This document shows, piece by piece, positions 1 to 64,000 of a stretch of 64,000 nt of DNA. The DNA lies in NCBI RefSeq assembly GCF_016595235.1, contig NZ_JAENHL010000004.1:462343-526342 (forward strand), written 5' to 3'. The translations under genes and the position numbers were made by a program. A model generated the notes under the pieces. It was not told the DNA's origin, ran no database searches, and saw only the letters and a list, made by a program, of their open reading frames with translations. Position 1 is the stretch's first letter. Every line of letters begins with the position of its first letter. Source of the DNA: Taklimakanibacter albus (GTDB taxonomy: Bacteria > Pseudomonadota > Alphaproteobacteria > Rhizobiales > Aestuariivirgaceae).

Positions 1-8
1 TCGCAACG

Positions 9-1418
9 TCAGGTGCTCTCGCCGACCTTGACCGCGACGCGGCCGGACACTTCTGCCCCGGCATCCTTGTCGAGCTTCAGATGCGAGAACACCGAAAGCG
101 AACTGATGATCGCCACCGCGAAGAAGGCGAAGGAGAAATCTGCAACGGTCAAGGAAAGATCGCCTCTGAGATACTGTGCGATCTCGAGCACCGATGCCGC
201 GCAGAAGACGCCGGTCGCCAAAGAGAGTTGCTGCGCCACGCTGTAGAAGCTCGTCGCCTTGCCCATCTCGCGCGGCGAGATGTCGGAATAGGACAGCGCA
301 TTGAGCGCGGTGAACTGCAGCGAGCGGAAGAAGCCGCCGGCGAGCAGGACCGCCAGGATGACGAGATGCGGCGTCTCCGGCGTGAACAGTCCTTGCACGG
401 CGAGGAAGACGGCGCTCACCAGCGCGTTGCAGACGAGCACGGTGCGGAAGCCGAAATGTTTGATGATCCGGGCCGCGGTGAACTTCATGGTGAGCGCGCC
501 CAAGGCGGCGGCGAAAGTGAGGCTTCCCGACTGGAAGGGCGTCAGCCCGAAACCGAGCTGCAGCATCAAGGGCAAGAGAAACGGAATGGCGCCGACACCG
601 ACGCGGAACAGATTGCCGCCCAGTGCACCCGATCGGAAGGTTGCGATCTTGAGAAGATTGAGATCGAGGATCGGATTGGCGGTACGCCTGGCATGGCGGA
701 CATAGATCGCCGTCAGCACCGCGCCGACGACCATCAGGATCTCGGCGCCATGGGCCGGCAGCACATCACGGCCGAACACCGTCGCGCCGAAGACGAGCGA
801 TGAAAGCCCGAGGCCCGACAGGAGAAAGCCCTTGGCGTCGAGCGGCGGCACGCCCTCCTCGCGGATATTCGGCATATAGATCGTCGCCAGCGCCAGGCCG
901 AGCAAGCCGAACGGCACATTGATGAAGAAAATCCAGCGCCAATGGAAATAGGTTGTGATGAAGCCGCCGAGCGGCGGGCCGAAGACGGGTCCGAGCAGCG
1001 CCGGTATGGTGAGCAGCGCCAGGGCATTCACCATTTCACTCTTCGATACTGTTCGCAGAATGATGAGCCGGCCCACCGGCACCATCATGGCGCCGCCCAT
1101 GCCCTGCAGCGCCCGGGCCGCGATGAGGCCTTCGAGCGACGTCGCCAGCCCGCAGGCGATCGAGCCCAAAGTGAAGATGGCGATGGCGGCGCGGAATACA
1201 TTGCGGGCGCCGAAGCGGTCGGCGCACCAGCCGCTCACCGGAATGAAGACCGTCAGCGCCAGGAGATAGGTGGTGAAAGCGAGCTTGAGGATGACCGGAT
1301 CTTCGTGGAGATCGGCGGCGATGGCCGGCAGCGACGTCGCGATCACCGTCGAGTCGGTATTTTCCATGAACAGCGCGGAGGCGACGACGAGCGGAATGAT
1401 GCGCGGAAAAGAAGCCAT
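9..1418 (-). CDS. MFS drug-type efflux transporter (DHA2 family)
   Basis: This is a 469-residue polytopic inner-membrane protein of the 14-helix DHA2 branch of the major facilitator superfamily, which usually exports drugs or other small compounds with the proton gradient. The N-terminal half shows a motif-A-like loop (GWCADRFGARNVFR), an LQGMGGAMMVP helix and a GPPLGG motif of the antiporter motif-C type. I chose the ATG at 1418 because the protein then begins directly with a hydrophobic first helix; an in-frame start at 1463 would add a polar 15-residue leader. It is transcribed alone and away from the next gene. The substrate cannot be read from the sequence. Confidence 0.85.
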   Translation of the reverse strand: MASFPRIIPLVVASALFMENTDSTVIATSLPAIAADLHEDPVILKLAFTTYLLALTVFIPVSGWCADRFGARNVFRAAIAIFTLGSIACGLATSLEGLIAARALQGMGGAMMVPVGRLIILRTVSKSEMVNALALLTIPALLGPVFGPPLGGFITTYFHWRWIFFINVPFGLLGLALATIYMPNIREEGVPPLDAKGFLLSGLGLSSLVFGATVFGRDVLPAHGAEILMVVGAVLTAIYVRHARRTANPILDLNLLKIATFRSGALGGNLFRVGVGAIPFLLPLMLQLGFGLTPFQSGSLTFAAALGALTMKFTAARIIKHFGFRTVLVCNALVSAVFLAVQGLFTPETPHLVILAVLLAGGFFRSLQFTALNALSYSDISPREMGKATSFYSVAQQLSLATGVFCAASVLEIAQYLRGDLSLTVADFSFAFFAVAIISSLSVFSHLKLDKDAGAEVSGRVAVKVGEST

Positions 1419-1544
1419 GGCGGATTTCTGGTTAGCATGTGCAGCAAATGACCAGCCACGCAATTATCGGCGGATGCCCATGCCGTTGCCGAGAATTACC
1501 CCCCAACTGCCTGATATTTATGAGTTTTTAATTTCATCTCGAGG

Positions 1545-1569
1545 GGAACTTTCAGCCATTTCCGGAGTT
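1545..1569 (+). promoter_or_regulatory. EcfG-like general-stress promoter
   Basis: GGAAC at 1545-1549 and AGTT at 1566-1569 are separated by 16 bases. This is one mismatch from the GGAAC-N16/17-CGTT pattern of alphaproteobacterial EcfG-type sigma factors. It lies 33 bases before the ATG of the small membrane protein at 1602, a sensible leader length. The match is by eye and unsupported by data. Confidence 0.45.
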
Positions 1570-1601
1570 GACAGGCATCATCCATTTGATGGGAGACAAG
1601 A

Positions 1602-2003
1602 ATGGATACCAACCCTCAGTATCGCGCGAAGACGGATCCTAAGGCCGACTCGAATGTCAGCTACGAGACGGAGATTCATAACAAGGGATCTGGCAGCAGC
1701 ACCGGATGGATCATCGGTGGTTTGGTGGTCCTGGCGTTGATCGCGGCCTTCTTCATGTGGGGCGGCAGCAGCACTACGCCGCCGGCGCCGACCACGGGCA
1801 CCACGACCGAACAGCCGGCCACGCCGGCGCCCGAACAGCCCGCGACGCCGACACAACCGCAGGGCGGCACGAGCACGCAGCCTGAGGGCAGCACCCAGCA
1901 GCCTGCGGCCCCGGCCCCCGAACAGCCGGCCACGCCGACGGCGCCAGCCCCTGAGGGCGGCACCACGGGTGGTACGACCGGTCAGGGCACGACCAACCCG
2001 TAA
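1602..2003 (+). CDS. small single-pass membrane protein with Pro/Thr/Gln-rich repeat tail
   Basis: I do not recognise a named family. The 133-residue product has a polar N-terminus of about 33 residues, one hydrophobic helix (WIIGGLVVLALIAAFFMW, about residues 36-53), then a low-complexity tail of about 80 residues in which PAPEQPATPT-like units recur. By the positive-inside rule and the lack of a cleavable signal, the tail is probably periplasmic, perhaps spanning peptidoglycan, but that is inference. A GGGAG ribosome site precedes the ATG and an EcfG-like promoter lies upstream, suggesting stress induction. A perfect terminator follows, so it is probably monocistronic. Confidence 0.7.
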   Translation: MDTNPQYRAKTDPKADSNVSYETEIHNKGSGSSTGWIIGGLVVLALIAAFFMWGGSSTTPPAPTTGTTTEQPATPAPEQPATPTQPQGGTSTQPEGSTQQPAAPAPEQPATPTAPAPEGGTTGGTTGQGTTNP

Positions 2004-2033
2004 CGTAAGGATCGGTTCGCGATTACCACAAGG

Positions 2034-2068
2034 AACCCCGCCGCATCGCGGCGGGGTTTCTGCTTTTA
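2034..2068 (+). terminator. Rho-independent terminator
   Basis: AACCCCGCCGC and GCGGCGGGGTT form a perfect 11-bp stem around a 3-base loop, followed by a T-rich run (TTCTGCTTTT). It lies 30 bases after the stop of the small membrane protein gene. Confidence 0.88.
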
Positions 2069-2209
2069 TGACGGGTCTCCCCGCTTCCCTCTTGAATTCT
2101 GCTCCGCTATAAGACGGCCACGATTTTCGGGAGAGTCGACAGCTTTCCCGCCCGAACGCTTCTGGAGCCCCGACAAGGCGAAGCGTTCCGATTTTTTTGG
2201 AGCAAAAAA

Positions 2210-4075
2210 GTGTTCGAGCGTATTTTCAGCTGGCTGGAAAGCCGGACCGATACGTTTCCGCCTGTGAAACCGACCAAGCCCGGCAGCACGCTGTGGGGCT
2301 TCGTCTGGCATTATACGCGTCCGTTCTGGCCGATGATCCTCATCTGCTCGAGCCTCGCTTCGGCGGTGGCGCTGATCGAGGTGGCATTGTTCTCCTTCCT
2401 CGGCAATCTCGTCGATTGGCTGAACAACGCCGATCGTGCGACGTTCTGGGAAGTTCACAGCACCCGCCTCATCATCATGTCGGTGCTGGTGCTGGTCGTC
2501 CTGCCGATCCTCAAATTCTGGTATGAGGCGGTCGTCCATCAGGGGCTCATCGGCAACTTCGCCATGCGCATCCGCTGGCTGGCGCATCGTTACGTGCTGC
2601 GCCAGAGCGTGGACTTCTTCCAGAACGACTTCGCCGGCCGCATCGCCACCAAGGTCATGCAGGCGGCGCTCGGCACCCGCGACACGGTGATGAAGATCAC
2701 CGAAGTACTGGTTTATGTCGGCGTCTATTTCACCGGCGCCGTCGTCATGTTCGCGGCAAGTGACTGGCGCCTCGCGGTGCCACTCGTTTTGTGGTTCCTC
2801 GGCTACCTCCTGGTCATGCGCCATTTCGTGCCCCTGCTCGGCCAGATGTCGAAGGCGCAGGCCGATGCGCGCTCGATGGTCACCGGCCGCATCGTCGACA
2901 GCTACACCAATATCTCGACGGTGAAGCTCTTCGCCCATGCCGACCGCGAGGATCTCTATGCCCGCGACGGCCTGCGTCACATGCTGGACACCGTCTACAA
3001 CTCGCTGCGCACCACCACGCGCATGACGGTGGCGCTCAATGTGCTGAACGCGCTTCTGCTGTTCTCCACCGGCGCCCTGACCATCTGGCTGTGGACGCTC
3101 GATGCGGTGACGACGGGGGCGCTCGCCTTCACCGTCGGCCTCGTTTTGCGCATGCAGGGCATGGCGCATTGGATCCTGTGGGAAGTGGCGGGGCTCTTCG
3201 AAGATATCGGCACCGTCCAGGACGGCATCGAGACGATCGCGCGCGACCGCACGCTCGTCGACATCCCCGATGCGGCGCCACTCATCGTCACCAAGGGCGA
3301 GATCAAATTCGAGGATATCGGCTTCAACTACGGCAAATCGACCGAAGGCGAGCAACGCGCCGTCGTCGACAATCTGAGCCTCACCATTGCGCCTGGCGAG
3401 AAGGTCGGCCTGGTCGGCCGCTCCGGTGCCGGCAAGTCGACGCTCGTCAACCTGCTCCTGCGCTTTTACGACCTGCGCCACGGCCGCATCCTGATCGACG
3501 GCCAGGACATTTCCCGAGTCACCCAGGAGAGCCTGCGCGAGCAGATCGGCATGGTGACGCAGGATACGTCACTGCTGCACCGCTCGGTGAAGGACAATAT
3601 CGCCTACGGCCAGCCCGACGCCTCGCTGGAGCAGATCATCGAGGCGGCGAAACGTGCCCATGCCGATGAGTTCATTCCGCATCTCGTCGACCCGAAGGGC
3701 CGACGCTCCTATGACGCCCATGTCGGCGAGCGTGGCGTGAAATTGTCCGGCGGCCAGCGCCAGCGCGTCGCCATTGCCCGCGTGCTGCTCAAGAACGCGC
3801 CGATCCTGATTCTCGACGAGGCGACCAGCGCGCTCGATTCCGAGATCGAGGCGGCCATCCAGGAGAGCCTCTATAGTCTCATGGAGGGTAAGAGCGTCAT
3901 CGCCGTCGCCCACCGCCTATCGACTATCGCGGCCATGGACCGGCTCGTGGTGATGGACAAGGGCCGCATCGTCGAGGAAGGCACCCATGACGAGCTCTTG
4001 CGCAAGGGCGGCCTTTATGCCGATCTGTGGCGTCGCCAGTCGGGCGGCTTCCTCGCCCGCGAGGCGGCGGAGTAA
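2210..4075 (+). CDS. ABC exporter, fused membrane and ATPase domains (ABCB/MsbA-like)
   Basis: The 621-residue protein is a half-transporter that should work as a homodimer in the inner membrane. Residues about 25-330 form a six-helix ABC_membrane domain. Residues about 350-600 form the ATPase, with Walker A (GRSGAGKST, about 402-410), the signature LSGGQ (about 513) and Walker B with D-loop (ILILDEATSALD, about 533). The start is a GTG preceded by TTTGGAGC, a good ribosome site. The next gene begins 24 bases after its stop, so they may be cotranscribed. Lipid, peptide or drug substrates are all possible; the sequence does not decide. Confidence 0.92.
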   Translation: MFERIFSWLESRTDTFPPVKPTKPGSTLWGFVWHYTRPFWPMILICSSLASAVALIEVALFSFLGNLVDWLNNADRATFWEVHSTRLIIMSVLVLVVLPILKFWYEAVVHQGLIGNFAMRIRWLAHRYVLRQSVDFFQNDFAGRIATKVMQAALGTRDTVMKITEVLVYVGVYFTGAVVMFAASDWRLAVPLVLWFLGYLLVMRHFVPLLGQMSKAQADARSMVTGRIVDSYTNISTVKLFAHADREDLYARDGLRHMLDTVYNSLRTTTRMTVALNVLNALLLFSTGALTIWLWTLDAVTTGALAFTVGLVLRMQGMAHWILWEVAGLFEDIGTVQDGIETIARDRTLVDIPDAAPLIVTKGEIKFEDIGFNYGKSTEGEQRAVVDNLSLTIAPGEKVGLVGRSGAGKSTLVNLLLRFYDLRHGRILIDGQDISRVTQESLREQIGMVTQDTSLLHRSVKDNIAYGQPDASLEQIIEAAKRAHADEFIPHLVDPKGRRSYDAHVGERGVKLSGGQRQRVAIARVLLKNAPILILDEATSALDSEIEAAIQESLYSLMEGKSVIAVAHRLSTIAAMDRLVVMDKGRIVEEGTHDELLRKGGLYADLWRRQSGGFLAREAAE

Positions 4076-4098
4076 CCCAAGGGATCGAGGCGTCCTCG

Positions 4099-5748
4099 AT
4101 GCGCAAGACTGATTTTCCTCCGCTTGGCGCAGGCCGGCCCGCTGTCGCGGTGCCGGCCCGCAAACCTAATCCGCCGGCTGAGAACGCACCGGACGTTCAC
4201 GCCGCGCTGCAGAGCGGCATCGGCCTGCAGCGCCAGCGGCGCTTCGTCGAAGCCGAGCGCATCTATCAAGGCATCCTGCATCGCCTGCCGGAACATCCCG
4301 ACGCGCTGCATCTGATGGGCACGCTGGCGGTGGAGGCCGACAATTTCGGCGCCGCGATCGATTATTTCGAGCGCGCTGTGAAGCGGCGCCCCAAGCATCC
4401 CGAATATCTCAACAATCTCGGCACCGCCTATCTCGACAATGGCGACTTCGAGCCGGCCATCTCGGCTTTGCGCAAGGCCGTCGACAACAGCCCGGGCCTC
4501 ATCGAGGCATTGTGCAATCTCGCCCGCGCCCACCGGCGCAACAACAAGGCGGCCAATGGCCTGCCCTATCTCGAGCGCGCGTTGCGCATGGCGCCGGATC
4601 ATCCCCTCGTTGCCGTCAGCTTCGGTGAGACCTTGCAGGATCTTGGCCGCATGGACGAGGCCGCCGGTCACTTCCGCCATGCCATCGGCCGCGGCCTGTC
4701 GCTGCATAAGGCCTATCAAGGCCTCTCCTTCACCCGCAAGTTCCAGGACGGCGATCCGGAATTCGCCGAGATCGAGGCCGTGTTGGCGCGCCCCGACATC
4801 GCCGATGAGGCGCGCAACTACCTCCATCACGCGCTCGGCAAGATGTACAATGACGCGAAGCGTTACGACGACGCCATGGCGCATTTCCAAAAGGGTAAGG
4901 AAATCAGCGGCCGGCATTTCAACATCGTCCATTATCGCAAGACGATCGATGCCCTGCAGGAATTGTTCACGCCCCTGTTCTTCCATGAACGGCGCGATTT
5001 CGGAGATCCGTCCGATCTGCCGGTCTTCATTGTCGGCATGCCCCGTTCGGGCACGACGCTCACCGAACAGATCGCCGCCAGCCATCCCAAGATTCACGGC
5101 GCCGGCGAACTGCCGGACCTGCGCAAGATCGCATCCATGCTGGGCCTCGTGCGCACCACGCCGGACCGTTTTGTCGCCGCGGTGAAGGCGATGAGCGCCG
5201 ATCAGGCGCGCGACATCGCCCGGCAATATCTGCGCCGCCTGAGAAAGCACTCGACCACCGCCGACCGCGTGACCGACAAGATGCCGCATAATTTCGAGCT
5301 GCTCGGCCTGATCGCCCTGCTCTTTCCGAAGGCCCGCGTCGTCCATTGCCGGCGCGACGCGATCGACACCTGTGTCTCCTGCTTCACCAACAGATTCGCC
5401 GAAGCGCATGGCTACAATAGCGACCTGACCAATATCGGGCTCTATTACCGGGAGTATGACCGGCTCATGGGTCATTGGCGCCGCGTGCTGCCGCTGCCGA
5501 TGCTCGAACATGGCTACGAGGAATTGACCGAAGCCCAGGAGCCGGCCTCGCGCCGGCTCATCACTCATCTGGGGCTCGACTGGGACGACGCCTGCCTCAA
5601 CTACTTCGAGACCGACCGCACCGTCGGCACCATCAGCCGCTGGCAGGTGCGCCAACCGATCTATCGCTCATCGGTGAAGCGCTGGGCGCATTATGAGGCG
5701 CATCTGGATCCGCTTTTCACCGCGCTCGGCGATCTGGCGGTGCGCTGA
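4099..5748 (+). CDS. TPR-repeat sulfotransferase family protein
   Basis: The 549-residue protein joins an N-terminal array of tetratricopeptide repeats (about residues 30-270) to a C-terminal sulfotransferase domain (Sulfotransfer_3 type). The domain opens with PRSGTTL at about 315-321, the loop that binds the 5'-phosphosulfate of PAPS. No signal peptide is visible, so it is probably cytoplasmic. I chose the ATG at 4099, which has a GAGG ribosome site 8 bases upstream; an in-frame ATG at 4027 would overlap the ABC exporter. The acceptor may be a polysaccharide, lipid or protein; the TPRs may hold it. A terminator follows. Confidence 0.85.
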   Translation: MRKTDFPPLGAGRPAVAVPARKPNPPAENAPDVHAALQSGIGLQRQRRFVEAERIYQGILHRLPEHPDALHLMGTLAVEADNFGAAIDYFERAVKRRPKHPEYLNNLGTAYLDNGDFEPAISALRKAVDNSPGLIEALCNLARAHRRNNKAANGLPYLERALRMAPDHPLVAVSFGETLQDLGRMDEAAGHFRHAIGRGLSLHKAYQGLSFTRKFQDGDPEFAEIEAVLARPDIADEARNYLHHALGKMYNDAKRYDDAMAHFQKGKEISGRHFNIVHYRKTIDALQELFTPLFFHERRDFGDPSDLPVFIVGMPRSGTTLTEQIAASHPKIHGAGELPDLRKIASMLGLVRTTPDRFVAAVKAMSADQARDIARQYLRRLRKHSTTADRVTDKMPHNFELLGLIALLFPKARVVHCRRDAIDTCVSCFTNRFAEAHGYNSDLTNIGLYYREYDRLMGHWRRVLPLPMLEHGYEELTEAQEPASRRLITHLGLDWDDACLNYFETDRTVGTISRWQVRQPIYRSSVKRWAHYEAHLDPLFTALGDLAVR

Positions 5749-5754
5749 ATCAAA

Positions 5755-5778
5755 ACGGGCCGGCAAAGGCCGGCCCGT
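5755..5778. terminator. bidirectional terminator between convergent genes
   Basis: ACGGGCCGGC and GCCGGCCCGT form a 10-bp stem with a 4-base loop. On the minus strand the stem is followed by TTTTG, so it best serves the outer-membrane protein gene; it also lies just after the sulfotransferase stop. Confidence 0.75.
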
Positions 5779-5803
5779 CGAATATTCTTAGTCCGCTCGG
5801 CGA

Positions 5804-6511
5804 TCAGAACTTGAAGATCACGCCGGCCTGCACATTGTGCGAATAGAGATCGCCATGCTCATAAGGCTCGGTGTCGCTGGAATCCCGCGCATCGAAGTCT
5901 ACGCCCAGAATACCCTTGAAGCGATAGCCGACATCGAGAGCGATATTCTCCGTGAGATCGAAGGTCACGCCGGCGCCGGCCTGGAAGGCAAAGCCCACCT
6001 CACCGTCATTATATCCATAATCATCGCTATCGTCGAACTGGGTGCTGGCATCGACCCAGGCCACACCGGCGCCGCCGCCGACATAGGGCGTGAAGGACGT
6101 GCCTGTATCGATATCATACCAGAGATTGCCGAGGAGGTAGGTGGCGCTCACATGGCCTGAGGCATCACCGCTGAACTTGTCGCCACCATCGTCGTTCTGG
6201 CCGCTATAGGAATCGGCCTTCCAGCGTGCATAGGACACTTCAACTTCGGCGCGCAGCGGATCCCAGACCCGCATGCCGATCGTGCCGCCCAGGATATACC
6301 CCATCTTGGTGTCGAGCGTGTAATCATAGTCCGGACTCGGGCTGTCATAGTGCTGGACCGCATCGACGTCATTCAGGAAGCTCGCACCGCCGAACAGGCT
6401 GACATAGAAGCCGCTGCTGTCCGCCACCGGCGTCACATCGGCCGCCTGGGCATTGACCGCGAACAGAGAAAGAGCGCTTGCGGCGCAGGCGACGAGAAGA
6501 GTCTTCTTCAT
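5804..6511 (-). CDS. outer-membrane beta-barrel protein (Omp25/RopB-like, OMP_b-brl fold)
   Basis: The 235-residue precursor begins with a clear signal peptide ending in NAQA, then alternating amphipathic strands rich in Gly, Asp and Tyr and a terminal GVIFKF, the C-terminal aromatic typical of proteins inserted by BAM. Repeated GYILGGTIGMRVW- and TPYVGGGAGVAW-type strands match the eight-stranded OMP_b-brl/OmpA-like barrel family. The ATG at 6511 is chosen because it gives an exact signal peptide; the frame stays open upstream without one. The 200 bases upstream, shared with divergent prmA, hold nothing else I can identify. Role: structural porin-like or surface protein. Confidence 0.85.
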   Translation of the reverse strand: MKKTLLVACAASALSLFAVNAQAADVTPVADSSGFYVSLFGGASFLNDVDAVQHYDSPSPDYDYTLDTKMGYILGGTIGMRVWDPLRAEVEVSYARWKADSYSGQNDDGGDKFSGDASGHVSATYLLGNLWYDIDTGTSFTPYVGGGAGVAWVDASTQFDDSDDYGYNDGEVGFAFQAGAGVTFDLTENIALDVGYRFKGILGVDFDARDSSDTEPYEHGDLYSHNVQAGVIFKF

Positions 6512-6712
6512 ATTATAGTATCCCCAACAGAAATCTGTCCCGGAGTAATAAGCGAGCGGACTCTCCCTGAGCAAGCTAACTCTTTTGTCTCCCGGTGTTT
6601 TTCCCAACCCACGTAACCTTTTTGCCACAGTCGCCGCGCACCTTATAATTTTACCCAACGTACGATTTTAAAATGACTTGTGATCAGCGGTGGAAATGTT
6701 GAAAGCAGAGCC

Positions 6713-7648
6713 ATGCAGTTCACCCTCACGATCGATCATTTGACCGAAGCCCGCGCCGCCGAGCTCGCCACTCTTTTTGAAGACCAGGACGAGTCGCCGC
6801 TTGCTGTCACGATCAACGAAACCGACGAGGCGGCCAGACTTTGGAATGTCGTGGCCTACTTCGACGGTGAAGCGGAAGCACGCGCCGCCGGTGAGGCGCT
6901 GACGCCCCTTCTCCCGGCGGAGACCTTCACCATCGACGCTCTGCCCGATGTCGACTGGGTGCGCCGCTCGCTCGAAGGCCTGGCGCCGGTCGTTGCCGGG
7001 CGATTCTTTCTTTATGGCTCGCATGACCGCGAGCGCCGGCGCCCCAGCGGGATATCGCTCGAGATCGACGCCGGCACGGCCTTCGGCACCGGCCATCACG
7101 GCACGACTTCGGGCTGCCTCCTGGCGCTCGATCGCCTGTTGAAGAGAAATACGCCGCGCCGGGTCCTTGATGTCGGCTGCGGCACCGGAGTCCTGGCGAT
7201 CGCTGCCGCCCGCGCGCTGCGCCGCGCCGTCACCGCCAGCGACATCGATCCGATCGCCGTCGACGTGACGATCGATAATGCTCGTAACAATGGCGCCGGC
7301 GCCCTTCTCTCAGGCCTCACCGCGCCCGGGCTCAAGCACCGGCGGATCGCGGCTTCAGCTCCCTATGATCTGATCTTCGCCAATATCCTGGCCAGGCCCC
7401 TGATCGCGCTGGCGGGCGACCTTGCCGCGAGCCTCGCTCCCGGCGGCACTCTGATTCTCTCAGGCCTGACGCTCGATCAGGAACAGGCGGTGCGGGCCGC
7501 CTACCGTAATCGCGGCCTCATTCCAGAGAATCCAATCAGACTGGGTAACTGGGCGACGCTCGTGTTCACCCAAACAAAAAGCCCGCGGCGTTTCCGCCGC
7601 GGGCATCATGTAGGCACAACCGCGGGAAGCGGTTGGGAACTGGCTTAG
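6713..7648 (+). CDS. prmA: ribosomal protein L11 methyltransferase
   Basis: PrmA trimethylates ribosomal protein L11 with S-adenosylmethionine. The 311-residue product has the N-terminal L11-binding region, FGTGHHGTT and the SAM-binding VLDVGCGTGVLAIAAA motif, then FANILARPL, equivalent to the NPP/NIL catalytic loop. The family normally ends soon after the last strand (here WATLVFTQT). This protein continues about 22 residues through a GC-rich hairpin to a TAG that overlaps the stop of the convergent DUF1127 gene. The ATG at 6713 is preferred to a GTG at 6680. It is divergent from the outer-membrane protein gene. Confidence 0.92.
   Translation: MQFTLTIDHLTEARAAELATLFEDQDESPLAVTINETDEAARLWNVVAYFDGEAEARAAGEALTPLLPAETFTIDALPDVDWVRRSLEGLAPVVAGRFFLYGSHDRERRRPSGISLEIDAGTAFGTGHHGTTSGCLLALDRLLKRNTPRRVLDVGCGTGVLAIAAARALRRAVTASDIDPIAVDVTIDNARNNGAGALLSGLTAPGLKHRRIAASAPYDLIFANILARPLIALAGDLAASLAPGGTLILSGLTLDQEQAVRAAYRNRGLIPENPIRLGNWATLVFTQTKSPRRFRRGHHVGTTAGSGWELA
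7572..7604 (-). terminator. terminator of the DUF1127 gene, inside the 3' end of prmA
   Basis: GCCCGCGGCG (7581-7590) and CGCCGCGGGC (7595-7604) form a perfect 10-bp stem with loop TTTC. On the minus strand it is followed by TTTTTGTTTG. It therefore terminates the DUF1127 transcript while being translated as part of prmA on the other strand. Confidence 0.85.
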
Positions 7649-7842
7649 TTACCCCAGACCATCCGGTGGATTTCCGAACGGCGCATGCCGATATCGGCCA
7701 GGAGACGGTCGTCCAGAGCCTGCAGCTGGCGCTCGGCGCGGCTGCGCGACACATAGTTGACGACGCGGCTGGAGACGCGGGTCAGGAAGTCAGGAACCAT
7801 ACGGGTATGGCTGGTTTCGCGGTTGAGAGTGGTCGTGTTCAT
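7645..7842 (-). CDS. DUF1127 domain small protein
   Basis: The 65-residue product has a basic Arg-rich middle and the DUF1127 core (RAERQLQALDDRLLADIGMRRSEI). Members are common in alphaproteobacteria; some have been linked to RNA turnover and phosphate or stress adaptation, so a post-transcriptional role is possible but not shown. The start is well fixed by TAGGAGCTAGAA before the ATG. It is monocistronic, with a strong terminator that lies in convergent prmA. The stop codons of the two genes overlap at 7645-7648. Confidence 0.9.
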   Translation of the reverse strand: MNTTTLNRETSHTRMVPDFLTRVSSRVVNYVSRSRAERQLQALDDRLLADIGMRRSEIHRMVWGN

Positions 7843-8324
7843 TTCTAGCTCCTATTTCGTCACACCGGACCAACGGCCCTTCGGCAATCGCACCCGGTGA
7901 GGTGTTGACTGATGTTGTGCACTGCACAAGCACGCGCCTTATATGAGAGGCCCCCAGGGTTGCACCAGGGGGTTCCTTGGCATGCAAGGCATGCACAAAA
8001 CTCATATCACCGTTCAGGACTCGTTAATCACCCCGACACGCACCTCAAGCCCTCTCTTATAGTATTGAAATTACTAGATTTACCGTAATTAAGACACAGT
8101 TCAGACACAATCGGAAAGCGATCGTTAAGACGCCTATCGGCGACTGCTTTGGTGTTAACTGGTTCGAATCACCCGCCGCGGCATGTCGAGAGCGCATAAA
8201 TTCAGGCGATTTGAATTTTTGCACCGCACAATCACCTAGAGGAGGAAAATCTTGCCATTGCGTGAGAGCGTCGGATGCTTTCCAATGGCCCGCCATCATC
8301 CCGCCTTGTCCGGAGCCTTACCCA
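7843..8324. promoter_or_regulatory. 482-bp gene-free divergent region with a TTGTGC-N3-GCACAA palindrome
   Basis: This gap separates the DUF1127 gene from the 5'-nucleotidase gene. I find no convincing gene. It holds a perfect inverted repeat TTGTGC-ACT-GCACAA at 7915-7929, about 75 bases before the DUF1127 start, and a related ATGCACAA at 7991-7998 next to a GCATGC-AAG-GCATGC repeat (about 7980-7994). These look like regulator sites for the DUF1127 gene, but the protein is unknown. From 8060 the DNA is AT-rich, probably carrying the nucleotidase promoter. Confidence 0.4.
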
Positions 8325-9824
8325 ATGAAAGCCTTCCATAGACTAGCCTTTTTCGCCGCCTTTGCCTGGCTGCTGTCGGCCCCGGCGCTGGCCGAGCAGG
8401 TCACCGTCAGCTTCATCCAGACCAACGACATCGACAAATTCGAAGGCTCAGGCGAGCGCGGCGGCTTCGCCCGCCTCAATGCGGTGGTAAAGGCCGAGCG
8501 CGCCAAGGGCGGCCATGTCGTCTACGGCCATGCCGGCGACATGATATCCCCTTCCCTTATGTCAGGCCTCGACAAAGGCGAGCACACGATCGCCCTCACC
8601 AATATGGCACCGCCCGACGCCTTCACCCCCGGCAACCACGAATATGACTTCGGTCCGGAAATCTTCCTGAAACGGATGTCGGAGGCCAAATTCCCCCTGC
8701 TCGCCGCCAATCTGCGTGATCCCGACGGCAAGCTGATCCCCAATTTCACCGATACGCTGATGATCGAGCGCGGCCCCCTCAAGATCGGCATTGTGGGATT
8801 GACCTCGGATGAAAGCGGGCATGCCTCGAGCCCCGGCAATCTGAAGATCACCAATGCGCTCGAAACCGGTCTCGCCAAGGCCAAGGAATTGCGCGAGGCC
8901 GGCGCCGATTTCGTCGTGGCATTGACCCATTCGGGCCGCGGCGAGGATCGCGCCATGGCCGAGAGCCGTCTCATCGACCTCATCATGACCGGCCATGACC
9001 AGGATCTGCTGGTCAATTACGACGGCCGCGTCGCCACGATGGAATCCTATGAGCAGGCCGATTACGTCACCATTGCCGACATCACTTTCGATATTTCGGA
9101 AAAAGACGGCAAGCGTACCGTCAAATGGCATCCGAGCTTCCGGGTCATCGACACCAAGGACGTGACGCCCGATCCTGAGACCAAGGTCGAGACCGACAAG
9201 CTCGCGGCGATGCTCGCGAAAGAGCTCGACGTCGCCATCGGCACGACGACCACGGCTCTCGACAGCCGCCGCGCCACGGTCCGTAGCGCCGAGGCCGCGA
9301 TGGGCAATCTCGTCGCCGATTCGCTGCGCGAGGCGGTCAAGGCCGATGTCGCGATCACCAATGGCGGCGGCCTGCGCGGCAACAAGGAATATCCGGCGGG
9401 CCATGCCATCACCCGCAAGGACGTGCTGACCGAGCTGCCTTTCGGCAACCGCACGATGAAACTGCAGGTGACCGGTGCCACCATCCTCGCGGCGCTCGAA
9501 AACGGCTTCAGCGAAATCGAGGACAATGGCGGTCGCTTCCCGCAAGTGTCGGGCCTGAAGGTCGTCTATGAAGCGGCAAAGCCCAAGGGCCAGCGCGTCG
9601 TCTCCGTCGAGGTCGACGGCAAGCCGCTCGATGTCGCCGCCAAATACACGCTCGCCACCAATGACTTCATGGCCAATGGCGGCGACGGCTATGCGGTGTT
9701 CCGCGAGGCCAAGCCTCTGCTGACGGTGCGCGACGCCAAGCTGATGGCGAATGATGTGATGGCCTATGTCACCCAGCGCAAGACGATCTCGCCCGCCGTC
9801 GAAGGCCGGATCGTGAAGAAGTAG
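8325..9824 (+). CDS. periplasmic 5'-nucleotidase / UshA-type metallophosphoesterase
   Basis: The 499-residue precursor has a signal peptide cleaved after APALA (about residue 23), a calcineurin-like metallophosphoesterase domain and a C-terminal 5_nucleotid_C domain holding NGGGLR and the substrate-stacking region (NDFMANGGDGY). Metal-site motifs GDM, GNHEYDFG, LTHSG and GHDQD are present. The first motif reads TNDID where the family has DxH, so the usual second metal ligand is Asp rather than His. It should hydrolyse nucleotides or related esters to nucleosides and phosphate. The ATG at 8325 is chosen for its GGAG site and signal peptide. Confidence 0.88.
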   Translation: MKAFHRLAFFAAFAWLLSAPALAEQVTVSFIQTNDIDKFEGSGERGGFARLNAVVKAERAKGGHVVYGHAGDMISPSLMSGLDKGEHTIALTNMAPPDAFTPGNHEYDFGPEIFLKRMSEAKFPLLAANLRDPDGKLIPNFTDTLMIERGPLKIGIVGLTSDESGHASSPGNLKITNALETGLAKAKELREAGADFVVALTHSGRGEDRAMAESRLIDLIMTGHDQDLLVNYDGRVATMESYEQADYVTIADITFDISEKDGKRTVKWHPSFRVIDTKDVTPDPETKVETDKLAAMLAKELDVAIGTTTTALDSRRATVRSAEAAMGNLVADSLREAVKADVAITNGGGLRGNKEYPAGHAITRKDVLTELPFGNRTMKLQVTGATILAALENGFSEIEDNGGRFPQVSGLKVVYEAAKPKGQRVVSVEVDGKPLDVAAKYTLATNDFMANGGDGYAVFREAKPLLTVRDAKLMANDVMAYVTQRKTISPAVEGRIVKK

Positions 9825-9834
9825 CTCTACCCTC

Positions 9835-9988
9835 TACCCTCGAAGAGGGGAGAGGGAGGGACCCATTGCGAAGCAATGGGAGGGTGAGGGGCTTCTGTCA
9901 GGATTTAGCACACGGTTGGAAGCAGGGACGCAGCCCTGCCCCTCACCCTTCCCTCTCCCCGCTGCGCTTCGCTTGCAGGGCGAGGGTA
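9835..9988. repeat. 154-bp nested inverted repeat
   Basis: TACCCTCG (9835-9842) pairs with CGAGGGTA (9981-9988), GGGGAGAGGGA (9847-9857) with TCCCTCTCCCC (9950-9960), and GGGTGAGGGG (9882-9891) with CCCCTCACCC (9939-9948). A local hairpin CCCATTGC-GAA-GCAATGGG sits at 9862-9880. It fills the gap between two convergent genes and looks like a mobile palindromic unit rather than a simple terminator. Confidence 0.75.
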
Positions 9989-9994
9989 ATCCCC

Positions 9995-11671
9995 CTATCT
10001 CTCCGCCGCCCGGCTCCACAATCTGATCTTGCCGGTGCGGCCGCGCAATTCGTGCTCGCCGCTGTCGTTGAATTCCCGGATCGCCTCATCGCCCGCTTCC
10101 CGGCGCGCCGCCTGGACGACATCGTCGCTCGCCAGCACCGCGATATTGAGCGCGCGCGTCATTTCCTGGACGCGGCTCGCCACATTGACGGTGTCGCCGA
10201 TGACCGCGAATTCCATACGCCGCTCGCTGCCGATATCACCCAGCACCACATCGCCGTGATGCAGGCCGATGCCAAGATGCATCGGCTTCAGATCATTGGC
10301 GCGCCGTTTCGCGTTCCAGCGCGCGATCGCGTCCGCCATCGCCACGGCACAGGCAAGCGCGTTGGCGGCATCGCGAGGGCCCGCTTTCGGCGTGCCGAAG
10401 GTCGCCATCAGGCCATCGCCCAGAAATTTGTCGAGCGTGCCGCCATGGGCGAAGATCGCTTTCTCGAACATGCGCAGAAGCTCACGCAGCAACGTCATGA
10501 CCTGCAGCGGCGGCATCGCGGCGCTGATCGTCGTATAGCCCCAGATATCGGCGAACAGCACCGTCACCCGCTGGGTGCGCGCCTCGTCGAGCCGGCCGCC
10601 GGTCTGCATCAGCCCGTCGACCATATTGGGTGAAAAATAACGCGCCAGATTGGCGCGCTTGCGCTCGGCATCGCTCAGGCGTTTCTGAACTTCCATCTGG
10701 CGGGTGATGTCGCGCAGCGCCCCGACCACGCGCCGCGGCCCCTCCTTGCCATAGACGATGAGGCCTCGCATCACGATCCACTGCGTGGCGCCGGGCCGCG
10801 GCTCATAGCGGCATTCGATGTCGAAATTCTCCTCGCGGCGCTCGTATTTATGACGGAAGGTGGCACGCAGGAAATCGCCATCCGCCTTGACGAAGAGCTG
10901 GATCAGCGCATCGATGTCGCCGTCGAGGCTTGCCGGCGCCAATCCCAGCACCTCATGCAGCCGCGGCGAAAAGAAGGTCTTTCCCGTCTTCACATCCCAG
11001 TCGAACAGCCCGTCATGCGCGCCGCGCGCGGCGAGCGCGTAACGTTCCTCGGAAAGCCTGATCTTCTCATCGGCCTCTTCACGCTCGACCGCGCCGGCAA
11101 TGAGGGCGGCGGCCGTCTTCAGCACATGGATCTCTTCCGAGCTCCAGCCGCGCTCTTCCTTGCAATCGTCGAAGCCGAGAAAGCCCCACCATCTCCGCGC
11201 CACCATGATCGGCACCGAGATAAAGGACAAAGTGCCGTGCTCGAGGAAAACCTGGCGCGTATAGCCGGTCGTCTGGCTGAGCTTCGCCTGCACGATCTCG
11301 CCGCGCTCGCGCTTGCCGGACCAATCGTCCGGCTGTGTCGGATCATCGCCGTCCGAGAGTGGCATATTGTGATAACGCGGATCATCGCGCAGTGGGCGCA
11401 GCCCGTCGCCGGCCCAGTCGAAGCGGCAGGATTGCACGCGATGGCCGCCCGGCCCCGGATGCACCTCGAACAGGGTCACCCGGCTCATATCAGTGGCGCG
11501 GCCTAAGCGCTTGAGGAAGTCCGGAACATGGTCGCGCCAGTCGCCCGCCATCATACGCGCCGCCGCATAGGCGATGGCGTCGAGCATCGCCAGCCGACGC
11601 TTGGCCTCGATGATCGCATCGGGGCCAATGACGGCCAGGAGATCCTGGTCGACCGGTGGTCTGGTCTTCAT
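9995..11671 (-). CDS. GAF-PAS class III adenylate/guanylate cyclase
   Basis: The 558-residue cytoplasmic protein has a GAF domain (about residues 40-190), a PAS domain (about 205-330, with PAC-like end) and a class III cyclase domain (about 350-550). The cyclase shows FADIWGYT, with the first metal-binding Asp, and FLGDGLMATFG, with the second. The Lys before it (LDKFLGDG) fits the purine-specifying position of adenylate cyclases. It probably makes cAMP in response to a ligand, redox or light cue sensed by GAF/PAS. The ATG at 11671 is preferred to an upstream TTG. It is divergent from the aminopeptidase gene by about 120 bases. Confidence 0.87.
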   Translation of the reverse strand: MKTRPPVDQDLLAVIGPDAIIEAKRRLAMLDAIAYAAARMMAGDWRDHVPDFLKRLGRATDMSRVTLFEVHPGPGGHRVQSCRFDWAGDGLRPLRDDPRYHNMPLSDGDDPTQPDDWSGKRERGEIVQAKLSQTTGYTRQVFLEHGTLSFISVPIMVARRWWGFLGFDDCKEERGWSSEEIHVLKTAAALIAGAVEREEADEKIRLSEERYALAARGAHDGLFDWDVKTGKTFFSPRLHEVLGLAPASLDGDIDALIQLFVKADGDFLRATFRHKYERREENFDIECRYEPRPGATQWIVMRGLIVYGKEGPRRVVGALRDITRQMEVQKRLSDAERKRANLARYFSPNMVDGLMQTGGRLDEARTQRVTVLFADIWGYTTISAAMPPLQVMTLLRELLRMFEKAIFAHGGTLDKFLGDGLMATFGTPKAGPRDAANALACAVAMADAIARWNAKRRANDLKPMHLGIGLHHGDVVLGDIGSERRMEFAVIGDTVNVASRVQEMTRALNIAVLASDDVVQAARREAGDEAIREFNDSGEHELRGRTGKIRLWSRAAER

Positions 11672-11790
11672 GCCTGCCGCTGTCCCCAACTCGCCAACGC
11701 CCCGGTCCCTCGCTCTACAGGATTACTGCCGTCAAGGAAACGGGCGGAGCCCTGCTTTGACAGGGACGCTGCCATCATCTTAGATGGGCC

Positions 11791-13605
11791 ATGTTCCAAT
11801 CATTCGACGACGTTTCCGAAGGTCATCTCTCGCGCGAGCGCGTGACGCGCTTGCGTGAGGAGCTCCAGCGCCGCCAGCTCGACGGCTTCATCATCCCCCG
11901 CCAGGACGAGTTCCAGGGTGAATATGTGGCGCCCTATGCCGAAAGGCTGCGCTGGCTTTCGGGCTTCGCCGGCTCCTGGGGCCTCGCCATCCTGATGCGC
12001 GATCGCGCCGCCATCTTCGTCGACGGCCGCTACACCATCCAGGTGCGCCATCAGGTCGACACCGCGATCTTCACGCCCCGCCATCTCGTCGAGGAGCCGC
12101 CGGCGGAATGGATCGAGAAGGAGCTGAAGCCCGGCGAGGTGTTGGGCTACGACCCGTGGTTGATGACGGCGGAGCAGATCTCCCGTTTCGAGAAGGCCGC
12201 AGCCAAGGCCGGCGCCAAACTCGTGCCGGTCGACAGCAATCCCATCGATGCCGTCTGGGCCGAGCAGCCGAAGCGCCCGGCGAAGCCGGTCTCCGTGCAG
12301 CCGACCCAGTTCTCCGGCAAGAGCGCCAAGGATAAGCTCACCGATGTGGCGAAGAGCCTGGAGAAGGCCGGCGCCGATGCGGTGGTGCTGACCCAGCCCG
12401 ATTCGGTCGCCTGGGCGTTCAATATCCGGGGCGGCGACGTCGCCTACACACCCGTCGTGCTGAGCTACGCCATCCTGCATCGCAAGGGCGAGGCCGAGCT
12501 CTTCATCGACGCCGACAAACTGCCGGAAGACGTGAGCGCGCATCTCAGAGGCATTGTCCGCATCCGCCCCGCGGCCGAGATCGAAGCCTCGCTCGCAAAC
12601 CTCGGCCAGCAGAAAGCGCGGGTCCAGATCGATCCCGACTGGGCGCCGGAACGCATCCGCGCCGTGCTCGCGCAATCGGGGGCCGATATCGTCGCCGGCA
12701 AGGACCCTTGCGTATTGCCCAAGGCGCGCAAGAACGCCACCGAGCAGGAAGGTGCCCGCGCCGCCCAGAAGCGCGACGGCGTCGCCGTGACGCGTTTCCT
12801 CTGCTGGCTCGACAGAGCGGCGCCCAAGGGCGATCAGGATGAAGTGACCGTCGCCCAGAAGCTCGCCGAATTCCGGGCCGAGGGCGGCATGCTCAAGGAC
12901 CTCTCCTTCGATTCGATTTCAGGTGTCGGTCCCAACGCTGCCATCCCGCATTACCGCGTGTCCAAGGCCTCGGCGCTGCCCTTGAAGAATGGTGAGATCT
13001 ATCTCATCGATTCCGGCGCCCAGTATCAGGACGGCACCACCGACATCACCCGCACCGTGATCATCGGATCACCGACGCCAGAGATGAAGGACCGCTTCAC
13101 CCGCGTACTCAAGGGCATGATCGCTCTGTCGCGTATCCGCTTTCCGAAGGGCACCTGCGGCAGCCAGCTTGACGTGCTGGCGCGCCAGCCGCAATGGATG
13201 GCGGGGCTCGATTTCGATCACGGCACCGGCCATGGCGTCGGCAGCTATCTCTCCGTCCATGAAGGCCCTGCCCGCATCAACAAGTCGGACAGGACGCCGC
13301 TCGAGCCCGGCATGATCCTCTCCAACGAGCCCGGATATTACAAGGAAGGCCAATATGGCATCCGCATCGAGAACCTTATTCTCGTGCGCGAGCCCGAGGC
13401 GATCTCCGGCGGCGAGCGTCCGATGATGTCCTTCGAGACCTTGACGCTCGCGCCGATCGACCGGCGCCTGATCGAACCCGGCCTTCTGAGCCCGGAAGAG
13501 CGTGACTGGCTCAACGCCTATCACGCCCGCGTCGAGCGCGAGATCGGCGCCTTCCTCGAAGGCGAGGAATTGGCCTGGCTCAAGCAGTCCTGCGCGGCGG
13601 TCTGA
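11791..13605 (+). CDS. M24B aminopeptidase P (Xaa-Pro aminopeptidase)
   Basis: The 604-residue protein is the long, eukaryote-like form of aminopeptidase P, with two creatinase N-terminal-like domains, a pita-bread M24 catalytic domain and a C-terminal APP-specific extension. Metal ligands are visible: two Asp in IDSGAQYQDGTTDITRT, His in HGTGHGVG, Glu in NEPGYY and Glu in SFETLTL. It should remove N-terminal residues preceding proline in the cytoplasm. No signal peptide is seen. It is monocistronic; the next gene is convergent and begins 5 bases after its stop. Confidence 0.93.
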   Translation: MFQSFDDVSEGHLSRERVTRLREELQRRQLDGFIIPRQDEFQGEYVAPYAERLRWLSGFAGSWGLAILMRDRAAIFVDGRYTIQVRHQVDTAIFTPRHLVEEPPAEWIEKELKPGEVLGYDPWLMTAEQISRFEKAAAKAGAKLVPVDSNPIDAVWAEQPKRPAKPVSVQPTQFSGKSAKDKLTDVAKSLEKAGADAVVLTQPDSVAWAFNIRGGDVAYTPVVLSYAILHRKGEAELFIDADKLPEDVSAHLRGIVRIRPAAEIEASLANLGQQKARVQIDPDWAPERIRAVLAQSGADIVAGKDPCVLPKARKNATEQEGARAAQKRDGVAVTRFLCWLDRAAPKGDQDEVTVAQKLAEFRAEGGMLKDLSFDSISGVGPNAAIPHYRVSKASALPLKNGEIYLIDSGAQYQDGTTDITRTVIIGSPTPEMKDRFTRVLKGMIALSRIRFPKGTCGSQLDVLARQPQWMAGLDFDHGTGHGVGSYLSVHEGPARINKSDRTPLEPGMILSNEPGYYKEGQYGIRIENLILVREPEAISGGERPMMSFETLTLAPIDRRLIEPGLLSPEERDWLNAYHARVEREIGAFLEGEELAWLKQSCAAV

Positions 13606-13610
13606 TCACG

Positions 13611-14000
13611 TCATCCTTTGGACCGGCGGTAAAGCGCACCGCCGAGCCACGCGCAGGGCATGGTGACGAGCACCAACAGGATCGGATACCAGGCCGGTCC
13701 AAGATTCATCTGAACCGCGGCCACGGCGCCGGCGAGGCTGATCGCCACGCCGATGCCGCCCAGAATGAGCGCATGCCGCATCGGGGCGTAAGGGGCCAGC
13801 CAGGCCGTCGCGTAAGCGCCGGCGACGCCATAGATGCAGCGATAGAACAGCGCCAGCAGATTGTCGCTGATCTCGGTCATCGGCACGCCCCAGGGTGGAT
13901 AGACATTCAGCAAGTGGAAGATCTGGTCGGTGCCGAGACCGAAGATCACATTCACCAGAAGGCCGGCAAAGACGGCGCCTATGCTTTTGAGCAGGGTCAT
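13611..14000 (-). CDS. small four-helix integral membrane protein
   Basis: I do not recognise the family with certainty. The 129-residue product has about four hydrophobic helices and little soluble sequence. The start at 14000 gives TGA-C-ATG with the preceding gene's stop, one base apart, so translation is probably coupled; a farther start at 14051 would sit inside that gene. It is the third gene of an ArsR-SRPBCC-membrane protein operon and is likely controlled by the ArsR protein. Confidence 0.7.
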   Translation of the reverse strand: MTLLKSIGAVFAGLLVNVIFGLGTDQIFHLLNVYPPWGVPMTEISDNLLALFYRCIYGVAGAYATAWLAPYAPMRHALILGGIGVAISLAGAVAAVQMNLGPAWYPILLVLVTMPCAWLGGALYRRSKG

Positions 14001-14001
14001 G

Positions 14002-14496
14002 TCATTGCGCCAGGATCTTGTCGAGCCGGTCGTAGCCTTTCGCGATACCATCCTCCATCGGCGATTTAAGCACCGCGTCGCGTGCTGCCTGCGATGAATA
14101 GAGGACCGTCTGCTCTACCAGTGTCTGGCCACCCGTCGCGGTGAAGAGAGTCGTCACCAGCGTCTCGCCGCCGGTCCAGTCTTCATCGAAGGTTTCGTTA
14201 TGGACGATGCGCGACGGCCGCTTGATCTCGCGGAAGACGCCGCTCATGCCCATGCTGGTGCCGTCCTTGTGCTTCCAGACATACCGCATCTTGCCTCCCG
14301 CTTTGAGCTCGACCTCGCAGACCGGCAGGGACCAGCCCTCGGGCCCATACATCCAGCGCTTGATCAGATCAGGTTTGGTGAACGCGTCGAAGACGAGATC
14401 GCGCGGCGCATCGAAGATCCTGGTCATCCGGATCTCCCGGTCGCTCAGCGCCGACACTTTGAGGCCGGCCGTTGTTCTGGGTGTTGCGGCATTCAT
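14002..14496 (-). CDS. SRPBCC / AHSA1-like START-fold protein
   Basis: The 164-residue protein has the AHSA1 pattern: an early R(I/V)FDAPRDLVFDAFTKP strand-helix, GPEGW, then RIVHNETFDEDW and a C-terminal amphipathic helix. The fold makes a deep hydrophobic cavity for a small ligand. A strong AAGGAG site precedes the ATG. It lies 21 bases after an ArsR-type regulator gene and one base before a small membrane protein gene, a common arrangement in which the regulator controls the pair. The ligand is unknown. Confidence 0.87.
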   Translation of the reverse strand: MNAATPRTTAGLKVSALSDREIRMTRIFDAPRDLVFDAFTKPDLIKRWMYGPEGWSLPVCEVELKAGGKMRYVWKHKDGTSMGMSGVFREIKRPSRIVHNETFDEDWTGGETLVTTLFTATGGQTLVEQTVLYSSQAARDAVLKSPMEDGIAKGYDRLDKILAQ

Positions 14497-14517
14497 GCGG
14501 AATCTCCTTCGAACTGA

Positions 14518-14892
14518 CTACGCTTTCTTTGGCTGGCGGGCGTTGCCGCTTTTGCTTTTTTTCCTCGCCGCCTTGAGCTCGACCAGCAGCGCATCGAGCT
14601 GGCGGAACTGGCCTTCCCAGAAGCGGCGGTAATTTTCGAGCCACTCCTCCACCTCGGCGAAGGCCTTGCCTTCGATCCGGCACGGCCGCCTTTGCGCGTC
14701 GCGCCCGCGTGAGATGAGGCCCGCCTGCTCCAGCACCTTGAGATGTTTGGAGATCGCCGGCTGGCTCATCGAGAACGGCTCGGCGAGTTCCAGGACCGAG
14801 GCCTCGCCCAGCGCCAGACGGGCGAGAATGGCCCGACGCGTCGGATCGGCAAGGGCTGAAAAGGCGGCGTCGAGACGGCTGGCAGGCGTCAT
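14518..14892 (-). CDS. ArsR-family winged-helix transcriptional regulator
   Basis: The 124-residue protein starts with ALADPTRRAILARLALGE and has the recognition helix MSQPAISKHLKVLEQAGLI, diagnostic of ArsR/SmtB repressors. The usual metal-binding CxC is absent, so it is not a classic arsenic or zinc sensor; this subgroup typically travels with SRPBCC proteins. The C-terminus is very basic. It is first in a three-gene operon that it probably represses. The promoter should lie in 14893-15026, shared with divergent phhA. Confidence 0.9.
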   Translation of the reverse strand: MTPASRLDAAFSALADPTRRAILARLALGEASVLELAEPFSMSQPAISKHLKVLEQAGLISRGRDAQRRPCRIEGKAFAEVEEWLENYRRFWEGQFRQLDALLVELKAARKKSKSGNARQPKKA

Positions 14893-15026
14893 TCCATAAC
14901 CAAGTGGTTCTATAACAATTTAGTTTTGGATGAAATCCGATACATCGTCAAGCCCCGTCGTGCCAAGGCCGCCCGATCGCGCTATCATGGTGCTCCGCCG
15001 TATCGGCGCTAAAAGGAGTGCATGCC

Positions 15027-15878
15027 ATGACAGCCTTGAAAAAAGAGGATGTGCGGGCTGACTTTACCATCGACCAGCCCGTCGCCACCTACACCGCAGA
15101 GGACCACGAGACATGGCGGACCTTGTTCCGCCGCCAGGCCGAGATCCTCAAAGGCCGCGCCTGTGACGAATATCTCGACGGGCTCGAAGGCCTCGGCGTC
15201 GCCGCCGACGGCATTCCCGATTTCCGCAAGCTCAGCGAGGTTCTGACCAAGGCGACCGGCTGGTCGGTCGTCGCCGTTCCGGGCCTCGTGCCCGACGATG
15301 TCTTCTTCGACCATCTCGCCAATCGCCGCTTCCCCGCCACCTGGTGGATCAGGAAGCCCGAGCAGATGGATTATCTCGAGGAGCCAGACGTCTTCCACGA
15401 CCTCTATGGCCATGTTCCCTTGCTGATGAATCCGGTGATGGCTGATTTCGTCGCCGAATATGGCAAGGGCGGCGTCAAGGCGCTGAAGCTCGGGGCGCTC
15501 CCCAATCTCGCGCGGCTCTATTGGTACACGGTCGAATTCGGCCTGATGGAGACGCCCAAGGGCATGCGCATCTACGGCGCCGGCATCATGTCGTCGAAGA
15601 GCGAATCCATCTATGCGCTCGAAAGCCCGAGCCCCAACCGCGTGCGCTTCGACCTCATGAGGGTGATGCGCACCCGCTACCGGATCGACACTTTCCAGAA
15701 CACCTATTTCGTGATCCGTAGCTTCGAGGAGCTGTTCAAGGCGACGTCGCCCGACTTCACCCCGCTCTACAAGGCGCTGCAGAAACAGCCCGAGATCGGC
15801 GCCGGCGACATCGTCGAAGGCGACAAAGTCGTCCATCGCGGCACCCGCGAAGGCTGGGCTGAAACGCCCGACGCGTGA
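15027..15878 (+). CDS. phhA: phenylalanine 4-monooxygenase
   Basis: PhhA converts phenylalanine to tyrosine with O2, Fe(II) and a pterin. The 283-residue monodomain enzyme has HDLYGHVP (about residues 125-132), supplying the two iron-binding His, and the Glu ligand in the YWYTVEFGL strand. There is no N-terminal ACT regulatory domain, as usual in bacteria. The ATG at 15027 is chosen because AAAAGGAG ends 8 bases before it; a GTG at 15018 overlaps that site. No pterin-carbinolamine dehydratase gene lies nearby. Confidence 0.95.
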   Translation: MTALKKEDVRADFTIDQPVATYTAEDHETWRTLFRRQAEILKGRACDEYLDGLEGLGVAADGIPDFRKLSEVLTKATGWSVVAVPGLVPDDVFFDHLANRRFPATWWIRKPEQMDYLEEPDVFHDLYGHVPLLMNPVMADFVAEYGKGGVKALKLGALPNLARLYWYTVEFGLMETPKGMRIYGAGIMSSKSESIYALESPSPNRVRFDLMRVMRTRYRIDTFQNTYFVIRSFEELFKATSPDFTPLYKALQKQPEIGAGDIVEGDKVVHRGTREGWAETPDA

Positions 15879-15890
15879 CCCTCGCAGTAC

Positions 15891-15915
15891 GGAACGGGAG
15901 ACACTCTCCCGTTCC
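15891..15915. terminator. bidirectional hairpin between convergent genes
   Basis: GGAACGGGAGA-CAC-TCTCCCGTTCC is a perfect 11-bp stem filling the gap between phhA and the SLC13 transporter gene. It lacks a strong T run on either side, so termination is likely but not certain. Confidence 0.65.
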
Positions 15916-17691
15916 TTACAACGGCCAGAACAGCAGGATCAGCGGCACACCGACGAAGAGAACGATGAAGGAAAGCGGCAGGCCGAGCCGCCAATAATCG
16001 CCGAAGCGATACCCACCGGGGCCCATCACCAGCGTATTGCATTGATGCCCGATCGGGGTGAGGAAATCGCACCCCGCCCCGATCGCCACCGCCATCAGGA
16101 GCGGATCGGGGTTCATCTTGAGCGAGGTCGCGAGCGACACCGCGATCGGGGCCAGGATCAGCACCGTCGCCGCATTGTTGAGGAACGGCGTCACGCTCAT
16201 GGCGATCAGGAGCAGGATCGCCACATAGCCCCAGCGCGGCAGGACGTCGGCGAGCAGCGATACGAGATGGGCGATCGTATCGGTGAGACCGGTCGACTGC
16301 GCCGCATCACTCACCGGAATGAGAGCGCCCAGCATGATCAGGATCGGCCAGTCGATGGCGTTATAGGCTTCACGCAAGGTGATCGAGCTGGCGAGGATGA
16401 CGAGTGCCGCCGCGATGAAGAAACCCATGGCCACCGGAACCACGCCCAGCGCCACCGCCAGCATCGCCGCCGCCAGAATGGCGATCGGCAGATAGGTATT
16501 CCGCTTGCGCCCGAGCCCCAAGGGCCGTTCCGCCAGCGGCAGCAGCCCGAGTTCGCCCATGGTTTCCGCCATGAAACGCATATTGCCTTGCAGCACGATC
16601 GCATCGCCCGCTTTGAGGCGCACCAGGCCTAAACGGTGGGTGATGCGACTGCCGCGCCGGCTGACTGCCAGAAGATTGAGATCATGGCGGTCGAAGAGCT
16701 GGTTCTGCGATACCGATCGTCCGACCAGAGGTGATTCCGTGCCGACTACGGCCTCCATGACGCCGATCTCATCGGTGGCGTTTTCTTTGGTCGGCTGCTT
16801 GTCTTCTCGCGCCAGCAGCAGCTTGCCGACCGCCACCGCTCTCTCGAGCGCCGCCGGCTCGCCATGCAGAATGAGCATGTCGCCGGCGCGGATATTCATG
16901 GCTTTGCCGGGATTGGATTTGTGCAGGCCGCCGCGGATCAGCACCGCGACGTCGATCTCGTCCTCGGCGTGTTTTTCCAGTTCGGCGATCGACTGGCCGA
17001 TCACGGGCGAATCCTCCGGGACCGTGACCTCGGTCGCATAGGCGTCGAGATTGAAGGCTGCCTCGATCGAGGCGGCGCCACGTCTGCCGGCCGGCAAGAG
17101 CCGATAGCCGAAAGCCAGAAAGGTGATGCCGGCCACCGTCAGGCCGATGCCGACCGGCGCGAAATCGAACATCTGGAATGGCGTGCCAAGCAGCTTCTCG
17201 CGTGCCTGCGAGACGATGATATTGGGTGACGTGCCGACCAGTGTGATGAGCCCGCCGAGGAGCGAGGCGAAGGACATCGGCATCAGCAGCACCGACGGTG
17301 AGGTTTCGCTGCGCCGCGCGAATTTGAAGGCGATGGGCAGAAACATCGCCAGCGTGCCGATATTCTTGATGAAGGCCGACAGCACCGCGATGCAGGAGGT
17401 CAGCGTCACGATCTGGGCGCGCGGCTTCGACAGGTCGAAGCTCGCATAACTCATTGCGAGCTCGACGATGCCCGAGCGCGAGACGGCGGCGCTCAGGATG
17501 AGGGCGCTCGCGACGATGATGACGATATCGCTGGAGAAGCCGGCAAACGCCTTCTCGGCCGGCACGATACCGACGATATATGCGGCAATCAGGGAAACAA
17601 TGGCGACCAGGTCGTAGCGAAGCCTGCCCCAGGCGAACAGTGCCATCATGGCGAGTATGGTGCCCAGCGCCAGGATTTGCTGTTTGTCCAT
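15916..17691 (-). CDS. SLC13/DASS-type anion permease with two RCK_C (TrkA-C) domains
   Basis: The 591-residue inner-membrane protein has hydrophobic helices at about residues 1-200 and 400-591 around two cytoplasmic RCK_C domains (about 205-290 and 300-380). Repeated permease motifs include TPFLNNAATVLILAP and GTSPNIIVS. This architecture is shared by sodium/sulfate-type and YfbS-like transporters; sulfate, dicarboxylate or another anion is possible. RCK_C domains bind small ligands and may gate transport. It is monocistronic and converges on phhA. The 63-base gap upstream to azlD holds no clear promoter. Confidence 0.88.
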   Translation of the reverse strand: MDKQQILALGTILAMMALFAWGRLRYDLVAIVSLIAAYIVGIVPAEKAFAGFSSDIVIIVASALILSAAVSRSGIVELAMSYASFDLSKPRAQIVTLTSCIAVLSAFIKNIGTLAMFLPIAFKFARRSETSPSVLLMPMSFASLLGGLITLVGTSPNIIVSQAREKLLGTPFQMFDFAPVGIGLTVAGITFLAFGYRLLPAGRRGAASIEAAFNLDAYATEVTVPEDSPVIGQSIAELEKHAEDEIDVAVLIRGGLHKSNPGKAMNIRAGDMLILHGEPAALERAVAVGKLLLAREDKQPTKENATDEIGVMEAVVGTESPLVGRSVSQNQLFDRHDLNLLAVSRRGSRITHRLGLVRLKAGDAIVLQGNMRFMAETMGELGLLPLAERPLGLGRKRNTYLPIAILAAAMLAVALGVVPVAMGFFIAAALVILASSITLREAYNAIDWPILIMLGALIPVSDAAQSTGLTDTIAHLVSLLADVLPRWGYVAILLLIAMSVTPFLNNAATVLILAPIAVSLATSLKMNPDPLLMAVAIGAGCDFLTPIGHQCNTLVMGPGGYRFGDYWRLGLPLSFIVLFVGVPLILLFWPL

Positions 17692-17754
17692 CAGCAGCTC
17701 AACTTTTGCCGATGGAACAAGTTCCCCAGGGAAGCGGGATTTTCTTCCTTACCA

Positions 17755-18063
17755 TCAAACCTTGATGATCATCCGCAGCAGCACGACGCTCACCATGCCG
17801 ATCAGGATGGTGACGATCATCGGCAATCTGAGGAAAGCGGCAACCGCGGTAATCGCCGCGGCAAGCGTCTCGGCGATGCCGGTGGCGATAATGGTCGGCG
17901 CGATGACTGCCATCAGGATCGCCGGCGGCAGCGCGTCGAAGGCGGCCTTGGTGCGCCCCTTCACCGTCACGTAGCGCATGAGGAACAGCCCGGCGATGCG
18001 CGTCGCATAGGTGGCGAGCGCCATGCCGAGAATGGCGAGGAAAGTGGAAAGATGCAGCGTCAT
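17755..18063 (-). CDS. azlD: AzlD-family branched-chain amino acid exporter small subunit
   Basis: The 102-residue membrane protein has four hydrophobic helices and the AzlD pattern ATYATRIAGLFLM and AFDALPPAILMAVIAP. AzlC and AzlD together export branched-chain amino acids or analogues. The ATG at 18063 overlaps the azlC stop as ATGA, so the two are translationally coupled. The frame extends farther upstream but only as antisense-like Arg-rich sequence. Confidence 0.9.
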   Translation of the reverse strand: MTLHLSTFLAILGMALATYATRIAGLFLMRYVTVKGRTKAAFDALPPAILMAVIAPTIIATGIAETLAAAITAVAAFLRLPMIVTILIGMVSVVLLRMIIKV

Positions 18064-18770
18064 GACGTGGCCTCCGCTTCCGTCTCTTCTTCTTCCGCAT
18101 GAAGCAGCACGGCGACGAGGACGCCGGCGAGCCCGCCCAGAACGACAAACCAGGCGCCTGGAATGGTGAGCTTCGCGGCGGCCGCCACGACGGCGCTCGC
18201 GGCCAGGACGGCGCCGGTCTTGGGTCCCTTCCAGAAGCCCGCCAATATGCCGATGAACAAAGCCGAGAAGGCGAAATCGAACCCATAGGCGGCGGGGTCC
18301 TTGAACCACTCACCGGCAATCGCGCCAATGACGCTGCTCGCTGTCCAGGTCACCACCATGGGCGCGCCAAGGCCCAGATAATAGGGCATGGTCAGTGGCT
18401 GCGTCAGGGCCCGGCGTTCCGACAGCGCCCAGTTCTCATCCGCCATCATGTAAAGGAGCGGCGCCCGCCAGCCTTGCGGGATATCGCCCATATGGCGCGA
18501 CAGCGAGGCGCCCATCAGCACATGGCGGACATTGACGATGAACGCGGTGACGGTGAGAAAAAACCATGGCGCCGGATCGCGCCACAGCTCGATGGCGATG
18601 ATCTGCGCCGAGCCGGCAAAGACCGTGGCGCTCATCAGACCGGCCTCTAGCGGCGACAGTCCCTTGCTTGCCGCTTGCGTACCCCACAACAGGCCGATCA
18701 CGGCGGCGGCAGCCAGGATGGGCAGGACATCGATAACGCCTTGCCGGAATTCGGCAGTGGTCTTGGACAT
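18060..18770 (-). CDS. azlC: AzlC-family branched-chain amino acid exporter large subunit
   Basis: The 236-residue polytopic protein shows AzlC hallmarks: GLSPLEAGLMSATVFAGSAQ, NVRHVLMGASL and a middle ADENWAL. With AzlD it forms an efflux system. GGAGAGATTC precedes the ATG. An AraC-type regulator is encoded just upstream on the same strand, 125 bases away, separated by a palindromic repeat; AzlCD genes often have such regulators, so it may control them. Confidence 0.92.
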   Translation of the reverse strand: MSKTTAEFRQGVIDVLPILAAAAVIGLLWGTQAASKGLSPLEAGLMSATVFAGSAQIIAIELWRDPAPWFFLTVTAFIVNVRHVLMGASLSRHMGDIPQGWRAPLLYMMADENWALSERRALTQPLTMPYYLGLGAPMVVTWTASSVIGAIAGEWFKDPAAYGFDFAFSALFIGILAGFWKGPKTGAVLAASAVVAAAAKLTIPGAWFVVLGGLAGVLVAVLLHAEEEETEAEATS

Positions 18771-18837
18771 GAATCTCTCCGAGGGAGCGCCTCTCTACCA
18801 ATCGCGACGTAAGCCGTCTTGAAGGATTTTGCTCAAA

Positions 18838-18882
18838 GCATCGGGCCGAAAAGTGCGAAGCGGTTTTCGGATAACCCGATGC
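18838..18882 (+). repeat. mosaic palindrome copy A (first palindrome only)
   Basis: GCATCGGG and CCCGATGC enclose CCGAAAAGTG...CGGTTTTCGG, giving a two-part hairpin. It is one of six related elements in the window, all with GAAAAGTG before CGGTTTTC on the plus strand. It lies between the AraC-type gene and azlC. Confidence 0.85.
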
Positions 18883-18895
18883 ACAAAACAGAGGC

Positions 18896-19759
18896 TTAAT
18901 TAAGCAGCGCGCGATATTGGCCGGGCGTCACGCCGAGCCTGGCCTTGAAGCTGCGCGTCAGATGCGCCTGATCGGCGAAGCCGCACTGAAGCGCAATATG
19001 GCTGGGGCTTTCCCCTGCCCTGAGCAATTCGCGCGCATGATGGACGCGCCGGTCGACGAGCCAGGCATGTGGCGTCAGACCCGTCGCCTTGCGGAACACC
19101 CGGATCAGATGCCAGGCGCTCAAGCCGACATGGGCGGCGAGGTCCTGGAAATCGGTGGCCTCGCTGAGATGCGCCAGCAGATAATCCTTGGTGCGCGCGA
19201 TCGTATCGGGCTCCGCGCCTGCCGCGATGATCGACGGCAGGCCGCCACCGTAACGCTCCACCGCCGCCAGATAGAAGCCGATCAGCTTCTCATCGGCGAG
19301 GAGCGGCTGCGTGTTGTCTTCCAACGCCCGATGCGCGGCGCAGAACATCTGGGCGAGCTCGGGATCATGAGCGCCCGCAAGCCGGAAGCGCGGCGTCCCC
19401 ACCGCCCGGCCGGTCGCCTCCCGCAGCACGGCGGTAAGGAAGTCCGGGCTCGGATAGGTCATCCGGTAGGAATAGCCATAGGTGTCGGGCGAGCCGTCAT
19501 GCACCTCGTCCGGATTGATGAAGCAGATCGTGCCCGCCTCGCAGCGCACCTTCACCCCCTTATGCATATAGGAATGCACGCCATCGAGGGTCACGCCGAT
19601 GACATAGGTCTCGTGTGTATGGGGCGGGAAGATATGCTTGCGGAAGGTGGCGGTGAAACAATCGAGATCGCCATGCCGCGACACCCGCCAGAAATAGGTC
19701 TCGTCGCCCGGGGAAAGGTTCTCGGGGCCGACGGAGTCGCGGGGCGATATCTGCAGCAT
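18896..19759 (-). CDS. AraC-family transcriptional regulator (cupin plus double HTH)
   Basis: The 287-residue protein has an N-terminal AraC-binding cupin (FPPHTHETYVIGVTLDG, residues about 20-150) and a C-terminal double helix-turn-helix (LAAHVGLSAWHLIRVFRKATG and HIALQCGFADQAHLTRSFKAR). This arrangement senses a small ligand in the cupin and recruits RNA polymerase. It precedes azlCD on the same strand and is a likely regulator of amino acid export. Confidence 0.92.
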   Translation of the reverse strand: MLQISPRDSVGPENLSPGDETYFWRVSRHGDLDCFTATFRKHIFPPHTHETYVIGVTLDGVHSYMHKGVKVRCEAGTICFINPDEVHDGSPDTYGYSYRMTYPSPDFLTAVLREATGRAVGTPRFRLAGAHDPELAQMFCAAHRALEDNTQPLLADEKLIGFYLAAVERYGGGLPSIIAAGAEPDTIARTKDYLLAHLSEATDFQDLAAHVGLSAWHLIRVFRKATGLTPHAWLVDRRVHHARELLRAGESPSHIALQCGFADQAHLTRSFKARLGVTPGQYRALLN

Positions 19760-19817
19760 CTCTCAAATATAGCATTCCGGCCTGTGGCCGCTTGAATAAA
19801 ATTGCTCCCTGACATTG

Positions 19818-20363
19818 TCAGGCGAGACGCTTGACCCAGCGTCCAAGCGCCTCGACATAGGCGTTCAGCGTTTTGAGCGCCGTCACGTCGACGACATTGT
19901 CCGCCTCATCCAGAAGCCCGTCCTTGAACGCCACATAGGCCTCGGGCCGCCCCATCAGGGCCACACCCAACGAGGTGAGCACGGCGCGCAGATGCGCCTG
20001 CGCCACCGCGGTGCCGACCGTGCCGGCCGATGTGCCGATGACGGCCCCCGGCCGGTCAAGCCACACGCTGGTGCCATAAGGCCTCGATCCCCAGTCGATG
20101 GCGTTCTTCAAAGCGGCCGGAATGGAACGGTTATGCTCCGGGGTGACGAACAGCACCGCATCGGCGGCGGCGATTTCCTGCTTGAAGCGCGCGACAGCGG
20201 CCGGCAGCTCGGCCTCGTTGTCCTGATTGTAGAGCGGCAGGTCGGCGATGCTCAAAGGCCGGAATTCGAGATGCGGTACTGCGAGCTTGGCCAGCGCCCG
20301 GGCCAGCCGGCCATTGAGCGAGGCCTGGCGCAGCGATCCGTTGATGACGGCGACAGTCGGCAT
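19818..20363 (-). CDS. NADPH-dependent FMN reductase (NAD(P)H:quinone/azo-type flavodoxin fold)
   Basis: The 181-residue protein starts with VAVINGSLRQASLNGRLARA, the FMN-phosphate loop, and has VTPEHNRSIPAALKNAIDW, the FMN_red signature. It probably reduces FMN, quinones or chromate-like acceptors in the cytoplasm. AGAGGAG precedes the ATG at 20363. It diverges from a LysR-type gene across about 75 bases, the classic layout for regulation by that LysR protein. Confidence 0.92.
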   Translation of the reverse strand: MPTVAVINGSLRQASLNGRLARALAKLAVPHLEFRPLSIADLPLYNQDNEAELPAAVARFKQEIAAADAVLFVTPEHNRSIPAALKNAIDWGSRPYGTSVWLDRPGAVIGTSAGTVGTAVAQAHLRAVLTSLGVALMGRPEAYVAFKDGLLDEADNVVDVTALKTLNAYVEALGRWVKRLA

Positions 20364-20438
20364 GTAAGTCTCCTCTTCCATGCCGGGAGAGATGAGGGTG
20401 ATTGCCTCCGCCGCACCAGCGCCTTATCGTCCCCGCCT

Positions 20439-21356
20439 GTGAGCCCACGTCACACCCTGACAACCCCCAGATTGCCGCCACTCGAAGCGGTCCGGATGTT
20501 CGAGACCGTCGTTCGTCTCGGCTCGACGGTCGCCGCGGCGCACGAGCTGGGTCTCACCCATGGCGCGGTGAGCCGGCGTGTGCGGGCGCTCGAGGATAAC
20601 TTGGGCGCGGCGCTCCTGTCGCGCGGGCGCGGCGGCCGGCTGGTGCCGACCGAAACCGGTGCGCGCTTTGCCGAGGCTGCAAATCATGCCTTCGCCCTCA
20701 TCGCCGAAGCGGCGCAATCGGCCGGACGCGGCTCAGCGCGGCGCAAGGTCGTGCGCATCAACACCACGGCCTCTTTCGCGTCTCTATGGCTGATCCCGCG
20801 CCTCAAGCGCTTCCGCGCCCGCCATCCGGCTTTCGAGGCCTGGATATCGGAGAGCCAGTCGCTGATCGAGCCCGGCGCTCACTCTGCTATCGACGTCGCG
20901 ATCAGGTCGGGCAATGGCCGGTGGCCTGGCGTCAAGGCCGAGAAGCTGATGGATGATGTCCTGATTGCGATTGCCGCGCCCTCGATCAAGCAGCGTTTGC
21001 GCAAGCCGGCCGATCTGGCGCGGGTCACGCTGTTGCATGACGAGGATCCCGCCATTTCCTGGTTGGATTTCACCGACAGGCTGGGCCTCGGAAGGCCGGA
21101 CTGGGCGACGAGCGGTCCGCGCCTCGCCTCCACCTTGCTGCTGATTCAAGCGGCCCTGGCCGGTGACGGCGTCGCGTTGGTCCCGGAGCGGCTTGCTCAG
21201 ACGCATCTCGCCAAGGCCGATCTGATCACGCCTTTCACGGTGAAACCGGCCCAACCGCTGACACATTGGCTGGTGCGGCCGCAACGGGCCCTGTCCTCAC
21301 CGGCCATCCGTGCTTTCACCACGTGGCTGCGCGCCGAGGCTACAAACAAGACTTAG
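20439..21356 (+). CDS. LysR-family transcriptional regulator (GcvA-like)
   Basis: The 305-residue protein has the N-terminal winged helix (RLPPLEAVRMFETVVRLGS, then HELGLTHGAVSRRVRALEDNLG) and a LysR substrate-binding domain. The start is a GTG at 20439; a TTG at 20472 is also possible, and the frame stays open far upstream only because it runs antisense to the FMN reductase gene. It probably binds the 75-base divergent gap and controls the reductase. Confidence 0.9.
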   Translation: MSPRHTLTTPRLPPLEAVRMFETVVRLGSTVAAAHELGLTHGAVSRRVRALEDNLGAALLSRGRGGRLVPTETGARFAEAANHAFALIAEAAQSAGRGSARRKVVRINTTASFASLWLIPRLKRFRARHPAFEAWISESQSLIEPGAHSAIDVAIRSGNGRWPGVKAEKLMDDVLIAIAAPSIKQRLRKPADLARVTLLHDEDPAISWLDFTDRLGLGRPDWATSGPRLASTLLLIQAALAGDGVALVPERLAQTHLAKADLITPFTVKPAQPLTHWLVRPQRALSSPAIRAFTTWLRAEATNKT

Positions 21357-21382
21357 TGCGAAACGAGATCGCCTGATTAACA

Positions 21383-21498
21383 ACCCTCACCCTGAGGTGC
21401 CCGGCGCAGCCGGGCCTCGAAGGGTTGGCAAGCGGCACGACCTCTGTCCCTGGATCATGCTTCGAGGCTCGCAGGCGCTCGCACCTCAGCATGAGGGT
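21383..21498. repeat. 116-bp palindromic repeat with terminal inverted repeats
   Basis: ACCCTCACCCTGAGGTGC at the left end is answered by GCACCTCAGCATGAGGGT at the right end, with an inner CCCGG-CGCAG-CCGGG hairpin. It fills the gap between the LysR gene and ligA. Similar CCCTCACCCTGAGGTGC units are, from memory, abundant in Hyphomicrobiales genomes. Confidence 0.75.
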
Positions 21499-21504
21499 AA
21501 GTGA

Positions 21505-23697
<2,193 letters not shown>

Positions 23698-23720
23698 TCA
23701 AGACCCTGATCCTGTCAGGA

Positions 23721-24326
23721 TCAATTCTCCGGACCGCCGACGATCTGGCGCGCCGTCGCCTCGATGAGCTTGCGCACCCGCTCCGCTTCTTCGGCGGTCC
23801 AGGGGCCACGGCGCATATGGAGCGACTGCTTCAGCGTCCTGATCGCCTCGCGCACCGATTCCGGCGTCGAATGCATGGCGAAGGCCTGAGCGGCGAGATC
23901 CATGCGCGCCTGTATGCCTTTGAGGGCGACGCTGTTCTCTTCCAGGAACTGCCGGCCCGTTTCGGTCACCTGATAGAGCTTCTTGGTGCCTTCCCGCGCT
24001 TCCGCAACGACATAGTCCTGCTCTTCGAGCAGCGTGAGGGTCGGATAGACAGCACCCGGGCTCGGCGCGTAATTGCCGCCGAATTTCTCCTCGATGGCGC
24101 GGATGAGCTCATAGCCGTGCCGCGGCTTCTCGGCGATCAGCGCCAGGAGCACGAGCCTGAGATCGCCGTGACCGAACATGCGCGACCCCCGGCCGCCGAA
24201 GAAGCCGCCGCGCCCAAAACCTTCATCGTCGTCGCCAGGGCGCCTGCCCCGGCCCCAGCGCCCGCCAGGGGCGCAGTCGTGATGCCGGTCGTGCCGGCCC
24301 CGATGTTCATGATGACGTCCAAACAT
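23721..24326 (-). CDS. PadR-family transcriptional regulator with Gly/Arg/His-rich N-terminus
   Basis: The 201-residue protein begins with about 45 residues rich in Gly, Arg, His and Asp, then the PadR winged helix (LVLLALIAEKPRHGYELIRAIEEKFGG and SPGAVYPTLTLLEEQDYV) and a coiled C-terminal dimer helix. The His-rich N-terminus could bind metal, a guess. GAAAGGT precedes the ATG at 24326. A nested palindrome centred 44 bases upstream is a likely autoregulatory operator. No transporter target gene is adjacent. Confidence 0.9.
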   Translation of the reverse strand: MFGRHHEHRGRHDRHHDCAPGGRWGRGRRPGDDDEGFGRGGFFGGRGSRMFGHGDLRLVLLALIAEKPRHGYELIRAIEEKFGGNYAPSPGAVYPTLTLLEEQDYVVAEAREGTKKLYQVTETGRQFLEENSVALKGIQARMDLAAQAFAMHSTPESVREAIRTLKQSLHMRRGPWTAEEAERVRKLIEATARQIVGGPEN

Positions 24327-24346
24327 GAGATATACCTTTCGATAGT

Positions 24347-24392
24347 TTGTAAGACTGATAATCAAGATATATCTTAAGAGTCATTCTTACAA
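24347..24392. promoter_or_regulatory. 46-bp nested palindrome upstream of padR (putative operator)
   Basis: AAGATATATCTT (24364-24375) and the outer pair TTGTAAGA (24347-24354) / TCTTACAA (24385-24392) share the same centre, 24369.5. Eighteen of 23 paired positions match. PadR proteins bind such AT-rich dyads, so autoregulation is likely. Confidence 0.65.
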
Positions 24393-24510
24393 GTCCTGAA
24401 CCGCAAAAATTCACCGCGCCCCTCTTGGGGAACGGAGCCAAATCATTGTTATTTCGATATTTTTTAGAAGAAAGAGTCGTTAAATTCAGCCAAACTCGAC
24501 GCCAATAACA

Positions 24511-25527
24511 CTATTTCGGAACTGGCCGGCCTGCCTCGTCGAACAGATGGTATTCCTGGGCCTTGGGGGCGAGCGCGATTTCGGCGCCAGCGGCAAAGAC
24601 CGACTTGCCGGGCTGGCGGACGACGACCGGCGCTTCGGCGCCGATATCGGCATAGATGAACGTGTCGGCGCCGAGATTCTCCGAATAGACGACCTTGCCC
24701 GACCAGACGCCGCCTGCACTGACGATGTCGAGATGCTCGGCCCTGACGCCCACCGTATGGGCCTTGAATTTCTCGGCGTGCCGGCCGGTGAAGAAATTCA
24801 TCCGCGGCGAGCCGATGAAGCCCGCCACGAATTGCGACTGCGGGCGCTCATAGAGTTCGAGCGGCGTCCCCACCTGCTCCACTCTGCCGTCCTTCAGCAC
24901 AACGATGCGCTGGGCCATGGTCATCGCCTCGACCTGGTCATGCGTCACATAGATCATGGTCGTGTTGGGAAGCTGGAGCTTGAGCTGGGCGATCTCCATG
25001 CGCATGCGCACCCTGAGCGCCGCATCGAGATTGGACAATGGCTCGTCGAACAGGAACACCTTGGGGTCGCGCACGATGGCGCGGCCGATGGCGACACGCT
25101 GGCGCTGGCCGCCGGAAAGCTGCGCCGGCAGGCGGTCGAGATAGGGCGTGAGCTGCAGCTTCTCCGCCGCCGCCTCCACTTTGCGCCTGATCTCGTCCTT
25201 GGCCAGACCCTGCATCTTCAACGAGAAGGCCATGTTGCCGAACACATCCATATGCGGATAGAGCGCATAATTCTGGAACACCATGGCGATGCCGCGCTGC
25301 GCCGGCTCGACATCGTCGATGACCTGGCCGTCGATCTCGATCGAGCCGGAGCTCGCCGCCTCGAGCCCCGAGATGCAGCGCAGCAAGGTCGACTTGCCGC
25401 AGCCCGACGGGCCGACGAAAACCACGAACTCGCCCGTGCGGATATCGAGATTGATGTCCTTCAGCACGTCGACCGCGCCGAAATGCTTGTGGAGTTTGCT
25501 GATCTTGAGATTGGACATGTTTCTCAT
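24511..25527 (-). CDS. ABC transporter ATP-binding protein, CUT1/MalK-UgpC type
   Basis: The 338-residue ATPase has Walker A (GPSGCGKST), LSGGQRQR, Walker B ([13 protein letters not shown]) and a C-terminal TOBE domain, the MalK/UgpC/MsmK form that powers CUT1 importers. The ATG at 25527 overlaps the amidohydrolase stop as ATGA. It is last in a seven-gene operon with two permeases, a binding lipoprotein, an amidohydrolase and two SAHase-like proteins. The operon context argues for a nucleoside-like or other non-sugar substrate despite CUT1 ancestry, but this is inference. Confidence 0.93.
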
Positions 25528-26801
25528 CCCATCTGCTTGCGACTGTCATGCACGATGTGGCCTTGCGCGATGGTGAGGACGCATTGCCCCTCCCCTTGCT
25601 CGACCAATGCGCGCTCGACATTTCCGTCCGCCACGTCGATGGCGAAAAATGCGAGATCGGCCGGCCCGCCGGCGACGAGTGCGCCATACCCCTTCTCCGC
25701 CATGCCGAGCGCCCGGGCGCCGCCGCGTGTCGCCGCCTGCATCACGCGTCGCCACAGATCGTTTTCGCGATACCCCTGATCATGTGCGATCCGGGCCAGG
25801 GCCTTCACATCCGCCATCAGGTCGAGCGACGGCGTCGAGGCCAGTGAATCGGTGCCGACCGCGATGTCATGGCCTTCCGCGAGATAGGCCGCGACCGGCG
25901 CTTCGGCGAGGCCGATCACCGCATTGGAGCGCGGACAGAGCGCCACGCGTGTATTGCGCTCGCGCAGGAGATCGCGCTGGCATCTGTCGAAATAGACGCC
26001 ATGGGCGATATGCGTGCATTCGCCGAGCAGTCCCACGCTGTCGGCATAGGCCGCCGTCTTGAGGCCCGAGCCCTTCTGCTGCACCAGGTGATACTCATCG
26101 CGCAGATCGCCATAGATGAACAGGACCGCCGGATCACCGGTGAGATAGAACGCCTCTTCGAGCGCCGATTCCCCCAGATGCGTATGGAGCCGCAGATCGC
26201 GTGACCGGGCGAGCTCGACCAGGTCGCCAACGACCGAAGGGTCGAGATTATAGGGCGCGTGCGGCGAGATGCCGGTGGCGATCGTCGCCCTGTCATCGAG
26301 CCAGTTGATCAGTTCCGCGCGTCCGCCATTCGCCCAGGAGCGCGTCGTCTCGGCGATGACCTCGAGATATTCGATGCCGCTCGCCTGCGCCGCGGCGATG
26401 GCGCCGCGCGCTTCATCGCTGGTGATGATCTCCGAGAATACCGTCGTCCCGCTGGCCAGACCGAGCTTGGCACCGCGCGCTGCCGCCTTGCCCCATTCCG
26501 AGGCGTCGCGGTCAGTATGATAATGCGCCTCGAAAGCGACGCTCCAATCCTCGAAGCCGCGATACTGTCCGCGCCCCAGCGCGTCGAAGCCGGTATATTG
26601 CAGATGCGTATGGGCGTTGACGAGACCGGGCGTGATGACGCCTTTGGTCCAGTCGATCTTCTCATCGCGCAGATGGCCCGGCAGCTGCGCCGCAGGGCCG
26701 ACAAAGGCAATGCGGCCCGCTTCGATTGCCACCACCGCATCACGCAAAGGCGCGGAAGCGACCGGAACAACCCAGTCGGCGCCATAGATCTTACTTACCA
26801 C
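25524..26801 (-). CDS. metal-dependent amidohydrolase, adenosine-type deaminase (SAH/MTA/aminofutalosine deaminase-like)
   Basis: The 425-residue protein is a TRZ/ATZ-like amidohydrolase. It has metal ligands in LVNAHTHL, the HTHLGES strand, an AHG-containing strand and GTDSLAS. Enzymes with this set deaminate the 6-amino group of 5'-substituted adenosines such as S-adenosylhomocysteine, methylthioadenosine or aminofutalosine, or other ring amines. I chose a GTG at 26801 with GGAG six bases upstream; a TTG at 26813 is possible. It overlaps the upstream permease gene by 11 bases and the ATPase by 4. With two SAHase-like genes in the operon, an SAH-like substrate is the leading guess. Confidence 0.85.
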
Positions 26802-27618
26802 TGCCGGCTCCAAATCCAGCGGCGAGCGAGCGCTGCGCCACCATGAACACCAGGAGCACCGGAATGAGCGACACGAGCGCGGCCGCGGCCTGGCCTTGTA
26901 GATTGACCTCCTCGCGCGTCGACAGCGTCGTTGCCGCGAGGGTGAGCGTATAAACCTGCGGATTGCCTTGCAGGAGCGTCGCCGCCATCAGGAGGTCGCC
27001 GAAGGTCCACACGAAGACGAGCGCCACGACCGAAGCGAGCGCTGGGCGCGACATCGGAATGGCGATGTACCAGAAGATCTTGAGGACGCGCGCACCGTCG
27101 AGGGCGGCGGCTTCGAGCAGCTCCGTCGTCAGCGCCTGGCGGAAGAAAGTGTGGATGAGATAGATCGCGAAAGGCAGGCTCGCCACCCCGGCGATGATGC
27201 CGGCGACCACGATATTGTTCACCAGCCGCGCATTCGCCAGCATCACGAAGACCGGGATCAGCCAGGCGACCATCGGAATGGCGTAGCTGGCGACCAGCAG
27301 CACATTGAGCCCGCGCGCCACGCGACCCTGATGAATACGGAACCAGAAGGCGCCGGCAAGCGCCGTCGAGGCGCAGACGATGCAGGCGATCACCGCCACG
27401 ATCAGTGAAACGACAAGCGCCTGGCCGAGACCGGCTTGCGTCCACGCCCCCACGATATTGTCGAGGGTGAAGGAGCGCGGCAGCCCGCCGGGGCTCATCA
27501 TGTAGTCCTGGCGCGTGCGGATCGCGGTGCCGATGAGGAACAGCAGCGGCAGGATGAAGGCAAGGCTGATCAGCGCCATGATGCCGGTGCGGAACTTGCT
27601 CGTGCTGCCCGCTTTCAT
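26791..27618 (-). CDS. ABC transporter permease, CUT1/MalG type
   Basis: The 275-residue inner-membrane protein has six helices and the permease EAA loop (ELLEAAALDGARVLKIFWYIAIPMSRPAL), which docks on the ATPase. The ATG at 27618 overlaps the first permease stop as ATGA. An in-frame extension upstream to 28221 is Arg-rich shadow sequence and is rejected. It works with the neighbouring permease, lipoprotein and ATPase as one importer. Confidence 0.93.
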   Translation of the reverse strand: MKAGSTSKFRTGIMALISLAFILPLLFLIGTAIRTRQDYMMSPGGLPRSFTLDNIVGAWTQAGLGQALVVSLIVAVIACIVCASTALAGAFWFRIHQGRVARGLNVLLVASYAIPMVAWLIPVFVMLANARLVNNIVVAGIIAGVASLPFAIYLIHTFFRQALTTELLEAAALDGARVLKIFWYIAIPMSRPALASVVALVFVWTFGDLLMAATLLQGNPQVYTLTLAATTLSTREEVNLQGQAAAALVSLIPVLLVFMVAQRSLAAGFGAGSGK

Positions 27619-28523
27619 GTGCGCCTCCGCTTGAAGCAGGTCTCGATCAGCGCCCGCGCCCCGTAGCCCAGCGCCGGAAACAGGACGATGGCGCCCACCA
27701 GCGCGATCGACTGCGCCGCAGCCGTCCCGTAGAAGCCGAAGCGCATGAATTGCTGATAGATGAAGAAATCCATGGTGGCGCTGGAGAGGCCCGGCCCGCC
27801 GCCGGTCAGCACATAGATCCAGCCGAACATGAAGAGGAAGATGCAGACGAGCTGGAACATCGCCCACAGGAACACCGTGCCGCGCACGCTCGGCACCGCG
27901 ATATGCCAGAACTCGCTCCAGAAGCGGGCGCCGTCGAGCCGCGCCGCCTCGAAGATATTCTGCGGCACCGCCGCGAAGGCGGCCGAGAAGATGAGGACGC
28001 CGGTGCCGAAGCTCGCCCACAGAACGAGGAAGATGACGACCGGCTTCACATACGTAATGTCGGTGAGCCAGGGATGGGCGAGAAAGCCTAGGCCGCTGGT
28101 TTCCAGCACCGCATTCACCGGCCCATCGGTGGCGAGCAGCGTGCGGAAGACGAGCCCGACAATGGCGGGCGACATCACCGCGGGCAGGAAATAGATGGAA
28201 CGGAAGAGACCTGGCCGCCACACGCCTTCGCGCAGTGCGAAGGCGACGACCAGCGGCGCGATCACCCAGAGCGGCAGTCCCAGCAGATAGAAGAGCTGGT
28301 TGCCGATGACCTGCCAGAATTCCGGGTCGGCGAGCAGATGCTCGTAGTTCTTGAAACCGATGAAGGTCGAGACGCTGCCCGGCTGCCAGTCATAGAGCGA
28401 GCGGTAGGCGACATAGACCAAGGGCAGGAAGAGGACGAGCGTTTCGAGCACGATCGCCGGAACGAGAAGCACAAGCCCCCCATCGAGCGCACGCCGCCAT
28501 CCCCTCCTCTTCACTGCCTGCAT
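27615..28523 (-). CDS. ABC transporter permease, CUT1/MalF type
   Basis: The 302-residue protein has six hydrophobic helices and the EAA loop (NIFEAARLDGARFWSEFWHIAVPSV). It lacks the large periplasmic loop of E. coli MalF, as usual for UgpA/LacF-type subunits. It begins six bases after the binding-protein gene and overlaps the second permease by 4 bases, so the subunits are coexpressed. Confidence 0.93.
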   Translation of the reverse strand: MQAVKRRGWRRALDGGLVLLVPAIVLETLVLFLPLVYVAYRSLYDWQPGSVSTFIGFKNYEHLLADPEFWQVIGNQLFYLLGLPLWVIAPLVVAFALREGVWRPGLFRSIYFLPAVMSPAIVGLVFRTLLATDGPVNAVLETSGLGFLAHPWLTDITYVKPVVIFLVLWASFGTGVLIFSAAFAAVPQNIFEAARLDGARFWSEFWHIAVPSVRGTVFLWAMFQLVCIFLFMFGWIYVLTGGGPGLSSATMDFFIYQQFMRFGFYGTAAAQSIALVGAIVLFPALGYGARALIETCFKRRRT

Positions 28524-28529
28524 GGTGGA

Positions 28530-29843
28530 TCAGTTGGTCTTGGCGAAGGCCGAGTTTGCGCTCTCCATGAACTGCTGCACCGTCATCGTGCCGCCCATGA
28601 GCGGCGCCGCATTGCGCTCCATCACCGCCAGGACCGGCAGCGGGAAGGCGGCGAAGCCGGTATGGTTCTCGGGGTTGGCGAGCAGCGCCAGATAGGCGGC
28701 CTGCATGTCGTTCTGCGCCTGCGCCTGGAAGCCGGAAATATTGGACGGCACGCCGATCGCGGCCCAAAGCTTCTCCTGCGATTCCTTGCTGGCGATGAAG
28801 TTGACGAAGGCGGCGGAGGCTTCCGGGCTCTTCGTCCATTTGGTGACGCCCCAGCCGGCTTCGGCGCCAGCATCGACAAGATTCTTGTGCTTCGACGCCG
28901 GCACTTGCGGCAGCGCCATCGCCATCGTTTCCGGCTGGTCCTTCACCAGCTGCATGGCGCGGCTCAGCGCACCATTGACCAGCATGGCCGCGCCGCCCGT
29001 GGCATATTGCACATTCGTATCGTCGAACATGTTGCGCCCCAGCGCCTTGTCGTCGCCGAAGCAGCCGGCGGTCTTCATGTCCATGATGTAGTTGACGGCA
29101 TCGGTGAACAGCTTGTCGTCGAGCTTGAGCTCGCCCTTGACCCATTTGGCGAGCGTCGGCTTGTCCATCATCTGGCTGGTGATCATGTAGAGATAGGTCT
29201 CGAACAGATATCCGTCCTTCCAGCCCGACGCCATCGGCTGGATGCCCTTCTCGGTCAGCGCCTTGCAGGTGGCGAGCATCGAATCCCAGCTGGCGAGCGC
29301 CGTCGCCGGATCGATCCCGGCCTTGGCGAAGATGGCGCGGTTGACCAGCATCACATAGCCATAGGAACCGGTCGGCAGGATGTAGAGATTGCCGTCGGCC
29401 GAATAATTCTCGTCCAGATATTTGATCTCTTTGCGCAAGGCCGGATCGATCGCGTCCTGCAGCGGATAGAGACCATTCTTGTAGCTGTAGGCCTGTGCCG
29501 AGCCATACATGGTGATGACATCGGGCCCGCTCTGCGCCACGACCGAATTGCGCACCTGGTCGAAATAGGTGCCATACGGCATGTCGATGATCTTCACCGT
29601 GATCTGCGGATGGGCCTTCTGGAAGTCGGCGGCGATCGCGTTATAGGCCTCCACCCCCTTCTCATAATTGCCGGGCAGGAACGACCACACGGTCAGCTCC
29701 GCCTTGGCCTCGGGGATCGGGCCGGTCTTGAGCTTGTCGCTCGCCGCCTGTTCCTCGCCACACGCCGCGAGCGCGAACAATGCCGTGGCCAGCGCCACGC
29801 CTGAAACGCCCTTGCGCAACCACTTCGAAACACCCATCGTCAT
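28530..29843 (-). CDS. extracellular solute-binding lipoprotein, family 1 (CUT1)
   Basis: The 437-residue precursor has a lipoprotein signal ending LFALAAC, so Cys28 should be acylated and the protein tethered to the inner membrane facing the periplasm. The mature part has the two-lobe SBP_bac_1 fold (LTVWSFLPGNYEKGVEAYNAIAADF near the start). The ATG at 29843 has GGAG nine bases upstream and starts two bases after the upstream stop. It fixes the importer's substrate, which the sequence does not reveal. Confidence 0.9.
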   Translation of the reverse strand: MTMGVSKWLRKGVSGVALATALFALAACGEEQAASDKLKTGPIPEAKAELTVWSFLPGNYEKGVEAYNAIAADFQKAHPQITVKIIDMPYGTYFDQVRNSVVAQSGPDVITMYGSAQAYSYKNGLYPLQDAIDPALRKEIKYLDENYSADGNLYILPTGSYGYVMLVNRAIFAKAGIDPATALASWDSMLATCKALTEKGIQPMASGWKDGYLFETYLYMITSQMMDKPTLAKWVKGELKLDDKLFTDAVNYIMDMKTAGCFGDDKALGRNMFDDTNVQYATGGAAMLVNGALSRAMQLVKDQPETMAMALPQVPASKHKNLVDAGAEAGWGVTKWTKSPEASAAFVNFIASKESQEKLWAAIGVPSNISGFQAQAQNDMQAAYLALLANPENHTGFAAFPLPVLAVMERNAAPLMGGTMTVQQFMESANSAFAKTN

Positions 29844-29845
29844 AA

Positions 29846-31069
29846 TCACCAGCTCCGTATTGCCGTTGCCAATTTTTCTGTCATCGGTTCGATCACGCCG
29901 CCTTCATGGCCGAGCCTGATCAATGCCACGTCACGTTCCGCCGCGTCCGAAATCGGATAGAGACCAGGCGCCTTGGGCGCCGCATCGCCCGCCAGCTCCT
30001 CGACCGCGATCGCCTGCAGCGCCAGCGACAGGTCCATCACCTCGATCGGGTTGCCTTCGCCGCCCGAGCAGTTGATGCAATGTCCATCGACCATCACCCG
30101 GATACGGGCGCCGCCGGGGAGCGTGTATTCCACGACGCCCTGACGCACATCCTTGTCAGCCTTGAGCGAGCGCAGATACTCCATCGGCAGCTCGAAATCA
30201 CCGCCGCCCGCGGTGCACAGGAAGGCGCCATCGGGCAATTTCCGCACATGGTCTTCCGTTATCACGCCCGCGATGCCGGTCGAGGCGAAGACGACTTCCG
30301 TATTCGGCGCGGCGAGCGCCACGCTCTTGACCGCATAGCCGTCATGGATCGCCTGCAGCGCCTTCACCGGATCGAGCTCGGCGACCGTTATGCGGGCGCC
30401 CAGAGCCGCGGCATGAATGGCGACGCCTTTGCCCACCCAGCCATAGCCGATGACCAGTACCTCGCGTCCCGCGAGCTGGAGATTCGTCATGTCGAGAAAA
30501 GCCATCACGCAGGATTGCCCGGTCCCATAGACATTGTCGAAGAGATATTTCATGCGCGAATCATTGACCGCGATGACGGGAATGCGCAACGCGCCCTCCT
30601 CATGCATGGCGCGCAGCGGACGTATGCCGCTGGTGGTCTCTTCCGCAGCGCCTATCATACCTGCAACAAGATCGGGGAATTCGCGATGCGCCAACCGGAT
30701 GAGGCTGGCGCCGTCATCGATCAGGATATCAGGCTTCGTCTTCAGGAAATCGCGGGCCAGCTCGAGATCACGCGCCGCCGTGGCGCCGGCCTCGGCGAAA
30801 ACCGCGAGACCTTGCGCCCTGAGCGCATGGACGACCCGCGCCTCGGTCGAGCTGCCACCACAATAGACGCTGACCTGGGCGCCCGCCTGTTTCAGCGCCA
30901 GAGCGAGATTGGCGGTCTTGGGCTCGAGCACCAGCGAGACGCCGACCTTCTTGCCATGCAGACGCCCGCCGGCGGCGAGACGCGCCGCAATCGTGTTGAG
31001 CACCGGCATGCCGCGCCCGGCCCAGGCGATGCGCTCCGCCCCTTCTTGAGCGAGATTGGCTGTCGTCAC
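29846..31069 (-). CDS. S-adenosylhomocysteine hydrolase-like protein, diverged paralogue A
   Basis: The 407-residue protein has the AdoHcyase fold of the short, archaeal/Thermotoga length. Kept features: DDG (118-120), EETTSG (143-148), NDS..K..FDN with Lys174, Asp178, Asn179, and the NAD motif GYGWVGKG (208-215). The adenine-pocket motif HxTxE reads V47-L-E49-P-K51. His residues present in canonical enzymes at NIGHFD and GHP are replaced (TAGGGD, GNP), and the C-terminal KPDHYRY NAD-clasp is absent. It may be an altered-specificity or non-catalytic partner of paralogue B. The GTG at 31069 overlaps B's stop (GTGA), with AAGGA upstream. Confidence 0.85.
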   Translation of the reverse strand: MTTANLAQEGAERIAWAGRGMPVLNTIAARLAAGGRLHGKKVGVSLVLEPKTANLALALKQAGAQVSVYCGGSSTEARVVHALRAQGLAVFAEAGATAARDLELARDFLKTKPDILIDDGASLIRLAHREFPDLVAGMIGAAEETTSGIRPLRAMHEEGALRIPVIAVNDSRMKYLFDNVYGTGQSCVMAFLDMTNLQLAGREVLVIGYGWVGKGVAIHAAALGARITVAELDPVKALQAIHDGYAVKSVALAAPNTEVVFASTGIAGVITEDHVRKLPDGAFLCTAGGGDFELPMEYLRSLKADKDVRQGVVEYTLPGGARIRVMVDGHCINCSGGEGNPIEVMDLSLALQAIAVEELAGDAAPKAPGLYPISDAAERDVALIRLGHEGGVIEPMTEKLATAIRSW

Positions 31070-32316
31070 TTGGGCATTCCTTCTATCCACTGGGCGATAT
31101 CGTCTTCCTGCTCGGAGCGCGCCTCGCTCAAGGAGATCCCCATGCTTTTGAGCTTCGCCGCTGCGATCGCGTCGTCGAGCGCCTTCGGAATGATATGGAC
31201 ACCGGGTGCAAGCTTGGCGGAGACGAGGTGATGGGCGCCCAAGCCCTGCACCGCAAAGGTGAGGTCCATGATTTCGACCGGATGGCCGCTGCCGCCGGCG
31301 ATATTGACCAGCGCGCCGCCCGAAAGGACATGCAGGTCGCGCTCCTGCACGCGGAAGGTGGTAATGCCGGGCCGCGTCTCTTTGCGGTCATTGGTCAGGC
31401 CCGCCAGCACGTCGACATCGATCTCGAGATCATGATGGCCGGCATTGGCGAGGAGGACATCGTGATCGAGATGGGCGAATTCGCTCATGCCGACGGCGCG
31501 CATGCCGCCCGTCGCCGCGATCACCATGGTGGCCCCCGGCAGCATGTCGGCGGCGGTGCCGACCTTGTGGCCGTCCATATGGGCTTCCAGCGCCCGCACC
31601 GGATCGGTCTCGACGACACGCGTATGGGCGCCCATCGCCTTGGCATAAAGGGCGATGCCACGGCCGACATAACCATAGCCGATCACCGCTACGCGGGCGC
31701 CGGCGATCTGCCGGTTGGTGAGGCGCAAAATCGCCTGCAGCGTCGTTTGCCCCGTCGCATAGCGGTTGTCGAAAAGATGTTTGCAGCGCGCGTCATTGGC
31801 AGTGAGCGCGGCGAAAGGCAGCTTGCCCGCCGCGCGCAACGCATGGAGCCGCGCCGTGCCGGTCGTCGTCTCTTCGGAGACGCCTTTGAGATTGGCATAG
31901 AGCTTGGGCCGGAACTTGCCCATCCGCAGGGTGAGCTCGGCGCCGTCATCGATGATATAATGCGGGGCCCAATCGGCGGCGGCGAGAAGCTCGCGCTCCC
32001 AGCTCGCATGATCGCCATCGGGCGCCGAGACGACGGTGAGGCCGCGGGCCTTCAGGGCCTCGACCACCGGCCCTCTCGTTGTGCGCGGATTGCTGCCCGC
32101 CACGACCACTTCAGCGCCGGCATCGGCCAGCACGGTGGCGAGAAAGGCGGTCTTGGCCTCGAGATGCACGACGACGGCGATGCGGGCGCCCTTGAGCGCC
32201 CCGTCTGATAGAGTCTCGCGCACGAAGCCGTTGAGCACCGGCGAATGGCGGCTCACCCATTCGATCTGGGCCTGCCCGATCTCGACATCACTTTTGTCGG
32301 TCGCCACCTGCGTCAT
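31066..32316 (-). CDS. S-adenosylhomocysteine hydrolase-like protein, paralogue B (candidate SIH hydrolase type)
   Basis: The 416-residue protein is SAHase-like and first in the operon. Catalytic-type residues remain: DDG (123-125), SEETTTG (147-153), Lys179, Asp183, Asn184, NAD motif GYGYVGRG (213-220), NAGHHD (His294/295) and GHP (His345). The adenine-contact motif reads H51-L-E53-A-K55, that is HxExK in place of HxTxE. From memory, archaeal S-inosyl-homocysteine hydrolases carry HxExK. Hydrolysis of an inosyl-thioether is therefore a reasonable proposal. It lacks the C-terminal DHYRY. It diverges from lacI over a LacI-type operator. Confidence 0.87.
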   Translation of the reverse strand: MTQVATDKSDVEIGQAQIEWVSRHSPVLNGFVRETLSDGALKGARIAVVVHLEAKTAFLATVLADAGAEVVVAGSNPRTTRGPVVEALKARGLTVVSAPDGDHASWERELLAAADWAPHYIIDDGAELTLRMGKFRPKLYANLKGVSEETTTGTARLHALRAAGKLPFAALTANDARCKHLFDNRYATGQTTLQAILRLTNRQIAGARVAVIGYGYVGRGIALYAKAMGAHTRVVETDPVRALEAHMDGHKVGTAADMLPGATMVIAATGGMRAVGMSEFAHLDHDVLLANAGHHDLEIDVDVLAGLTNDRKETRPGITTFRVQERDLHVLSGGALVNIAGGSGHPVEIMDLTFAVQGLGAHHLVSAKLAPGVHIIPKALDDAIAAAKLKSMGISLSEARSEQEDDIAQWIEGMPK

Positions 32317-32376
32317 ACCCCTCGATTGCCCCCGAATCCGCCTTTGCCCCCGCCGAAGTGACGGTTTATGGCTTAT

Positions 32377-32388
32377 CTAAGCGCTTAG
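32377..32388. promoter_or_regulatory. LacI-type operator between the transport operon and lacI
   Basis: CTAAGCGCTTAG is a perfect 12-bp palindrome with the central CG typical of LacI/GalR sites. It lies 61 bases before the SAHase-like B start and 69 bases before lacI, so one bound dimer could control both. Confidence 0.7.
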
Positions 32389-32456
32389 CTTCTGCTATTG
32401 TCAATGTATCTTTGAAATGTCCGGGAGCGCTATGCACAAGCAGGAGGCGATTAGCC

Positions 32457-33440
32457 ATGGCTGATAGAGCCCGCCGTCCTACCCTTGCCGATGTCGCCCG
32501 GCTCGCCGGTACGTCGACCGCGGTGGTGAGCTATGTGCTCAATGACGGCCCCCGCGCCGTGGCGCCCCAGACCAAGGCCAAGGTCGAGCAGGCCATCGCC
32601 GAGCTCGGCTATCGGCGCAATCCGCTCGCCAGCGCTTTGATGGCCGGCCGCTCCAATCTCGTCGGGCTCCTGGTGCCCGATTCCTCCAACGCCTTCTTCA
32701 GCGAGCTGGCACGCGAATTCGAGCGCGAGGGCAAAGCGCGGGGCTTCCTCACCCTCATCGGCAACACGGCTTACGACCCGGCGGTCGAGCTCGATTATGA
32801 GCGCGCTTTCGCCGATCTGCGCCCGCGCGGCATTTTCGTCACCAGCATCACCGGCGATGCCGAAAGCCTCGATGGCTGCCCGCGCATCTATGTCCATTCG
32901 GCACCCGCCGGCGCCTCCGATCCGTGTGTGCTTTTCGACGATGTCGGCGGCGGCATCGCCGCAACCCGTCATCTGATCGGGCAAGGTTATGAGGACATCC
33001 ATTGCATCGCCGGGCCCGATGATTTCGGCCCTTCCGGCAAACGTGAGCGCGGCTGGCAAAAGGCCATGAGCGAAGCCGGTCTCACGACGGAAGGCCGGCT
33101 CCATCGTGTGTCCTTCGAAAGGCTGGGCGCCGAAAACGCGCTGCGCCCCTTGCTGGCGAAGCCTGGACGTCCCCGCGCGATCTTCGCCACCACCGACGAG
33201 CAGGCACTGGCCGCCCTGCGCGCCGCCGCCGAAGCACGGCTCACCGTGCCGAAGGATATCGCGATCGTCGGCTTCGACGGCATCCGCGAGGCGCTTAATG
33301 GCAGCAGCCGCCTCACCACTTTCGCGCTGCCGCTCGCCGAGCTGGCGCGGCGCGCCTTCGAGGTGCTCGACGGCTGGAATGCGGCCGACAATCCCTCGCA
33401 TATCATTGCGGGGGCCCTGCAGCGCGGCGAGACGTCCTGA
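32457..33440 (+). CDS. LacI-family transcriptional regulator
   Basis: The 327-residue protein opens with the LacI HTH and hinge (TLADVARLAGTSTAVVSYVLNDGPR and KVEQAIAELGYRRNPLASAL), followed by a periplasmic-binding-protein-like ligand domain (LVGLLVPDSSNAFFSELAREF). AGGAGG ends 9 bases before the ATG at 32457; the frame is open farther up without such a site. It very likely represses the divergent SAHase-like/ABC operon through the palindrome at 32377. Its stop codon directly abuts the stop of the convergent nucleoside hydrolase gene. Confidence 0.93.
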   Translation: MADRARRPTLADVARLAGTSTAVVSYVLNDGPRAVAPQTKAKVEQAIAELGYRRNPLASALMAGRSNLVGLLVPDSSNAFFSELAREFEREGKARGFLTLIGNTAYDPAVELDYERAFADLRPRGIFVTSITGDAESLDGCPRIYVHSAPAGASDPCVLFDDVGGGIAATRHLIGQGYEDIHCIAGPDDFGPSGKRERGWQKAMSEAGLTTEGRLHRVSFERLGAENALRPLLAKPGRPRAIFATTDEQALAALRAAAEARLTVPKDIAIVGFDGIREALNGSSRLTTFALPLAELARRAFEVLDGWNAADNPSHIIAGALQRGETS

Positions 33441-34352
33441 TCAGCCGAGCGTGGCGATCCCGTCGAGAAACACTTCGACCACGCGATCATAGTCGGCGGC
33501 GACGCAAACGCGGGTCTTCTGGCCGTTGCGCGGCTTGAGCACCGTCTGGCCGAGCTTCTCGCCATCGAGCCCCACTTCGACATCACCTTCTTCGATGCGG
33601 AAGAGCTCGGGCCGGAGTGCGGCGATGACGGTCGCAGGGTCATGCAGGCTGCAGCCTTTGGCGCCGCGCCCCAGATAGACGTCGATATAGAAATCCGAGA
33701 TCGCCGCGAGAAACCCGCCGAATTTCGGCGCCCGCCTGGCGAGTGCGGCGAAATTCTCCTTCGTCACCGAGGTTCGGTCGGTGACATCGAGACCGACCAG
33801 AAGGATCTCGGCGCCGGAATTGAACACGATCTGCGCCGCATCGGGATCGTTATAGATATTCGCTTCGGCGAAGGGCGTCACATTTCCGCGCGCATGGACG
33901 ACGCCGCCCATGATGACGATCCGCGCGACATTCTTCGCAAACTCGGGATCGCGCTCGATCGCCGCGGCGATATTGGTCAACGGCCCGATCGGGAACACCA
34001 CCAATTCGCCCTTGTGTCGCTTGGCCTGGTCGATGAGGAAATCGACCGCCGGACTGTCGACCGCGCGGCCTTTGGGAGCTGGCGCCGGCAAGGCGCCGAA
34101 GCCCTGCTCGCCATGAATCCAGTGCACCGGCTCCCAGTGCCGTCCGCGCAACGGCTTGGGCAATCCCTGCGCCACCGGGATCGGACGGTCGAGCATCTCG
34201 ACCAGATGCAGCGCATTACGCGTCCCCATCTCGACCGGAATGTTCCCATAGACGGAGGTCAGGCCGATGAGCTCGATCTCCGGACAGGACGCCGCGTAAA
34301 AAATCGCCATCGCATCGTCGACGCCCGGATCCGTATCGATAATCGCTTTCAT
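33441..34352 (-). CDS. inosine-uridine-type nucleoside hydrolase
   Basis: The 303-residue protein has the family calcium-binding N-terminus IIDTDPGVDDAM, FPIGPLTNIAAA, MGG, EANIYNDPDAA and a later LHDPATV, all typical IUNH elements. It should split ribonucleosides to base and ribose in the cytoplasm. The ATG at 34352 is preferred; upstream in-frame ATG codons exist at 34367 and 34364. It may be the last step of the neighbouring system, taking a nucleoside such as inosine released by the SAHase-like proteins. It is on its own transcript beyond lacI. Confidence 0.92.
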   Translation of the reverse strand: MKAIIDTDPGVDDAMAIFYAASCPEIELIGLTSVYGNIPVEMGTRNALHLVEMLDRPIPVAQGLPKPLRGRHWEPVHWIHGEQGFGALPAPAPKGRAVDSPAVDFLIDQAKRHKGELVVFPIGPLTNIAAAIERDPEFAKNVARIVIMGGVVHARGNVTPFAEANIYNDPDAAQIVFNSGAEILLVGLDVTDRTSVTKENFAALARRAPKFGGFLAAISDFYIDVYLGRGAKGCSLHDPATVIAALRPELFRIEEGDVEVGLDGEKLGQTVLKPRNGQKTRVCVAADYDRVVEVFLDGIATLG

Positions 34353-34450
34353 TTCAAGCCCCATCACTGCTCAGGGCTTCATACATGACCTTTCCACGAG
34401 CACAAGATACTCCCTTGGCTTCGCCCCGCCCGCCGGACATAGTGCCCTCC

Positions 34451-35302
34451 ATGCCCTTGCGCCCCAGCGTCTACGCCTTCGATTTCGGCGGCTTCAGGAT
34501 CGCCACCCTGCTCGATGCGACGGATATCCGTGGTGGACTTGCCGAGAGCTTCGCCTTGGGTGAGCCGGAAGACCGCGTGCGTGCGCTGGCGGTGGCGAAT
34601 TTCATCGATCCCGACCGCTTCGAGCATCCCTTCATTCCGGTCTTCGTCGACACGGGCAAGGTGAAGCTCCTGTTCGACACTGGTCTCGGTGAACCCGAAA
34701 GCGCCCTTCTCCACGGCCTCAGCCAGCTGGGTGTGGCGGCGGAGGAGATCGACATCGTGGTCCTCACCCATGGCCATCCCGATCACATTGGCGGCCTGAT
34801 GACGGATGGCGCGCCGACCTTCTCGCGCGCGCGTTACGTGTTTGGCGCGGCGGCATTCGAGTTCTGGCGGCGCGGCGAAAATGTGCGGGCGGCGCGCCGC
34901 GCCAATCGCGAGCTGTTCCTGCGTAATTGCGCGCCCCTCGCCGACCGCGCGACCTTCGTCAATCCGGGCGACGAGATCCTACCCGGCATTACGGCGGTCG
35001 ACGCCGCCGGTCATTCACCGGGCCTCCTCGCCTGGCGGATAGAAAGTGCGGACAGACGCCTGTTGATCTGGTCGGACACGTGCCTCCATTACATCGTGTC
35101 CTTGCAGCGGCCGGACTGGCGGGCGAATGTCGATGACGACAAGGAAGAGGCGGCGCGCGCGCGTCGGCGTCTCCTCACCTCGGCAGCCGAAGAGCGGGTC
35201 GTCATCGCCGGCTATCACATGCCTTTTCCCGGCCTCGGCTTTGTCGAGCGCACAGGCGACACTTTCCGCTGGGTGCCGGTCAGCTACCAGCTGAATCTGT
35301 GA
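34451..35302 (+). CDS. metallo-beta-lactamase-fold hydrolase
   Basis: The 283-residue protein has THGHPDHIGG, the HxHxDH zinc signature, a later DAAGHSPG strand with the third His, WSDTCLHY with the bridging Asp and a C-terminal AGYHMPFPG His. It resembles lactonase- or glyoxalase II-like enzymes; the substrate is unknown. I prefer the ATG at 34451, which leaves 98 bases to the divergent nucleoside hydrolase; an ATG at 34385 is also in frame. No clear ribosome site decides. Confidence 0.85.
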   Translation: MPLRPSVYAFDFGGFRIATLLDATDIRGGLAESFALGEPEDRVRALAVANFIDPDRFEHPFIPVFVDTGKVKLLFDTGLGEPESALLHGLSQLGVAAEEIDIVVLTHGHPDHIGGLMTDGAPTFSRARYVFGAAAFEFWRRGENVRAARRANRELFLRNCAPLADRATFVNPGDEILPGITAVDAAGHSPGLLAWRIESADRRLLIWSDTCLHYIVSLQRPDWRANVDDDKEEAARARRRLLTSAAEERVVIAGYHMPFPGLGFVERTGDTFRWVPVSYQLNL

Positions 35303-35311
35303 CTCTCATCA

Positions 35312-35343
35312 AAATCCGCCCGCCCGGCAAGCCGAACGGGCGG
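35312..35343 (-). terminator. terminator of the small conserved gene
   Basis: CCGCCCG and CGGGCGG pair around a 14-base loop, and on the minus strand the stem is followed by ATTTTGATG. It lies between two convergent stops. Confidence 0.55.
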
Positions 35344-35355
35344 CGATCGCGATCG

Positions 35356-35778
35356 TCAGCCGATATAGGCCGGCACGATCACGATCTCTTCCTTCTTCGC
35401 CGGCTCGCCGACAGGCGGCAGTTGCAGCACCGTGGCGCGCTGTCCCTTGCGCAGATGCGTCACCAGCACGATCTTGCCGTCGGGAAACTCGAGCGCATCG
35501 TGAAAGGCATGCGGTTGATCCATATTGATCTGGGTGAACCGGGCGACTTTGCCGTCAAGTTCCGCATACTCCACACCGAGGCCGCCGAGCGTGGCGTGAT
35601 TGCTTTCCACGCCATTCTCGAAAGCAAGTTCCGTACCCGGACGAAGACACGCGGCCACATCGGCGTGATCGACGCCACAGAAGCCATGCGTAGCCGAGCC
35701 GTCGAAGGCAGACGTTACCAGCTTGTCACCGACTTTCGCGGGACGAGAGGCGACGTGATGCAGACTATAATCGCACAT
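35356..35778 (-). CDS. conserved hypothetical protein, starts MCDYSLHHVASRPAK
   Basis: I recall this N-terminus from uncharacterised Hyphomicrobiales proteins but know no function. The 140-residue product is soluble, with no signal or membrane helix. It has Cys in CDYS, CGVD and CLRP and several His, so metal binding is conceivable. GAGGAG nine bases before the ATG at 35778 fixes the start. A palindrome (35862-35886) lies about 85 bases upstream. Confidence 0.75.
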   Translation of the reverse strand: MCDYSLHHVASRPAKVGDKLVTSAFDGSATHGFCGVDHADVAACLRPGTELAFENGVESNHATLGGLGVEYAELDGKVARFTQINMDQPHAFHDALEFPDGKIVLVTHLRKGQRATVLQLPPVGEPAKKEEIVIVPAYIG

Positions 35779-35861
35779 CAGGGAATCTCCTCTACTGTGA
35801 ACAGCCAGGATGGTTGTCCTGATCAAAGGCAGCACATCAAGGCGGCCATCCTGTGTCCGCA

Positions 35862-35886
35862 ACATTACGGCTCAAGGTCGTAATGT
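35862..35886. promoter_or_regulatory. ACATTACG-N9-CGTAATGT inverted repeat
   Basis: A perfect 8-bp inverted repeat sits in the gap between recN's 3' end and the small conserved gene, upstream of the latter. It could be an operator. Nothing else is visible in 35779-36008. Confidence 0.4.
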
Positions 35887-36008
35887 CTCCGTAGCGCTTC
35901 GCGCAAATCATGCTGCTAATTTGGGAAGCATTGAAGATATGGGTTGAGACGGCGCTTTGTTCCAGCGCGATCACGGCAATTCAGACATGTGATCTCGAAA
36001 TGTTTTGA

Positions 36009-37679
36009 TCAGGAACTGGCGCGGAGCAGCTGGTCAGCCTGGGCGCGGGCTTCTTCCGTCACTTTGGCGCCGGACAGCATGCGGGCGATTTCCTCGCGCC
36101 GGCTCGCGGCACTCAGATCCTGTACGCGCGTCACCATGCGTTTCTTGCCGACCTCTTCCATCTTGCTGATCAGCATGTGCTGGCCGGCCAGTGCGGCGAC
36201 CTGCGGCGAATGCGTCACCGCCAGAACCTGGAGTCCCTTGGCCAGGCGCGCCAGCCTGACGCCGATTGCATCGGCGACCGCGCCACCGACGCCGGTATCG
36301 ATTTCGTCGAAGACCAAAGTGGGCGCCGATCCTTTGGCGGCCAGGATGACCTTGAGCGCCAGCATGAAGCGCGCCAGCTCGCCGCCCGAGGCGACTTTCA
36401 TGAGGGGCGATAGAGGCGTGCCCGGATTGGCGGCGACGAGGAACTCCACCTTGTCGAAACCATGGCTCCCGCCCCGCCCGCGATCGGCTTCGACGCGCGT
36501 CTCGAAACGGGCTTTATCGAGCTTCAAAGGCGCCAGTTCCTTCACCACCGCATCGTCGAGCTTGCGCGCCACCTTCTTGCGCTTGTCGCTCAGTTTCGAC
36601 GCCGCCTCGTCGAAGGCATCGCCATGCGCCCTATAGGCTGCCTCGAGCCGCGCCAGCTCGACGCCGCCATCGGCGATCGCCTGGAGGTCGCCTTCCATCT
36701 TCTCGCGGACAGCCGCAAGAGCATCGACCGTACATTTGTATTTGCGCGCCGCGGCGCGTAGCGCGAAGAGCCGTTCCTCCGACTCTTCCAGTTCACGCGG
36801 ATTGAAGGCGAAGGAGCGCAGGGCTTCCGCCGAGGCGCGATGCGCCTCCCCCATTTCCTGCAGCACCCGGTCGAGTGCCTCACAGATGCGGTCGAGCCGG
36901 CCCTGCGCCTGGTCCTTGCGCCGTTCGAGCTTGCGCAGCGCCGCATTGAGCCGCGCCTCGACGGCGCCGTCGCCATTGAGCGCGTCTTCGGCATCGCTCA
37001 GCGCGCTGGCGAACTGCTCGGCATTCATCATCAGCTGACGCTTCTCGGCAAGCCGCGTTTCCTCTTCCGGCTGCGGATCGAGCTTGCGCAGCTCATCCGC
37101 CGCATGGGTCAGATACTCGCGCTCGGCTTCCGAGCGGGCGAGCCGCGCTTTGTGTTCGGCAAGCTGTGTTTCCGCCGCGCTCAGCGTCTCCCACAGATCG
37201 CGCACCTTCTCCGCTTCGGCATCGAGCCCGCCAAAGGCGTCGAGCAGCCGCCGGTGATTGGCGGAATTGACCAGCGCCCGGTCGTCATGCTGGCCATGAA
37301 TCTCGGTCAGCGTGCCGGCGATCTGGCGCAGCAGATTGAGACTGACCGGCTGGTCGTTGACGCTGGCGCGGCTCGGACCGTCGGCATTCTGGATGCGGCG
37401 GATGACGAGTTCGCCCTCGGCCTCGATATCCTGCGCCGCGAGAAGGTCGAAGGCGGCATGCGCCTTGGGCAGCGAGAAGGCAGCGGTGACGACGCCTTTC
37501 TCGGCGCCGTTGCGCACCAGGCTGCTGTCGCCGCGGGCGCCCAGCGCCAGCCCCAGCGCGTCGAGGAGGATGGATTTGCCCGCCCCCGTCTCACCGGTGA
37601 GCACGGTAAGGCCGCGCTCGAGCGTGAGGTCGAGCTTTTCGATGAGGACGATGTCGCGGATGGAAAGCGCCGTCAGCAT
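36009..37679 (-). CDS. recN: DNA repair protein RecN
   Basis: RecN is an SMC-like ATPase that helps repair double-strand breaks. The 556-residue protein has the N-terminal Walker A (GETGAGKSILLDAL), QHDDRALVN, a long coiled-coil middle (about residues 160-370) and the C-terminal signature and Walker B region (ASGGELARFMLALKVIL and PTLVFDEIDTGVGG). It follows bamD on the same strand across a palindromic repeat, the usual rhizobial bamD-recN order. I see no obvious LexA box. Confidence 0.95.
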   Translation of the reverse strand: MLTALSIRDIVLIEKLDLTLERGLTVLTGETGAGKSILLDALGLALGARGDSSLVRNGAEKGVVTAAFSLPKAHAAFDLLAAQDIEAEGELVIRRIQNADGPSRASVNDQPVSLNLLRQIAGTLTEIHGQHDDRALVNSANHRRLLDAFGGLDAEAEKVRDLWETLSAAETQLAEHKARLARSEAEREYLTHAADELRKLDPQPEEETRLAEKRQLMMNAEQFASALSDAEDALNGDGAVEARLNAALRKLERRKDQAQGRLDRICEALDRVLQEMGEAHRASAEALRSFAFNPRELEESEERLFALRAAARKYKCTVDALAAVREKMEGDLQAIADGGVELARLEAAYRAHGDAFDEAASKLSDKRKKVARKLDDAVVKELAPLKLDKARFETRVEADRGRGGSHGFDKVEFLVAANPGTPLSPLMKVASGGELARFMLALKVILAAKGSAPTLVFDEIDTGVGGAVADAIGVRLARLAKGLQVLAVTHSPQVAALAGQHMLISKMEEVGKKRMVTRVQDLSAASRREEIARMLSGAKVTEEARAQADQLLRASS

Positions 37680-37716
37680 GGCGCCCTTATAGCTGAGTCT
37701 CAGAGAATGAAGTAGA

Positions 37717-37815
37717 GCATCGGCCCGAGAAGTGCGCGCGGTTCTCGGGCAAGCCGATGCGCAAAATCAAAGAGATAGAGCGCCGTAGCGAGTGCAACGA
37801 AGCGCCCGGCGCTCT
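37717..37815 (+). repeat. mosaic palindrome copy B (two palindromes)
   Basis: First palindrome 37717-37760: GCATCGGC...GCCGATGC around CCGAGAAGTG...CGGTTCTCGG. Second palindrome 37777-37815: AGAGCGCCG...CGGCGCTCT. The second overlaps two bases of the bamD stop codon (37814-37816). It fills the recN-bamD gap. Confidence 0.85.
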
Positions 37816-38737
37816 AGAACGGATTGACCGAGCTCACGGCCTTGCTGATCCACGATTCCTTGTTCTCGGCCGGCAGGATGCCGTCATTCTGCAGGAGCGC
37901 ATAGGCGTCCTGGTACCACTGGCTCTTCGGATAGTTATAGCCGAGCACGGCCGCGGCGGTCTGCGCTTCCGATTTGACGCCGAGGGCAAGATAGCCTTCG
38001 GTCAGGCGGTAGAGCGCTTCCGGCGTGTGCGAGGTGTTCTGATATTCGGTGATCACCCGCTTGAAGCGGTTGATGCCGGCCAGATAGGAGCCCTTCTTCA
38101 GGTAATAGCGGCCGACTTCCATTTCCTTGCCGGCGAGATGGTCGCGCGCCAGCGTCGCCTTGGCGGCGGCGTCCTGCGCATAGGCGGTGCCCGGATAGCG
38201 CCGGCTCACCTCTTCCAGCGAGGCGAGCGCCTTTTGGGTATTGGTCTGGTCGCGGCGGACATCGATGATCTGCTCGTAATTGCTGAGCGCGATCAGATAA
38301 TAGGCGTAAGCCGCATCCTTGTGGCCCGGATGCAGCGTCAGGAAGCGTTGTGCCGCATTGATCGCCTCGTCATAGGCGTTGCGCTGATATTGCGCATAGG
38401 CCTGCATCAGCTGCGCCTTGGTGGCCCAGGCCGAATAAGGATGCTGGCGCTCGACCTCGGCGAAAGTCTTGGCGGCGGTGCGGTACTCGCCCGACTGCAT
38501 CTGCTCGAGGCCCTTATTATAGAGCGGGCCGACAGGCTCGGACTGCTCGGGTGTCGCCATGTCGGGCGCGATGCCGTCGCCGGAGCCGGACGAGGCCGCC
38601 TGCGTCGAGGTCGACGACCCGCGGTCGAGCAGATTGGACATGCTGGAACAGGCGCTGAGAGCCAGCGCGACGGCAACGACGGAGCCAAGGCGCAAGCCCG
38701 TTGCAAACCGAACGCCAGTCCTGAACAGAAGAGTCAA
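37814..38737 (-). CDS. bamD: outer-membrane assembly lipoprotein BamD
   Basis: BamD is the essential lipoprotein of the BAM complex that inserts outer-membrane proteins. From a TTG at 38737 the 307-residue precursor has a lipoprotein signal ending LALSAC (Cys30), then five TPR-like repeats (LYNKGLEQMQSGEYRTAAKTF onward). The frame stays open to 38866, but that extension runs through the ftsZ terminator and lacks a signal, so I reject it; an ATG at 38812 cannot be excluded. In rhizobia lpxC usually lies between ftsZ and bamD; here it does not. Confidence 0.92.
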   Translation of the reverse strand: MTLLFRTGVRFATGLRLGSVVAVALALSACSSMSNLLDRGSSTSTQAASSGSGDGIAPDMATPEQSEPVGPLYNKGLEQMQSGEYRTAAKTFAEVERQHPYSAWATKAQLMQAYAQYQRNAYDEAINAAQRFLTLHPGHKDAAYAYYLIALSNYEQIIDVRRDQTNTQKALASLEEVSRRYPGTAYAQDAAAKATLARDHLAGKEMEVGRYYLKKGSYLAGINRFKRVITEYQNTSHTPEALYRLTEGYLALGVKSEAQTAAAVLGYNYPKSQWYQDAYALLQNDGILPAENKESWISKAVSSVNPF

Positions 38738-38827
38738 CCGTCGAATTCCCGCTTGAGATATCAGATGGGGCCGCCTTTTACCCCTCCATAAACAGGGATT
38801 CCAGCTGCCCATCTCACTTAGATGCAG

Positions 38828-38861
38828 AAAACCCGGCGGAAGTGTGACCGCCGGGCTTTTT
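38828..38861 (-). terminator. ftsZ terminator
   Basis: CCCGGCGG (38832-38839) and CCGCCGGG (38848-38855) form an 8-bp stem with T runs on both sides. On the minus strand TTTTC follows, ending the dcw transcript 30 bases after ftsZ. Confidence 0.85.
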
Positions 38862-38885
38862 GTCAACTGCTATAGTAACTTAAGC

Positions 38886-40454
38886 CTAGTTGGCTTGGCG
38901 GCGCAGAAACGCCGGAATCTCAAGCTGATCATCGTCATAGGCCGGCTGCGCGGCGCTCGTCACCGGCATCTGGGCAACCTGCGGGCGCTGTGCTTCGGGC
39001 TGTATGCGCGGCTCCTGGCGGGCCTGCGGAGCGGGCTCGCCTGCCGGCATGTCGCCCTTGCGGGAGAGGCCCACACCGGCCAGGCGCTCGAACAGGCCGC
39101 GCTTCTTCTTGGCGGCATGCTCGGCGATGTTCTCGATGCGGTTCTGCTGCGCGGCGATCTGGCGTTGCGCGATGGGCGGGAAGTCCTCAGGCGCCGGCAT
39201 GCGGGGAGCCGCCTGCTGGGCGCGCGCCTGGTGCACCGCCTGCTGCATCGTCGCTACGTCCTCGTGGTGGTCGTCTTCGACGTCGGCTTCAGCATGCTGC
39301 ATGGGCTGCGCTTGCGGCAGCGGCTGCGGCGGGGCGACACGTCTCACCTGCGGCGCCGGAGCGGCGGGCGCCATCTGGATCGGCGTCGGCTTCTTCACCG
39401 GGATCGGCTGCTTGCCCGTATAGCCGAAGACCGGACGGGAGGGAGCTTCCTGCTCTTCGGCCGCCTCATCGCCCAGATGCTCGGCCTGCTCGATGGCAAG
39501 GCCGGTGGCCACGACCGAGACGCGCATCGTGCCTTCGAGCGAGTCGTCGAACGTGGCGCCGAGGATGATGTTGGCTTCCGAATCCACTTCCTCGCGGATG
39601 CGGGTGGCGGCCTCGTCGACTTCGTAAAGGGTGAGATCGGGTCCGCCGGTGATCGAGATCAGGAGGCCGCGGGCGCCGCGCATCGACACGTCGTCGAGGA
39701 GCGGGTTGGAGATCGCCGCTTCGGCTGCTTCGATGGCGCGCTTCTCGCCGGAAGCCTCGCCGGTGCCCATCATCGCCTTGCCCATCTCGCTCATGATCGC
39801 GCGGACGTCGGCGAAGTCGAGATTGATGAGGCCTTCCTTGGTCATCAGCTCGGTGATCGAGGCGACGCCGGAATAGAGGACCTGGTCGGCCATGGCAAAG
39901 GCGGCCGCGAAAGTGGTCTTCTCGTTGGCGACGCGGAACAGGTTCTGGTTGGGGATGACGATCAGCGTATCGACATTCTTGGCGAGGAGCTCGATGCCGC
40001 GCTCCGCCGTCTGCATGCGGCGCACGCCTTCGAAGTGGAAGGGCTTGGTCACCACGCCGACGGTGAGGATGCCCTGCTCTTTCGCCGCGCGGGCGATGAC
40101 GGGCGCCGCACCGGTACCGGTGCCGCCGCCCATGCCAGCGGTGATGAAGCACATGTGAGCCCCGGCCAGGTGGTCCAGGATCTCCGGCAGCGCCTCTTCG
40201 GCGGCGGCGGCGCCGATCTGCGGCTGCGAGCCGGCGCCCAAGCCTTGCGTCAAGGCGGTGCCCATCTGGATGCGCCTTTCAGCGACATTCTGGGTGAGCG
40301 CCTGCGCGTCGGTATTGGCGACGACGAACTCGACCCCTTCGAGGCGGCTCTCGATCATGTTGTTGACGGCATTCCCGCCGGCGCCGCCCACGCCGAAAAC
40401 GGTGATGCGTGGTTTAAGTTCGGCCAAGCTCGGCACGGTGAGATTTATCGTCAT
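38886..40454 (-). CDS. ftsZ: cell division protein FtsZ
   Basis: FtsZ is the tubulin-like GTPase that forms the division ring. The 522-residue protein has [14 protein letters not shown], the tubulin signature [10 protein letters not shown] (about residue 108) and the T7 region, then a long linker (about 320-505) rich in Gln, Ala and Pro, and the C-terminal peptide [16 protein letters not shown] that binds FtsA. Long linkers are typical of alphaproteobacteria. The ATG at 40454 is preferred to 40505. A 290-base gap with its own likely promoter separates it from ftsA. Confidence 0.97.
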
Positions 40455-40691
40455 ATGAAGCACCTGGAAGTGAAGTTTTCCCCAGTGGGAATCTTTCTTA
40501 CCCATTCAATAACAAATGGTTAATAAACGCTAACCACCCCATATTTATTTGAATCAAAATTGACTCAGAACGGGGCATGGGAAGGGTATTTCCTTGACCA
40601 TTGGCCGCGCACTTGCCGCGCGGAAGTTGAATCTCCTTCTCAAGAAGACTCGATAAATCTCTGAATTAAAAAGAATTTATCCCGCGAATAG
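40455..40691 (-). promoter_or_regulatory. ftsZ control region with GANTC cluster and a CtrA half-site
   Basis: GANTC sites (CcrM methylation) occur at 40551-40555, 40562-40566, 40629-40633 and 40647-40651, with a fifth at 40729-40733 beyond the ftsA terminator. TTAACCAT, a CtrA half-site, reads on the minus strand at 40516-40523. Both features mark cell-cycle-controlled promoters in alphaproteobacteria, including ftsZ of Caulobacter. Confidence 0.55.
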
Positions 40692-40721
40692 AAAAAGGCG
40701 CCCCACTCTGAGGGACGCCTT
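40692..40721 (-). terminator. ftsA terminator or attenuator
   Basis: AAGGCG..CCC and GGG..CGCCTT form a 10-bp stem with one wobble pair on the minus strand, followed by TTTTTC. It separates ftsA from ftsZ and suggests that ftsZ depends largely on its own promoter. Confidence 0.7.
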
Positions 40722-40744
40722 CGAACTGGATTCAAAAATTACGT

Positions 40745-42067
40745 TCAGAAACTATCGGCGATCCACTTGCCGACCCGGCGCAGGTAACCCGCTTCGGCCT
40801 CTTTCATGGCCTGGCGGGCGATGGCCGCGGCATGGTGGATGTCGGGTTTGAGCGCATAGTTGAGAAGCCCATAGGCGGTGGCGAAGGCCGGCGAGCGCGC
40901 CGCCTCCGGCATGCCCGCGACCGGCAAGGGCGCCCCGAGCCTGATCTGCCGGTTGAGCCACTGGGCGGCGATCTCGCGCGCGCCCGTCAGCTCGCTCCCG
41001 CCCCCGGTCAGCACGACGCGCGAGCCGGCGAGCTTGGCGAAGCTCGCTTTGTCGAGGCGGTCGCGCACCATTTCGAGGATCTCTTCGAGCCTGGGCTTGA
41101 TGATGCCGGTCAGCATCGACTTGGGCGCATGATAGATCGTATCGACACCGCGTTCGCCGAGCAGCGGCACCGCCACCGTCTCGCGATCGTCGAGCACCGT
41201 CGCCATGGCACTGCCCCACAGGGTCTTCATGCGCTCGGCATGGGCGATGGTGGTCGAGAGCCCGCGCGCAATGTCGTGGGTGATATGCATGCCGCCGATC
41301 GGAATGACGTCGGCGAAGACAAGGTGCCCGTCATGGAAGGAGGCGATGCCGGTGGTGGAGCCGCCCATGTCGATGAGCGTGACACCGAGCTTGATCTCGT
41401 CCTCGGCAAGGACCGAACGCGACGCGGCATAAGGGGCGACAACATAGTCGGCGACGGAGAGATGGCAGCGCTCGATCACCAGCGCCAGATTGCGCAAGGC
41501 GGCGGGCTCGGCCGAGACGACATTGACTTCGGCGGTAAGCGTCGTGCCGAACATGCCCACGGGCTCCATGACGCCGCGGGCATCATCGAGATGGAACTGC
41601 GCCAACGCCGTGTGCAGCGTGCGCCGGCCCGCCTGATGACCTTGCGCCAGCGCCGCGCGCGTTGCCGCTTCGACATCGCCAGGACTGACCTGGCCCGTCT
41701 CGGTCGGGATCGACGCCGCATAGGAATTGGATTGCGGCCGCCCGCCCGCCACATTGACGAAAACGGAGGTGATGGTGCGCTTCGCCATCTTCTCGGCGGC
41801 ATCGACGGCGAGCCTTATGGCGCGCTCGGCCTGGTCGAGATCGACGATGGCGCCATTACGGGTGCCGCGCGAGGCCTGGCAGCCGAAGCCGAGCACACGC
41901 AGTGCTGCGGCTTCCTTGCCGTCGGCGCTGCGCCGGTTCTGGCTCACCACTTCGCCGATGAGGCAGCTGATCTTGGTGGCGCCGATATCGAGGGCCGCGA
42001 CGACGCTGCCCTTGGCGGCGACCGGGGGCTTTGCATCTCCCTTCACAGGCAATTCAATGACGGTCAT
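40745..42067 (-). CDS. ftsA: cell division protein FtsA
   Basis: FtsA is the actin-like ATPase that anchors FtsZ to the membrane. The 440-residue protein has the N-terminal phosphate-1 loop (VVAALDIGATKISCLIGE), the SHS2 1C domain, the phosphate-2 loop (TLIDMGGSTTGIA) and the adenosine motif (VVLTGGGSELTGA). The C-terminus ends in a basic amphipathic stretch (LRRVGKWIADSF), the membrane-targeting helix. It lies 31 bases after ftsQ. Confidence 0.96.
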   Translation of the reverse strand: MTVIELPVKGDAKPPVAAKGSVVAALDIGATKISCLIGEVVSQNRRSADGKEAAALRVLGFGCQASRGTRNGAIVDLDQAERAIRLAVDAAEKMAKRTITSVFVNVAGGRPQSNSYAASIPTETGQVSPGDVEAATRAALAQGHQAGRRTLHTALAQFHLDDARGVMEPVGMFGTTLTAEVNVVSAEPAALRNLALVIERCHLSVADYVVAPYAASRSVLAEDEIKLGVTLIDMGGSTTGIASFHDGHLVFADVIPIGGMHITHDIARGLSTTIAHAERMKTLWGSAMATVLDDRETVAVPLLGERGVDTIYHAPKSMLTGIIKPRLEEILEMVRDRLDKASFAKLAGSRVVLTGGGSELTGAREIAAQWLNRQIRLGAPLPVAGMPEAARSPAFATAYGLLNYALKPDIHHAAAIARQAMKEAEAGYLRRVGKWIADSF

Positions 42068-42098
42068 GCAAAAGTCCCTTCCCCACGCACGGACAAAA

Positions 42099-42959
42099 CT
42101 ACTGCTGCTGGCTTACCTTGAAGTTCTTAATATCTTTTTCAGGCGCGACCGCTTCCGGCAACTCGACGATCATTTCATTCGGCAGCCTGAGATCGATCGA
42201 CTTGACGCCTTTGCTCAGGATCTTCTGGCTGCGGTCGAGCTGGGCAAGCGCTTCGAGCGCCTTGGCCGGATCCTTTTCGGGCAGCGCCACCGTCATGCCA
42301 TTGTCGAGATAGAGCGTCCAGCGCCGCTCGCCGACGCGCGCGGCGGCGGTCACATGCCGCTTCACCTTGGGCACCTGATCGAGCTGGCCCACCAGTTCGG
42401 CTGCGGCGCGATGGGCGCCTTCGCCGGTGACGAGCAGCAGCGAGGCGAGCCGGCGCGGATCGAGCGTGCTCATCGCGGTGCCGGTCTGGTCGATCACATA
42501 ATGCGCCCCGTCACGCTGCCAGATGGCGAATGGCTGTCGCTCGCTGACGACGATGTCGAGCCGGTTGGGATATTTGCGCATCACCCGCGCCGAGGCGACC
42601 CAGTCGAGATTTTCGAGGAGCGCGCGCGCCCTGGCCGCATCGAAGCCGACCAGCGAGCCACCGGGCTGAACGCCCAGCGCGTTGAGCAGCGTTTCCGGTT
42701 CCTGATGCACGAGACCGGTGATGCGGATATCGTCGGCGGCGAAACCGAGCGAGCTCGCGATCTGCCCCGGAAGCTTGCGCCACGGGCTGCCGTCGTAATC
42801 GAGATGACCGCCAATGACGAGGCCGTGCAGGATCGATCCGAACAGCAGCGTGCAGGCCCCGGCCCTGGCGATGAAGCGTGTCCGGAAGCTCGGCCCCTTG
42901 GGCGGCAGCCGGCGGAAGAACTGGAACGCGCGGCGGCGGATTTCCTGTGCGGGTTTCAT
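42099..42959 (-). CDS. ftsQ: cell division protein FtsQ
   Basis: FtsQ is a bitopic divisome scaffold. The 286-residue protein has a basic cytoplasmic N-terminus, one transmembrane helix (about residues 30-50), a POTRA domain (IRITGLVHQEPETLLNALGV) and the periplasmic beta domain. Its ATG overlaps the ddl stop by 4 bases. It connects FtsL/FtsB and FtsA within the divisome. Confidence 0.94.
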   Translation of the reverse strand: MKPAQEIRRRAFQFFRRLPPKGPSFRTRFIARAGACTLLFGSILHGLVIGGHLDYDGSPWRKLPGQIASSLGFAADDIRITGLVHQEPETLLNALGVQPGGSLVGFDAARARALLENLDWVASARVMRKYPNRLDIVVSERQPFAIWQRDGAHYVIDQTGTAMSTLDPRRLASLLLVTGEGAHRAAAELVGQLDQVPKVKRHVTAAARVGERRWTLYLDNGMTVALPEKDPAKALEALAQLDRSQKILSKGVKSIDLRLPNEMIVELPEAVAPEKDIKNFKVSQQQ

Positions 42960-43894
42960 CTGTTCACCGAGGCGTCATTGACCATCCAGGTCACCAGATC
43001 CTCGTAAGTGTGCCCGGCATGCGCCGCGAGCTCAGGGACGAGCGATGTGCCCGTCATGCCCGGCTGGGTATTGACCTCGAGGAGGATCAGTTCGCCGTCG
43101 CTGCCCGGCGTGTCGTCATAGCGGAAATCCGCCCGGCTCACGCCCTTGCAGCCGAGCGCCTGATGGGCGGCCAGCGCATATTGCTGCACCTTGCGATAGA
43201 CATCGCGCGGGATCTCCGCCGGCAGCACATGGACCGATCCGCCCGGCGCATATTTCGCCTTGTAGTCGTAGAAGCCGACCGCCGGCAGGATGTCGATGAC
43301 GCCGAGGGCGACATCGCCCATCACCGCGCAAGTGAGCTCCTTGCCGGGAATGAAGCGCTCTGCCAGCACCTGGTCGCCGAACAGCTCACGCTCTTCGAGG
43401 ATCATCGCGGCGGGGCCATTGGAGCTGTGGTCGACGATATGGACGCCGACGCTCGAGCCTTGCGCCTGCGGCTTCAGCACATAGGGCAACGGCAAGGGAT
43501 GCTGAGTGGCGGCCAATTCGAGATCGACGACGCGGCTCTCGGCGACCGGGACGCCGGCGGCGGCGAACAGGATCTTCGACTTCACCTTGTCCATCGCGAT
43601 GGCCGAGGCGCGCACCCCCGAATGCGTATAGGGAATTTCCATGGTCTCGAGGATCGCCGCCATGCAGCCATCCTCGCCCCATTTGCCGTGCAGCGCATTG
43701 AAGGCGACATCGGGATTCAGATCGGCGAGAACTTCCGCGATATTGCGCTTCACGTCGATCGGTGTGACCTGGAAGCCGGCGCGGCGCAGCGCATCGGCGC
43801 AGCCCTCGCCGGTCGACAGCGAGACTTCGCGCTCGGCCGACCAGCCGCCCATCAGGACGGCGACATGAGTGAATTTCGGATCACGCACAGGCAT
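42956..43894 (-). CDS. ddl: D-alanine--D-alanine ligase
   Basis: Ddl joins two D-alanines with ATP for the peptidoglycan stem. The 312-residue protein has LMGGWSAEREVSLSTG, the GKWGEDG loop, the ATP-grasp core (VLKPQAQGSSVGVHIV) and the metal and substrate site EVNTQPGMTGTSLVPELAA. The ATG at 43894 overlaps the murB stop by one base; a GTG three bases earlier is possible. Confidence 0.96.
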   Translation of the reverse strand: MPVRDPKFTHVAVLMGGWSAEREVSLSTGEGCADALRRAGFQVTPIDVKRNIAEVLADLNPDVAFNALHGKWGEDGCMAAILETMEIPYTHSGVRASAIAMDKVKSKILFAAAGVPVAESRVVDLELAATQHPLPLPYVLKPQAQGSSVGVHIVDHSSNGPAAMILEERELFGDQVLAERFIPGKELTCAVMGDVALGVIDILPAVGFYDYKAKYAPGGSVHVLPAEIPRDVYRKVQQYALAAHQALGCKGVSRADFRYDDTPGSDGELILLEVNTQPGMTGTSLVPELAAHAGHTYEDLVTWMVNDASVNR

Positions 43895-44823
43895 CACGCG
43901 CCCTCCGCCGGAATGCCGATGCGCTTGATCTCCCAGTCGAGTTCGATGCCGGATGTCGTCTTCACGCGTTGCCTTATGGTTTCGCCGAGTTCCTCGATCT
44001 GGGCGGCAGTGGCGCCGCCTTCATTGATGAGGAAGTTGCAATGGAGTTCGGAGACTTTCGCCGGCCCGATGGCGAAGCCCCGCAGGCCCGCCTGGTCGAT
44101 CAGCTGCCAGGATTTGTGCCCGGGCGGATTCTTGAAGGTCGAGCCGCCGGTGCGGCTCTTGATCGGCTGCGTCGCCTCGCGCCGCTCCGTCACTTCGTTC
44201 ATGGCGCGCGCGATCTCGTCCTTATCTCCCGCAGCACCCTGTAGAAGCGCTTGCGTGAAGATGAAGTCCTCCGGCGCACCGCAATGACGGTACGTATACT
44301 GCATGTCGGCATTCGACAGCACGTGAAGCGATCCCCTCCGGTCAACGGCCCGCGCCTCGATAAGAACGTCCTTGGTCTCGCGACCATAGGCTCCACCATT
44401 CATCCGAAGCGCGCCGCCAATCGTGCCGGGTATACCTCTCAGAAAGGTTAATTCTCCGATACTATGATCGAGGGCAAAACGCGCCACCCTGACGTCAGGT
44501 ACGGCCGTTCCAGTCCTGATCCGATGCCCCGGCTCGAGCGTCGTTTCGGCAAAGCCTTTGCCGAGCCGGATGACCATGCCCGGCACGCCGCCATCGCGCA
44601 CCAGGAGGTTGGAGCCGACGCCGATCACATAGACCGGCACCTCGGCGGGCGTCGCCTTCAGCATCGAGGCGAGGTCGTCCTCGTCCGCCGGCGTGAACAG
44701 CACTTCCGCCGGACCGCCGACCCGGAACCAGGTCAGATCCGCCAGCGGCGCATTGGCTTCGATCCTGCCGCGCGGCTTGGGCAGCCGGGCCAGCAGTTTT
44801 TCCCCATCCAGTTTCGCCATCAT
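43894..44823 (-). CDS. murB: UDP-N-acetylenolpyruvoylglucosamine reductase
   Basis: MurB reduces enolpyruvyl-UDP-GlcNAc to UDP-MurNAc with FAD and NADPH. The 309-residue enzyme has [43 protein letters not shown] and a late [18 protein letters not shown] with the proton-donor Ser, all of the type I family. The ATG at 44823 overlaps the murC stop as ATGA; an in-frame ATG follows directly. Confidence 0.96.
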
Positions 44824-46241
44824 GCCGCTCCGGCTTTGCCGTCGAGGACGGCGAGCTGACCCGGCAAGGCATAGGCCCATTGGGTGATCGTGCCGGCGCC
44901 GAGGCAGACGACGATGTCGCCCGGCCTCACCAGCGACTTCACCAGATCTGGCAATTGCTCCGGCGCGTCGATCTTGTGCACGCTGCGATGGCCGCGCGCG
45001 CGCAGCCCGTCGGCGAGCGCATCATGGCTCGCCCCCTCGATCGGCGCTTCGCCCGCCGAATAGACCGGCGCCACGACGACCGTGTCGGCATCGTTGAAGC
45101 ACGAGCAGAATTCCTGAAACAGCGAGGAGAGCCTGGTATAGCGATGCGGTTGCATCACCGCGACGACCTTGCCTTGCGTGACGCCGCGCGCCGCGCGCAA
45201 CACCGCCGCGATCTCGACCGGGTGGTGGCCGTAATCGTCGAACACCGCCACGCCATCATGCTCGCCGGTGCGGGTGAAGCGGCGCTTGACGCCGGCAAAG
45301 CTCTTGAAGCCCGCGCGGATCTGGTCATCGGAGATGCCGAGCTCGCGCGCCACCGCCAAGGCCGACGTGGCATTGAGCGCATTATGATCGCCCGGCATCG
45401 AGAGGCTTAAATTCATGATGTCGTGGACGGCCGAGTTGCGCCGGTCGGTGATACGAACCGAGAATTTCATCTCGCCATTGCTGTAATGCGTATCGACGAG
45501 GCGGATATCGGCCTGCGGGCTGCGCCCATAGGTAATGATGCGGCGGTCGCGCACCCGCCCGATCAGCGCCTGCACTTCCGGATGATCGATGCACATCACG
45601 GCGAAGCCGTAGAACGGAATGTTCTCGACGAAAGCGAGGAACGCCTCCTTGGCCTTGTCGAACGAGCCATAGTGGTCGAGATGCTCGGGATCGATATTGG
45701 TGACGATCACCACATCGGCCGGGAGCTTCACGAAGGTGCCGTCGGATTCATCCGACTCGACCACCATCCAGTCGCCCTTGCCGAGCCTGGCATTGGTGCC
45801 ATAGGCATTGATGATGCCGCCATTGATGACGGTCGGATCGAGGCCGCCGGAATCGAGCAGCGCCGCGACCAGCGAGGTCGTCGTCGTCTTGCCATGCGTG
45901 CCGCCCACCGCCACGCAGGATTTGAAACGCATCAGCTCGGCCAGCATTTCGGCACGGCGCACGATCGGCAGGAAGCGCCGGCGCGCTTCGACCAGCTCGG
46001 GGTTTTCCGGTTTCACCGCCGAGGAGACGACCACCACCTGCGCCTCGCCCAGATTGGCGGCGTCATGGCCGATCGATACGGCGATGCCGTTCTTGCGCAG
46101 GCGCGCGGTATTGTAATTGTCGGTGAGGTCGGAGCCTTGCACCTTGTAGCCGAGCGTCGCCATCACCTCGGCGATACCGCTCATGCCGATGCCCCCAATC
46201 CCGATGAAATGGATCGGCCCGACGTCGCGCGGAAGTTTCAT
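44820..46241 (-). CDS. murC: UDP-N-acetylmuramate--L-alanine ligase
   Basis: MurC adds L-alanine to UDP-MurNAc with ATP. The 473-residue enzyme has the N-terminal Rossmann domain ([17 protein letters not shown]), the Mur ligase P-loop GTHGKTTT, and the central and C-terminal domains ([11 protein letters not shown]). It is coupled to murB and murG by 4-base overlaps. Confidence 0.97.
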
Positions 46242-47359
46242 TTCTGTATCGTCTCCATGGTTGCGCGGGCGGCCAGGTCCTCGACCAGATCGGCGAGGCG
46301 CTCGGCGGCGTCCGGCATGCCTAGCGCCAGGGCAGCTCGCGCCGCCCCGGCCAGTTCGGCGTCTTGATACCTGAGCCGGGTCAGGAATGCAGCGAATTCT
46401 TGCGGCTCCAATTCGGCCTGTGGACGCACCCAGCCGCCGCCCTTTCCGGCAAAAAATTCCGCATTATGGAGCTGGTCGTTGTCTAGGGCATGCGGCAGCG
46501 GCACCATGACCGCTGGCCTGCCGATGACGCCAAGCTCAGCGATGGTCGAGGCGCCCGACCGGCAGACGATGAGCTGCGCGTCGGCAAAACGTTGCGGCAT
46601 ATCGGCGAAGAACGAGGCGAGCTCGAAGGCGATGTCGAGCGTGCCGTAAGCCGCCTTCACCCGCTCGATATCCTCGGGCCGGCACTGCTGCACGATCTTG
46701 AGGTGGCGCAACACCGCCTTGGGCAGGAGCTTCACCACTTGCGGCATGAATTCGGCGAAGAAGCGGGCCCCCTGGCTGCCGCCAAAGACCAGCAGATTGA
46801 ACGGCTCGTCCGCGGCGGCGGCGTGAAAAGGCGCCCCCTGCTTTTCGAGCACGATGCCGCGCACCGGATTGCCGGTGTAGCGCAGCTTGTCCTTGGAGGC
46901 CGCCGGCAGGCGGCCGAGCGTCGGGAAAGACGAGGCGACCGCGTCGGCGAAACGCGACAGCACACGGTTGGCGCGGCCCATCACCGCATTCTGGTCGTGG
47001 ATCAGTGACGGGATCTTGAGCCGCGAGGCGGCGATGACCGGCGGAAAGGACGGATAGCCGCCGAAACCCGCGACGGCAGCGGGCTTCAGGCGCTCGAGAA
47101 CACCGCGCGCCGTCTGATACCCCTTGTAGAGGCGCATGAGCTGGCCCGGCAGCAGATGCGGCTTGCCCGGCGAGATCGTCGCCGCCGGCACCAGATGGGT
47201 TTCGAGTGCGGGAAAGGCGCGACCGTAGTCGCGCACCCGTTCATCCGTCATCAGATGAATGGCGTAGCCCCGCCGGACCAGCGCCTCGGCGAGCGCCTGG
47301 GCCGGGAAGAGATGGCCGCCGGTGCCGCCGGCGGCGAGAACGATGAGCCGCGACGTCAT
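46238..47359 (-). CDS. murG: lipid II synthase, UDP-GlcNAc transferase
   Basis: MurG transfers GlcNAc to lipid I at the inner face of the membrane. The 373-residue GT28 enzyme has the N-terminal [10 protein letters not shown] loop and the C-terminal [28 protein letters not shown]-binding region. The ATG at 47359 is chosen; a TTG at 47371 would overlap the ftsW stop by 4 bases. Confidence 0.96.
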
Positions 47360-47367
47360 CGGATCGC

Positions 47368-48516
47368 TCAAGCCGTCGCCGCCGCCCGCCAGGCGGGATC
47401 GCTCTCGACCGCGAGGGTGCGCGAGCGCGCGAAGGCGAGCACGAGTCCCATGGCGAACGCCATGCCGATGAGTGACGAGCCGCCATAGGAGATGAAAGGC
47501 AAGGTCATGCCCTTGGCCGGCAGCAGCGAGACGTTCACGCCCATATTGATGACGGCCTGCAGGCCGAAGATCACCGCGAGCCCGCTCATCGACAGCGCCG
47601 CGAACGGATCGGGCTCCGTTTTGGCGCGGCCGAGAATGCGAATGACGATGAAGGCAAAGAGCAGGATCAGGCCCATGCAGGCGATGAAGCCGAATTCCTC
47701 GCCCACCACGGCGAAGGTGAAGTCGGTATGGGCGTCGGGCAGGATCTGCTTCGCCTCGCCGCCGCCGGGACCGGCGCCGAACAGGCCGCCATTCAGGAAG
47801 GCCTGCGTCGCGGTGTCGACCTGGAACGTGTCGCCCTTCTCCGGGTTGAGGAAGCGGTCGATGCGCGAGGCGACATGCGGGATCGCTTCATAAGCGAGGA
47901 ATACGCCGGCGACGGCCAGCGCGCTGATGCCGAAAACCAGGATCCACGGAATGCCATAGATGAGCAGAAGTGCGATGAAGGTCAGCACGACCAGCGCCGA
48001 CTGGCCGAAGTCCGGCTGCAGGATGAGCAGGCCGACAAAGCCGCCGCACAGGAGCAGCGCGATCGGCAGGCCCGGCATGCCGGGCTTGCGCGTCTGCTCG
48101 GCGAGGAACCACGCCACCATCACGATGAAGCCCGGCTTGGCGAGCTCGGAGGGCTGCAGATTGATCGGACCGATATCGATCCAGCGATGGGCGCCTTTAA
48201 TCTCAGGCCCGTAGAACAGCGCCAGGACCATCAAGGCGAGCGAGCCGAAGAAGACCAGGAAGGCGACACGGCGCGCCTGTAAGGGCTCGAGCAGGCTGGT
48301 GGCGGTGAGGACGACGACCGCGATGCCCAGATAGAAGAGCTGGTTGCGGAAGAAGTGGAAGCTGTCGAGACCGAGCCTGGCGGCCACCGGCGGGCTGGCC
48401 GCCATGCTGATCAGCACGCCCGCCGCCATGAGCAGCAGCACGGCGCTCAGGAGCAAGCGATCGACGGTGAACCACCAGGAGGCGAAGAGCCCCCGGTCAC
48501 TGCGGCTTATCAGCAT
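47368..48516 (-). CDS. ftsW: SEDS peptidoglycan polymerase FtsW
   Basis: FtsW polymerises septal glycan strands together with FtsI. The 382-residue protein has about ten helices and the SEDS hallmarks, including LAKPGFIVMVAWFLAEQ and KGMTLPFISYGGSS near the C-terminus. Its start overlaps the murD 3' end by 20 bases. Confidence 0.96.
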   Translation of the reverse strand: MLISRSDRGLFASWWFTVDRLLLSAVLLLMAAGVLISMAASPPVAARLGLDSFHFFRNQLFYLGIAVVVLTATSLLEPLQARRVAFLVFFGSLALMVLALFYGPEIKGAHRWIDIGPINLQPSELAKPGFIVMVAWFLAEQTRKPGMPGLPIALLLCGGFVGLLILQPDFGQSALVVLTFIALLLIYGIPWILVFGISALAVAGVFLAYEAIPHVASRIDRFLNPEKGDTFQVDTATQAFLNGGLFGAGPGGGEAKQILPDAHTDFTFAVVGEEFGFIACMGLILLFAFIVIRILGRAKTEPDPFAALSMSGLAVIFGLQAVINMGVNVSLLPAKGMTLPFISYGGSSLIGMAFAMGLVLAFARSRTLAVESDPAWRAAATA

Positions 48517-49918
48517 GTCCGTTCCCCTTTACGGTCATCCGGATGCCTGGCAACGCGGCCACCGCCTTGCCGAAGGCATCCCCCCTCACTTCGAAATTCG
48601 GATAGTGGTCGAAGGACGCGCAGGCGGGCGACAGCAGCACCACCGCGTTCCTGTTGCCGTCCTTCGCCGCGTCTTGCGCGGCCGCCGCGACCGCTCTGTC
48701 GAGCGTGCCTGTCTTCACGAAAGGCGCCTGGTCCCCGATCGTACGGGCGAACTCGTCCGCCGCTTCGCCGATGAGATAGGCGCGTCTGATCTTCGGGAAG
48801 AACGAAGCCAAGGGCGTGATGCCGCCGGCCTTGGCGATGCCGCCGGCGATCCAATAGATGTCGTCGAAAGAGGCGAGCGCCTTGGCCGCCGCATCGGCGT
48901 TTGTCGCCTTGGAATCGTTGATGAAGGCGACGCCGTCGAGACGGCCGATCTCCTGCATCCGATGCGCCAGGCCGCCGAAGCTCATCAGGCCCTGACGGAT
49001 CTCGTCGAGCGTAAGGCCGAGGGCGCGCCCCGCCCCATAGGCCATGGCGGCGTTCTGCCAATTGTGCCGGCCTTTGAGCGCCGGCAACTTCCTGAGATCG
49101 AGCGTCGCGATGTCCCGGCCGCCCTGGCGTTCAGTGAGAATGCCATCGGGCGCCGACAGGCCTTCGGCAAGCATCCGCTCGACCGAAACCGGAACCACGC
49201 GCGCGCCGGTCTTCATCGATTTGACGATGTCCTCGCCCCAATTTTCGTCGACGCCGACAATCGCGGTGTCCCCTGCCCCTTGGCGGGCGAACATCCGCGC
49301 TTTGACATCGACATAGTTCTCGATCGTGCCATGCCGGTCGAGATGGTCGGGGGTGATGTTGGTGAGGATGCCGGCATCGGGCTTGAGGCTCGGCATCAGA
49401 TCGATCTGGAAGGACGACAGCTCCAGCACATAGATGCGGTCCTTGACCGGCTGGCGCAGCAGGAACACCGCCTTGCCGATATTGCCGCCGACATCGGCAT
49501 CGCGGCCCGCCGATTGGAAGAGATGACCAGTGAGCGCCGTCGTCGTCGACTTGCCGTTGGTGCCGGTGATCGCCACAAGCTTGGCGCCGCTGCCTTTGAG
49601 CTCACGCTGAAAGACTTCCGTGTCGCCGATGATTTCGATGCCGGCGGCTTTCGCCTTCTCGACCGTCCAATGCGGCTTCGGATGAGTGAGCGGCACGCCG
49701 GGGCTCAACACCAGCGTATCGAGTGTCTTGAAGTCCAGCGCCTTGAGATCACCGACCGGCAGGCCGTCGGCTTTCGCCTTCTCGACCGATTGCGCCTGGT
49801 CGTCCCAGGCGAAGACCTCGGCACCACCCAGCCGCAAGGCCTCGGCGCAGGCCGTGCCCGAGCGGGCGAGACCGAAGACCCCGACCTTCCTGCCCGCGAA
49901 TGTCTTGGCTGGAAACAT
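48497..49918 (-). CDS. murD: UDP-N-acetylmuramoylalanine--D-glutamate ligase
   Basis: MurD adds D-glutamate. The 473-residue enzyme has VFGLARSGTACAEAL at the N-terminus, the P-loop GTNGKSTTTA and a C-terminal SPACASFDHYPNFEVRGDAF, the MurD-specific end. It is part of the dcw operon between mraY and ftsW. Confidence 0.97.
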   Translation of the reverse strand: MFPAKTFAGRKVGVFGLARSGTACAEALRLGGAEVFAWDDQAQSVEKAKADGLPVGDLKALDFKTLDTLVLSPGVPLTHPKPHWTVEKAKAAGIEIIGDTEVFQRELKGSGAKLVAITGTNGKSTTTALTGHLFQSAGRDADVGGNIGKAVFLLRQPVKDRIYVLELSSFQIDLMPSLKPDAGILTNITPDHLDRHGTIENYVDVKARMFARQGAGDTAIVGVDENWGEDIVKSMKTGARVVPVSVERMLAEGLSAPDGILTERQGGRDIATLDLRKLPALKGRHNWQNAAMAYGAGRALGLTLDEIRQGLMSFGGLAHRMQEIGRLDGVAFINDSKATNADAAAKALASFDDIYWIAGGIAKAGGITPLASFFPKIRRAYLIGEAADEFARTIGDQAPFVKTGTLDRAVAAAAQDAAKDGNRNAVVLLSPACASFDHYPNFEVRGDAFGKAVAALPGIRMTVKGNGHADKPQ

Positions 49919-49925
49919 CAGGCAC

Positions 49926-51014
49926 CTAGCGCAGCTTGAGGGTCGAAAGCCCGATCAGCGCCAGCACGAAAGCGATGATCCAGAAGCGGATGACGATGGT
50001 CGGCTCCTTCCAGCCCTTCTGCTCGAAATGATGATGTAAGGGCGCCATGGCGAAGACGCGCTTGCCGGTGAGCTTGAAAGACGCCACCTGGACGATGACG
50101 GACGCGGTTTCGAGCACGAACAGGCCGCCGATGATGGCAAGCACGATCTCATGCTTGACCGCGACGGCGGTGGCGCCGAGCGCGCCGCCGAGCGACAGTG
50201 AGCCGGTATCGCCCATGAAGATCATGGCGGGCGGCGCATTGAACCACAGGAAGCCTAAGCCCGCGCCGACGATCGCGCCGCACAGCACCGCGAGCTCGCC
50301 GGTGCCCTTCACATTGTGGAGCTGCAGATATTCGGCGAAGACGGCATTGCCGACGAGATAGGCGATGAGGCCGTAGCTGCCGGCCGCTATCATCACCGGC
50401 ACGATGGCGAGGCCGTCGAGGCCGTCGGTGATGTTCACCGCATTGCCGGCGCCGACGATGATGAACACACCGACCAGCATGAAGAAGAAGCCGAACTGGA
50501 TGAGCACGTCCTTGAAGAACGGTACGGCGAGCGCGCTCGAGATCGTCTTGTCGCCGATGCCCATGAAGATGGCGACCGCCACCGCGGCGATGGCGACTTC
50601 GATCAGCAGCCGGATTTTTCCGGAGAAGCCATGCGTCGTCGATTTCGTCACTTTGAGGAAATCGTCATAGAAGCCGATGGCGCCGAAGCCCAGCGTCACG
50701 AACAGCACCGCCCAGACATAATAATTGGTGAGATCGGCCCACAGGAGCGTCGATACGAAGATCCCGGAAAGGATCATCAGCCCACCCATGGTCGGCGTGC
50801 CCTGCTTCTCGACGATATGGCGCTGCGGACCGTCGCTGCGGATCGGCTGGCCCCTGCCCTGCTTCACCTTGAGCAGCGAGATGATCGTCGGGCCGAACAG
50901 CCAGATGAACAGCAGCGCGGTCAGGATGGCCGAGCCCGTCCGGGTCGTCTGGTAGCGGAACACGTTCAGCACCGAGACTTCGTCGGTCAGGCTGACAAGC
51001 AGATGATAAAGCAT
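49926..51014 (-). CDS. mraY: phospho-MurNAc-pentapeptide transferase
   Basis: MraY makes lipid I from UDP-MurNAc-pentapeptide and undecaprenyl phosphate. The 362-residue protein has ten helices and the catalytic motifs [18 protein letters not shown] and [12 protein letters not shown]. Its ATG overlaps the murF TAA by one base (TAATG), so translation is coupled although a repeat sits just inside murF. Confidence 0.97.
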
Positions 51015-52555
51015 TAGCGGCCGTCCTTATCGGGCGGAGCGGGGTGCGAAAAAGTGGATGCCGGTTTTTCGCGCAAACCCCGCTCCTTAACTTTAGAATC
51101 GATCACGTTCATGCCCTTGGATTGCTTCAATCCAAGGGCATCGTGATCTTCTTTGAACTGGCCTCTGATGGCGTCGACCAGCGGTCCCATGCGGCTGCCG
51201 AGTGATCCTTTGACCATCACGACATCGCCGGCCTTCAGCCCGCCGATGAGGGCTGCTGCAAGACCGTCCGATTTTTCGGCATAGGCCCCACGCCGGTGCG
51301 GCGGGGTCTTGTTCCAGAGGTGGGCCATGAGAGGCCCGCAGGCATATAGGACATCGACCTTGGTCTCGTCCAGCGGGCCGGCAAGCTCGGTATGGAGCTC
51401 GGCGGCCTGGTCGCCCAGCTCCAGCATGTCGCCCAAAACCGCGATCCGGCGGCCGTATTTGCCGGGCTCCGCCCGCTTGAGCAACGCCAGCGCCGCCCGG
51501 ACCGAAACCGGATTGGCATTATAGCTCTCGTCGATGAGCAGGATGTTGCCGCCCGGCGCCTTGAGCGTTGTTTGCACGCCCCGCCCCTTGGCGGGCTGCG
51601 CAGCGGCCAGGGCCAGGCTGGCACGCGCCAGATCGGCGCCGGCGAGCTTCACGGCGGCGAGCGCCGCCAGGCTGTTGAGCACCATATGCTCGCCGGGGAG
51701 GCCGAGCTTATAGATCACCGGCTCGCCTTGGATGTTTGCCGTGATGCACGAGCAATCGGCATGCAGCACCGATCGTTCGAGATGGACATCCGAGCCGGGG
51801 CTCTTCCCGAAGCTCACGATATTGCCGATGCCGGCCTTGTGCGCGGCGGCGCCGAGGCGGTCGAAATATTCATTGTCGCGGTTGAGCACCGCATGGCCGC
51901 CGGGCTCGAGACCCAGAAAGATCTCGGCCTTGGCGTCGGCGATCTCGGCGACGGAGGAGAAATAGCCCAGATGGCTCGCCACCACGGTGGTGATCACCGC
52001 GATATGCGGGCGCACCATCTTGACCAGCGGCGTGATCTCGCCCGGATGGTTCATGCCGATCTCGAACACGCCATAGGCGGTATCGGCGGGCATGCGCGCC
52101 AGCGTCAGCGGCACCCCCCAATGATTGTTGAAGGAGGCGACGGACGCATGCGTGTAGCCTGACGCGGACAGCGCCAGCCTGAGCATTTCCTTGGTGCTGG
52201 TCTTGCCGACGCTGCCGGTCACCGCCACGATCTGCGCCTTGGAGCGCGCCCTGGCCGCGAGTCCGATCTTTTCGAGCGCTTTAAGGACATCATCGACGAC
52301 GAGCAGCGGGCCGGCCGAGGCCATCGCCGCGCTCGGGCGCGACACGATCGCAAGTCCGGCGCCGGTCTTGAGCGCGTTCTCGGTATAATCATGGCCATCG
52401 ACACGATCGCCCTTGATCGCGGCGAAGATATCTCCCTTCGCCACGCTGCGACTGTCGATTGAGACGCCGGTGAGCGGCACCGAGACGTCGCCGCGCAAGG
52501 CGCCGCCGGTGATGGCGATCAACTCTTCGATGGTCCACAGCGGGCGTTCAGCCAT
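51014..52555 (-). CDS. murF: UDP-MurNAc-tripeptide--D-Ala-D-Ala ligase with repeat-encoded tail
   Basis: MurF adds D-Ala-D-Ala to the stem peptide. The 513-residue enzyme has the P-loop [20 protein letters not shown] and a normal domain order ending near [18 protein letters not shown] (about residue 461). The next 50 residues have no counterpart in the family, and about residues 470-507 are encoded by a 113-bp mosaic palindrome. The tail is hydrophilic and presumably disordered. The gene overlaps murE by 8 bases and mraY by one. Confidence 0.96.
51036..51148 (+). repeat. mosaic palindrome copy C, inside murF
   Basis: First palindrome 51036-51086: GGAGCGGGG...CCCCGCTCC around GCGAAAAAGTGG...CCGGTTTTTCGC. 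Second palindrome 51101-51148: GATCACG-TTC-ATGCCCTTGGATTG, a 3-base loop, then the complement and CGTGATC. The whole element is in frame with murF and encodes part of its C-terminal tail. Confidence 0.9.
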
Positions 52556-54014
52556 GATAATCCTGCCCGGCGACTGCCGCCTTCACCGCATCATGGTCGC
52601 TGAACGGCAACACTTTGCCGCCGACCGTCTGGCCAGGCTCATGTCCCTTGCCGGCGACGAGGAGAATGTCGCCCTCTTCCAGGGCCTCGACGGCGGTCCG
52701 GATGGCGAGGGCCCGATCGCCGATATCGATGCCGCCTGGGCACGCGGCCATGACCGCGGCACGGATGACGGCCGGATCCTCCGAACGCGGATTGTCGTCG
52801 GTCACATAGGGAATATCGGCGTGTTTCGCGGCGATGGCACCCATCTGCGGGCGCTTGCCCTTGTCGCGGTCGCCGCCGGCGCCGAACACAACGGCGAGCT
52901 TGCGCTTCACGTAAGGACGCAACGCCAGGATCGCCTTTTCGAGGGCGTCGGGCGTGTGGGCAAAATCGACGAAGATCGGCGCGCCTTTGGTGGAATGTGC
53001 CACCAGGTCGAGCCGGCCCTTGGCGCCTTTGAGCGATTCGAGCGCATGCAGGACGAGCGCTTCCTCGCCACCCGTGGCGATGACGAGACCGGCCGCGACG
53101 AGCGCATTGGACACCTGGAAGTCGCCGACCAGCGGCAGGTAGATCTCATGCTGGCCGCTGGCGGTGGCGAGCACCAGGCGCTGGCCGAAGCCGTCGCGCA
53201 CGCAGGAGACGAGCTTGAGGTCATGCCCCTTCTCGCCGACGGTGAACAGTGTCAGGCCATGCGCCTTGGCGCGCGTTACGACATCGCGCGCGATATCGAC
53301 ATCGGCATTGACGACCGCCGGAGCACCTTGCGGCAGCAATTCCGAGAAGAGCCGCATCTTGGCGTCGAAATAATCCTCGATCGTCGCGTGATAATCGAGA
53401 TGGTCGCGGGTGAGATTGGTGAAGCCGCCAGCCGCGAGGCGCACGCCATCGAGCCGGAACTGTGCAAGGCCATGGCTCGAGGCTTCCATGGCGAGATGCG
53501 TGACGTGATCCTGGGCGAGCTCCGCCAGCGCGTGATGGAGCTTGACCGGATCGGGCGTCGTATGGGCGAGATATTCCTCACCCTGCGGCCCGACGATGCC
53601 GATCGTGCCGATGCTCGCGGCGCGGAAACCCATCGACTGCCAGATCTCGCGCACGAAGGCGGCGACCGAGGTCTTGCCGTTGGTGCCGGTGACGGCGACG
53701 ACGATATCGGGCTGGCTGCCGGCAAAGCGCGCCGCGATGCGCGCGAAGAGCTGATGCGGATTTCCGGATTTGATCAGGATCGAATTCGCCGGCGGCGCTG
53801 TGGTTTGGTCGCCGATGACCACCGCCGCCGCGCCGGCGGCGACCGCTTGCGGGATGAATTGCGCGCCGTCGACTTTCGTCCCCGGCAAAGCGGCAAAAAG
53901 AAAGCCCGGCTTCACCTGCCGGCTGTCGGCGGTGAGGCCGGAGATGGCTGCGTCCGCAACACCTTGCGGCAGCGCCACGTCATCGGCGAGAAGCCTGGAG
54001 AGAAGGACGCTCAT
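52548..54014 (-). CDS. murE: UDP-MurNAc-L-Ala-D-Glu--meso-diaminopimelate ligase
   Basis: MurE adds the third stem residue. The 488-residue enzyme has the P-loop GTNGKTS and the DNPR motif (DDNPRSEDP), which selects meso-diaminopimelate, so the peptidoglycan is A1gamma type. The ATG at 54014 starts one base after the ftsI stop. An open frame up to 54173 is antisense-like and Arg-rich. Confidence 0.97.
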   Translation of the reverse strand: MSVLLSRLLADDVALPQGVADAAISGLTADSRQVKPGFLFAALPGTKVDGAQFIPQAVAAGAAAVVIGDQTTAPPANSILIKSGNPHQLFARIAARFAGSQPDIVVAVTGTNGKTSVAAFVREIWQSMGFRAASIGTIGIVGPQGEEYLAHTTPDPVKLHHALAELAQDHVTHLAMEASSHGLAQFRLDGVRLAAGGFTNLTRDHLDYHATIEDYFDAKMRLFSELLPQGAPAVVNADVDIARDVVTRAKAHGLTLFTVGEKGHDLKLVSCVRDGFGQRLVLATASGQHEIYLPLVGDFQVSNALVAAGLVIATGGEEALVLHALESLKGAKGRLDLVAHSTKGAPIFVDFAHTPDALEKAILALRPYVKRKLAVVFGAGGDRDKGKRPQMGAIAAKHADIPYVTDDNPRSEDPAVIRAAVMAACPGGIDIGDRALAIRTAVEALEEGDILLVAGKGHEPGQTVGGKVLPFSDHDAVKAAVAGQDYHG

Positions 54015-54015
54015 C

Positions 54016-55710
54016 TCAGGTCTTGCCTTCCTTCGCCGCCTTCGCCTGCTGCTTGGCGATTTCCTTGCGCTCATCCTCGGTGAGCTCGGGCTGAATGCCG
54101 AGCAAGGGCGCGATGCGCGCGATGATGTAGCCGGCGGTCGGCACCGCGTTCCAGCCCGAGGTCGAGAAACCATAGGTCTCAGGGGTCGCCTGCGGTTCGT
54201 CCATCAGCACCATGACGACATATTGCGGATCCTCCATCGGGAAGGCGCCGGTGAAGACGGTCAGGTTCTTGCTCTTGTCATAGCGCCCGTTGACGACCTT
54301 TTCGGCCGTGCCGGTCTTGCCGCCGATGCGGTAACCGGGCGCCTTGGCATTGGCGCTGCGCGCGCTGCCTTCGAGCCCGTTGAGCCGGAACAGATAGCGC
54401 AGCGTCTTGCTGGTCTCGGGCTTCACCACGCGCTTCCCCATCGCCTGCGCGTCGGCCACGTCGCGTTTCAAGAACGTCACCGGAAGCATATTCCCACCAT
54501 TGAGCAGACCCGCTACCACCTGGGCTCCTTGCAGGGGCTGTACGGCAAAACCGTGGCCAAAGGCGACCGTCGCCTGGACCAGGCGGCCCCAGCGCTTCGG
54601 CAGGATGGGCTTCGCATTTTCGGGCAATTCTGTGACCAGTCGGTCCATCAGGCCGACCCGGCGCAGGAACGCCTGGTGCCGCTCCTGGTCGACGGCCAGC
54701 ACCATGCGGGCGGTGCCGATATTGGAGGAATTGGTGAACACCTCAGGCAGCGTCAGGATGCGCCTGGTCGGCTGGAAGTCGTGGATGGCGGCACGTCCGA
54801 TGACCAGGGGGGCGCGGGCATCGAAGCGGCTTTCGAGATTGGCCGTGCCGTAGTCGAGCGCCATGGCGAAGGACACCGCCTTGATCACCGACCCCAGCTC
54901 GAAGACGCCGCTCGTCATCCGGTTGGCCTGGTCGAAGGTGAAGTTCTTGTTTTCCTGGTTGGGATTGAAATCAGGTAGCGAGACGAGGCCAAGCACTTCG
55001 CCGCTCTTGACATTGAGCACGATGGCGCCGCCCGCCTTGGCGCGGAACTTCGCGATGCCCTTGGCGAGTTCGTCGGCCAACGCATGCTGGACGCGGATGT
55101 CGATCGACAGCATCGCCGGCATGGCGCGCGTATTGTCCTCGCCGAGTGAAGCGGTATAGAGCGCGCCCTGGTCGTCGAGGAATTTCTCGATGCCGGCGAT
55201 CCCCTTGGAATCGAGATCGACATAACCCAGCACATGGCTGGCGAGGCGGCCCATCGGATAGACGCGTTTCGTCTCGGCCCGGAAGCCGACGCCCGGAATG
55301 CCGAGATTGTGGATGGCCTCGCGCTCCGCCGGGCTCACTTCGCGCTTGAGCCACACGAAGGCGCGGTTGGGCTGCGACAGTTTCTGGCGCAGCGATTTGG
55401 CATCGAAGCCCGGCACCGTGGCGGTGAGGAGCTCGACCGCCTCATCGACATCGAGGATCTTGCGCGGATCGGCATAGAGCGAAAAGACCGAGACATCGGT
55501 CGCCAGCACCACGCCGTTGCGGTCGACGATGTCGGGCCTTGGCACCCGCTCGCTATATTCGATGACCGGCTTTTCCGGGCGCTGCTGCCACAGAGTGAGG
55601 TAACCGAGCTGCGTGCTGATCGCCAGGAAGAACATGATGAAGCCGAAGCTCACCAGGCGGAGGCGGTTGCGTCCGGCGAGGCTTCCATCCTGTTGCATTG
55701 AAAACAGCAT
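54016..55710 (-). CDS. ftsI: septal transpeptidase FtsI (PBP3)
   Basis: FtsI cross-links septal peptidoglycan. The 564-residue protein has one N-terminal transmembrane helix (about residues 18-40), a PBP dimerisation domain and a transpeptidase domain with the catalytic SxxK (GSVIKAV), SxN (SSN) and KTG (GGKTGTAEKV). The ATG at 55710 follows GTGAGG; a GTG lies three bases earlier. It starts six bases after ftsL. Confidence 0.96.
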   Translation of the reverse strand: MLFSMQQDGSLAGRNRLRLVSFGFIMFFLAISTQLGYLTLWQQRPEKPVIEYSERVPRPDIVDRNGVVLATDVSVFSLYADPRKILDVDEAVELLTATVPGFDAKSLRQKLSQPNRAFVWLKREVSPAEREAIHNLGIPGVGFRAETKRVYPMGRLASHVLGYVDLDSKGIAGIEKFLDDQGALYTASLGEDNTRAMPAMLSIDIRVQHALADELAKGIAKFRAKAGGAIVLNVKSGEVLGLVSLPDFNPNQENKNFTFDQANRMTSGVFELGSVIKAVSFAMALDYGTANLESRFDARAPLVIGRAAIHDFQPTRRILTLPEVFTNSSNIGTARMVLAVDQERHQAFLRRVGLMDRLVTELPENAKPILPKRWGRLVQATVAFGHGFAVQPLQGAQVVAGLLNGGNMLPVTFLKRDVADAQAMGKRVVKPETSKTLRYLFRLNGLEGSARSANAKAPGYRIGGKTGTAEKVVNGRYDKSKNLTVFTGAFPMEDPQYVVMVLMDEPQATPETYGFSTSGWNAVPTAGYIIARIAPLLGIQPELTEDERKEIAKQQAKAAKEGKT

Positions 55711-55716
55711 CACGCC

Positions 55717-56067
55717 TCACTCCATCGCCTTGAGAATATCGCCGATCGCATCCTTGCCCTGCTCCTCGAGCTTCACCGGGGGCTCGTCCGGAATGCGCGC
55801 CGCGAGTTCGTTGAGCTTCACGAACTGCTCGGGCGAGATGCGCTTCAGCTTGAGATATTGCTCGGAGAGCCGCTGCAGCCTTTCGGGCCGGATCAGGCTC
55901 GACCACTCGGCATTGAGAAGTCCGATCGTTTCTTTCTCGTTCGCGATGGCCGAGTTGGAGCGCGATATCTGCCGCTCGATGCCGCGGATGGAATGCTCCA
56001 GCGAATAGAGCACATAGGCGGAGCACAGCACCGCCACGACCAGACATGCATTGAACGCTCTGAGCAT
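55717..56067 (-). CDS. ftsL: cell division protein FtsL
   Basis: The 116-residue bitopic protein has a short N-terminus, one transmembrane helix (CLVVAVLCSAYVLYSL) and a periplasmic coiled coil (about residues 28-85), then an acidic end. FtsL joins FtsQ and FtsB and activates FtsWI. Its position between rsmH and ftsI and its topology identify it; sequence conservation is low. Its ATG overlaps the rsmH stop by one base. Confidence 0.9.
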   Translation of the reverse strand: MLRAFNACLVVAVLCSAYVLYSLEHSIRGIERQISRSNSAIANEKETIGLLNAEWSSLIRPERLQRLSEQYLKLKRISPEQFVKLNELAARIPDEPPVKLEEQGKDAIGDILKAME

Positions 56068-57083
56068 CAGTTACGCCGCCCTTCGACCGATGGAACCGCA
56101 ATATCTTCGAGATTGAGTGGCAGAGCCGGCGCCGCGGTGCGCTCGCCGGCGCGCAGCTTCGCCGAGCGGGCGCGCGGATTTTCCGCCGTCTCGGCTTCGC
56201 TCGCTTCCTGATGTCCCCGGAAGACGGGAATGAAACGGGCTTCTTCACCCTCCCCGCGCCCCGGCATGTGGCGCGAGGGAGACGGCAGCTTGCCGCTGCG
56301 TTCGGCGAAGAACCGCTTCACGATCCGGTCTTCGAGTGAATGGAAGGTGACGACCGCGAGGCGACCGCCCGGCTTGAGCAGGCGTTCCGCCGCCGCCAGC
56401 GCATAGCCCAGCTCTTCGAGTTCCCGGTTCACATAGATGCGCAACGCCTGGAAGGTGCGGGTCGCCGGATGGATGCGGTCCTGCGGACGCTGCCGTCCGA
56501 TGGCGCGTTCGACGGCGCGCACCAGCGCGAATGTCGTGAGGATGGGCGCTTCGGCGCGCGCCTTCACGATCGCATGGGCGATGGGGCGCGCTTTGCGCTC
56601 CTCGCCCAGAATGCCGATGATGCGCGTCAGATGGTCGGCCTCCGCCTGATTGACGACATCCGCCGCCGAAGGTCCCGACTGTTCCATCCGCATGTCGAGC
56701 GGGCCGTCCTTGGCGAAGGAGAAACCACGCTCCGCCTCGTCGATCTGCATCGAGGAGACGCCGATATCGAGGGCGGCGCCGTCGATCATGGTGATGCCGG
56801 AGCCCTGGGCCAGGTCTTCCATGTCGCTGAAGCGGCCTTCGACCAGGGTCAGACGATCCGGAAAGGCGGCGGCGAGCGGCGCCCCGCCTCTGATCGCATC
56901 GGGGTCGCGGTCGATGGCCAATACCTTACAGTCGGCGGCGCCCAAAATCGCACGCGTATAGCCGCCGGCGCCGAAGGTGCCGTCGATATAAATACCGCCA
57001 TCCCGCGGCGTAAGCGCCGACAGCACTTCCGCGAGCATCACCGGGCGGTGCCGGGCATCTGCGCTGGGCAAGGGCGAAGCCAT
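56067..57083 (-). CDS. rsmH: 16S rRNA m4C1402 methyltransferase
   Basis: RsmH methylates N4 of C1402 in 16S rRNA. The 338-residue enzyme has [10 protein letters not shown], the SAM site ([16 protein letters not shown]), [14 protein letters not shown] and [21 protein letters not shown]. It is the first gene of this dcw cluster. mraZ, its usual upstream partner, is absent: only about 110 bases separate rsmH from rnpB. Confidence 0.97.
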
Positions 57084-57194
57084 ATTCGGTACGGTGAACA
57101 GATTACTAATGAGATCCCGACAATGCTCCGCACCGCCTTAACAAATCGTTGCGTTGGCGGGGGTTAGCCACACAGAAGTAACTGCCGGTGAAGT

Positions 57195-57590
57195 AGGTGC
57201 CAGCTGGCCTGTAAGCCGGGTTCTGTCCACGCCCTTGCGGACGCTGGATGACCATTCATCTGGAGCGCATGTTGCCATGCGCTTCGCGCGACCAACCCGG
57301 GCGGCGGGTTGAAAATGCCCCTGGGCCGAAGCCCATGCCGCCCCTATTCGGTCTTGCTCCCGGTGGGGTTTACCGTGCCGCGCCCGTTGCCGGCCGCGCG
57401 GTGCGCTCTTGCCGCACCGTTTCACCCTTGCTTCGGACGGATCTGAAGCGGTCTGTTTTCTGTGGCACTTTCCCTGGGGTTACCCCCGCCGGGCGTTACC
57501 CGGCACCGTATTTCCATGGAGCCCGGACTTTCCTCCCGGAAGGCGACGAGGCCTTCCCGGCGGCCATCCGGCCAGCTGGCGAGGTGACAG
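57195..57590 (-). ncRNA. rnpB: RNase P RNA, type A
   Basis: The minus strand carries the conserved core GAGGAAAGTCCGGGCTCC near the 5' end, AAACCCCACCGGGAGCAAGA in the middle and ACAGAACCCGGCTTACAGGC near the 3' end. GCCAGCTGGC at 57571-57580 and again at 57199-57208 can pair as helix P1, so the ends are good to about 10 bases. The roughly 390-nt length fits alphaproteobacterial RNase P RNA, which matures tRNA 5' ends. This RNA accounts for the gene-free stretch upstream of rsmH. Confidence 0.95.
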
Positions 57591-57659
57591 GTAGGCGGCC
57601 CCAGCCCCCGCGTCAACCGCTTAAACAGATTGAAATGTCAGGCGCATTTACCATTTACA

Positions 57660-57703
57660 GCATCGGCCCGAAAAGTGTGCGCGGTTTTCGGGCAAGCCGA
57701 TGC
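57660..57703 (+). repeat. mosaic palindrome copy D (first palindrome only)
   Basis: GCATCGGC...GCCGATGC encloses CCGAAAAGTG...CGGTTTTCGG. It lies between rnpB and the DUF4112 gene and is nearly identical to copy B's first half. Confidence 0.85.
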
Positions 57704-57744
57704 GCAAACAGAGAAGAGGCCGTTCCACACGGGACCTGGAGAAG

Positions 57745-58134
57745 ATGACGACCTTCGCCTACGCCACCGTCGCCGATTTCGGCATTGACGACCACGCCCG
57801 CCGGCTGGCGCGGCTGAAGCGTCTGGCGCATGTGATGGATACGGCGCTGCGGATTCCAGGTACCCGCATCCGCTTCGGCGCTGATTCGGCCCTGGGCCTC
57901 ATCCCCGGCGCCGGCGATGTCGTGGCCCTCGGCATATCGGCCTTCGCCCTCATGGAGGCGGTCAGGCTCGGGGCCCCGCCCCGCGTCATCGCCCGCATGA
58001 TCGGCAATGTCGCCATCGATACCGGGCTCGGTGCCATTCCGGTGGCCGGAGATATTTTTGACTTATTATTCAAGTCGAATACGCGGAATCTGAAACTGCT
58101 GCTTGAGCATTTTGAACGGGAGACGAAAGCGTGA
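57745..58134 (+). CDS. DUF4112 domain protein
   Basis: The 129-residue protein has the DUF4112 pattern: LAHVMDTALRIPGTRIRFG, GLIPGAGDVVAL and NVAIDTGLGAIPVAGDIFDLLFKSNTRN, with two hydrophobic stretches. It is probably membrane-associated; the function is unknown. The ATG at 57745 is preferred to an open frame from 57700. The next gene starts at its stop (GTGA), so the two are coupled. Confidence 0.87.
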   Translation: MTTFAYATVADFGIDDHARRLARLKRLAHVMDTALRIPGTRIRFGADSALGLIPGAGDVVALGISAFALMEAVRLGAPPRVIARMIGNVAIDTGLGAIPVAGDIFDLLFKSNTRNLKLLLEHFERETKA

Positions 58135-58439
58135 AGAGTATCGTGTGGGTCATCGCCTGGGTCTGCGTCGGCCTGTGGAGCGCGGTCATGGCGCTGGGCT
58201 ACTGGCTCCTCAACGCGCTGACCGGTTTTGCCGCCAACAACGCAGACAAGGTGGGAGGCGACGCCGAGACGGTGGAACTCGTCAACTGGCTGGCTCTTTT
58301 CCTGCAGAATGTCGGCGAAGTTGCCGCAGTCATCATCTGGGCCATCGTCTCCCTCCTGATCCTCGCCATCGCCTGGGTGATCGGCAAGCTGACCGGCGGC
58401 AATGCCGGTACAAATTTCCAGCCTCCACTTAAGGGCTGA
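58131..58439 (+). CDS. small two-helix membrane protein
   Basis: I do not recognise the family. The 102-residue product has two hydrophobic helices (about residues 3-30 and 62-88) and polar ends. A GTG start overlaps the stop of the DUF4112 gene by 4 bases, which supports expression and a shared role at the membrane. Confidence 0.7.
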   Translation: MKSIVWVIAWVCVGLWSAVMALGYWLLNALTGFAANNADKVGGDAETVELVNWLALFLQNVGEVAAVIIWAIVSLLILAIAWVIGKLTGGNAGTNFQPPLKG

Positions 58440-58497
58440 ACGGGCTTATCGCTGTCCACCAACTCGGCTATGAGTCGGTTGGGGAAGTGAGGGTGAA

Positions 58498-58956
58498 ATG
58501 TTGAGGCGTTATCTGCTGGCCGGCCTTTTGATCTGCGCCGCCGGTTCGGCTTGGGCTCAGGAACGCGAATGGCTCTTCGACACCGGCGACGAGGACGCCT
58601 ATCTCGTCTTTGGCGTGCCCGAGACCGACGATGCCGGGGTGAGCTTCGGCTGCACCCTGCAATCGGGGGATATCCGCCTCTTCGTTCCCGAAACGGGCGA
58701 GGAGCTGAAGCCCGATCAGAAGATCACCGTGACCATCGTAGTCGAAGGCAAGACGTTCACTTTTGACGCCACTACCTCGCCCAACGAGATGTCGGGAACG
58801 ACCAGCGCCGAGGCCGAGATTCCGGCGGGCGACGCGATCTTCGCCGATCTGCGCAAAGCCGACCGTTTCGAGGTCCGCGCCGGCACGGAAGACAACATCT
58901 TCCCGCTCGAGGGCGCCGATTTCGACAGCCTCGTGCGCGCCTGCACCAAGAGCTAG
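58498..58956 (+). CDS. secreted hypothetical protein
   Basis: The 152-residue precursor has a signal peptide cleaved after GSAWA (about residue 20). The mature protein is acidic and beta-rich with two Cys (about residues 40 and 149) that may form a disulfide. I know no family. GGGAAGTGAGGGTGAA precedes the ATG. Its stop abuts that of the convergent amidase gene. Confidence 0.75.
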   Translation: MLRRYLLAGLLICAAGSAWAQEREWLFDTGDEDAYLVFGVPETDDAGVSFGCTLQSGDIRLFVPETGEELKPDQKITVTIVVEGKTFTFDATTSPNEMSGTTSAEAEIPAGDAIFADLRKADRFEVRAGTEDNIFPLEGADFDSLVRACTKS

Positions 58957-59706
58957 TCAAGCAGCCGGCAAGGTGTCGATGAGGCGTCGCAGCGTCTCGA
59001 TGGTCGAGCGGTCGGCGATGCCGTCAATGCGGGCAGGACGGAAATGCCGCTGGAAGGCGCTGACCACGATCTGCGTGTCGGCGTCGAAATCACCGGTAAT
59101 GTCGATGCCATAGCCATAAAGCGCCAGCATGGCCTGCAGCGCCTCGACCGCATCGCCGCTGTCGCCGAGTTGGAAGAACTGGCCACCGCCTAAAGGAAAA
59201 GGCGGCACCCAATGGCCGAGCCCCTGCTCATGAAGGCTTTTCCAATCGAACTTCTCGCCTGGATCGATCTTGCGTTTCGGTGCCACGTCCGAATGTCCGA
59301 GCACATGCTCCGGCGCTATCTTGTGACGGGCGACGATGTCGAGGCCGAGCGCCGTGACCGCCGCCATCTGCTCGAGCGGAAAATCGAGATAGCCGTTGTC
59401 ATGGCCCGGATTCTCGATCTCGATGCCGATCGAGCAGGAATTGACGTCATGCTCGCCCTTCCACATCGACTGGCCGGCATGCCAGGCGCGCAGATCCTCA
59501 TCGACCATCTGGGTGATCAGGCCGGCACGGTCGACGAGATAATGGCAGGACACCTTGGAGATGGGATTGCACAGCCAGGCGCAGGCGCGCTCGGCGTTTT
59601 CCATGCCGGTGTAGTGGAGTAGCAGGATACGCGCCGTCTTGCCATCCTGGCGCGGCTCGACATTGGGCGACGCGATCACGCGATGCGCAAGAGCCGTGCC
59701 CTTCAC
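58957..59706 (-). CDS. N-acetylmuramoyl-L-alanine amidase (AmpD/Amidase_2) with PG-binding domain
   Basis: The 249-residue enzyme has the Amidase_2 fold with zinc-binding His in LLHYTG and HSDVAP, plus WHAGQS and SIGIEIEN, and a C-terminal PG_binding_1 domain (about residues 180-245). There is no signal peptide, so like AmpD it may recycle anhydro-muropeptides in the cytoplasm, although the binding domain would also suit sacculus turnover. It overlaps the djlA-like gene by 4 bases. The position near rnpB and dcw is usual for rhizobia. Confidence 0.9.
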   Translation of the reverse strand: MKGTALAHRVIASPNVEPRQDGKTARILLLHYTGMENAERACAWLCNPISKVSCHYLVDRAGLITQMVDEDLRAWHAGQSMWKGEHDVNSCSIGIEIENPGHDNGYLDFPLEQMAAVTALGLDIVARHKIAPEHVLGHSDVAPKRKIDPGEKFDWKSLHEQGLGHWVPPFPLGGGQFFQLGDSGDAVEALQAMLALYGYGIDITGDFDADTQIVVSAFQRHFRPARIDGIADRSTIETLRRLIDTLPAA

Positions 59707-60389
59707 AGGCCACGCTCCCGGGCGACCACTTCATAGGCCGCGTTGATGCGGGCCAGGCGCTCGGTCGCCACCTCGATCATCTCGGCCGGCACGCCGGCGG
59801 CGATATGTTTGTCGGGATGATTGTCGCGCACCAGCTTGCGGTAATGCTTGCGCACCTCCTCATCGGTGGCGAAGGCCTCGATCCCCAGAATGACATAGGG
59901 ATCGTCCTTGGTAGGCGCGAGGTGGCGCGCCTTGATGCGGACGAAGTCGCGCTTGCTGAAGCCGAAGATCTCGGCGACGCTTTCGAGATAGGCAAGTTCG
60001 CGTTCATGCACCGCGCCATCCGCCTTGGCGATGTGGAACAAGCTGTCGATGACGTCTTCCAGCACTTGTGGGCGGGTGGCGAAGAGCCTGGCCAGTTGGC
60101 GCGCATAGGCGTCGTAACCCGCCACATCCTGCTTGGCGAGATTGAACACCCGCGCGACGCCCGACAGCTCGCGCTCGGGCACCCGGAAGACCTGCTTGAA
60201 GGCGGCGATCTCATCGCCCGTCACCACGCCGTCGGCCTTCGCCATCTTGGCGCCGAGCGCGATGACGCCGATGGTGAAGGCGATCGACATTTCCGGACTC
60301 GGACGCGGGGCGGTGATCTTCGCAAGGAAGGCCGAAACCGAATCGCCGATGGCCGTGATCGCCTGACTTATGCGGGACCAGATGGACAT
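59703..60389 (-). CDS. djlA: DjlA-like TerB/DnaJ membrane co-chaperone
   Basis: The 228-residue protein has a TerB domain (about residues 30-145; IGVIALGAKMAKADGVVTGDEIAAFK) and a C-terminal J domain with the HPD motif (RDNHPDKHIA). It would stimulate DnaK ATPase. It lacks the strong N-terminal membrane helix of E. coli DjlA. The ATG at 60389 is preferred; one at 60404 is also possible, and the frame beyond that runs into a repeat. Confidence 0.88.
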   Translation of the reverse strand: MSIWSRISQAITAIGDSVSAFLAKITAPRPSPEMSIAFTIGVIALGAKMAKADGVVTGDEIAAFKQVFRVPERELSGVARVFNLAKQDVAGYDAYARQLARLFATRPQVLEDVIDSLFHIAKADGAVHERELAYLESVAEIFGFSKRDFVRIKARHLAPTKDDPYVILGIEAFATDEEVRKHYRKLVRDNHPDKHIAAGVPAEMIEVATERLARINAAYEVVARERGL

Positions 60390-60453
60390 ATCGCGGCGCA
60401 GCATAGTGGATTCGGCGGCCGGTGCCAGCGGGGTCGATTGCCGCGAAACGCAG

Positions 60454-60565
60454 GCGCGGGATGCGAAAAAGTGGCCCCCGGTTTTTCGCAAGGATCCCGC
60501 GCCCAAATATAAGGACCGATCACGTTCATGAGTTTGGGTTGATTCAACCCAAACTCATCGTGATC
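60454..60565 (+). repeat. mosaic palindrome copy E (two palindromes)
   Basis: First palindrome 60454-60502: GCGCGGGAT...ATCCCGCGC around GCGAAAAAGTGG...CCGGTTTTTCGC. Second palindrome 60518-60565: GATCACG-TTC-ATGAGTTTGGGTTG, a 3-base loop, the complement, CGTGATC. The design matches copy C, but the second stem has different bases that still pair. Confidence 0.9.
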
Positions 60566-60633
60566 TAGGTTACGAAATGTCTGAATTTGCCCGCAATTGA
60601 CGTTAAGATTGCAAAGATGACAGGGATGGTATC

Positions 60634-61146
60634 ATGAAATATCCAGCGATCGCCGCCGGTCTATTGGGTTTCGGGCTGTTTACGGCTCCTTTGCCTTCCA
60701 TGGCGGCCGGCCAGTTCGAATGCGGCGGCCCTGAAAGTGCCGTCGTCGCCGAAGTCGTGAAACCCCTGATCGAAAAGGCCAAGCTATGCAAAGGCCTCAA
60801 GCAGAAAGTCGATGCCGGCCTGTTCAAGGTCAAGATCAAGATCGACCAGACCCGGGAGGTGCGCGTCGAAAAGCTCGATTACTGCACCTCGGAAACCAGC
60901 CGGAAGCTCGAGGCGACCGTCTATGTCGCCTGTGAGACGGATGAGGACGAGGAAGTACAGATCAGCGTCGACGAGAGCTTCGATGTGACGGTCGAAATCG
61001 CCAACAAGAATTGCGCCGTCACCGATTTCAAGGTTGAGCCGCGTGGCGATATCGGCAAGCTCATTGCCAAGAACAGCGACTTTGAAGACAAAGTGCGCAA
61101 GGCGGTCGAGCGCCAGATCGCCAAGGCTTGCGACAGCGCTTCCTAG
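60634..61146 (+). CDS. secreted hypothetical protein with conserved Cys pairs
   Basis: The 170-residue precursor has a signal peptide cleaved after PSMAA (about residue 25). The mature part has Cys in FECGG, KLCKG, DYCTS, VACET, NKNCA and KACDS, so it could form three disulfides. I know no family. The G of its TAG stop is the first base of repeat copy F. Confidence 0.72.
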   Translation: MKYPAIAAGLLGFGLFTAPLPSMAAGQFECGGPESAVVAEVVKPLIEKAKLCKGLKQKVDAGLFKVKIKIDQTREVRVEKLDYCTSETSRKLEATVYVACETDEDEEVQISVDESFDVTVEIANKNCAVTDFKVEPRGDIGKLIAKNSDFEDKVRKAVERQIAKACDSAS

Positions 61147-61243
61147 CATGATCCGGAAAAGTGCGCAGCGGTTTTCCGGAAAGATCATGCGCAAACAAAA
61201 AGATAAAGCGTGACGGCGACTTTTCCCAAAGCCATCGCGCTTT
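61146..61243 (+). repeat. mosaic palindrome copy F (two palindromes)
   Basis: First palindrome 61146-61190: GCATGATC...GATCATGC around CGGAAAAGTG...GGTTTTCCG. Second palindrome 61205-61243: AAAGCG...CGCTTT with one wobble and one mismatch. It starts on the last base of the preceding stop codon and occupies the gap to the convergent BTAD gene. Confidence 0.85.
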
Positions 61244-61263
61244 AGATCCAATTCGGCCAGGCC

Positions 61264-63255
61264 CTACGCTTCCGGGAGGCCGGCGCGCGACAGCATGGTC
61301 AGAAGCTTGCTGTGAGTCTTGTCGCTGACATAACGCGGCACGAAGCCTGGCGACACATTGGCAACAGTGAGGTCCGGGATCTGGGAAAGACAGTGATGAA
61401 CGGCGCGCGAGGCCTCCTCGCCATTGCCCATCGCCATTGCCGCCGCCGCCCAGTAAAGCGCGCCGGGAACGAATTCCGGCCTTGTGCGCACCACCTTGCG
61501 TGCGGCCTCCAAGGCCTCCTGATCGTCTCCATTGCCGAATTTGGCGACGACAATGCTGTGATGACGCCAAAACTCGGTTGATCCGAGGGGGCCCAGCCTG
61601 ACGGACTCGTTTGTTTCGTTCAGAGCTTTTTCGGTCTGCCCCTGGAGAGCGTAGAGAACGGCGAGGTCGCCATGGGCATTTGCATAATTGGGATTGAGGG
61701 CGATCGCATGGCGTAATTCCACAACGGCTTCCTCGATGCGCCCTGCGCTTGAGAGAGCAAAAGCCAGGAAACAACGCGCCATTTCATCATCCGGCACGGC
61801 CTTGACGGCGCCCTGGGCGAGCAAAATGGCTCTGTCGATATGCTCCCGCGTGTTTGGCAGCGTCCCGAATCCCAGTCCCACGGTTATGACAACTGACACG
61901 GTCCGCATCGCGCGGGGGTTGTCCGGCTCGATTGCCAGGGCCTGCTCCGCCAAACCCATGGCGGCTTGTATGGATGACTTGGTCATTTCGTAGTATTTCG
62001 TGATCGCCTGATTCATCAGGCGCCGCACCTCCGGGCTGCCGGGTGGGCTTTTGTCGCGCACCTTCCAGCTGGTCAGCTGCAATTCGATGCCGAGAGCGAT
62101 CGTGACAGCCTGCGCAATCCGGTCCTGGAACTCGAGGCCTTCCTGCGTGCGTCCGTCGAAACGCTCGGCCCAGACATTGTGCCCGTTCGCCGTGTCGATG
62201 AGCTGGACATTGACCCTGAGATTGTCGCCGACACGCTGCACGCTGCCATTCAGCAGATATTGCACATCGTAGGTCGTTGCGATGCGGCGGACATCCAGGC
62301 TTCCCGTCTCGGTCGTGAATGTCGGAAGCTCCGTAACGATCGTGTAATCCCGCCGCTGGGATAGAGCGGTGGCGATGTCCTGGACCAGGCCTTTGGCGAA
62401 ATGGTCTTCGCTGCGCTCGGTGGTGAGGTTCACCAAGCCCAGAAGACCGACCGAGGGCTTTTTCCAGCTGGCGGCATCGGCCATGTTGCTCATCCTCCGT
62501 GTCGGAGATGAGATAGGTTCAGGGTCCGCGCCGACCAACAAGGATTGCCATAGCTTCCTTGTTTCGGGGCTGACTTCGACACCGAACTCCTTTTGCAGCA
62601 TGGCGCGACAGGTTTCGAATATCCGGACGGCCCGGTCGCGCTGGCCGCTCATAGCGAGCAGCTCCATTTTCAGCCGATATGATGCCTCGCGCGTCGGGTC
62701 CAGGGCGAGAAGGCGCCGGGCGATCGCGAGTCCTTTCTCCGCATCCACCAGCCGCGCCAGCTTTTCGAGAGATCCGATGGCGATAGCGAGAAGTTTCTCG
62801 CGCTCGATGGCAGCCCAATCCTCGAAAGTGCTGCTGCCCGAGAAGAAGCCATCCAGAAACGGACCGGTGTAGACGGAGATCGCCTCCTCGAGCTGCCCTG
62901 CCGAACGGGCCGACTGCGACATTTCCAGGACATCCGCATCGCTGTCGATTGCGCCGAGGCCGATAGTGTCCTTGTTGCTGCGCAGGATGGTTGCGCCGAA
63001 GGACGAGAGATCCTGGCGCAGCACGCTCAAGGCCTGCCTCAGGCTGTTACGAGAATGCCCGCTGTCGCTGTCGCTCCATAGCAGATCGGCCAGTTTTTCC
63101 CGCGTGGCGCTCATCCCGGGGCATCGGGCGAGATAGGCGATGATCGCCGGGCCTTTCCGGCCGGTCAGCTCGAGTGGCTGGCCCTCGGCATCTTGGATGC
63201 GAAATCCCCTAAACAGAAGCAGCTTGAATCTTGCCTGGGAACTGTCGCGCGGCAT
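61264..63255 (-). CDS. BTAD/SARP-type regulator with TolB-like and TPR domains
   Basis: The 663-residue protein has an N-terminal OmpR/SARP-type winged helix (about residues 10-100), a bacterial transcriptional activator domain (BTAD, about 105-245), a TolB-N/adenylate-cyclase-associated region (about 265-380; ERSEDHFAKGLVQDIATALS and AERFDGRTQEGLEFQDRIAQAV) and C-terminal TPRs (about 420-620). It lacks the NB-ARC ATPase of AfsR. Such proteins act as one-component regulators in proteobacteria, with unknown signals. It diverges from a PAS-domain sensor gene; the 186-base gap between them should hold both promoters. Confidence 0.87.
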   Translation of the reverse strand: MPRDSSQARFKLLLFRGFRIQDAEGQPLELTGRKGPAIIAYLARCPGMSATREKLADLLWSDSDSGHSRNSLRQALSVLRQDLSSFGATILRSNKDTIGLGAIDSDADVLEMSQSARSAGQLEEAISVYTGPFLDGFFSGSSTFEDWAAIEREKLLAIAIGSLEKLARLVDAEKGLAIARRLLALDPTREASYRLKMELLAMSGQRDRAVRIFETCRAMLQKEFGVEVSPETRKLWQSLLVGADPEPISSPTRRMSNMADAASWKKPSVGLLGLVNLTTERSEDHFAKGLVQDIATALSQRRDYTIVTELPTFTTETGSLDVRRIATTYDVQYLLNGSVQRVGDNLRVNVQLIDTANGHNVWAERFDGRTQEGLEFQDRIAQAVTIALGIELQLTSWKVRDKSPPGSPEVRRLMNQAITKYYEMTKSSIQAAMGLAEQALAIEPDNPRAMRTVSVVITVGLGFGTLPNTREHIDRAILLAQGAVKAVPDDEMARCFLAFALSSAGRIEEAVVELRHAIALNPNYANAHGDLAVLYALQGQTEKALNETNESVRLGPLGSTEFWRHHSIVVAKFGNGDDQEALEAARKVVRTRPEFVPGALYWAAAAMAMGNGEEASRAVHHCLSQIPDLTVANVSPGFVPRYVSDKTHSKLLTMLSRAGLPEA

Positions 63256-63441
63256 TAAACATCCGAATTTCGTCGCCCTAACGCGATCCTAATTCAAAAC
63301 TAACGCAAGGCAAGGTTTCTATGCCGGATTGGTAAGCGCTAAGCTGACGCAGCTTCACCTAGAATCCTCCGGAATCGAGGAAGGTGGAATTGCCGACAGG
63401 CATGACGTCCCCTCGCTGAAACAACTTTAGCTTGCGCCCGG

Positions 63442-64000
63442 ATGGATGATTCCCGGCCGATGAGACGAATGAAGTCGATGGGAACAGAGCCTGGAGACGT
63501 CCCGGACCTTGCCGATCACGGCACACTGCAACTCCTTGAACTGCAGGATAGGGAGCGATGTTTTCGCGAGCTGTTCGAGGCAAGTCCGCACCCTCTATTT
63601 GCGGAAGATTGGTCGAAACTTAAGCGCTATGTCGACAAGCTGACAGCCGAAGGCGTCACCGACATCGTCGCTTTTTTCGCCGCTCATCCCGAAGAGCTGG
63701 CGAAGATCCCCCAGCTTGTCGAATGGGCTCACATCAACGAAGCGGCAGTCAGAGTCTACGGGCTGTCGTCCATGCGCGAACTCGTCGACTATTTCAAATC
63801 GGCCCCACAGGCCAGCTTTCATATGTACCCGCTGTGCATTCAGCGCTTCCTGTCAGGCGAGTCCTACGCCGAGATCGAGAATGTCGATGTCACGCCGGCG
63901 GGAAGAGAGATCCACCTCGTCGAGACGTTCCGTCTGCCGAGCGGCTATGCGGGTGACTGGTCACGCATCTTTGCGGGTGTGAAGGATATTTCAGCGCTGA
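63442..64000 (+). CDS. PAS-domain sensor protein, 3' end outside window
   Basis: The frame stays open from 63406 to the window end, giving at least 186 residues. After a polar start it has a coiled segment and a PAS-like domain of the type found at the N-terminus of histidine kinases and diguanylate cyclases (LFEASPHPLFAEDWSKLKRY, then INEAAVRVYGLSSMREL and FAGVKDIS, the PAC end). The output domain lies beyond the window. The start is uncertain: ATG codons at 63442, 63460, 63469 and 63478 are all in frame and none has a strong ribosome site. Confidence 0.72.
   Translation, partial: MDDSRPMRRMKSMGTEPGDVPDLADHGTLQLLELQDRERCFRELFEASPHPLFAEDWSKLKRYVDKLTAEGVTDIVAFFAAHPEELAKIPQLVEWAHINEAAVRVYGLSSMRELVDYFKSAPQASFHMYPLCIQRFLSGESYAEIENVDVTPAGREIHLVETFRLPSGYAGDWSRIFAGVKDISAL

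Follow-up and report, generated by a model that had tools for sequence, protein, structure and literature searches.

Organisation and predicted control of the operon

What does an operon do that joins two S-adenosylhomocysteine hydrolase (SAHase) homologues to an amidohydrolase and an ABC importer? The question is raised by a locus of Taklimakanibacter albus lying in a 64,000-nucleotide stretch of DNA, hereafter the window. At 24511-32316 a run of seven genes on the minus strand encodes the SAHase homologues SahA (416 aa, 31066..32316; PF05221/PF00670; NF004010 at 618 bits, cut-off 512) and SahB (414 aa, 29846..31090; PF00670/PF05221; NF004005 at 412 bits, cut-off 275), a CUT1-type solute-binding lipoprotein (28530..29849; SBP_bac_8, with a LAAC lipobox in its translation), ABC permeases 1 and 2 (27615..28523 and 26791..27618; both BPD_transp_1), the amidohydrolase AmidoH (25524..26813; Amidohydro_1, PF01979, and active-site residues) and a MalK/UgpC-type ABC ATPase with a TOBE domain (24511..25527; ABC_tran and PF08402; NF008653 at 453.6 bits, cut-off 432). 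The parts of a CUT1 importer, namely binding lipoprotein, two permeases and ATPase, are complete in the window, and no homocysteine-use gene is found within the operon. An earlier, sequence-only reading had proposed a seven-gene minus-strand operon with a divergent lacI, which is confirmed by gene calls and Pfam families and recurs in relatives. The tight packing that it described holds for most junctions: from sahA to the ATPase gene the spacings are -25, -4, +6, about -4, -23 and -4 bases, that is mostly between -4 and +6, with two overlaps of 23-25 bases as called. Since these two overlaps give SahB a GTG and AmidoH a TTG start, the true starts of both may differ. The start of permease 2 is probably at 27618, the codon at 27621 being CAC.

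The gene for a LacI-family regulator (plus strand, 32457..33440) is divergent from sahA and likely begins at the ATG at 32457, not at 32358 where its longest open reading frame starts, which leaves about 140 bp between the two genes. A conserved palindrome at 32377..32388, the putative operator core CTAAGCGCTTAG, adjoins a TTGACA hexamer oriented toward sahA and is present as a single exact copy in the 7.17 Mb genome. Such a palindromic operator precedes sahA in 7/7 lacI-bearing CUT1-type loci, which supports the earlier suggestion that the operon is probably under LacI control. Genome-wide, the core with one mismatch is not enriched (2 sites per strand compared to 6 for the reversed control). 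For window positions 20000-38000, RNA searches with an E limit of 0.1 gave no riboswitch match, and at gathering thresholds the loci of 16 relatives showed tRNA and rRNA matches only, with no SAH or SAM riboswitch.

SahA and SahB are two separate types of SAHase homologue

SahA and SahB each form a clade of their own (100/100 in both cases). All SahA sequences (10/10) carry the nucleobase motif HxExK, not the HxTxE(Q) of canonical SAHases, and keep His55, Asp131, Lys186, Asp190, Asn191 and His301 (human numbering). The molecular gate of SahA is Gly-His-His in the window, not Gly-His-Phe, with His-His in 9/10 sequences and His-Ser in 1/10. Among SAHases the HxExK motif has been tied to S-inosylhomocysteine preference, according to PMC10978960, where HxExK enzymes of Methanocaldococcus, Pyrococcus and Thermotoga are placed in SAM recycling. 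The likeness to these enzymes comprises the short SAHase type, the ExK, the NAD site and, for SahA, the tested catalytic residues. They differ from SahA by its GHH gate, from SahB by four missing residues, and from both in that sahA and sahB are linked to an importer and LacI and are extra to AhcY.

In the case of SahB, whose motif reads VxExK in the window, the nucleobase-motif His is absent while [E/D]xK is present in 64/64 aligned sequences, and in the same 64/64 His55, Asn84, His301 and His353 are missing. The His301 column holds Gly or Ala throughout, hence the Gly-His-Phe gate, called completely conserved in SAHases in PMC4647836, is gone. That paper also gives the roles of the tested SAHase residues, including those of 3'-oxidation. 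ExK, Asp131, Glu156, Lys186, Asp190 and Asn191 are all retained together in 63/64 SahB sequences, the lone exception (locus L187, genome G490) being also the only SahB genome with no AmidoH match among 249 Leucobacter-family genomes. As SahB has lost the water-side histidines, plain hydrolysis of S-adenosyl- or S-inosylhomocysteine fails to account for it; judged by its residues, it is unlikely to be an ordinary SAHase or S-inosylhomocysteine hydrolase.

SahB could be a pseudoenzyme or structural partner, with SahA working by itself as an ordinary S-inosylhomocysteine hydrolase. The loss of all four 5'-side positions would agree with such a role, as would the co-inheritance of SahA and SahB, whose tree branchings largely match, and the small, truncated SAHase-NAD-domain-like protein that adjoins SahB in the ECF-type loci L189 and L190 only. 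A profile search for SAHase remnants in 9388 frames of L037-L102 and L183-L192 (L193-L212 being left out) gave as further short matches the pieces of a split L097 gene, partial L101 and L102 frames and a single 34-residue match in L084. However, no SahA was found within 9 kb of SahB in 26/35 loci, SahB is the sole PF00670 (SAHase NAD-domain) match in 10/37 genomes (7/21 and 3/16), and seven other tested residues are kept in nearly all SahB sequences, which makes a purely structural SahB quite unlikely.

Ordinary SAH recycling, with a second methyl-cycle SAHase and a DadD-type deaminase, is what the family annotation (adenosylhomocysteinase) and the HxExK of SahA would suggest. It is nevertheless very improbable, given the importer and LacI, the patchy occurrence (SahA-SahB in 3/5 genomes of the genus, and no operon at the corresponding site of G054) and a canonical AhcY (motif HxTxQ) elsewhere in the same genome. 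The sequence-only reading had allowed that the locus might hold the only SAHase of the genome; AhcY removes that objection. Furthermore, LuxS was found in 7/18 genomes or records searched, including SahB-bearing genomes without AhcY. Because ten genomes have no PF00670 match other than SahB, LuxS occurs in relatives and the window genome has AhcY, a methyl-cycle SAHase role for SahA and SahB was rejected. SahB-type proteins pass as adenosylhomocysteinase in automatic annotation and are poor methyl-cycle markers; the operon thereby exposes a clade so annotated that is devoid of the Gly-His-Phe gate.

The amidohydrolase is tied to SahB and, judged by residues and scores, is not of the DadD type

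AmidoH shares with the DadD/TM0936 deaminases of MTA, SAH and 5'-deoxyadenosine the superfamily and all eight tested metal and catalytic residues (H55, H57, H173, H200, E203, H228, D279 and S283 of TM0936, kept in 20/20 AmidoH rows). It differs from them at E84, R136 and R148 of TM0936, which we take to be the ribose and homocysteine contacts: the E84 column is Glu in 1/20 rows and the two arginines are found in 0/20, in an alignment that is gapped there, whereas 2/2 TM0936-like controls keep all three. SAH itself may consequently not be the AmidoH substrate. Among the 25 matches listed, AmidoH stays below every NCBIfam cut-off (66 bits against 779 for NF012037, 97 against 609 for NF004701), its best score being 126.7 bits to 8-oxoguanine deaminase, cut-off 532. 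Missing contacts and scores far under the curated cut-offs led us to reject AmidoH as a DadD.

The link between AmidoH and SahB is strong. AmidoH lies within 9 kb of SahB in 32/35 loci, and the 249 Leucobacter-family genomes give 42 SahB and 42 AmidoH matches, both in 41 genomes, so that 41 of the 42 AmidoH genomes also carry SahB, which again sets AmidoH apart from DadD/TM0936. The distances of the two proteins are correlated (r = 0.857, 32 pairs; 0/1000 permutations). By contrast, two genomes with SahA and SahB (G070 and G075, both MAGs) gave no AmidoH match at E 1e-30. In four genomes SahB and AmidoH share a single open reading frame; these shared frames are uninformative on the order of the reactions. 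The deamination and the SAHase-like cleavage of the deaminated product foreseen by the sequence-only reading are thus each kept in part: a deaminase-type AmidoH is tightly linked to SahB but is no DadD by its residues, and SahA has the HxExK motif while SahB is without His55 and His301.

The order could also be reversed: SahA and SahB would begin with a nucleoside that is 6-oxo like guanosine, and the guanine or 8-oxoguanine-type base that they free would be deaminated by AmidoH. The 6-oxo edge of guanine would probably suit ExK as well, 8-oxoguanine deaminase is the top NCBIfam score among the matches listed, and the ribose contact of TM0936 is missing. Against this, that score reaches no cut-off, and HxExK is documented in PMC10978960 for S-inosylhomocysteine preference, not for guanosine; we find the reversed order unlikely.

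Related operons are patchily distributed and use different importers

The gene order is repeated in Rhizobiales bacterium Y(2018) at 94-99% identity and kept in Roseateles sp. XES5 at 64-78%, where the nucleoside hydrolase gene is the last of the run. A Pseudomonadales MAG has the seven-gene order and lacI, a Microbacteriaceae MAG has a partial order with no matching ATPase in place, and Leucobacter soli and a Leucobacter MAG show partial orders on contigs that end early. This recurrence indicates that the arrangement is more than chance. An order-wide search at E 1e-50 matched SahB in 20/397 genomes, and the only matches above 37% identity were the window genome's own (SahB itself and SahA, 39%).

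In distantly related bacteria, gene sets of this kind are combined with other importers. CUT1 genes are near SahB in 6/35 loci, PAAT genes in 26/35, and an ECF importer in L189. The sequence-only reading covered a single operon; the pairing of SAHase-like genes with a CUT1 importer recurs, within a wider family where PAAT and ECF importers can take its place. The linkage of the SahB clade with AmidoH, the swapped importers and SahB as sole PF00670 match make the operon family look like a mobile catabolic module rather than methyl-cycle machinery. The shared SahB-AmidoH frames and the three exchangeable importers make its substrate directly testable.

The nucleoside hydrolase gene (minus strand, 33441..34367; IU_nuc_hydro), which had been drawn into the pathway, does lie next to lacI but is convergent with it and outside the seven-gene run; apart from the window, just 2/35 fetched loci have it at a distance of up to 9 kb from SahB, which makes it an optional member. 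The PAAT/ECF-type loci of the Leucobacter family regularly include a Cupin_5 (Pfam) relative, which resembles the Cff1p/YML079w cupins (PMC8092285); none was found close to SahB in the window.

As to the ligand, the amino-acid Arg is conserved in 20/20 PAAT binding proteins and the Asp in 18/20, and an amino-acid-type ABC importer would suit a ligand like SAH. The proposed import of a 5'-substituted nucleoside gains from these relatives but not from the window's own binder, whose best-scoring solved chains are sugar or oligosaccharide binders by name; none of the 42 matches listed is named as binding a nucleoside. The substrate could be a purine nucleoside that is extended or glycosylated at the 5' position, such as a nucleoside antibiotic or a comparable secondary metabolite, in which SahA and SahB would break a non-thioether 5' bond for feeding or detoxification. 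In two rumen actinobacterial loci a GH3 glycosidase gene follows the AmidoH gene, and the lost 5'-side residues of SahB would fit another 5' group. A JACS study of 2022 on atypical C-glycosylation in herbicidin biosynthesis, whose title is cited in a SAHH review (PMC13406329), reportedly describes enzymes that resemble SAHase catalysis; such a pathway, although biosynthetic, would show that SAHase homologues can act on non-thioether 5' bonds. On the other hand, the PAAT and ECF importers of relatives suggest no sugar conjugate, and the window operon has no glycosidase, GH3 being limited to those two loci. We consider such a substrate possible but doubtful.

Proposed pathway

The explanation that we prefer, with about even confidence, is that of a catabolic module, gained by horizontal transfer, that serves to break down a 5'-substituted purine nucleoside after import, most simply a SAH-like thioether. 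Gene set, linkage, residues, motif, operator and patchiness are read from sequence, and from them we infer substrate, reactions, their order and repression. The compound would be taken up by the ABC importer and its 6-amino group removed by AmidoH, giving a hypoxanthine-type derivative. SahA and SahB would then read the 6-oxo base via ExK and use their bound NAD to oxidise the 3'-OH of the ribose, after which the 5' substituent would be eliminated. With its complete active site SahA would add water to yield inosine, while SahB, devoid of the water-side and gate histidines, may carry out oxidation and elimination but skip the usual addition of water or use a different acceptor. Inosine would be split into base and ribose by the nucleoside hydrolase where present; many relatives have a Cff1-family cupin gene in its place. 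In the absence of an inducer, LacI bound at TCTAAGCGCTTAGA would keep the operon repressed.

A more speculative proposal, which we hold to be improbable, is that SahB founds a new activity, a NAD-dependent nucleoside 5'-eliminase without re-addition of water. An imported 5'-thio purine nucleoside would then yield a thiol, a 6-oxopurine and a dehydrated keto-pentose. If so, the keto-sugar of relatives would pass to the Cff1-family cupin, and the reaction would amount to LuxS-like chemistry on an intact nucleoside, perhaps with furanones of the AI-2-mimic type.

The module suggests that bacteria take up and degrade nucleosides with a modified 5' position, SAH-like or other, of which no description was found in our literature searches; in agreement with the earlier statement of novelty, no title describing the operon appeared among those listed. 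Two further arrangements speak for the preferred pathway: in Vibrio nigripulchritudo, a different SAHase homologue is joined to a nucleoside hydrolase, an adenosine deaminase, a ribokinase and a nucleoside transporter, and the SahB-AmidoH pair of Atopobium and Olegusella has in its vicinity an HxExK SAHase together with a deaminase of the TM0936-like kind.

The operon and its genomic setting

The seven-gene operon was located at 24511-32316 on the minus strand, with spacings of -25 to +6 bases. Gene calls and family matches bore out the arrangement described by the sequence-only reading, that is seven minus-strand genes, a divergent lacI and a convergent nucleoside hydrolase. That reading had also raised the question of a canonical ahcY elsewhere in the genome (G000, 7.17 Mb), and one was found as a 494-codon frame, a long AhcY with the motif HxTxQ, on a contig other than the operon's. 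SahA and SahB are therefore extra SAHase homologues. Locus L045, from "Rhizobiales bacterium Y(2018)", carries an almost identical operon. The full operon is also present in L037 (NZ_CP084754.1, Roseateles sp. XES5), a record labelled UNVERIFIED_ORG, hence its host is uncertain.

Within the window's genus, SahA-SahB is present in 3 of 5 genomes. The padR-recN gap, where the window carries the operon, measures ~ 125 bp in genome G054, and ligA adjoins recN in genome G042; together, these arrangements suggest insertion. At 34385-35865, the padR-recN stretch also holds an MBL-fold gene, whose best NCBIfam match, AidB lactonase, lies under that model's cut-off, and a neighbour which we take to be gGCT. 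Relatives of both are found in G056, a genome without the operon, and neither is found in G054.

Upstream of sahA, a palindrome around CTAAGCGCT(T/A)AG was observed in all seven CUT1-type loci bearing lacI (window, L037, L045 and L047 to L050), and it is absent from L046 and L052, where no lacI lies close by. It is directly preceded by TTGACA in the window, L045, L037 and L047, by TTGACC in L048, and by neither in L049 and L050. The window's putative LacI site is one base off the 14-letter TCTAAGCGCTTAGA, whose count in the window at up to three mismatches was not above chance. The 12-letter operator core has one exact copy in the whole G000 genome and, at one mismatch, occurs at 2 places vs 6 for the reversed control. 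In L189 and L190, two loci whose LacI is 58% identical to that of the window, a one-mismatch core, CTAACCGCTTAG, was spotted by eye, and a stricter pattern search gave none.

Residues and phylogeny of the SAHase homologues

SahB residues (human numbering) were counted first in 43 sequences, with 8 rows filtered on the letters EPKT/DPKT, and then without this filter in 64. The latter comprise 35 earlier rows, window included, and 29 new ones, taken as the top SAHase-profile match per locus in 29 of the 30 loci L183-L212 (none in L188); L097 was excluded, its gene being split. In all 64, the His55 position is V, F, I, L or T, the Asn84 position is a gap, and Lys59, Lys186 and Asp190 are present. 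The His301 position is Gly in 63 and Ala in one, and the His353 position is Asn in 63 and Asp in one. Glu57, Asp131, Glu156 and Asn191 are each present in 63, the exception every time being L187 (genome G490). PMC4647836 assigns the binding of the 5'-OH or the attacking water to His55, Asp131 and His301, that of the 3'-OH to Lys186 and Thr157, and that of the 2'-OH to Glu156 and Asp190, and it terms the Gly-His-Phe gate completely conserved. By this residue pattern and these roles, SahB has retained the oxidation side and lost the hydration side.

SahA, aligned with solved SAHases, keeps His55, Asp131, Glu156, Lys186, Asp190, Asn191, His301 and His353 in every one of ten sequences. All ten carry the nucleobase motif HxExK, and the gate position Phe302 is His in nine and Ser in one. 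In PMC10978960, tested HxExK enzymes favour S-inosylhomocysteine and HxTxE(Q) enzymes S-adenosylhomocysteine, and deaminase presence and substrate preference disagree in some genomes.

In a midpoint-rooted tree of 93 rows, which has several long branches, leaves out two rows and includes 14 of the later ones, SahB (35 rows) and SahA (10 rows) form separate clades with 100/100 support each, and groupings such as L046 with L048, L049 with L050, and window and L045 with L037 are repeated in both. A third SAHase-like group (L041, L089, L092, L125) shows Asp131 to Asn, Asp190 to Glu, and His353 to Asn or Asp. Its genes are found with a nucleoside hydrolase, adenosine deaminase, ribokinase and NupC transporter on a Vibrio nigripulchritudo plasmid (L041, 8085-12158), and with Nuc_H_symport in Providencia and in one Bacillus; one 3.5-kb locus of a Microbacteriaceae MAG pairs such a gene with a nucleoside hydrolase. 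This is a further SAHase-like branch tied to nucleoside catabolism. Other odd homologues include one on a Rubrobacter radiotolerans plasmid (L038, 8989-10254; His55 to Pro, His301 to Gly, His353 kept), which adjoins a bile acid:sodium symporter, and an HxExK homologue near a QueT-family ECF transporter on a Natronosalvus halobius plasmid (L040, 5136-10224). In L189 (4271-4945) and L190 (10913-11611), a ~ 224-aa protein adjoining SahB matches the SAHase NAD domain only (E 8e-9 and 2.5e-8 in 9388 frames; Pfam match under cut-off) and is possibly a reduced SahA.

AmidoH and its linkage to SahB

All eight tested TM0936 metal/catalytic positions are kept in 20 of 20 AmidoH rows. We take E84 of TM0936 to be a ribose contact and R136 and R148 to be carboxylate contacts. 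In an alignment gapped around these contacts, Glu is found at the E84 column in 1 of 20 and Arg at R136 and R148 in none, whereas all three are present in the TM0936-like proteins neighbouring SahB in Olegusella and Atopobium. AmidoH passed no NCBIfam cut-off among the matches listed, its top scores, all below cut-off, being to 8-oxoguanine deaminase, TRZ/ATZ-family and 5'-deoxyadenosine deaminase models. AmidoH is thus deaminase-like.

A contig scan gave 34 SahB loci and a plasmid one more (35, window not counted); remote SahB proteins were missed, because the queries were short peptides of the window's SahB. Within 9 kb of SahB, AmidoH was found in 32 loci, a PAAT binding protein in 26, SahA in 9 and a CUT1 binding protein in 6; the two binding proteins never occurred together (0/35), and no importer was found in L051, L072 and L076. 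Regarding the three loci without AmidoH, the contig of L049 stops before the expected place, while no AmidoH was found in L046 and L051, nor any match at E 1e-30 in their genomes. A search of 72,556 plasmid records at E 1e-20 gave a single AmidoH match, within this operon. Protein distances of SahB and of AmidoH correlate over 32 loci (r = 0.857; 0/1000 permutations as high), shared species history not being removed.

Furthermore, among 249 genomes drawn from the family of Leucobacter genome G079, AmidoH occurs in 42, SahB in 42 and both in 41 (tables compared by eye); counts inside Leucobacter and its family are not independent, and several relatives are MAGs. The two genes share contig and strand within ~ 5 kb in 40 of the 41, G522 having them on two contigs, and form one uninterrupted frame of 1054-1210 codons in G612, G550, G662 and G705. 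The single-frame loci (L183-L186) have a linker rich in Ala and Ser, and their products are also extended at length at the N-terminus. G490 is the sole SahB-bearing genome of this draw without an AmidoH match. Its SahB (L187, 6.6-7.9 kb) is decayed, with Asp131 to Ser, Glu156 to Asp, Asn191 to Lys and His353 to Asp, and this genome is a natural control for the pairing.

In Atopobium and Olegusella (L064, L065, ~ 7.4-16 kb), a TM0936-like deaminase paired with an HxExK SAHase has the SahB-AmidoH pair as well as a PAAT importer nearby. A GH3 glycosidase lies immediately past AmidoH on two rumen actinobacterial contigs (L072, 11653-14103; L076, 11748-13312).

Importers and proposed route

Three different uptake systems are found with these enzymes. 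The window's type is CUT1, other loci have a PAAT system with SBP_bac_3, and in L189 an ECF transporter was identified whose S component is of the riboflavin type (L190 is alike in the parts compared). Among 20 PAAT binding proteins, 20 keep the Arg and 18 the Asp that bind an amino-acid ligand by its carboxylate and amino groups, a hint that the ligand here has an amino-acid end.

A methyl-cycle role was considered and rejected, since SahB is the sole PF00670 match in some genomes (7/21 and 3/16 in two sets), LuxS is present in 7/18 genomes or records searched and occurrence in the genus is patchy. L. soli and a Leucobacter MAG carry LuxS and the CUT1 operon with no AhcY match, and in the SahB-only genomes G083 and G085 neither LuxS nor AhcY was found by these searches. 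The best reading is a putative route in which a compound would be taken up and deaminated, NAD-dependent 3'-oxidation would be followed by departure of the 5' group, the product would be hydrated by SahA or meet a different fate through SahB, and the base would finally be released.

Cupin_5 proteins of SahB loci belong to the same family as yeast Cff1p, which, according to PMC8092285, is needed to make the furanone MHF, an AI-2 mimic of suspected sugar origin. Speculatively, a dehydrated keto-pentose made by SahB would suit such a cupin partner. No Cupin_5 gene was found within 9 kb of the window's SahB; at this distance one is present in 6 of 35 first-set loci and 25 of 29 second-set loci, of which L183 and L203 match by construction as the sources of the two cupin queries.
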